This document shows positions 1 through 24,595 of a DNA stretch of 24,595 nt, in pieces (the first letter of the stretch is position 1; the number at the start of each line of letters is the position of its first letter). This stretch comes from a virus. A program made the position numbers and the translations under genes. Under the pieces are notes generated by a model that saw only the letters and a program-made list of their open reading frames with translations, had not been told where the DNA came from and made no database searches. The stretch lies in IMG/VR virus record IMGVR_UViG_3300033981_000513, positions 1 through 24,595 of that record, one strand, 5' to 3'.

Positions 1-1
1 A

Positions 2-145
2 GCAGATCTTGAGGCGCTATTCCGCCGCTGGTGGGCAGAGTCTTACCCAATGGCACCAGTCAACAAGCAAGCTGTTGCTAGCCACGTTGCATTTGCTGCA
101 TGGTTACTGCGCAGTGAAGCACTGCCTAACTTGACCGACAACTAA
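2..145 (+). CDS. 3' end of an unidentified small phage protein (partial)
   Basis: An open frame enters from the left edge and ends at a TAA at 143-145, giving the last 47 residues. The fragment is rich in Trp and Ala (RRWWAESYP near its beginning, AFAAWLLRSEALP near its end), like an amphipathic helical domain. I do not recognise the family. A strong hairpin terminator starts 8 nt after the stop, so this looks like the last gene of an upstream transcript. The start codon lies outside the window. Confidence 0.6.
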   Translation, partial: ADLEALFRRWWAESYPMAPVNKQAVASHVAFAAWLLRSEALPNLTDN

Positions 146-153
146 CGCGCACT

Positions 154-175
154 GGTGGCCTAACGGCCACCTTTT
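154..175 (+). terminator. Intrinsic terminator directly before the DUF3310 gene
   Basis: A perfect 7-bp stem (GGTGGCC, loop TAAC, GGCCACC) is followed at once by four T residues. It lies 8 nt after the stop of the upstream gene. Its T-tract ends 4 nt before the next ATG at 180, leaving no room for a normal ribosome binding site. It may act as a terminator or partial attenuator between two gene blocks. Confidence 0.7.
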
Positions 176-179
176 CACA

Positions 180-422
180 ATGACCGACCTAGTAAACCAC
201 CCACCGCATTACAAGCAAGGCGACATTGAATGCATCCAGGCCATTAAGGCTGCACTTGGCACCGAAGGTTTTAAGGCTTACTGCAAGGGCCAAGTGTTTA
301 AGTACCTATGGCGTGCTGAGCACAAGGGCAATGCCGTAGAAGATCTTGGCAAAGCCGATTGGTACATGCGCCGGCTGCTGCTCGAGGCGGCCGAGTGGCT
401 TGAGCAGGAGGCCAGGAAATGA
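180..422 (+). CDS. DUF3310 family protein (phage nucleotide kinase-like)
   Basis: An 80-residue protein carrying the whole DUF3310 signature: VNHPPHYKQG at residues 5-14, then IECIQAIKAALG, the F-K-A-Y-C-K-G-Q segment, the KYLWRAEHKG core and a closing DLGKADWYMRRLL helix. DUF3310 proteins are common in phages and are often annotated as nucleotide kinases by relation to the T7 gp1.7 family. The biochemical role in this lineage is not established. The family motif begins at residue 5, so ATG 180 is the only sensible start, although no Shine-Dalgarno is present: a terminator T-tract ends 4 nt upstream. It overlaps the next gene by 4 nt (ATGA), which suggests translational coupling. Confidence 0.85.
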   Translation: MTDLVNHPPHYKQGDIECIQAIKAALGTEGFKAYCKGQVFKYLWRAEHKGNAVEDLGKADWYMRRLLLEAAEWLEQEARK

Positions 423-754
423 CTCATCCTATTACCCCACCGACTGAGCTGATGCAGGCGTGGGTGGCCGAAATCTGGCATGAAGGAACACCAGTTCGAG
501 TTGCATTGAGCGACGAACACATCGCCGCTCGCGCCGCCCAATGGGGCGCCGACCAAGAGCTAGAAGCTTGCTGTGAGTGGTTTGCCAGTAGGGGCTACAC
601 CGTACCCCTACGTGCATCCCGCCGCCCCAAGCCACCGAGCTTGAAGGAACAGGCTCAAGTAGAGCTTGACCGCTTGATTGCTCTTATTCCCACGGAGGGA
701 GCGATAGCAATGGCCGAACCCATCCGCCGCGCACTGGAGGCGCTACCTGAATGA
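419..754 (+). CDS. Small phage protein of unknown function
   Basis: A 111-residue soluble protein. Residues 30-60 hold an ARAAQWGADQELEACCEWF segment with adjacent cysteines. A proline-rich linker (RRPKPPSLKEQAQ) follows, then a helical C-terminal tail. The arrangement resembles other small phage proteins with an N-terminal W/C-rich helix and a Lys/Pro linker, but I cannot assign a function. The start sits in a 4-nt ATGA overlap with the DUF3310 stop, and GGAGG in the upstream gene's last codons serves as its ribosome binding site. The stop overlaps the next start by 4 nt in the same way. Confidence 0.75.
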   Translation: MTHPITPPTELMQAWVAEIWHEGTPVRVALSDEHIAARAAQWGADQELEACCEWFASRGYTVPLRASRRPKPPSLKEQAQVELDRLIALIPTEGAIAMAEPIRRALEALPE

Positions 755-963
755 CTTACATGTCAGGCCACAGCCAAGAAATACGAGGGCTGCTTGATGC
801 TTTCGGCATTTCGCACAAAGCCGTTATAGGACTTCGCTTGCTTGTTGAACCCGACCAACTCGTTCGAGTTCAAGTAGAGCGGCTAGTTACTACCGACGAG
901 ATGGGTGAGATAACAGAGTGGATTCTCAAGCACGGCATCAAAGCGGAGCAGCTCGATGACTGA
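751..963 (+). CDS. Small phage protein of unknown function
   Basis: A 70-residue protein of mixed alpha/beta character, with a VIGLRLLVEPDQLVRVQVERL stretch of alternating hydrophobics followed by a charged C-terminus ending in LDD. No family is recognised. The 4-nt ATGA overlap with the upstream gene and a GGAGG about 12 nt upstream, inside that gene's ALEAL codons, support the 751 start. A second ATG nine bases later (MSGHS) is possible. The C-terminal GAC-TGA codons form the ATGACTGA overlap with the next gene. Confidence 0.65.
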   Translation: MTYMSGHSQEIRGLLDAFGISHKAVIGLRLLVEPDQLVRVQVERLVTTDEMGEITEWILKHGIKAEQLDD

Positions 964-1213
964 CCTCTCCCCCGCCGCGCGCACCATTGTGCAAGCGTTT
1001 GATGAGCGACATGAGTTGCTCGGTCCTCTTGAGGGCAACTGGCAGGAGGCCTGCCTCGCCGCCGCCCTCCGTGCCGCTGCGGATCAAGTGGTGCCGGAGC
1101 CTAATGACATCGACAAAGGATCCTTTTCACTTGCCGCCATTCGCAATCGTTGCAAGGTGCGCGATCAGCTTCTCGTTATCGCCGCCGAGCTGGAGGGTAA
1201 GTGCAATGGCTGA
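956..1213 (+). CDS. Small SPAA/ELEG protein, copy 1 (unknown function)
   Basis: An 85-residue, mostly helical protein. It begins MTDLSPAAR and ends with LLVIAAELEGKCNG. It is paralogous to the product of 2475-2675: both share T-D/E-LSPAA at the N-terminus, an ALRAA helix in the middle and IAAELEG at the C-terminus. At the DNA level 21 bases are identical over the ELEG region. The function is unknown. The start lies in an 8-nt overlap (ATGACTGA) with the preceding gene, and the GGAGGG inside its own ELEG codons is placed to serve as ribosome binding site for the next gene at 1206. Confidence 0.75.
   Translation: MTDLSPAARTIVQAFDERHELLGPLEGNWQEACLAAALRAAADQVVPEPNDIDKGSFSLAAIRNRCKVRDQLLVIAAELEGKCNG
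1178..1198 (+). repeat. Direct repeat copy A (IAAELEG codons with built-in RBS)
   Basis: Twenty-one bases are identical to 2643-2663. They encode IAAELEG in two paralogous proteins and contain GGAGGG, which lies 9 nt upstream of the next start codon at 1206. Confidence 0.8.
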
Positions 1214-1457
1214 TTTCACCATCCATGAAGGCAGTCCGTTTGTTCACTTTGATGGAACGGTATGGCCCATTCCTGGTAGCCGACTGCGTGACTTGGAGCA
1301 CGCGCTCAGGTACACACGAAAGGATTACTGCTTTGGCATGGAAGACCGTCTTCTTGCCGCTTCCGTCATAAATGCTTACATCGAGCTTGTCTGGAAAACA
1401 CAGAAGCATCGCAATCAGATTGCTACCAACCTATTTGCTGCCGCTCAAAATGACTGA
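1206..1457 (+). CDS. Small phage protein of unknown function
   Basis: An 83-residue protein. Its N-terminal half is beta-rich with HFDGTVWPIPGSRLRDLEHAL, then a cysteine-containing helix and a C-terminal KTQKHRNQIATNLF helix. No family is recognised. A longer reading in this frame back to 987 would run antiparallel in phase through the preceding gene. ATG 1206 is preferred because it makes the usual 8-nt overlap (ATGGCTGA) and sits 9 nt after a clear GGAGGG. Its stop overlaps the next gene by 8 nt. Confidence 0.7.
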   Translation: MADFTIHEGSPFVHFDGTVWPIPGSRLRDLEHALRYTRKDYCFGMEDRLLAASVINAYIELVWKTQKHRNQIATNLFAAAQND

Positions 1458-1767
1458 CCACCTAACCCAACGCGCTCAGCGCTTGATTGAAGAGTTTGAA
1501 TACGGCCAGGACACGCGCCATGGCATCGCTAATGTACTTACTCTTTTGGCTGACGCTTGGGAGAGCTACAGCGATGACACCACCCTTGTAGGTGTTCGGT
1601 GTTCAACCTTAGAAGACATGGCCGTTGAGCTTACCGCTCCAACACTGATGGAACGCGCCTTAGCTGGCGATAAGGATGCTGCCAGGCAGTTTCTTTTTGA
1701 AGCTGGTTTTACTGACGAACACGGCCAACCCACTGGACCCTACAAATCGGAGAATCTCGATGCGTAA
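1450..1767 (+). CDS. Small phage protein of unknown function
   Basis: A 105-residue acidic protein. An N-terminal helical region (residues 1-50) is followed by a C-terminal motif running LMERALAGDKDAARQFL then EAGFTDEHGQPTGPY. That last segment looks like a conserved phage module, but I cannot name it. The open frame extends upstream to 1372. The 1450 ATG is preferred because it forms the recurring ATGACTGA overlap with the preceding stop and gives the MTD N-terminus seen in several neighbours. Confidence 0.7.
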   Translation: MTDHLTQRAQRLIEEFEYGQDTRHGIANVLTLLADAWESYSDDTTLVGVRCSTLEDMAVELTAPTLMERALAGDKDAARQFLFEAGFTDEHGQPTGPYKSENLDA

Positions 1768-2032
1768 AACAACTGTTCACGACTTTGAAGCTATCGAATT
1801 GTTTGCTGCAATGATCGGCAAACCTGAACCTGAGACCGATGAGGAGACTGAAGCGCTTAAGCAGAAATGCATCAACGACTTCGGTGTTGACTTCTACGGG
1901 TTAGCCGAGATTGCTGAGCGCTTGCTGCCACTTTGCGAACACGCGAATGCAGCGATAAGCGGTGCTGCTGCGCGTGGTTTTGCAAAAGATGGGATGTTTA
2001 TCTGCAAAGTTTATGACGAGGATTTGAACTAA
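1760..2032 (+). CDS. Small phage protein of unknown function
   Basis: A 90-residue acidic protein. After a short N-terminus (MRKTTVHDFEAIELFAAM) come a Pro/Glu-rich linker, a conserved-looking DFYGLAEIAERLLPLCEH helix and an AAISGAAARG turn. No family is recognised. The start at 1760 overlaps the previous stop by 8 nt (ATGCGTAA) and follows a GGAG about 7 nt upstream. The longer open frame to 1676 would lie wholly inside the preceding gene. Its TAA shares one base with the next ATG. Confidence 0.7.
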   Translation: MRKTTVHDFEAIELFAAMIGKPEPETDEETEALKQKCINDFGVDFYGLAEIAERLLPLCEHANAAISGAAARGFAKDGMFICKVYDEDLN

Positions 2033-2475
2033 TGACTGACTTTCGTGCGCTGTGCGCTGAGCTTGCTGACTGTTTAGAAAAAGCTAATTGGCCATTGCGG
2101 CATAAAACTCTCTTCGAGATCTGCCTTGATACCGCTCGCGCTTCCCTGGCCCAGCCCGAGCCGCAGGGGCCGAGTGATGCGGAGATGCAAGACCTAGCAC
2201 TTCACTGCGTTAAAGGAAACAAGTCGGTTGAATGGGTAATCCAAGAAGCCCTCGTCCGCTGGGGCCGCCCCGCCATCGAGCCGGTGCCCGTCGCTGAGCG
2301 CCTGCCGGGGCCGGAGGATTGCGATGATCAGGGAAGATGCTGGATGTGCGGAAAGGTTGATGGAGATTGGAGGTTGATCAGTATCGACAATCCTGGAGTG
2401 CCCCAGCTCAAGTACGCCTTCTCCCACTGGCTCCCCCACTGGGCGCTGCCGGTGCCGCAGGAGGAGGGTGAGTGA
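2032..2475 (+). CDS. DUF551-like phage protein with modular N-terminus
   Basis: A 147-residue two-part protein. Residues 1-75 are helical (FRALCAELADCLEKANWP, then an Ala/Pro/Glu-rich linker and an SDAEMQDLALHC helix). Residues 90-143 match the DUF551 pattern: PVAERLPGPED, a C-W-M-C segment, a lone W near DWRL, and the closing SHWLPHWALPVP. DUF551 is a short Trp-rich phage/prophage domain of unknown function, often fused to variable N-terminal parts as here. It overlaps both neighbours by a single base (TAATG and TGATG junctions). Confidence 0.75.
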   Translation: MTDFRALCAELADCLEKANWPLRHKTLFEICLDTARASLAQPEPQGPSDAEMQDLALHCVKGNKSVEWVIQEALVRWGRPAIEPVPVAERLPGPEDCDDQGRCWMCGKVDGDWRLISIDNPGVPQLKYAFSHWLPHWALPVPQEEGE

Positions 2476-2675
2476 TGACTGAGCTATCTCCCGCTGCACA
2501 GGCGGTGTTGAATGGGTTTCGCGCTGTGCCAACTCTTATGGATGGGCCATCTATTGCCGGTGCCCTTCGCGCTGCTGTTGCTTGCACCCAGCAAAACCAC
2601 GGCCATGACGTGTGGGAGTGCGATGCAGATGAACTCATCGCCATCGCCGCCGAGCTGGAGGGTGCCAATGACTGA
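2475..2675 (+). CDS. Small SPAA/ELEG protein, copy 2 (unknown function)
   Basis: A 66-residue protein, MTELSPAAQAVLNGF at the N-terminus and LIAIAAELEGAND at the C-terminus. It is a paralogue of the 956-1213 product with a shorter middle. The open frame could begin at GTG 2472, but ATG 2475 in the TGATG junction gives the N-terminus that matches the paralogue. The GGAGGG in its ELEG codons lies 6 nt before the next ATG at 2668. Function unknown. Confidence 0.75.
   Translation: MTELSPAAQAVLNGFRAVPTLMDGPSIAGALRAAVACTQQNHGHDVWECDADELIAIAAELEGAND
2643..2663 (+). repeat. Direct repeat copy B (IAAELEG codons with built-in RBS)
   Basis: Second copy of the 21-base repeat at 1178-1198. Again it encodes IAAELEG and provides GGAGGG for the downstream start. 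Confidence 0.8.
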
Positions 2676-2823
2676 CCGCGAACTGATCGACAGACTGTTG
2701 TTCTTAGCTCAGACTGCAGTAGACCAGGCGCTGGACCGGAACTATGACGACCCTGAGGATTATTTCATCTACCGCGAGATGCAAGAGCTGAAGACTGCTG
2801 TCACCAAGCTGGAGGGGCAATGA
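2668..2823 (+). CDS. Small acidic phage protein of unknown function
   Basis: A 51-residue, highly charged, helical protein (MTDRELIDRLLFLAQTAV at the start, a DDPEDYFIY centre and a KLEGQ end). The open frame continues upstream to 2512 inside the preceding gene. ATG 2668 is chosen because it forms the ATGACTGA 8-nt overlap and follows a GGAGGG. GGAGGGG in its own last codons is the ribosome binding site for the following membrane peptide. Confidence 0.65.
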   Translation: MTDRELIDRLLFLAQTAVDQALDRNYDDPEDYFIYREMQELKTAVTKLEGQ

Positions 2824-2909
2824 CGCTGCCCCTGATGTTCGAGCTTCTGGTCGTCTACGTCGTGACGTGCTGCCTGGCGCTATGGCTGGCGTCGAAGCTG
2901 CTGCCATGA
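2820..2909 (+). CDS. 29-residue single-pass membrane peptide
   Basis: A 29-codon frame, ATG 2820 to TGA 2907-2909. The product is almost entirely hydrophobic (MFELLVVYVVTCCLALWLA) with a terminal KLLP, so it is a predicted single transmembrane segment. It overlaps both neighbours by 4 nt (ATGA) and has a strong GGAGGGG 5 nt upstream, which is why I regard it as real despite its size. It could be a small membrane effector or a lysis/exclusion accessory. Nothing in the sequence decides between these. Confidence 0.6.
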   Translation: MTLPLMFELLVVYVVTCCLALWLASKLLP

Positions 2910-3139
2910 ACATTGGCGAGCAGCGGTGCCCTAAATGCAATGGCCGGATGCGGCTGGTATTGCAAGAGCGCACCTACAACAACCGCGCCAAGCGCAGGCG
3001 ACATGAGTGCTACGACTGCCAAGAGCGCAGCACTAGCTACCTTGTAAACGATGACTTTTTTCAGCAGCTAACGGCTGCGCATGATATCGTTCAACGGTTG
3101 CAGGGGTTTTACTTTGACCACTGCGACGCCACTAATTAG
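2906..3139 (+). CDS. Small zinc-ribbon protein
   Basis: A 77-residue protein with two CxxC knuckles (CPKC at residues 8-11 and CYDC about 27 residues later) separated by a basic NNRAKRRRHE segment, followed by a helical tail. This four-cysteine layout with a basic linker is typical of nucleic-acid-binding zinc ribbons such as those in Ogr/NrdR-type small regulators. Specific membership is not claimed. The frame is open back to 2867, but ATG 2906 overlaps the upstream stop by 4 nt and starts just before the first knuckle. A role in transcription control next to the sigma gene is plausible but inferred. Confidence 0.7.
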   Translation: MNIGEQRCPKCNGRMRLVLQERTYNNRAKRRRHECYDCQERSTSYLVNDDFFQQLTAAHDIVQRLQGFYFDHCDATN

Positions 3140-3147
3140 GGGGAAAG

Positions 3148-3240
3148 GTGGCCGGTCCTCACGAGGTGCCAGCCTCACCGCAGCCTCTCCCAACTACGGA
3201 ATGCCCAGTGACTCCGAAAGTCATTGGATCAACAGCATAA
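3148..3240 (+). CDS. Possible 30-residue Pro-rich peptide (GTG start)
   Basis: A short frame starting at GTG 3148, 8 nt after the zinc-ribbon stop, with AGGGGG immediately upstream and a TAA at 3238-3240, 9 nt before the sigma factor ATG. The product (MAGPHEVPASPQPLPTTE at the N-terminus) is Pro/Thr-rich with no recognisable domain. Support is positional only: strong Shine-Dalgarno and a fit into otherwise gapless packing. A small inverted repeat (TGACT, loop CCGAA, AGTCA) at 3209-3223 lies inside it. If it is not a gene, 3140-3249 is simply the leader of the sigma gene. Confidence 0.4.
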   Translation: MAGPHEVPASPQPLPTTECPVTPKVIGSTA

Positions 3241-3249
3241 CACCCCGAA

Positions 3250-4137
3250 ATGACGCCCGACTCGTTCAAGCAGTACCTCACCGCCATCGGCCGATATCCA
3301 TTGCTGTCGGCTGAGCAGGAAATTCAACTGTCGCGTCAAGTGCGGCGATACCTTGAGCTGCGTGACGCCAAAGGCGAACGCACCAAGCAAGAACAACGCG
3401 AGATCCGCGTTGGCATTCGCGCGCGTGACATGATCATCAATTGCAACTTGCGCTTGGTGGTTCATATCTCCAAGCGGTACGTCACCCGGCTGCAGTCCAA
3501 CAACATGGATCTAATGGACTTGATCCAAGAAGGAGCACTGGGCCTGCATCGTGCCGCGGAGATGTTTGACGGCACTAAAGGGTATAAGTTTTCTACTTAT
3601 GCCTACTGGTGGATTCGCCAAGCCATTACCCGCGCCATTGATACCAAAGAGCGGTTGATTCGAGTGCCGCAACACGCGCTAGAGAAAACTTACGCTGCTG
3701 CCAAAACCCAACGTGAGTTTGCGCAAGCCAATGGCCGCACGCCTACTGTCCGCGAAGTGGCCGACATCCTCAACATCAAAACAGATGAGCTATTGATGCT
3801 GATGGAGCGCAATAGGCCACACCGAAGCCTAGATGCACTGATCACCGAAGATGGTAGCACAATACTGGACATGATTGCCGACGAGTACGGCATTGATGAA
3901 GACCACAACCCTGAAGAGATTTGTGAGCGCGTTGAGCAGCTGCAGCTGGCTTTTTTTCGCCTAGATCCCTTTGATAGGGATGTTGTGCGTAGAAACTATG
4001 GCATTGGCTGTGAAACACCAGAAAGTTATGCCGAAATTGGCCGCAATCTTGGTGTATGCAGAGAGCGCGTCAGACAGCGTGCGCAACGTGCGCAACGCAA
4101 GCTAAGGCTGATTCTGCAGCCATCACTGGTGGCGTAG
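3250..4137 (+). CDS. Phage-encoded sigma-70 family factor (group 2-like)
   Basis: A 295-residue RNA polymerase sigma factor. Region 1.2 is at 4-34 (DSFKQYLTAIGRYPLLSAEQ). Region 2 is at about 55-130, with NLRLVVHISKRY, DLMDLIQEGALGL and the -10 recognition and melting helix KGYKFSTYAYWWIRQAITRAI. Region 3 is at about 135-200, and region 4 at about 225-290 with a -35 helix-turn-helix EIGRNLGVCRERVRQRAQ. Region 1.1 is absent, as in group 2 factors. Unusual points are the Cys in region 4.2 where SRERVRQ is normal, RAQRAQRKLR instead of IE-type residues after ERVRQ, and an HRSLDALITEDGS region 3.2. It probably redirects host RNA polymerase to phage promoters. It is the last gene of the plus-strand block. 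Confidence 0.93.
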   Translation: MTPDSFKQYLTAIGRYPLLSAEQEIQLSRQVRRYLELRDAKGERTKQEQREIRVGIRARDMIINCNLRLVVHISKRYVTRLQSNNMDLMDLIQEGALGLHRAAEMFDGTKGYKFSTYAYWWIRQAITRAIDTKERLIRVPQHALEKTYAAAKTQREFAQANGRTPTVREVADILNIKTDELLMLMERNRPHRSLDALITEDGSTILDMIADEYGIDEDHNPEEICERVEQLQLAFFRLDPFDRDVVRRNYGIGCETPESYAEIGRNLGVCRERVRQRAQRAQRKLRLILQPSLVA

Positions 4138-4362
4138 CAGTCGCTGCCACCATCGCTTTGGTTTGGAGCAGCTTAAAAACTGCTCCATTTCTAGTTTGGC
4201 AATATGACCAGTTGCCTGCTGGATTAGCTTAGATTGATACGCATTTTGACGAATCAGCGACGCGCATAAATGTGCCACTTGGCTAGGGTCATCATGGGCA
4301 AGGGCAGCTCTTGCCTGCCCTTCTATCCGTAGTTGATCCTCTACTGATAGTTCCACAATCAT
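4123..4362 (-). CDS. Small helical protein of unknown function
   Basis: A 79-residue protein, MIVELSVEDQLRIEGQAR at the N-terminus, LCASLIRQNAYQSKLIQQA in the middle and a basic, Trp-containing C-terminus (KRWWQRLLRHQ). The central part is a long amphipathic helix likely to form a coiled coil. The family is not identified. An in-frame ATG at 4380 would add six residues (MSWGQW). I prefer 4362 because it has a GGGG 7 nt upstream. The gene ends 15 nt inside the 3' end of the sigma factor on the other strand. It would be the last gene of the late operon, 154 nt beyond the dCTP deaminase stop. Confidence 0.65.
   Translation of the reverse strand: MIVELSVEDQLRIEGQARAALAHDDPSQVAHLCASLIRQNAYQSKLIQQATGHIAKLEMEQFLSCSKPKRWWQRLLRHQ
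4164..4187 (+). terminator. Hairpin after the sigma gene (possible weak terminator)
   Basis: An 8-bp perfect inverted repeat (TGGAGCAG, loop CTTAAAAA, CTGCTCCA), 26 nt beyond the sigma stop. It is followed on the plus strand only by TTTCTAG, a poor T-tract. It lies inside the opposite-strand gene's codons. It could weakly end or pause the sigma transcript. Equally it could be chance within coding sequence. Confidence 0.35.
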
Positions 4363-4378
4363 CCACTGGCCCCAAGAC

Positions 4379-4543
4379 ATGACTAACAACAACCTGCTAC
4401 CGCCAACACTAGAGCAGGTTGGCGATATATGGCGCGTCACTTATGCAGGAATGGTAAAGGAGCACAAGCAAGACTGGCAGGCGCAGTGGCACTATCAGCA
4501 AGCTTGTGACATGTACTTATCCGCGCGAGGCAGTGACGATTGA
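4379..4543 (+). CDS. 54-residue protein of unknown function
   Basis: A frame from ATG 4379 to TGA 4541-4543, MTNNNLLPPTLEQVGDIWRV at the N-terminus with a Trp/Gln-rich middle (QDWQAQWHYQQACDMY). It reads like a genuine helical protein, with no low-complexity or stop-depleted artefact look, but no family is recognised. It lies on the strand opposite its flanks: its start abuts the start of the minus-strand gene 4123-4362 (they share CATG if that gene begins at 4380), and its last 27 nt overlap the 3' end of the dCTP deaminase. It has no obvious ribosome binding site. It could be expressed by read-through from the sigma gene. Confidence 0.5.
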   Translation: MTNNNLLPPTLEQVGDIWRVTYAGMVKEHKQDWQAQWHYQQACDMYLSARGSDD

Positions 4544-5032
4544 ATCGTTGTTATACCGTCCGGTTACTGCATAGGTGCGCTCTGGCGTGCCAGCGATGGC
4601 ATGAAACACCATCTGGCCAATCTTCATGCCGGGCCACAATGCAATGTTGTGATAACGACGGCTGTTGTGTAGTTCTAATGTGAGCCGACTGCCGTGCCAG
4701 CCTGGGTCACAGTATCCAGCAAGCAGGTGCTCTAGGCCAGACCTTGCGCGGCTGGACTTCAGTACAAACTGCGCGGCAATGTGATCTGGCAGGTTAAAAA
4801 ACTCCTGCGTCTCAGCTAGCGCAAACTCACTAGGCGCCAGCCAGTAAGGATCCGCCTCTGTATGGTGCGCAATGCTTAGCAATTGCAGGTCTGCAGTGTG
4901 CTCCACTTCCACCATTAGGTTGTCGCCGAGCAGCACATCAAGGGATGATGGGTTCTGCAGTTCTGCGTTATACGGCACCACCATTGCATGTTGCTTGCAC
5001 AGGCGGCAAATCTCGTGGTCAGGAATGATCAT
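4517..5032 (-). CDS. dcd: dCTP deaminase (dUTPase superfamily)
   Basis: A 171-residue enzyme of the Dcd/Dut fold that converts dCTP to dUTP (or to dUMP, if bifunctional), feeding dTTP synthesis. Signature segments are present: SSLDVLLG at 29-36, the YWLAPSEFALAETQE strand, KSSRARSGL at 92-100 (Ser and Arg matching E. coli S111 and R115), AGYCDPGW at 105-112, and LTLELHN with the catalytic Glu120. The C-terminal GRYNND lid follows. ATG 5032 forms a TGATG junction with the endolysin stop. A TTG one codon earlier is possible but less likely. Monofunctional and bifunctional enzymes cannot be told apart by eye. It is located at the end of the late operon rather than among replication genes. Confidence 0.9.
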   Translation of the reverse strand: MIIPDHEICRLCKQHAMVVPYNAELQNPSSLDVLLGDNLMVEVEHTADLQLLSIAHHTEADPYWLAPSEFALAETQEFFNLPDHIAAQFVLKSSRARSGLEHLLAGYCDPGWHGSRLTLELHNSRRYHNIALWPGMKIGQMVFHAIAGTPERTYAVTGRYNNDSIVTASRG

Positions 5033-6081
5033 CAATAATCCCAGCGGACTTTAGGGCGGCCAGCGCGAATGCCAAGATGCACAAAGCCCTTGGGTGCGCC
5101 GTAGCCAAGACTATACGGCCATTCCTTGTCGCACCATGCCTGCAGCTTATTGATGTCAACGCCTTGGATGTAAAAGTCCACGGCGCCCACGTTAGGCGCG
5201 TTGTACAGGTGCTCTGAGCTACTGGCGCCACCTACTGATCGGTTGATTGCCGCTGGCCGATAGCCGCTGGTGATGATCACAGGCTTGCCACCAAATGCAG
5301 ACCGTGCCCGCTCCATGAATGCAGCAAGCTCGGCCGCTGTGTTCACTTGATGCTGCGCATCAAAGCGCCGCGCCTCTTGGTTCAATGCGAATTCACCTAG
5401 CGTGATGTGTGGCGTGATGCGCGATGCAAACGAACTAGATGGCGTCAACTTGGCCGGTTGCTGTTGATGCTCAAGATTGCCAGTAAATAACCGCACCTCA
5501 GCGGCACGGCGCCTCGCCAGCCCTTCTAGCGTTTTGCCGTCAGCTTTATCCCACTTGGGCAATTCCTCTGGCACAACTACGCTGGGCGCCTCGCCAGCCG
5601 CCAGCCGCTTGCGCAACGTGGACTCCTCTACGGCACCAAGTCCTACATTGAAAGCCCAAGACACCAGCGCAGCTTGCTGATTGGGTTTCCATGCCTTCAT
5701 CAAAGGCAGTAGGCCAAATAGGCCAGGGGCGAATAGGTTTTCGACTTGATCGCAAAGCAGCTCCTCGGCCATCTGCTGCGTGATCTTGTCGCCCATGCGC
5801 ACTGGTGCATCAATCAACCGCGTGGAGCCATAGCCGATGGTTGGCACGCCAGCTGGGCATCGGTATGCCTCAAGCCGCAAGCCTTCAAATTCGCGGATGA
5901 CCTTGAGCGCTGGCTCAAGCCATGGCGCTGCAGGCATTACCGGTGCAGCACGGAACATTTCTAGGAATTCCGCCTGCTGCCCAAGGGTGAGCCATTGCCA
6001 TGCCGTATTCCACGCCGCAATTTGATGTGGCTGTGGCGCCTGCTTATCGGTCCACTTGGCGGCAGCGAGGAAGTTGCTCAT
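5032..6081 (-). CDS. Bifunctional endolysin: GH24 lysozyme plus M15 peptidase
   Basis: A 349-residue two-domain lysis enzyme. Residues 55-200 form a phage-type GH24 lysozyme with the E-8aa-C-5aa-T triad: Glu66 in FEGLRLEAY, Cys75, and Thr81 in TIGYG. The Cys variant is the one known from P1/phage 21-type lysozymes. Residues about 222-349 are an M15 D,D-/L,D-peptidase domain with ITSGYRP, NRSVGGA and zinc ligands His291 (SSEH), Asp302 (AVDF) and His335 (FVHLG). The two domains are joined by a Gln/Ser-rich linker (about 204-219). Together they would cut both glycan strands and peptide stems of peptidoglycan. There is no signal peptide or SAR anchor, so it needs a holin, which is probably encoded just upstream (6250-6516). 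Confidence 0.93.
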   Translation of the reverse strand: MSNFLAAAKWTDKQAPQPHQIAAWNTAWQWLTLGQQAEFLEMFRAAPVMPAAPWLEPALKVIREFEGLRLEAYRCPAGVPTIGYGSTRLIDAPVRMGDKITQQMAEELLCDQVENLFAPGLFGLLPLMKAWKPNQQAALVSWAFNVGLGAVEESTLRKRLAAGEAPSVVVPEELPKWDKADGKTLEGLARRRAAEVRLFTGNLEHQQQPAKLTPSSSFASRITPHITLGEFALNQEARRFDAQHQVNTAAELAAFMERARSAFGGKPVIITSGYRPAAINRSVGGASSSEHLYNAPNVGAVDFYIQGVDINKLQAWCDKEWPYSLGYGAPKGFVHLGIRAGRPKVRWDY

Positions 6082-6084
6082 TGA

Positions 6085-6225
6085 TTAACGGTTCTTGGGG
6101 AACACCAGACGCCCGGCCTGCAGCAGCAGCTGAATCCAGCTATTGGACTTGAGCGGGCTGATCGCGATGATCTCGCTGCCAGCAGCGATGACGATGGCGA
6201 TGATGGCGGCAGTCTCGGGGCTCAT
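6085..6225 (-). CDS. 46-residue membrane peptide in the lysis cassette
   Basis: A frame from ATG 6225 to TAA 6085-6087. The product begins MSPETAAIIAIVIAAGSEII, continues AISPLKSNSWIQLLLQAGR and ends LVFPKNR. It has one clear N-terminal hydrophobic segment, a second amphipathic one and a basic tail. It lies 3 nt before the endolysin start and 24 nt after the holin-like gene, so it is almost certainly part of the lysis cassette, perhaps a second holin, antiholin or accessory peptide. No Shine-Dalgarno is visible. Confidence 0.65.
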   Translation of the reverse strand: MSPETAAIIAIVIAAGSEIIAISPLKSNSWIQLLLQAGRLVFPKNR

Positions 6226-6249
6226 TGTGCTTAGATCGGTGTCTTAAGA

Positions 6250-6516
6250 CTACTTGCCAACCTGAGTAGATGGGCTGTGTTCAAAGTGCAGTTTGGGTGC
6301 TGCTGCGTTGATTGCGAACGGGATGAGGAAGCTCAAGCCGATGGCGAGGCCGACGCCAATGGCGACGCGGGTTTCGATTTCGCGGAGTCGGGAGAACGCA
6401 GCAGCCATGTCGCCGCGTTTTTCGCTGAGCTGGATCAGCACGGTCTCGAGCTTGCCTTCGAGCGATCCAAGCTTGTGGTAAATGTCTCCATGCGAGACAT
6501 CGTCGGCTGGTGGCAT
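6250..6516 (-). CDS. Putative holin (coiled coil plus one TM segment)
   Basis: An 88-residue protein. Residues 8-48 form a charged helix with heptad spacing (HKLGSLEGKLETVLIQLSEK), residues 51-72 are a hydrophobic membrane span (VAIGVGLAIGLSFLIPFAIN), and a short tail follows. A soluble N-terminal helix plus one transmembrane segment next to an endolysin is the usual look of a phage holin. Gene order (holin, small peptide, endolysin) supports this. Family assignment is by architecture and position only. Confidence 0.65.
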   Translation of the reverse strand: MPPADDVSHGDIYHKLGSLEGKLETVLIQLSEKRGDMAAAFSRLREIETRVAIGVGLAIGLSFLIPFAINAAAPKLHFEHSPSTQVGK

Positions 6517-6560
6517 GGGAACAATTACGCCTCAGTAGTAGCCTAGCGGCTGCTCAGTGC

Positions 6561-7232
6561 TCAAGCCCAAGGCCCCACGGAGGTGTTGGCACCAGCTGCG
6601 CCGATGGGCCAGATGGCAAAAAAAGACCCCGCGATTGTGGAATAGGCCCCACCCGGAGCCGCTGAAAGCTTGTACTGGGGAACAAAAGTGCCGCCTGCAT
6701 CAATGCTTACCGTGCCATAATAAGTGTATCCATATTGAATTGTAGATAGGGCGGTTGCTGATGTAAGGTTTGCAATCGTCGCAACAGTAATATGAGCAGC
6801 AGATGTAGTGCCTGTGCCAACGGTTGGAGGGGCAACAGTGGCTCCTGTCACATAGGCAGTGTAAAAAATGTTGTTAAGAGTAGCGGTGCCGCCAAACAGT
6901 ATTCCAAGTGTGTGGCTTGTTGTGCCCGCTGTTCTTGAAAGCAAAAAGTCAGACGTAAAGGCGTAAACAGTGCCCGCATCTAGTGAAACGCCAACATTGA
7001 ACAGCGACTGCGCCGTAGAACTATTTGCCCCGGCATAGTTACTATTTAACCGATAGAACATCATCGATGGCGACACGCCACGGCTGACTGGCGTGGTGTA
7101 AAGCACCTTGCCATCAAACTCGACAGCGCCAGCTGCTGCTGTCGTCAGGTTGGTGCCTGATTGCAGGTTGAGCGGTGCGTTTGATGTCGTGCCAGCAGGC
7201 AGGACAATGGGTGTGAGAAAGTTACGGCTCAT
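6561..7232 (-). CDS. Tail fibre / appendage structural protein
   Basis: A 223-residue Gly/Thr/Ser/Ala-rich, beta-strand-like protein. The N-terminal part has the phage fibre module PLNLQSGTNLTTAAAGAVEFDGK followed by a VLYTTP strand. The remainder has repeated Thr/Ser strands (TAGTTSHTLGILFGG, HITVATIANLTS) and ends in a Trp-containing C-terminus. It probably forms a distal or accessory fibre module. It shares a TGATG junction with the upstream fibre gene (7232-8023), which suggests that the two products are made together and may assemble together. Confidence 0.7.
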   Translation of the reverse strand: MSRNFLTPIVLPAGTTSNAPLNLQSGTNLTTAAAGAVEFDGKVLYTTPVSRGVSPSMMFYRLNSNYAGANSSTAQSLFNVGVSLDAGTVYAFTSDFLLSRTAGTTSHTLGILFGGTATLNNIFYTAYVTGATVAPPTVGTGTTSAAHITVATIANLTSATALSTIQYGYTYYGTVSIDAGGTFVPQYKLSAAPGGAYSTIAGSFFAIWPIGAAGANTSVGPWA

Positions 7233-8023
7233 CAGCCAAGCACCACTACGCGGTAGGCGTTAGAGGCAGGGGCGGTGGCAAACACCACAGCCACGGTGTT
7301 TACGCCTGTGCGTTGCACGTCTACTTCCACGTCGTCGTACTGGCCGCTGTTGGGGAATACGCGGACGAGTACGTCGCGAGTGTTCAGGTTGTGAGTCACG
7401 GTATAGCTGGTGGCGCTGCCATCGCCTACGTTGCTGGATACCTTGCGCAGGCGGCCGGACCAGTTGGCCAGCTTGAGTGGGGTGACGATGCGGGCGTCGT
7501 CAGTGCCAGTGTCGGTTTCGGCTTGCGTTGCCAACTCGGCGATGCCAGCAGTGGATTCACTGGCGGACGGTGCCGACGTACCAAATGCAACCCAGCTGAT
7601 TGAGCTGCTGCCAATGGTGCCGTTGATTTGATCTTGGCGCCATGTTGTAGCAGCGCTGGTGCCTTCCTCGACGGTGGTGACCGCCTGCTCCAGCTCGGCG
7701 AAGGTGCTTGCATCCAGCGAGCGGGTTAGCGCTACGGCAGAGCCGTTCCACACATAAATGCCGTTCTCGGATGCCGTGGATTGCGCCCGTACCAGCACGC
7801 GATCTTGGCTAGCCATCGTGATGCCGTCGATGGTGGCGCCAGGGTTGCTCAGGTCGAGGTTGGCCTGGGTGGAGACGCGGCAGCTGTCCTTCCAGGCAAG
7901 CCCTTCGACCAAACTGTCAACGTAGGACTTGGGTGCGGCGTCGCCAGCTGAACTTGGCGATGGGAGGTTGGTGACCTTGCTAACTGATTGAAAGTCGAAG
8001 TCTGTAAAGATCTTCTTGGCCAT
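7232..8023 (-). CDS. Tail fibre protein
   Basis: A 263-residue fibre protein with recognisable phage fibre modules in order: DAAPKSYVDSLVEG at about 28-41, the SQDRVLVRAQSTASENGIYVW module at about 73-93, and STAGIAELATQAETDTGTDD followed by ARIVTPLKLA at about 157-187. The C-terminal beta domain has a THNLNTRDVLVRV motif that also occurs in related form (INHNLGYKPSVDV) in the adjacent gene 8025-8357. Its role is receptor binding or baseplate decoration at the tail tip. No chaperone or autoprotease domain is visible. Confidence 0.8.
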   Translation of the reverse strand: MAKKIFTDFDFQSVSKVTNLPSPSSAGDAAPKSYVDSLVEGLAWKDSCRVSTQANLDLSNPGATIDGITMASQDRVLVRAQSTASENGIYVWNGSAVALTRSLDASTFAELEQAVTTVEEGTSAATTWRQDQINGTIGSSSISWVAFGTSAPSASESTAGIAELATQAETDTGTDDARIVTPLKLANWSGRLRKVSSNVGDGSATSYTVTHNLNTRDVLVRVFPNSGQYDDVEVDVQRTGVNTVAVVFATAPASNAYRVVVLG

Positions 8024-8024
8024 T

Positions 8025-8357
8025 TCAAGTCAGCCTCGCAAAGCCGGCGGTAGGTGCTGTCAATAGGATAACCGTCTGGTTAGTGCTGGGATGCGAAACC
8101 TCAGCCTGGATCTGCTGGCTGCCACTGTCGTACACATCAACGCTGGGCTTATAGCCGAGGTTGTGGTTGATGGTCCAGGTAGATGCAGAGCTGGATTGGA
8201 TGAAGTCGTAGCCAGCGCCAACAACACCTTGTGGACCTTGAGGCCCGACGGTGATTGCAGTGACCGTGGAAGTTACGGGAACCGTAACTACGGTGCTACT
8301 GCCGTTTTCGGTAACGGTGACGGTATTGGTTACAGCGCTGACGTTGACAGTGGTCAT
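8025..8357 (-). CDS. Small fibre/appendage protein with GPQGPQG segment
   Basis: A 110-residue protein. The N-terminal 38 residues alternate Thr/Val (NTVTVTENGSSTVVTVPVTS). A short collagen-like GPQGPQG comes at about 39-45, then a beta domain with TINHNLGYKPSVDVYDS, which is similar to the C-terminal domain of the neighbouring fibre. It probably forms a trimeric small fibre or adaptor. It overlaps the upstream gene by 4 nt and lies 1 nt from the downstream fibre gene. Confidence 0.7.
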   Translation of the reverse strand: MTTVNVSAVTNTVTVTENGSSTVVTVPVTSTVTAITVGPQGPQGVVGAGYDFIQSSSASTWTINHNLGYKPSVDVYDSGSQQIQAEVSHPSTNQTVILLTAPTAGFARLT

Positions 8358-8692
8358 GCGGTGTAACCCTCGGACACGTAAATAGCGCCCTCGAGGTAAT
8401 ACTCCCTTAGGCCGGAGGGGTTGGTCAGCAGAACGTCGTAGTACGCCTCGTTGGGAAAGATTGTTGTCTGGTCGTCGGTCAGGGCGATGGCGACGGTACC
8501 AGTAGCGCGGTTTGTGTAGGTAACCGTAAAGTCGGCGTATTTGCTGGTGCGGGCTTGGTTCCAGGCTTGGGCGGCGACAGTCCAGCCGGTCAAGTTGATT
8601 GCTGCGTCAGTGCTGTCTTTGAACTGCAGCGTGATGCTGTAGTCCGCCCGGCGCTGCAGGCTGATGTTGTAAGTGCCGGGCGAGATAGCCAT
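8354..8692 (-). CDS. Putative tail/baseplate appendage protein
   Basis: A 112-residue beta-rich protein: SLQRRADYSITLQFKDS at the N-terminus, then LTGWTVAAQAW, TVTYTNRATGTVAIALTDDQ and a C-terminal half with YYDVLLTNPSGLREYYLEG ending ISVSEGYTA-like strands. This pattern of an Ig-like strand set with an N-terminal RRADYS motif resembles small phage tail/baseplate proteins such as BppU-type N-terminal domains. It sits within the fibre cluster. The exact role is unknown. Confidence 0.65.
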   Translation of the reverse strand: MAISPGTYNISLQRRADYSITLQFKDSTDAAINLTGWTVAAQAWNQARTSKYADFTVTYTNRATGTVAIALTDDQTTIFPNEAYYDVLLTNPSGLREYYLEGAIYVSEGYTA

Positions 8693-8701
8693 AACTTCAG
8701 C

Positions 8702-8838
8702 TTAGCGTCCTTGGCCTTTAAGGGGTTTCTTCCCGCGTCGCCGGGACGACTGCGGGCGCCGTAACCAATGCTGGTGGTCTTGGGCACCGATTCCTTGCGG
8801 ATGGTGCCAGAAAGACCGGCTTTCGCTTTTACTGCCAT
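8702..8838 (-). pseudogene. Small basic protein split by an apparent -1 frameshift
   Basis: ATG 8838 opens a basic protein: MAVKAKAGLSGTIRKESVPK, then TTSIGYGARSRP. From there the same frame reads into the next gene (82 codons, to 8590). The frame one base back instead continues RRRGKKPLKGQGR and stops at TAA 8702-8704, just before the next gene. Joining the two at the CCC near 8744-8746 gives a 45-residue, strongly basic protein with a compact KTTSIG...GQGR layout that I associate with small phage proteins. The span is 137 nt, exactly one base short of 46 codons, as expected for a single-base loss. It could be a mutation, an assembly error or ribosomal frameshifting. An AAACCCC heptamer in slippery phase at 8722-8728 is an alternative shift point. 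Confidence 0.5.
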
Positions 8839-9149
8839 GGCAGGGCGGGCGACACGATCGGCGGATTGGCCAGGTCGGCCAGCTCGGCTGCAAGCCCTTG
8901 CTCCAGCGATTCAACGTCCAGATTGGCTTCCAGCCACTCGACGATTTGATCTTTGGTTAGATCGGGATAGGGCGTGAAAGCGTCGGGGTCCACGTCGCCC
9001 ACGCCAACGGTGCCGTAGCAATCGGCGGTGTAGGCGCCGTCGGTGGCTTGGTAACGCCAGTGGATCGTCTTCACCACGTCGTCTAGGCCGTTTTCGTGGG
9101 GAGCGCAGTCCAGCTGGGGAATGACCCAGGTGTAGGTGATGTCAGTCAT
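8829..9149 (-). CDS. DUF7936-like phage protein
   Basis: A 106-residue protein that matches a common phage domain in layout: TYTWVIPQLDCAPHENGLDD at the N-terminus, a VKTIHWRYQATDG strand, YGTVGVGDVD, FTPYPDLTKDQIVEWLEANL and a closing helix ending in a PALPWQ tail. I associate this pattern with DUF7936. Its function is unknown; it is typically near tail genes. The frame is open to 9176, but ATG 9149 forms an ATGACTGA 8-nt overlap with the upstream gene and gives the family-like N-terminus MTDITYTW. Confidence 0.75.
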   Translation of the reverse strand: MTDITYTWVIPQLDCAPHENGLDDVVKTIHWRYQATDGAYTADCYGTVGVGDVDPDAFTPYPDLTKDQIVEWLEANLDVESLEQGLAAELADLANPPIVSPALPWQ

Positions 9150-9297
9150 CGGTTTGCTCGGATTCGGTGATCTCAACGCTTTCTAGGTAGCCGACCAACG
9201 TGGCGCCAGCGGACTGGACCAGTAGGGCATTGCCGGTGGCTTTTGCGGTGGCGTAAGCCTCGATCAGCTCAACCAGCTTTTGCTTGGACTCGGGCAT
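9142..9297 (-). CDS. 51-residue protein of unknown function
   Basis: A frame from ATG 9297 to TGA 9142-9144: MPESKQKLVELIEAYATAKA, then TGNALLVQSAGATLVGYLE and an acidic C-terminus ending EQTDD. It is predicted to be helical. Evidence for reality is its 8-nt overlap with the next gene (ATGACTGA), the same junction used in the plus-strand cassette, and the helix-like composition. No family or function is assigned. It begins 49 nt after the big fibre gene. Confidence 0.65.
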   Translation of the reverse strand: MPESKQKLVELIEAYATAKATGNALLVQSAGATLVGYLESVEITESEQTDD

Positions 9298-9345
9298 GGA
9301 GTGGGGTTAGATGGTGAAAGTGTAGCTGCTGCCGGATAGACAACA

Positions 9346-11604
9346 TCACTCATACAGAATGTTCACAGTGCCTGCGTCAAAGGATGCGCTGCCGCCTGTT
9401 GTGGTAATGCGGATGCGATCCAATGTTGCAGAGAGGCCTTTTGATCCACCGCTGATAAATACAAGGTCATCATTGTCACGGGCTACTGTGCTGGATAGTA
9501 CCCATGTGTTGCCAGAAACTTTAGTAATAACAGCGTGACCAGAAACGGTATCACTCGCGGCTCCTACAGCAAGTGGGAATGTGCTGGCCGATCCGCTGCT
9601 GCCTGTGTTTGGACCTGTCCATGCAAGGCCTCCGGTATAGCCAGAAGTTTCAATGCCGCCACTATCTCCTAGCTGAACTGCGAGTGTGGCAGTGGCATCC
9701 GTGCTCACGGCGTCGATCATCACGGTGATGCGCTTTGCCGATGATGGAATGCCGGTGAAATCAACGGCAGTGCCTGTCGCACTTACGGCAGTGCCAGCGG
9801 TCAGTGCGGTAACAGTGGTCCACGACGGCGACGCACCGGAGCCGTTGCTGGTGAGCACTTGGCCGCTGGTGCCGTAGTTGGCGCCGCCGATGCCGATCTG
9901 GCCGGAGGCGCCGATGCGCAGGTACTCGCTTTCACTGCCGCCAACGGACTTGCTGAAGGTGAAGTCGTGGCTGGTGCTAGTGGCTTGGCCAAACACCCAC
10001 TCAGCTGTGGCTCCTCCGTTGTAGAGGTGATACCGGGCCTGGCCAGGAGAACTTGGCGTAATGCGGATGTTGCCAATCGTGGCCGAAGGTGCAGCCAGCG
10101 CAACATCGAAGCTTGTTCCAGGGGCTGTGGTACCCAAGCCAAAGCGGCCGGCTGAGGTGACGATCCAGCGCTGGCTTCCGTTGACATGCGCTGCAATGCC
10201 AGACGGCGCGCCAATGTTCAAGACACCGCTAAGTCCAGCAGTTGTTGAGCCAGTAGTTGGAGCTGCGCTATAAGTGCCCCAGATATTGAGGTGGTTAGTA
10301 AGAGTAGTGTCACTATCCGTATCACCTTGCAGCATCATGCTCAGCATTTTTGCTGTTGATACATTTGAAGCGTTGCGCCGCAATATAAAACCAGGGAAAT
10401 TCCAGTTTACTGTTGTACCAATCTGTGCGGGAGTTGCTCCTCCACTGTTGAGATCCAGTATGTAACTAGGACTACTCGTCCCGATTCCTACGTTTCCACC
10501 CGCGCCATTGAGTATTAGGGGGCTTGCGTTGCCGTTGTCATAAGCCTGGATGGAGCCGCGACCCAGCGTGTCGTAGAGATACCCGAGCTGCAATCGATAG
10601 GCGCCATTCCCAGATGACTCGCCAACGGTGATTTGATTGGCCGTTGCCGGAGTTGAAGGCGTGGATGACGGGACAACAGTGAAGCGGCTATAAGGGGCAG
10701 TCGTCCCTAGGCCGAGGTTGCCAGAACTGTTAATTGCAAGGTTTGTTGATCCTCGGCTGTTGTTGCCAATCCTGAACTGGTCTGTTGCGCGATCAGCCCA
10801 GATCTGCCAATTGCGTTGTCCTTGATTCTCAAATGAAATGCCGGCGCTATTGCTCCCAGCATTTGTTGCGCTGATGTTGATCTGCGCGTTGCCGTCTTCC
10901 AGCACATGCAGCCCGCTGGCCGGCGACAGCGTACCGATGCCAACGCGACCAGCGGTGTCAACTGTCAGGTAATCAGACTCTGAACCCGCGACGCTTTTGC
11001 TCAGGATGAAGTTATGACTGGATCCTGTTTTTTGACCAAACAACCATTCAGCAATACCGCCGCCGTTAAATAGGTGGTAGCGAGCTTGGCCGGCAGAACT
11101 TGGGGCAATACGAATGTTGCCGACCGTTGCGCTTGCAGTTGCCAGCGTGACATCAAGGCATGTTCCTGGCGTGGCGGTGCCGATGCCCACCTCGCCAGCA
11201 GCATCGATGAACACCCGGCCCGCGCTGTTCGTGGCCAAGCCAATTATGTTGCTGCCCGCCAAGTAGAGCCCGTTGGTTGGCGCCGAGCTGCCGCTGGGGA
11301 TCAGCGCCGTGCCTGTGACGCTGCCCGTGCTGGTGATCGCCCCAGAACCCAATGTGCCGCCAATGGTGGCATTGCTGGTGGTGCTGAGACCAGTTAGCGC
11401 ATAGGTGCTGGTTAGCTCTGCCCAGCTGCTGCCGTTCCACTTCTGCCAGCGGTTGACCGAGCTGTTCCAGCGGATGGCGTTTGTGGGGATGTTGCTACTG
11501 GTTGTGCCGTCAAACTGCAGCGCCAGGTCCGTGTCACGGTCCTTTATTTCCGTCACGAAGTTGGTGTACGTGCTGGTTAGCAGCGGATTGGACCAGTTGG
11601 CCAT
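9346..11604 (-). CDS. Large tail fibre with repeated VGIGT modules
   Basis: A 752-residue fibre, probably trimeric. The N-terminus (MANWSNPLLTSTYTNFVTEI, ALQFDGT, NRWQKWNGSSW) is an attachment module. The shaft carries six GIGT/GLGT-type turns, at about 139, 221, 297, 372, 488 and 570, each preceded by an S-A/S-G segment and mostly followed by a P-x-x-x-LDV strand. An 85-residue block (136-223) is duplicated at 487-572. The last 150 residues form a Ser/Thr/Gly-rich beta domain (SSAKRITVMIDAVSTDATAT) that probably binds the receptor. No S74 autoprotease or chaperone is present. It follows gpJ by 3 nt, as side-fibre genes do in lambda-like phages. Confidence 0.85.
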   Translation of the reverse strand: MANWSNPLLTSTYTNFVTEIKDRDTDLALQFDGTTSSNIPTNAIRWNSSVNRWQKWNGSSWAELTSTYALTGLSTTSNATIGGTLGSGAITSTGSVTGTALIPSGSSAPTNGLYLAGSNIIGLATNSAGRVFIDAAGEVGIGTATPGTCLDVTLATASATVGNIRIAPSSAGQARYHLFNGGGIAEWLFGQKTGSSHNFILSKSVAGSESDYLTVDTAGRVGIGTLSPASGLHVLEDGNAQINISATNAGSNSAGISFENQGQRNWQIWADRATDQFRIGNNSRGSTNLAINSSGNLGLGTTAPYSRFTVVPSSTPSTPATANQITVGESSGNGAYRLQLGYLYDTLGRGSIQAYDNGNASPLILNGAGGNVGIGTSSPSYILDLNSGGATPAQIGTTVNWNFPGFILRRNASNVSTAKMLSMMLQGDTDSDTTLTNHLNIWGTYSAAPTTGSTTAGLSGVLNIGAPSGIAAHVNGSQRWIVTSAGRFGLGTTAPGTSFDVALAAPSATIGNIRITPSSPGQARYHLYNGGATAEWVFGQATSTSHDFTFSKSVGGSESEYLRIGASGQIGIGGANYGTSGQVLTSNGSGASPSWTTVTALTAGTAVSATGTAVDFTGIPSSAKRITVMIDAVSTDATATLAVQLGDSGGIETSGYTGGLAWTGPNTGSSGSASTFPLAVGAASDTVSGHAVITKVSGNTWVLSSTVARDNDDLVFISGGSKGLSATLDRIRITTTGGSASFDAGTVNILYE
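9886..10146 (-). repeat. Fibre internal duplication, C-terminal copy
   Basis: Encodes residues 487-573 of the large fibre. FDVALAAPSATIGNIRITPS and the following GQARYHLYNG, EWVFGQ and GGSESEYL elements mirror the copy at 10936-11199. The two copies are recognisably similar at DNA level but clearly diverged. Confidence 0.75.
10936..11199 (-). repeat. Fibre internal duplication, N-terminal copy
   Basis: Encodes residues 136-223 of the large fibre. LDVTLATASATVGNIRIAPS, GQARYHLFNG, EWLFGQ and AGSESDYL align with the second copy at 9886-10146. Confidence 0.75.
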
Positions 11605-11607
11605 GGC

Positions 11608-14600
11608 TTAGCTTCCTCGGGCTTGCCAGCTGAAGGCGCCGCTCACACGGTTGCCCGCAGTGTCGAACAGCAGCACCTTGAAGCTGGTGGGATTGGCGAC
11701 GTCCACAAAATCATAGATCGCGATTCTGGGCGTCGTTCCGCTTGGTGTGACACCAATGCTTTCAATGTCCACAAACGGCACATTGAAGTTGACCGTCGTT
11801 CCACCAGTATCCGCAGAGTTTGCCGTGCCATTGCCCATGTCGTTCTTGATCTTGATGTCGAGGCGGACGTTCAGTCCACTGAGCTGCAGCAGGTCATCGC
11901 CGCCTGTGCTGGTGAAGTCGTAACGGACCTTCACGTAGCGGAAGTTGGTGGCATAGATGGACTCTTGGTTTGCGTAGTCGGTCCAAGGGTCGCCAGATGC
12001 GGTTTTTACGCTGAGCGTTGGGGTTACCGTCACAGAACCGGCCACCGTCTGACGCGTGAGCGTTGAGGTGATTTTCGTGCCAGCCAGCACGGTGCTGTAG
12101 TCGAACTCCTCGACGTAGCTGCCGGTGGTGGTAGACGGCATGGCGTAGATGGTGAAGCCAGCGCTCACTTGGTCCTGCAGTGTGCTCCAGCCGCGGGAGG
12201 TGAAGTGCGACTGCCAAGTTTCTGTCGTATCTACCGTTGCCAGCAGGCCCGTGCCATTGGGCGTCAGGTTGGTGGAGGTGCCGCTAAAGGTGCTGTTGAT
12301 GTCCGAGCGCAGGATGTAATCCGGAGGCTGGTTAACGAGGGCGGAGACGCTGGCCGGGGTGCCAACGTTGCCTGCACTGTCAATGCCCGCCAGCCAGTAG
12401 GTGTAGGTGCCAGAGACGGTCTCAAATACCGTGGTGAACAGCCCCTGCTTGGTGCCGACCGAGGTGCCGCTTGCGTAGGTGGTGCCGCGGCGCAGTTCGT
12501 AATAGACGATGGGCAGCGTTTGCGTGGAGTCGGTCCAGCGCAGCAACACGTTGTTGTCAATCACTTGCTGGCTGATCACAGGTGCCGATGGCGACGTGAC
12601 CACCACGTCTTGGAATTGCTCGGGGCCCTGGTTGCCAATAACGTCAACTGCCGCTACCCAGAATCGCTGCGTGCCGGTCCAATCAACCTTCAGGCTGTAG
12701 GCAGTGGATTTGATTTCAGCCAATGTGGTAGCTGATGCAAAGGTGCTGCCCCTGAGCACTTTGTAGTAGGCCGTTTCAAGGCTGCCCTGCACGGGATCCC
12801 AGCTCAACAGGACCTGTTCACCCCTGAAAGCGTTTTGCACATTAGGAGCTGGCGGCACCGTGGGGCCGATAGCAACAGTTGCAGCAGCGCCAAGATTGTT
12901 GTTTGCGTCAACAGCTTGGACAGTGAATGTCTGCGAACCTGTCCAGTCAATACGCGTGGTGTAGTTTGTAGATTGCAAAATTGCAACAGTTGCGTCGTTG
13001 CGTGCAATTCGGTAAAAGCGCGTTTTTGTCGTACCGTTTACTTCGCTCCAAGTCAGTACGGCGTTTTGGCCTGTGTAAGAAACCGAGACAGTTGGCGCGG
13101 CGGCTTGGGTGATTGTGACTGCTGCTGAACCTTCGGCACTCTCGTTGCCGGCCAAGTCCACCGCTTTCACGTAGAAAGTCCGCACGCCGTTCCAGATGAT
13201 CGGTAGCGAGGTGGTGGTGGTCTTGATTTCGCCAATGGCACCGGCGCTGGACCGGACCACATAGGCGGCAATGGCATAGCTGGCGGTGGATGCTGGCCAA
13301 CTGAGTGTCACCAAGTCGCCGGCCACTGTGGCGGTGACGCTCGGTGTTGAGGGTGAAGTGATGGTGACGGTGGTGCTGGCAGCTGCGGCGCTGTAGACAC
13401 CTGAGGTGTCGATGGCGCGGATCATGTAGCTGCGCGTACCGGGAGCCAGCTGGCCGAGTTTGTAGCTGGTGGCAGCCACGTTGGTGACGAAGGTGGCGGA
13501 CGCCCAGACTGTGCCCTGCCTGATTTCGTATTCGCTGAGGTCTAAGTCGGGGACGGGGTTCCAGATCAGGGTGGCACCGATGTTGCCATCGAGGATCGAT
13601 GAGAAGCCGGTCACGTTGGACGGCGGGGCTGTCTTGCCAAGCGCCGTGATGCTGCCGGTGGCTGCTGTGGTGGACAACTTTAGGGCGGCGCTCATGGAGA
13701 ACACCTGCACCTCAAACAACCCAGGCGTGATGTCGAGGATTTCGTAGTCGTTGGTCAGCACATCGACCACAGCCCAGTTGGCGCTGTCTTTGCGCCATTT
13801 CACCCGGTACTGGGCAATGCCAAGTACCGCCGGCCAAGAAACAATTACCTTGGCGCGGATCTGGTTTTGGTAGCTGTAGAGCGCCTCCTCAAACGAGAGG
13901 CTGGCTGGTGCATCGGGTATCTCGTTGAGATCGGTTATGTCGCGAACCTCAAGCGGCCGGCCTCGCTCCACGTAGGCGTACTTGCTCGAGTTGTAGGCGA
14001 GGGCCGATATCTGGTAGGTGGCCTGATCTTGTTCAGCAACGCTGATCACGCGCCAGGTCGAGGTCTGGATTGAAGCGGTTTCAAGGATCCAGATGCTGTT
14101 GGCATTGGGTGCCGTGGGTAGTGCGGATGTCAGGTTGATGACCTTGCCGGCGATACTGGCGACGCTGCGGGCGGCCACCGTGCCATCCGGCAGAATGACC
14201 GACAGCGTGGCGCCGCTTGATGTCAGGCCGGTTGCGTCATCGACGGTGATTGCCGTGGTAGTTGCGGAGGCGATGCGGCCACCGCGGCGGGCACCAGCTC
14301 GCACGGGGTCGCTAACCTCGATGATCTGGCCAGGCCGCACCATCACGCCGGCGTCAATGCTGGCGGAGAAGCTGATTACCTCGCCTTCGTATTGCTCGGA
14401 GTAGAGGAGCCACTCCCCAATTCGACCGGCTTGCCCACGACTGGTGCAGGCAAAGGCGCTGATCTCGGTGGTGATGGCGCCGTATTTGCTGATCGAGGTT
14501 TGATCCTCGACGACCTCGTAGGCAACGTCCCGCAGCTCTAGGTCAAGGTAACTGACCACGGCTACATTTGGCCGTGTCTTTAGACTGCTGCCCGAATAGC

Positions 14601-15831
14601 TGAAGCCTTCCTCGGAGACGTTTGCCAGCGTGAACAGATAGGCGGAGTCAGCGGGGCGGTCTTGGCTAATGGTTAGCGCACCAGTGCTCCAGTAGGGCAT
14701 GGCCCGGAACACCGAACACATGTCATTGATCAACTTGTAGGCGTCTTCCTGCGTTTGGATGTTGATGTTGCAGGAGAAACGGGGCTCTTGACCGCCGAAG
14801 CCGTCAGGTACCAATTCAGCGCAATACTGGCTGGCGGAGTAGAAAGCAAACTTGTCCAGCTGGGCGGCGCTGATGTGCTGGCCGAATCCGTAGCGGGAGG
14901 TGAGCAGATCCCACAGGATCCAGGCGGGGTCGCTGCACCATTGCGCGGCGTTAAAGCTGCCATTCCATATGCCTGCATAGATCAGGCGGCCGGTGACTGA
15001 ATCGACGGTGGCGTTATTGGGAATGCGGACCTTGATGCCACGCACCAAGTAGGTGCGCGAAGGGATGGAGTTGAACTGCTCAGCGTCGATGCGTACTGCT
15101 ACTAATGCGCTGTTGGGATAGCGCAGCTTTGCATAGGTAAGTTCTGTGTAACTCGACCAACTGAATGCGTTTGTGATTTTTGCGGATTCACCGCCTGGTG
15201 CGTCTTGCTCTGAGTTGTCGTCGGTGACGCGAGTCACCTTGATATTGACAGGTTTGGATCCCGTCAGGGTGATTAGGTAGTCGCGCTGGTATAGATCGGC
15301 TGTCCGGCCTCTAATTACGTCATCAACAACAACGGTATAACCACCGCTTGAGTATTGCGTGGAGATCTGAAATCTGAAAACACTGCCAACAATGTCACCC
15401 TGATCTGTGATTCGCTGCAGGGCAGGAATGTTGATGGTGACGCGGACGGCATCGACTGCGGTGTCTGTGATACTGCGAACGACTGGCGTTGCCTGGAGAA
15501 CTGTTACGCCAACGGCAACTTCGTTCTCAACAGCGTCAACGGTTGGGATGTAATCCTGGTTCTGGGTTCCGTTGCGTGTCCAGACTGTTACGTTGTTGAA
15601 GTTGTATGAGTTGTCTTGATTTTGTAGGGGAGTGTTATTGATGAAGATCGATTTGTGGCCGTCTTTGAGCCCTTGGATTTCGCCTTCGCTGATGAGGTCG
15701 ATGAGGTTGGCGTATTGCCTTGAGTTGAGCGTGTCGGCAGCTTCGGTGGGCGTATAGGTCTGCGGGCCACCGCCACTGCTGCGGCCTTTGCCGCCACCGC
15801 CACCGCCACCAGAACCGCCAATCCGTTTCAT
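11608..15831 (-). CDS. Tail tip / central fibre protein (lambda J family)
   Basis: A 1407-residue host-specificity protein. A Gly-rich leader (residues 3-23) precedes the J-type core, about 30-640, with NLIDLISEGEIQGL, SIFINNTPLQNQ, GGESAKITNAFSWSSYTEL, WILWDLLTSRYGFG and DMCSVFRAMPYWSTGALTIS. Residues about 645-1165 hold roughly six fibronectin III-like repeats (strands such as VTLSWPAS, AVLTWSEV and VLLSWDPV, and a recurring F-W/Y-V-x-A-V/I-D motif). The final 240 residues are a separate beta-rich domain, likely the receptor-contacting tip. It overlaps gpI by 4 nt and ends 3 nt before the fibre gene. The order I-J-fibre is as in lambda. Confidence 0.93.
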   Translation of the reverse strand: MKRIGGSGGGGGGGKGRSSGGGPQTYTPTEAADTLNSRQYANLIDLISEGEIQGLKDGHKSIFINNTPLQNQDNSYNFNNVTVWTRNGTQNQDYIPTVDAVENEVAVGVTVLQATPVVRSITDTAVDAVRVTINIPALQRITDQGDIVGSVFRFQISTQYSSGGYTVVVDDVIRGRTADLYQRDYLITLTGSKPVNIKVTRVTDDNSEQDAPGGESAKITNAFSWSSYTELTYAKLRYPNSALVAVRIDAEQFNSIPSRTYLVRGIKVRIPNNATVDSVTGRLIYAGIWNGSFNAAQWCSDPAWILWDLLTSRYGFGQHISAAQLDKFAFYSASQYCAELVPDGFGGQEPRFSCNINIQTQEDAYKLINDMCSVFRAMPYWSTGALTISQDRPADSAYLFTLANVSEEGFSYSGSSLKTRPNVAVVSYLDLELRDVAYEVVEDQTSISKYGAITTEISAFACTSRGQAGRIGEWLLYSEQYEGEVISFSASIDAGVMVRPGQIIEVSDPVRAGARRGGRIASATTTAITVDDATGLTSSGATLSVILPDGTVAARSVASIAGKVINLTSALPTAPNANSIWILETASIQTSTWRVISVAEQDQATYQISALAYNSSKYAYVERGRPLEVRDITDLNEIPDAPASLSFEEALYSYQNQIRAKVIVSWPAVLGIAQYRVKWRKDSANWAVVDVLTNDYEILDITPGLFEVQVFSMSAALKLSTTAATGSITALGKTAPPSNVTGFSSILDGNIGATLIWNPVPDLDLSEYEIRQGTVWASATFVTNVAATSYKLGQLAPGTRSYMIRAIDTSGVYSAAAASTTVTITSPSTPSVTATVAGDLVTLSWPASTASYAIAAYVVRSSAGAIGEIKTTTTSLPIIWNGVRTFYVKAVDLAGNESAEGSAAVTITQAAAPTVSVSYTGQNAVLTWSEVNGTTKTRFYRIARNDATVAILQSTNYTTRIDWTGSQTFTVQAVDANNNLGAAATVAIGPTVPPAPNVQNAFRGEQVLLSWDPVQGSLETAYYKVLRGSTFASATTLAEIKSTAYSLKVDWTGTQRFWVAAVDVIGNQGPEQFQDVVVTSPSAPVISQQVIDNNVLLRWTDSTQTLPIVYYELRRGTTYASGTSVGTKQGLFTTVFETVSGTYTYWLAGIDSAGNVGTPASVSALVNQPPDYILRSDINSTFSGTSTNLTPNGTGLLATVDTTETWQSHFTSRGWSTLQDQVSAGFTIYAMPSTTTGSYVEEFDYSTVLAGTKITSTLTRQTVAGSVTVTPTLSVKTASGDPWTDYANQESIYATNFRYVKVRYDFTSTGGDDLLQLSGLNVRLDIKIKNDMGNGTANSADTGGTTVNFNVPFVDIESIGVTPSGTTPRIAIYDFVDVANPTSFKVLLFDTAGNRVSGAFSWQARGS

Positions 15832-16424
15832 GCTGTTACCTGCTCAGTGTCGATGCCTGCTGAAATCACAATTGAGCCCACCAGTGTCTCGCCGTAAACG
15901 ATGGGCACTGGAGTGCCTTGACGGCTGGTGTTTTGTATTCCACTAAAGGAATAGCTTTTGCGGGGGTCCTTGGCGGTGTCAACCGTTGAAGGGGCGCTAA
16001 GTGTTGGGACAGGTGTGAGTAGCTGAGATACGCCGCCGAGAGCAAGAACGGCGCCTACGCCTTTTAAGGCCGTAAATAATCCGATATTTTTGGCGAATGC
16101 CGCTCCCAAGAAACCAGCACCGCTAGCGAAAGCCAGCGCTACCAACGCCACTCCGGCAATAATTCGCCCCGTAGCGCCAGCGCCGGTCACCACTGGCACG
16201 ATCTTGATTTCTTGGCTGCCGGCTGGATCGTGGATCTCGTCGAGTGACAGATCGTAGGTGCCGACGCTTACGCGGTAATGCTGTTCTGCCATGTGGCGTT
16301 CCAGCTGGGGGAAGTTGGTTACAAGGAAGCGCACAGCCTCGGCTGCGTTGGAGACTTCGGCTTCAAACTTGCGGCGCTTCAGGAACTTGGCCAAGCGCCC
16401 GTAGATGCGGATTGTGCGCAACAT
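15828..16424 (-). CDS. Tail assembly protein (lambda I family)
   Basis: A 198-residue protein. Residues 1-80 are a ubiquitin-like domain ([20 protein letters not shown], then AEAVRFLVTNFPQLERHM and EIKIVPVVTG). Residues about 82-135 are Gly/Ala-rich hydrophobic (IIAGVALVALAFASGAGFLG). The C-terminus (about 150-198) contains RQGTPVPIVYGETLVGSIVI, as in gpI homologues. It acts in tail-tip assembly with K and J. The open frame extends to 16478, but ATG 16424 makes a TGATG junction with the upstream gene. Confidence 0.9.
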   Translation of the reverse strand: MLRTIRIYGRLAKFLKRRKFEAEVSNAAEAVRFLVTNFPQLERHMAEQHYRVSVGTYDLSLDEIHDPAGSQEIKIVPVVTGAGATGRIIAGVALVALAFASGAGFLGAAFAKNIGLFTALKGVGAVLALGGVSQLLTPVPTLSAPSTVDTAKDPRKSYSFSGIQNTSRQGTPVPIVYGETLVGSIVISAGIDTEQVTA

Positions 16425-17143
16425 CACGTCAGCTCTAGCCTCCCTGCATCGTAATGGCGGAGACGGCGGCCAGTGCATTTCTGCAGCCAGCCGCCGTACA
16501 TGTCGCGACTACTGAGCCGGCCGCGAATGTGGTGCAGCACCAGCTGGTCGCCGATGTAAACGCCGACGTGATTGAGGCCGGAACCGCTGATGCTCATCAG
16601 TAGCGCATCGCCGGGCTGCAGCTCTTCCTCTTCGTCCAGCTCGCGGAAGCCGGCTTCTTTCCAGTAGCGATCAAACAGGGGATCTGCCTCAAATGCCTCT
16701 GGCGTCAGCGGGCGCTCCCAGTCGGGTAGTTGCAGGCCATGCTCGACGTACCAGTCACGGGCCAGCGTCCAGCAGTCGGTAATGCCCCATGCCCATTCGC
16801 GGCCGACTAGGGGTGCCTTGTAGCCGGATGGTTCGCAGCCGCCCCACACCTCGGTTTTGGGGTTGACGATATGCCACGGTAGGCCGCTGTTTTCGCAGGC
16901 CACCAGATCAGGGCCGCTGGGTTGTGGCGGGGTGACCGGATGGCTATGGACCACCGCGATGATTTCGCCGGCATCTTCGGCGGCTGCGTAGTCATCCGGG
17001 TTGAGGATGAACTGGTCTGCACCGGTGCAGAGGTTCTGGCACGGCCAGTAGCGTTCGCGGCCTTTGACCACCACCAGCAGCCCGCAGGCTTCGCGTGGAT
17101 CCTCGGCCTTGGCGTGATCAAGTGCTGCGGTACGCCAGGTCAT
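16424..17143 (-). CDS. Tail tip assembly protein, JAB plus NlpC/P60 (lambda K family)
   Basis: A 239-residue protein with two enzymatic folds. Residues 1-95 form a JAB/MPN metalloprotease-like domain with the full JAMM set: Glu18, His66-x-His68-Pro, and S76-x7-type SGPD79. Residues 115-230 are an NlpC/P60 peptidase domain with Cys124 (ITDCW), His192 (NHVGVYIG) and His204/205. The lambda K homologue has the same architecture and works in tail-tip assembly, possibly also in local cell-wall digestion during infection. All catalytic residues appear intact. The start overlaps the upstream gene by 4 nt. Confidence 0.93.
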
Positions 17144-17862
17144 GAGGAATATGTGCCCACGCCGGGGAATGAGCCAAAGGGCAACGGGGCTGTTGAGCCA
17201 AAGCGGATTTGACAGCTGCTCAATCGTTTGCCGCAGACATCTTCTGGCGCGGTGGCGACGCTTTGATCGTTTTCGTTGTAGTAGGAAGTGCCGGTGTAGC
17301 TACACTCTGCAGACCTGTAGGCCCACTGGCAAATGTTGCTGATGCACTGGCGTCGGGGTGCACGTACCCCGATCAGATCGAACGCCGCTGCGAGTTCAAA
17401 CTCCACCGCATCGCGGGTTTCGACTGACTTGCGGTCGATGTAGTAGACCTCGCGTGGAAACTCTGCTGTCGGGTCCGGGGTGCCGTAAGGGTTGACGCCA
17501 CCGGGGAAATTCACAGCGTCGATGTACCGGGCTAGGGTGCGGATCCGGGACACCTTGGCACCTTCCAGGCCCTTTGGCAAGGTCAGCAAGATTGCGGTGA
17601 TGGTGCCCATGATGTTGCTGCAGCGCAGGCGTGGACGAGGCAGGGAACCCTTGCCTTCATAAGCAAAACCGTCTGCCTCAATGGGAAAGCGGAGGTAGCT
17701 ATTGCCGGCCCATACCAGCTCACCGTTGGCGTTCAGGTTGGTGCCAGCGTGGAAGCGGTAAATGTCGGCTACGCCGTGTTGCGGGACGTTCAACTCCAGC
17801 ACGAATAGCTCGATAACGGCGCTGGGCGCGATTGCCTGAAGATCAGAAACGGGGACGGTCAC
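17140..17862 (-). CDS. Minor tail protein (lambda L family), Fe-S type
   Basis: A 240-residue tail-tip protein. The N-terminal beta domain has [11 protein letters not shown] and the RPRLRCSN strand. The central part contains [20 protein letters not shown] and [11 protein letters not shown], typical of gpL. The C-terminal domain has Cys173, Cys178, Cys187, Cys210 and Cys217, in [11 protein letters not shown]...SAEC...[15 protein letters not shown]. Lambda gpL binds a [4Fe-4S] cluster with such cysteines. It shares 4-nt overlaps with both neighbours. Confidence 0.92.
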
Positions 17863-18200
17863 GGCTCAAATACCTGCGTGAAGGTCGCGTCAATCTTGCT
17901 GCGATCAAAATCAAATAGCTCGCGCGTCCAGCTAGGGCAAATCCACTTGTAGCTGACGGCTTCACCTGGAGGGGTCCAAGTGAAAGAAGCGGCATCAGCA
18001 GCCCGAGCGTCTAGGAATGCTTCGATGACGTCGGCGTCATCGTCGGTGACGTTAAAAGACAGTCGCCATTCCTTGGGGTTTTGGTTGAGGCCGAAGGTGA
18101 TGCGTTGTTGGTAGCCGTCGCCAAATTGCGTAGTACGAATCTTTGGCTCGCTGCTTTTGGTGGCCGAATACGTCGGTTTGTAGTTGGGAAAGGTAGCCAT
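17859..18200 (-). CDS. Minor tail protein (lambda M family)
   Basis: A 113-residue protein with the compact M-family pattern: KSSEPKIRTTQFGDGYQQR at the N-terminus, PKEWRLSFNVTDDDADVIEAF in the middle, then FTWTPPGEAVSYKWICPSW and a final strand. The product is part of the tail tip under the tape measure. The start shares one base with the tape-measure stop, and the stop overlaps the L-like gene by 4 nt. Confidence 0.92.
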   Translation of the reverse strand: MATFPNYKPTYSATKSSEPKIRTTQFGDGYQQRITFGLNQNPKEWRLSFNVTDDDADVIEAFLDARAADAASFTWTPPGEAVSYKWICPSWTRELFDFDRSKIDATFTQVFEP

Positions 18201-20971
18201 TACACCAGCAAGCCTCCAGGGCGTTTTTGTTTGATGAGTTCTTGCTGGACGGCGGCAGCAATGACGCGGCCCAGTTGGTTGCCCTGTTGGTCGTTGCCTT
18301 CTACTTTACTGCCGCTGGCATCGACGTTTACTACAACGCTGGTGCTGCCGCCGCTGCCCAGCTTGTCGTTGGGCACGATGGACCCGCTGCGGCCAGGCAC
18401 GAACAGTTCAGGGCCACGCTCGCCCACCATGTAGGTTTGGCCGCTGGATACCGGGCCGCCTTTGGCGCGCTGTGGGATGCCATAGTTCGGGCCAAGTGTT
18501 CCAAACTTGCCAACCGTTCCGCCGCCTGCGCCAAGTGGCGTTGCTGGACTAAACGGCGTAAGGAATGCCTTGATGGCATTGATTGCCTGCTCAATGACAA
18601 AGATCCTGATTAGTTGATTGGCAATATCAAGAAGAACACCAGACGCAATTTGCTGCAGACTTTTTTCCCATCCTTGCGCGCCAGCAATCAAGGCATTAAA
18701 GGCTGATCCCAATCCTTCGCCCAGCGTATTGGCAACACCATCGGCAAGCCGCAGTTGATTTTGCACAGCTGCATTAAGTTCATATTGTTTTTCAATGGCT
18801 TTTTGCAGCGATGCAAGCCTGTCTTGGTCGTTTTGCTGTTGCAGTTTATTCAGTTCTCGCTGAACCTCGCGCTGATTGGCGACCAAGGCGACTTGGCCTT
18901 CAAAGATAATTGCCCTTTGAGCGTCTATGTCTTTTTCTTTTGCTAACTCTTGCGCATATTGGTATTGAATGTCCAGTTCACGCTGTGCGCCATTCAATCG
19001 CGCTGCCAGCATTTTGTCGCCAGCAATTTCTGCATTTGCAATTCTGTCCTGCATCTCCGATTTAAAACGCATAAATTGGCCCTCTGCCAACCTATCGCGG
19101 ATGACATCTTTGACCCTTGCGGCTTCTTGGGCTGCTGCTTTTGCGGCGCGTTCTGCTTCGTTGGCTGCTTTGCTTGCTGCGCCACCGCGGCCACCACCTG
19201 CACCGCCACCGCCATTGCCGCCACCTACCATGTCGTCGACTTGCGTACCCATGGCATTGGGTGCCACGCGGGTGGGTAGCGCAGCTGTTCCGGCAGCACG
19301 TAACTCGCGTTCACGCAATACACCCAAGCGATCAGCCCTAGCGCCTGGTGACATGCCGCCAACAAGTGGCGCTAGAGGGCCAAGCATTCCCGTGGCAATT
19401 GTTCCGGCAGAGTTGAGCCGCTGGCGCTCTTTTTGTATGGCAGCAAGCGTGGATTGTGCAGCTTGTTTAGATTCAATCGGTGCGGCGCCTTGATAAATTG
19501 CCGCAGCCCCACCGGCCTGCCGCTCGCCACGCAACCTTGCAATTTCCAAGTTGGCTGCAATAACTTGCTGCAAGCCGCTAACCGCAAGATTGATGCCAAC
19601 TGTAATGATACCAAATGCAGCCAGATTTTTAAGTACGCCAACTAATCCAGTGGCCTGCGTTTGCGCCGCCGCCATAGAACCTTGCAGATATCGCATATTC
19701 ATACTCAAACCAGATGCTGCAGTGGCAGCAGTCGCCGCACCTGTTGCAGTGGCAGCAAACATTGCGGCAATGCCAAGCCGCAATGCAATAATGGCTTCAA
19801 TGGCTTTTTTAAGTAGCAGCATTTGAGCCACTGCCTTTGCTGCCGCACCGGCTGCGTCCATTACAGGTTGCGGCACGGCATTCATTGCACCGGCAAAAGC
19901 ATTTACGCCTTTGGTGACGTCTTGAATAACAATGACAAGTGTTGGCCCAAAGGCTTTGCCTAATGCTTCGCTAAGATTTTTGAATGCCGTGTCTAATGCC
20001 TTGAGTGTATTCTCAAGGCTGCCTTTCATGGTTTGAAAGTCAGCGTCTGTTTTACCAGATGCGTCGCCAATTTGCTCAAGAATTTTTTTGAAGTCTGCGC
20101 CATTTTTGGATGCAGCGGCAAATGCACCACGCATTGCTTCTTGGCTTCCAAGTAGACGCGCAGATGCTTCTTTGTCTTTTTCAATAGCTACAGCCAGTTC
20201 AGCCATTAAGCCTGTAAATCCTTTGGCTTGCAACCCGCTGTAGTTCCATTGAATGCCCAGTTGCGCGGCAGCCTCTTGGCTTTCCTTGGTAGGTTGTAGC
20301 AGTGTGTTCAGAGTTGCGCCAAGGCCGGTAAATGCAATTTCAGCCGTGGCGCCATTCTTGGTAGCAGCAGCAATAAATGTATTGACTTCATTAAGGCTGA
20401 CACCAGCAAGCGCTGCAATAGATGCAACACGGCCTAACTGGCTAGTGTAGTCCGACCATTCTTGATTGCCAAGCTCTACCGCTTTAGAAATACTGTCAGT
20501 TACTTGTATGGCTTGGTTGCCAGACATTCCATAACTGTTCAAAGTCTTGACTAGAACTTCGGTTACAGCTTGCGTATCAGCCAGGCCGCCAACGGCAGCC
20601 TTGGTTGCAGCGCGCAGGATATTGACATTGCCTGCAGTATCACTAAAACCTGCGGATGCCGCTTGATACGAGGCTGCCGCTAATTCAGCTTTGCTTGCGA
20701 CACCGCCTAGCTCAGCACTTAGCTTTGAAAGAGCTGGACTGATCTTGCCTACATCAACGCCGACAGTGCTTAGACGCCGCAGATTGGTATCTAATTCTTT
20801 AACATCTGCAATGACCTTTGTCAGCGCAAAGCCAGCGCCCAAGGCGCCCAAAGCGGACTGCAGCGCACCAAATGCCTTCTCCGTCGCGCTTGCCTGCGAC
20901 TGTACCTCGCGCAGTTTGCTAACAGCATTGCGGCTGTCAACGTTAATGGCAACATTAGCGACGACAGACAC
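18200..20971 (-). CDS. Tail tape measure protein (lambda H / TP901 type)
   Basis: A 923-residue protein. The N-terminus has an Ala-rich helical region. A TP901-type core lies at about 80-300, with SKLSAELGGVASKAEL, SYQAASAGFSDTAGN, AVELGNQEWSDYTSQLGRVA and FIAAATKNGATAEIAF. Hydrophobic segments follow at about 390-490, a Gly-rich stretch at about 580-595, and a long charged coiled coil at about 595-745. The conserved C-terminal signature YMVGERGPELFVP is at about 842-855. At the customary 1.5 Å per residue it would set a tail of about 140 nm. GTG 20971 is the start, 9 nt after the T-frame stop. Confidence 0.93.
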   Translation of the reverse strand: MSVVANVAINVDSRNAVSKLREVQSQASATEKAFGALQSALGALGAGFALTKVIADVKELDTNLRRLSTVGVDVGKISPALSKLSAELGGVASKAELAAASYQAASAGFSDTAGNVNILRAATKAAVGGLADTQAVTEVLVKTLNSYGMSGNQAIQVTDSISKAVELGNQEWSDYTSQLGRVASIAALAGVSLNEVNTFIAAATKNGATAEIAFTGLGATLNTLLQPTKESQEAAAQLGIQWNYSGLQAKGFTGLMAELAVAIEKDKEASARLLGSQEAMRGAFAAASKNGADFKKILEQIGDASGKTDADFQTMKGSLENTLKALDTAFKNLSEALGKAFGPTLVIVIQDVTKGVNAFAGAMNAVPQPVMDAAGAAAKAVAQMLLLKKAIEAIIALRLGIAAMFAATATGAATAATAASGLSMNMRYLQGSMAAAQTQATGLVGVLKNLAAFGIITVGINLAVSGLQQVIAANLEIARLRGERQAGGAAAIYQGAAPIESKQAAQSTLAAIQKERQRLNSAGTIATGMLGPLAPLVGGMSPGARADRLGVLRERELRAAGTAALPTRVAPNAMGTQVDDMVGGGNGGGGAGGGRGGAASKAANEAERAAKAAAQEAARVKDVIRDRLAEGQFMRFKSEMQDRIANAEIAGDKMLAARLNGAQRELDIQYQYAQELAKEKDIDAQRAIIFEGQVALVANQREVQRELNKLQQQNDQDRLASLQKAIEKQYELNAAVQNQLRLADGVANTLGEGLGSAFNALIAGAQGWEKSLQQIASGVLLDIANQLIRIFVIEQAINAIKAFLTPFSPATPLGAGGGTVGKFGTLGPNYGIPQRAKGGPVSSGQTYMVGERGPELFVPGRSGSIVPNDKLGSGGSTSVVVNVDASGSKVEGNDQQGNQLGRVIAAAVQQELIKQKRPGGLLV

Positions 20972-20980
20972 AGCGCAACC

Positions 20981-21166
20981 CTACCGCCTTTGCTTCATTC
21001 TACGCTCCTGCTCCTCGTTTTGAAGCTCAAAGTAGCTGCTCCAAATCAGCAGCTCCTCTAGCGTCACCTCTTGATTGAGCCTGGCCAAGCTATAGCCAAG
21101 CTCCTTTGCAACGCCAAGCTGTAGCAGTAGCAGATTGTCTTTACTTAGCTCCTTCTTTAATGCTTT
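20981..21166 (-). CDS. Tail assembly chaperone T extension (reached by frameshift)
   Basis: This open frame lies just after the G stop. It reads KKELSKDNLLLLQLGVAKEL, then GYSLARLNQEVTLEELLIWS and SYFELQNEEQERRMKQRR, ending at TAG 20981-20983. The helical sequence with an L/I-WSSYFE motif is typical of the T part of tail-assembly chaperones. It has no usable start codon near its beginning (only an ATG six codons from its end). Its frame is +1 (equally -2) relative to G, and it is closed upstream by TGA at 21167-21169. It is therefore probably made only as a G-T fusion of about 171 residues. Confidence 0.75.
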   Translation of the reverse strand, partial: KALKKELSKDNLLLLQLGVAKELGYSLARLNQEVTLEELLIWSSYFELQNEEQERRMKQRR

Positions 21167-21497
21167 TCATGTCCAGCTGTTCTGCGTCCTCTGGGTTGGT
21201 GATGATCGCCAACATCATGCCTTGCAGGTCAGCATCTAGCACCTCTTCCTTGAGTTCGGCAATTTCGCCAGCTGCAAACAAGCGCTTGCCGGTGTCGTCC
21301 ACGGCCTTCGTAACTAGCAAGTTCAATGCAAAGCCATTGGTGTCATCGCCGCCAGGCATTTTTTGTGCGCGCTCACGCTCGGCCATCGTGAGTGGCGCAG
21401 CGTAAAACTCAAACACACTGCCATCTGTTAGCGTTACAACCCGCTTGGTTGGCGTCAGGTTGGCTGCTTTTTTGAGGCGTGCAAGCGCGGATCCCAT
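21141..21497 (-). CDS. Tail assembly chaperone G-like protein
   Basis: A 118-residue protein between the major tail protein and the tape measure, exactly where lambda G lies. It has an N-terminal strand region (RVVTLTDGSVFEFYAAPLTM), a charged middle (AERERAQKM) and a helical C-terminus (EDAEQLDMKSIKEGAK). Its product, alone and as a G-T fusion, would coat the tape measure during tail assembly and be absent from mature virions. ATG 21497 has no good Shine-Dalgarno. The 3' end contains the recoding window. Confidence 0.85.
   Translation of the reverse strand: MGSALARLKKAANLTPTKRVVTLTDGSVFEFYAAPLTMAERERAQKMPGGDDTNGFALNLLVTKAVDDTGKRLFAAGEIAELKEEVLDADLQGMMLAIITNPEDAEQLDMKSIKEGAK
21143..21166 (-). 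promoter_or_regulatory. G/T translational frameshift window
   Basis: The T frame is closed by TGA at 21167-21169 and the G frame by TAA at 21141-21143, so any shift must occur in the eight codons AAA-AGC-ATT-AAA-GAA-GGA-GCT-AAG. Two features stand out. AAAG permits tRNA-Lys to slip +1 from AAA to AAG. An AAGGAG sits 2 nt before the final AAG-TAA, an arrangement reminiscent of the RF2 (prfB) +1 site. No lambda-like GGGAAAG -1 heptamer is present in the window. Confidence 0.6.
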
Positions 21498-21529
21498 AAA
21501 AGTTGATGAGTTAGGTGTACTCTAAACAC

Positions 21530-21555
21530 AAAAAAGCCCCAGCGCAAGCCGGGGC
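21530..21555 (-). terminator. Intrinsic terminator after the major tail protein gene
   Basis: On the minus strand an 8-bp stem (GCCCCGGC with GCTGGGGC, one G-T wobble), a TTGC loop and then six T residues. It starts 11 nt after the major tail protein stop and 33 nt before the G start. It would cut or attenuate transcription so that the abundant tail-tube gene is expressed more than the G-H-M-L-K-I-J genes. No reverse T-tract of comparable quality is present for the plus strand. Confidence 0.85.
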
Positions 21556-21565
21556 GATTTTGCTA

Positions 21566-22324
21566 TCAGGCACTGGTGCTGAAGTCAAACGTCGGCACGC
21601 CAGCCGGACGGAAGGCGATCTCCACCTGCTGGGCATCGTCAGGGTTGACGTTCAGGCTGGCCGAGGTCAGCACTGCATCCATGGCGATACTGCGGCTCAG
21701 CGCCTCAGTCCCCTGCTTGTCGGTGTACAGCTTGAACGCGCAACCTACCTGCTGACGCTGCAGCACGTCTTCCACCATGCGGTTAGACAGTGCAGCGTCT
21801 TCGTTGGTCACGTAGACGGTAGCAGTGCCATTGCCGTCGGCAAAACCAGGGATGTAGGCACGGAAGGGTGCATACTGCCCAGCGGCTTGGCCGATAGTGG
21901 TCACGTCAATCTCAGCGCGGCTGATCTCAAAAGACCAAGACTGCACTTGCCCAACGGCAGCAAAATCGGCGTAGTACACCTCAAACTCGTTGGGCGCCAC
22001 TGCCGTGCCGTCGTCAGTGATGGCAAGGATGGTGCCACCAGCCGACGTGGAGACGGTCAGCGCACCAGTCGCAGCCGTGTAGGACAGCACGTAGTAGGTG
22101 GTGGCTGCATCAATGGGAGACGGCAGCGTACCAGTGCCGGATCCGCCAGTCTGGCTGTTGATGACGCGGAACTTGACCGGATCGCCAGCCTTGAAATTCA
22201 GGTACGGCTGAACGGTGATAACATCCGTGCTGGCATTAACTCCAGACTCGGGGAAGTTGCCGTTGGTGCCGGCGGGTTTGTAGTAGAGGGCGCCGGACGT
22301 ACCGGACAGAACAGTAACAGCCAT
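21566..22324 (-). CDS. Major tail (tube) protein (lambda V position)
   Basis: A 252-residue beta-rich protein in the V position between the U-like terminator and G. It has an N-terminal TVLSGTSGALYYKPAG region, an inserted Thr/Gly-rich domain (about 35-105), then a tube-like core with SWSFEISRAEIDVTTIGQ at about 129-146, QYAPFRAYIPGFADGNGTAT, and a C-terminal AVLTSASLNVNPDDAQQVEI. The ISRAEIDVTT and DAQQVEIAF elements fit siphophage tail-tube subunits. It polymerises into the tail tube around the tape measure. A terminator directly follows. Confidence 0.85.
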   Translation of the reverse strand: MAVTVLSGTSGALYYKPAGTNGNFPESGVNASTDVITVQPYLNFKAGDPVKFRVINSQTGGSGTGTLPSPIDAATTYYVLSYTAATGALTVSTSAGGTILAITDDGTAVAPNEFEVYYADFAAVGQVQSWSFEISRAEIDVTTIGQAAGQYAPFRAYIPGFADGNGTATVYVTNEDAALSNRMVEDVLQRQQVGCAFKLYTDKQGTEALSRSIAMDAVLTSASLNVNPDDAQQVEIAFRPAGVPTFDFSTSA

Positions 22325-22347
22325 GTTGTGAACGGTAGTGGCTGCGC

Positions 22348-22770
22348 TCAGTCTAAATAGGCTTCAAACGTTGCGGTCAATTGGGTCTGGTAATACGGCT
22401 GTGGCGCAGCAGGCGTTACCTGTGCCGGACCAGATACTGGGTCAAAGATGATGCCTGATACAGTCACACGGTCAAACAGATTCTTGATCCTCTCGGCAAT
22501 GGTGAAGTTAGCAACAGTGCCAACGCCAATAGGCGTGAAGATGTTCACGGTCAGCACGCCATTATGCCGGTTAAACCCTGCGCTACCTGTAGGCAGAAGC
22601 GTGGCATAGGCATTGTCGCCAAAGCGGATGAATGCCTGCAGCCACGGTGCATTGTTTGGTGGCGTAAATGGCACGTTCTGGTAACTCACCGGATATGCCG
22701 GTGCAATTGCCATGTGCGTAGCAATGCGCCCTTCAATGGCAGCACGGACATCATTGATGGTGCTGCTCAT
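22348..22770 (-). CDS. Tail terminator-like protein (DUF4128 / lambda U position)
   Basis: A 140-residue protein with a DUF4128-like pattern: INDVRAAIEGRIATHMA, YQNVPFTPPNNAPWLQAFI, GFNRHNGVLTVNIFTPIGVG and FTIAERIKNLFDR, ending with a TQLTATFEAYL strand. DUF4128 proteins are tail terminators that cap the tail tube and join it to the head. The position immediately upstream of the major tail protein agrees with lambda U. It overlaps the preceding gene by 4 nt. Confidence 0.85.
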   Translation of the reverse strand: MSSTINDVRAAIEGRIATHMAIAPAYPVSYQNVPFTPPNNAPWLQAFIRFGDNAYATLLPTGSAGFNRHNGVLTVNIFTPIGVGTVANFTIAERIKNLFDRVTVSGIIFDPVSGPAQVTPAAPQPYYQTQLTATFEAYLD

Positions 22771-23177
22771 GATTCCCTGCCGATGCGATCTGCCGCAATT
22801 CTGACCCGGCCTTGCACGTCCTTGGCGATGCCTTGGATCCAGCCGGCAGATGCCTGTTTGCTGCTGCCATTAGCCAATGGCTCCGCATATGGCAGGTTGT
22901 TGTGGACGCTGTAGACATTGCCAATGCGCTCGTTTTGATAGTTCAGCTTTACGAGCGGTGGAATGTTGGCATTTGGTCCTCCTTCGTTGCCGTAATAGTC
23001 AGGTGGGCGTCCAGTGGTATTTTCACCAACCTGCCAGCTAAAGCGAAACCTACCCGTATCCACTGGGCTGGCGGCTTTGAGCAACGCGTCAGTTTCTAGC
23101 ACCGATGCACGCAACAGCTTCTCCATCTGCTGGCTGGCGTAATCGCCAATATCGCCAATTCGTATGGTGCGTGCCAT
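22767..23177 (-). CDS. HK97 gp10 / lambda Z-like tail completion protein
   Basis: A 136-residue protein with the gp10-type signature: an N-terminal helix (ASQQMEKLLRASVLETDALL), ASPVDTGRFRFSWQVG, a variable loop, then YSVHNNLPYAEPLANGSSKQ and ASAGWIQGI. Members act in head-tail joining or tail completion. Its position between head-closure and U-like genes fits. It overlaps the neighbours by 1 and 4 nt. Confidence 0.85.
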   Translation of the reverse strand: MARTIRIGDIGDYASQQMEKLLRASVLETDALLKAASPVDTGRFRFSWQVGENTTGRPPDYYGNEGGPNANIPPLVKLNYQNERIGNVYSVHNNLPYAEPLANGSSKQASAGWIQGIAKDVQGRVRIAADRIGRES

Positions 23178-23533
23178 CAGTCCCTCAGGATCAGCTCATA
23201 GGTGATCGCGGTATTGTCTTGCTCGACAGTTCGCACCTCGATCACTTGCAAGCTGCGGCCACCGATGACGACGCGATCAGCTGTGGTAGGTGCGTTGGCC
23301 AGATCAGCCGCTGCAATGATCAGCCGCTTGTCGCCTGCTTGGATCAAATCATTGACCTCGCGCAAGGCGACATCTTCCAGCACGCCTTGAACTGCTGTGT
23401 CAGTCGTGGTCTCAACAGCAGCGCCAGTCACTGGGTTGTAGCTGCCCATCGTGACGCGGCGGATGGTCGCCTCACCGCCAAACCGTGCCATCAGTTTGCC
23501 AGCAACCTTACGTAGCGGGTTGGCTAAGGACAT
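23177..23533 (-). CDS. Head closure / head-tail joining protein
   Basis: A 118-residue beta-barrel-like protein: a basic N-terminus (LRKVAGKLMARFGGEATIRR), GSYNPVTGAAVETTTDT, an AVQGVLEDVALREVNDLIQA segment, GDKRLIIAAADL, and a C-terminal VVIGGRSLQVIEVRTVEQDN strand set. The YNPVTG and GDKRL-type motifs are typical of head-closure proteins of the SPP1 gp16/lambda FII functional class. It shares single-base junctions with both neighbours. Confidence 0.75.
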   Translation of the reverse strand: MSLANPLRKVAGKLMARFGGEATIRRVTMGSYNPVTGAAVETTTDTAVQGVLEDVALREVNDLIQAGDKRLIIAAADLANAPTTADRVVIGGRSLQVIEVRTVEQDNTAITYELILRD

Positions 23534-23787
23534 CAGAGCTTGTATGCAACGCAGTGGCCGTTTTGTAGCTTAATGCTGGTAAACACGCCATATAGCGTAG
23601 TTGAGGCGCTGAAGCTTTGCCCTGACAACGTACTGCCGTCGTAGTTCGCCGAGACAATAGTGTCGATGTGCGTGTTAGTCGTAAAGTGGATTGCGCACCA
23701 ACGGCCGGTTCGCGTTGTCGTGTCGCCAATAAACGTTCCGCCTTTGCCGTAGTCAATGCCTAAGACGTTGGAGTCGCTCATGTTCAT
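23533..23787 (-). CDS. Small virion protein, tandem paralogue 2
   Basis: An 84-residue protein, beta-rich, with TRTGRWCAIHFTTNTHIDTI in the first half and GVFTSIKLQNGHCVAYKL at the end. It is a clear paralogue of its upstream neighbour (23784-24014): G-R-W/F followed by an I strand, and GVFTS-I/V-x-L-x-x-G-x-x-VAYK at the C-terminus are shared. ATG 23787 overlaps the upstream stop by 4 nt. ATG 23781 is an alternative. Its position among connector genes suggests a structural or decoration role. Function is not established. Confidence 0.75.
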   Translation of the reverse strand: MNMSDSNVLGIDYGKGGTFIGDTTTRTGRWCAIHFTTNTHIDTIVSANYDGSTLSGQSFSASTTLYGVFTSIKLQNGHCVAYKL

Positions 23788-24014
23788 ACCTTGTATGCAA
23801 CAACTTTGCCGGAAGCAAGGGTAACGCTGGTGAACACACCAGAGACCGAATCGCCCGCCTTGAGTGGCACTGATGCAAACGTATTGCCAGTCTGGTTTTC
23901 GATCACAGCGCTGGCGATTACTGCATCAGCCACGGCGTAGATCTGCCAGAAGCGGCCGGCATGCGCAGCGGTATCGTCGATGTACTCAAAACCGATGCTG
24001 TAAGACCGATCCAT
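23784..24014 (-). CDS. Small virion protein, tandem paralogue 1
   Basis: A 76-residue protein, MDRSYSIGFEYIDDTAAHAG at the N-terminus, RFWQIYAVADAVI in the middle and SGVFTSVTLASGKVVAYKV at the end. It is paralogous to the 23533-23787 product, with moderate identity, so the duplication is old. It is likely a small beta-sandwich virion protein. Neither copy resembles an enzyme. It lies 2 nt after the connector gene. Confidence 0.75.
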   Translation of the reverse strand: MDRSYSIGFEYIDDTAAHAGRFWQIYAVADAVIASAVIENQTGNTFASVPLKAGDSVSGVFTSVTLASGKVVAYKV

Positions 24015-24016
24015 GG

Positions 24017-24580
24017 TCAGCTCCGTTTGATCGCAACGTTACCTGGTCCGCTGATTCTAAGCCCTGTCAAATAGCGCTCCATGATCGGCGGTACCTTGTC
24101 AACGCCAACGGCGCCATAGCCAAGGTTAGGCGTCACGTCTAGGCTGCCGATTTTGACGTTTTTGTAGTCTTCCAGCCCGCTAAGGCCAAGGCCGTCTGGG
24201 TTGTTGTTAAGGTAAACGGCCAGCACCACCTGCGCGCGCTTGATTTGATCTGGGATTTCGTTGTCGGCAAAATAGTCGGTGGTAATGCGAAACGGAAATC
24301 CCACCGCGTAGGTATTGATATAGGTATCGGGCTTACGAACACCAGTTCGCGGCCATTGCATTGACTGGGTATCAGTAGAGCGAGCACCAAGAAAGCGTTC
24401 ACGATCTAGCCTCTGCGCAGCGGAATACAACGCACGGTTTTTGTTGTCCGTGGTTGCGGCAGCCCAGGCTGTCACGTCAGCATCTAGCACCATGCCATCA
24501 ATGATGGCCTGCGCATCAGCCAACGTCAGGTATGAGTTTGCGTCTGCCGCGTTTGGCGTTGCGATGATCGTGATTGCCAT
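24017..24580 (-). CDS. Head-tail connector/adaptor protein (DnaT-like fold)
   Basis: A 187-residue protein, ADANSYLTLADAQAII at the N-terminus, RALYSAAQRLDRERFLGARS, QSMQWPRTGV, then EIPDQIKRAQVVLAVYLNNN and a C-terminal PPIMERYLTGL. This pattern is that of the phage family often auto-annotated as 'DnaT-like ssDNA binding protein'. Its constant position at the head end of tail operons indicates a head-tail adaptor. Helical segments 15-65 and 105-130 are as expected. A GGAG lies 7 nt upstream of the ATG at 24580. Confidence 0.8.
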   Translation of the reverse strand: MAITIIATPNAADANSYLTLADAQAIIDGMVLDADVTAWAAATTDNKNRALYSAAQRLDRERFLGARSTDTQSMQWPRTGVRKPDTYINTYAVGFPFRITTDYFADNEIPDQIKRAQVVLAVYLNNNPDGLGLSGLEDYKNVKIGSLDVTPNLGYGAVGVDKVPPIMERYLTGLRISGPGNVAIKRS

Positions 24581-24587
24581 CGTCAGG

Positions 24588-24591
24588 CTCC
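24588..24591 (-). promoter_or_regulatory. Ribosome binding site of the connector gene
   Basis: On the minus strand the right edge reads TAACGGAGCCTGACG before ATG 24580. GGAG at 7-nt spacing is one of the few clear Shine-Dalgarno sites of the late operon. A TAA or TGA here probably ends the upstream head gene, which lies outside the window. Confidence 0.6.
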
Positions 24592-24595
24592 GTTA

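Follow-up and report, generated by a model that had tools for sequence, protein, structure and literature searches.

A phage-borne, group-2-like sigma factor at the meeting point of the early and late gene blocks of an uncultured siphophage

Sigma genes are carried by 65 of 153 sequenced cyanophages (PMC10452541), and those of cyanosiphophages have been annotated and discussed (PMC6157547, PMC3751600, PMC2784084), so that their presence in viruses related to the one described here is already known. The closest named factors are S-CBS1 gp27 (50% identical to the protein analysed here), KBS-S-2A CPKG_00011 (annotated 'RpoD'; 48%), S-CBS3 gp29 ('rpsD4, group 2'; 39%) and S-LBS1 A33 (34%), all with the same full sigma-70 layout. 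In S-CBS1 and KBS-S-2A, as here, the sigma gene closes the early block and runs head-on towards the late block's lysozyme end; the early/late plan of S-CBS3 and S-LBS1 is only roughly similar. S-CBS1, KBS-S-2A and S-LBS1 also share a small convergent ORF at the sigma 3′ end, whereas S-CBS3 has four small ORFs after sigma on the same strand. The cyanosiphovirus P-SS2 likewise carries a group-2 sigma (ORF 113), for which recognition of sigma-70 promoters has been predicted (PMC2784084), but this factor is only ~28% identical and belongs to a much larger genome with an additional group-3 sigma. In the open-licence literature, we found no published promoter study for the sigmas of small cyanosiphophages.

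Direct biochemical proof comes from phages 7-11 (gp47) and phiEco32 (gp36), whose early and late blocks also lie on opposite strands and whose sigmas, made before the late genes, drive late transcription from this plan (PMC8948821). The parallel with our locus is one of plan, with no close homology claimed: phiEco32 gp36 recognises a single element and, unlike the factor described here, lacks region 4, while the element read by the 7-11 factor is bipartite.

What is new here is the long-standing place of the sigma gene in the genome, a conserved convergent neighbour and a candidate promoter before the capsid gene. Together with the alignment of the sigma family, the latter two provide concrete DNA targets and a protein pair that bear on whether small cyanosiphophages switch to late genes with a sigma of their own.

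Genome context and domain layout of the sigma

The window, meaning the whole stretch of DNA analysed (24,595 nucleotides), is a complete IMG/VR record and a 24.6-kb fragment of an uncultured virus (Table 1). A near-identical contig of 45,032 bp (G001; L004) encodes an identical sigma and carries a 109-bp end repeat, which suggests a circularly permuted complete genome; this contig is probably the whole genome of the window virus. According to its annotation, the rightward block of G001 holds a PAPS-reductase-like gene, a helicase, exonuclease VIII, small ORFs and the sigma, and the leftward block holds a primase-helicase, a polymerase accessory protein, terminase, portal, head morphogenesis, scaffold, major capsid, tail and lysozyme genes.

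In the window, the sigma is the final plus-strand gene and faces the end of the minus-strand tail and lysis genes head-on, in keeping with the original prediction that it closes the early block of a lambda-type siphophage. Among relatives with at least 43% identity, the genes downstream of sigma lie mainly on the opposite strand in 52 of 60 cases, and in 48 of 56 the upstream genes mostly share its strand, although these counts depend on simple ORF picking and are approximate. Rfam gave no match in the window.

Table 1. Coordinates of the features discussed (window positions unless stated otherwise)
Feature	Position	Strand	Remarks
Early-block end, small ORFs	180-3139	+	ORF list, Pfam, PHROGs
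DUF3310 protein	180-422	+	early block
Zinc-ribbon ORF	2867-3139	+	early block
Sigma-70 family factor	3250-4137	+	exact ORF limits, 295 aa; regions 1.2 to 4.2, without region 1.1
Region 2.3-2.4 (-10 recognition)	3580-3642	+	codons 111-131; alignment with hosts
Region 4.2 recognition helix	4051-4107	+	GVCRERVRQRAQRAQRKLR, codons 268-286; core RERVRQ host-like
Convergent protein	4123-4380	-	~85 aa (MSWGQWMIVELSVEDQL...); first late-strand gene beyond sigma
Longer GTG-start reading of the convergent gene	4123-4440	-	ORF list
Late block	4517-24580	-	
dCTP deaminase	4517-5035	-	late block
Lysozyme-M15 endolysin	5032-6081	-	late block
gpJ-like tip protein	11608-15831	-	late block
NlpC/P60-JAB	16424-17143	-	late block
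Tail L	17140-17862	-	late block
Tape measure	18200-20971	-	late block
Major tail protein	21566-22324	-	late block
Head-tail adaptor	24017-24580	-	late block
Capsid-gene leader	L234:9926-10003		outside the window, ~1.5 kb past its right end; TARNNT, 7 nt, two hairpins

The protein matches all four Pfam sigma regions above their cut-offs: r1.2 (residues 4-36, 3.5e-11), r2 (63-134, 5.4e-18), r3 (145-217, 2.1e-12) and r4 (237-286, 1.3e-9, 37.9 bits). In PHROGs it matches phrog_351, RNA polymerase sigma factor (5.6e-74), and it aligns end to end with solved sigma factors. Region 1.1 is lacking, region 1.2 beginning at residue 4, and the best NCBIfam match is the cyanobacterial RpoD subfamily TIGR02997, with 261.3 bits against a curated cut-off of 384.5; the protein is thus related to that subfamily but not filed in it. 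Judged by its sequence, it is a sigma-70 family member with a group-2-like layout, which upholds the earlier description of a full, group 2-like sigma-70 spanning regions 1.2 to 4.2. Region 4 is present, so that the protein does not belong with factors of the T4 gp55 and phiEco32 gp36 type, in which region 4 is missing and promoters have only a -10 element.

Ancestry and promoter-reading surfaces

Nine other viral contigs encode near-copies of the sigma (92-100% identity), and many more encode relatives at 45-62%; the gene is intact in ten contigs. Host chromosomal sigmas are 40-43% identical to it, and one from a MAG contig (L149) reaches 44%. In a tree of 79 rows, built by a quick method with SH-aLRT support only, the window protein belongs to a starred set made up of 33 phage rows, within a 43-row phage-only group (support 92) that also takes in S-CBS1 and KBS-S-2A, while the host sigmas, both group 1 and group 2, branch separately. 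Two phage rows (L073 and L075) are exceptions and group with two MAG sequences; the S-LBS1 and S-CBS3 sigmas sit on very long branches, and their placement is unsure.

The original prediction had called the gene phage-borne and named a phylogeny as the check. With many phage relatives in the databases, and with the window protein placed among phage homologues outside the host branches, the alignments and tree indicate that the gene is truly phage-borne, and its ancestry is most simply explained by a phage lineage of long standing. Recent capture from a host is not supported, because the phage-only clade stands apart from host sigmas. A decayed or recently captured host gene with no role in the phage would share the group-2-like layout and the 40-43% identity to host factors, but the gene is intact in ten contigs, phage relatives are 50-62% identical against 43-44% at most for hosts, and the phage-only clade largely refutes this reading, whose chance we consider next to negligible. 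The string IRVGIRAR had been read as a trace of capture from a picocyanobacterial host. It is a generic run into region 2.1 that is absent as such from hosts, where the equivalents are, for example, IRMGKRARDRM and QVRMGCRARDRM, and it does not support such a capture; the tree also puts the hosts elsewhere.

In region 2.3-2.4 (GYKFSTYAYWWIRQAITRAI), every residue of 111-131 that is invariant in hosts is kept, including Q124 and T127, as expected from the predicted conservation of the region 2 helices; the roles of the -10 contact residues are those known for E. coli sigma70. The recognition helix of region 4.2 contains the string that had been quoted as deviant, yet its contact core (R271, E272, R273, V274, R275 and Q276) is identical to that of host group-2 factors (SRERVRQ). 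Four of these residues, R271, E272, R275 and Q276, correspond to R584, E585, R588 and Q589 of E. coli sigma70, which make -35 contacts there. The changes are C270 in place of S/T before the core and R277-A278 in place of I/L-E behind it; R277 is common in the phage family (14 of 22 phage core rows). Picocyanobacterial group-2 sigmas (the TIGR02997 family) thus share the same regions, the RERVRQ core and the -10 surface with the window protein, but they carry SRERVRQLEAKAI and occupy other clades of the tree.

Several relatives do have an altered core (TRSRVGQR, SRSAVGQR, SRETIKLR, SRECVRKN, TRETARQN and CRETVRKI). Over nine helix positions, the phage core set has a mean pairwise identity of 0.55 and the hosts one of 0.80, compared with 0.87 and 0.90 for region 2.3-2.4; this comparison is limited by a host set picked for similarity to the window protein. 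When all 9-residue windows were scanned for phage-host difference, the -35 helix ranked 21st of 287 and region 3.0/3.1 came first; the idea that the helix is the most relaxed site of the protein was therefore rejected. Thus, an altered region 4.2 fits some relatives by their sequences and not the window protein. The original proposal that this sigma reads a changed -35 element draws on the R-A pair behind the helix core, on the replacement of SRERVRQ in relatives and on the uneven identities of the two surfaces. It is quite improbable for the window protein, since the -35 contact residues are conserved and the helix ranks low in the scan; with -10 and -35 surfaces both close to those of the host, a host-like preference is expected.

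Two side observations concern the relatives. Region 3.0/3.1, the extended -10 reader (codons 135-147, window 3652-3690), is the stretch most relaxed in phages relative to hosts, with H142 changed to N in 10 of 26 rows and E145 to D in 9; the window protein keeps both. In the S-LBS1 factor (A33; L204:21999-22952), unlike in that of the window, the contact core of region 4.2 is gone (STRALESR), and this factor possibly no longer reads a -35 element.

Proposed role and candidate promoters

The gene is intact, with conserved functional surfaces, a phage-only ancestry and a conserved position. We consider it probable (about 0.6) that this group-2-like phage factor recruits host polymerase to promoters of the phage late in infection. 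A host-type promoter would first let host RNA polymerase read the rightward early block, whose last product is sigma. The sigma would then bind host core polymerase and direct it to promoters of the phage, most probably those of the head-on late block; it would act as an additional factor whose preference resembles the host's and which competes for core, and not as the bearer of a new -35 code. The early-block position and the convergence with the late block in most relatives fit control of the late operon, and from this synteny we infer that sigma may serve in place of an antiterminator. Against a late role, no sigma-specific motif was found upstream of the late block, the capsid promoter could be read by host sigma, and one contig (G040, 30.8 kb and maybe incomplete) has the capsid-leader element described below (L298) together with the convergent partner gene but no sigma match.

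Alternatively, the sigma might mainly retune host metabolism through host promoters while host sigma reads the late phage genes. Its host-like contact residues agree with this, and expression of the S-CBS3 sigma raised growth and acetyl-CoA in Synechococcus elongatus, whose growth and metabolism were changed by the S-CBS2 sigma as well (reviewed in PMC10452541), results that allow a role at host genes. Ma-LMM01, a cyanophage with no sigma, uses host-type promoters throughout (PMC5780444). However, the constant location of the sigma gene where early and late blocks meet, even among very divergent phages, and the changes that the -35 helix has repeatedly undergone in relatives suggest that phage promoters are the main targets, and we regard the metabolic explanation as unlikely.

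Under the favoured reading, in which sigma serves phage promoters, these would most likely lie in the late block. The best sigma70-type match in the leftward block of G001, G002 and G004 is TTGAAA/TTAAAA-N18-TATATT, directly before the major capsid gene. Its TTGAAA was rejected as a -35 element, because it is coded by the conserved RLKAAAxR of the scaffold protein. The -10-like part is more general: after leaders more than 85% alike were dropped, 33 of 88 collected capsid leaders remained, and TARNNT is present in all 33, against 8.6% of 841 gene ends in these genomes. In 26 of the 33, the stop codon of the scaffold gene and three further bases make up the hexamer; in the remaining seven (L261, L262, L276, L278, L288, L289 and L290) the stop is displaced and the hexamer lies a few bases before it, a reading weaker than the count because it was made by eye after the pattern had been seen. 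No fixed -35 accompanies TARNNT in the capsid leaders.

In most leaders a hairpin starts 7 nt behind TARNNT, where the transcript start would lie, and a second hairpin follows, the loop letters of the two agreeing in nearly every leader (CTGCG, TTGTG, TTACG or CTGTG). In L234 the hairpins are ACCGG-CTGCG-CTGGT and GGG-CTGCG-CCC, and the exact form GGG-YTRYG-CCC occurs once per genome. The stems hold in 93.5% of cells; compensatory change was rejected, as covariation did not exceed a shuffled control, and Rfam gave no match in the capsid leader. On this pattern, TARNNT is a candidate late promoter, with nothing tying it to the window sigma.

A more specific version holds that sigma and its targets drifted together: the capsid promoter would be only the -10 TARNNT overlapping the scaffold stop, with no fixed -35, the -35 helix would be free and the -10 surface fixed across relatives, and the convergent ~80-aa protein would be a dedicated sigma regulator. 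We consider this combination improbable.

Other searches covered the remaining starts of the two blocks. Upstream of the early block, the divergent region of G001, G002 and G003 shows by eye TTGACA/TTGCCA-N17-18-TACGGT/TAAGGT, host-type candidates for the early rightward promoter that sit between short inverted repeats. The first promoter of the late block lies outside the window. A shared promoter upstream of the late operon, for which the original prediction had proposed a motif search, did not emerge: between the primase-helicase gene and the late block, G001, G002 and G004 have no sigma motif in common. At ~31.7-32.0 kb of G002 (sigma on the plus strand; L105), GGCGGACGCAA repeats in both orientations surround an AT-rich stretch adjoining the primase-helicase gene, a cluster that looks like an iteron origin; at the same place, G001 and G004 have other, GGTTAGACGG-like repeats.

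TTCAAA-N16-TAGAAT before the tape-measure gene (window ~20997, minus strand) is conserved in four genomes, but it lies within a coding extension of the tail chaperone and was for that reason rejected as promoter evidence. At 20971-21200 (minus strand), between the chaperone ORF (21141-21497) and the tape measure, a second frame, LSKDNLLLLQLGVAKELGYSLARLNQEV..., runs beyond the stop in +1 (or -2) relative to the chaperone, a possible G/GT-type frameshift.

The convergent partner gene

The stop-codon end of the convergent gene overlaps the sigma 3′ end by 15 nt in the window. A homologue stands at the same place in most relatives, with overlaps of up to ~50 nt; among named phages, these include S-CBS1 gp26 (adjacent), KBS-S-2A CPKG_00010 and S-LBS1 A32. 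An alignment of 18 sequences has eight invariant columns. The protein has no Pfam or NCBIfam match, and its best PHROGs match is phrog_30071 (4.2e-5), a family of unknown function. Each of the six picocyanobacterial genomes that were searched has weak relatives, such as MSEPLALSLGQQFELERMSRAI... (per-genome E values down to 3.5e-4), which a profile comparison matches with the phage family at 94% probability. Structure prediction yields a helical hairpin (mean pLDDT 78) with no match in the PDB.

Identity with NblA was considered and rejected: a profile comparison gives 14% probability, there is no Pfam or PDB fold match, and the NblA model finds nothing in three of the four picocyanobacterial genomes scanned and does no better than chance in the remaining one. 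The protein is a possible regulator of sigma, and it could equally be the product of an unrelated late gene.

In several relatives (L016, L018, L019, L020, L022, L024, L025, L061, L069 and L078), an HNH-like endonuclease ORF (CAYC...LDHVKPRHKGG) lies ~200 nt past the sigma stop on the opposite strand; the small convergent gene was not seen in some of these, and in others the HNH-like ORF stands beside it.
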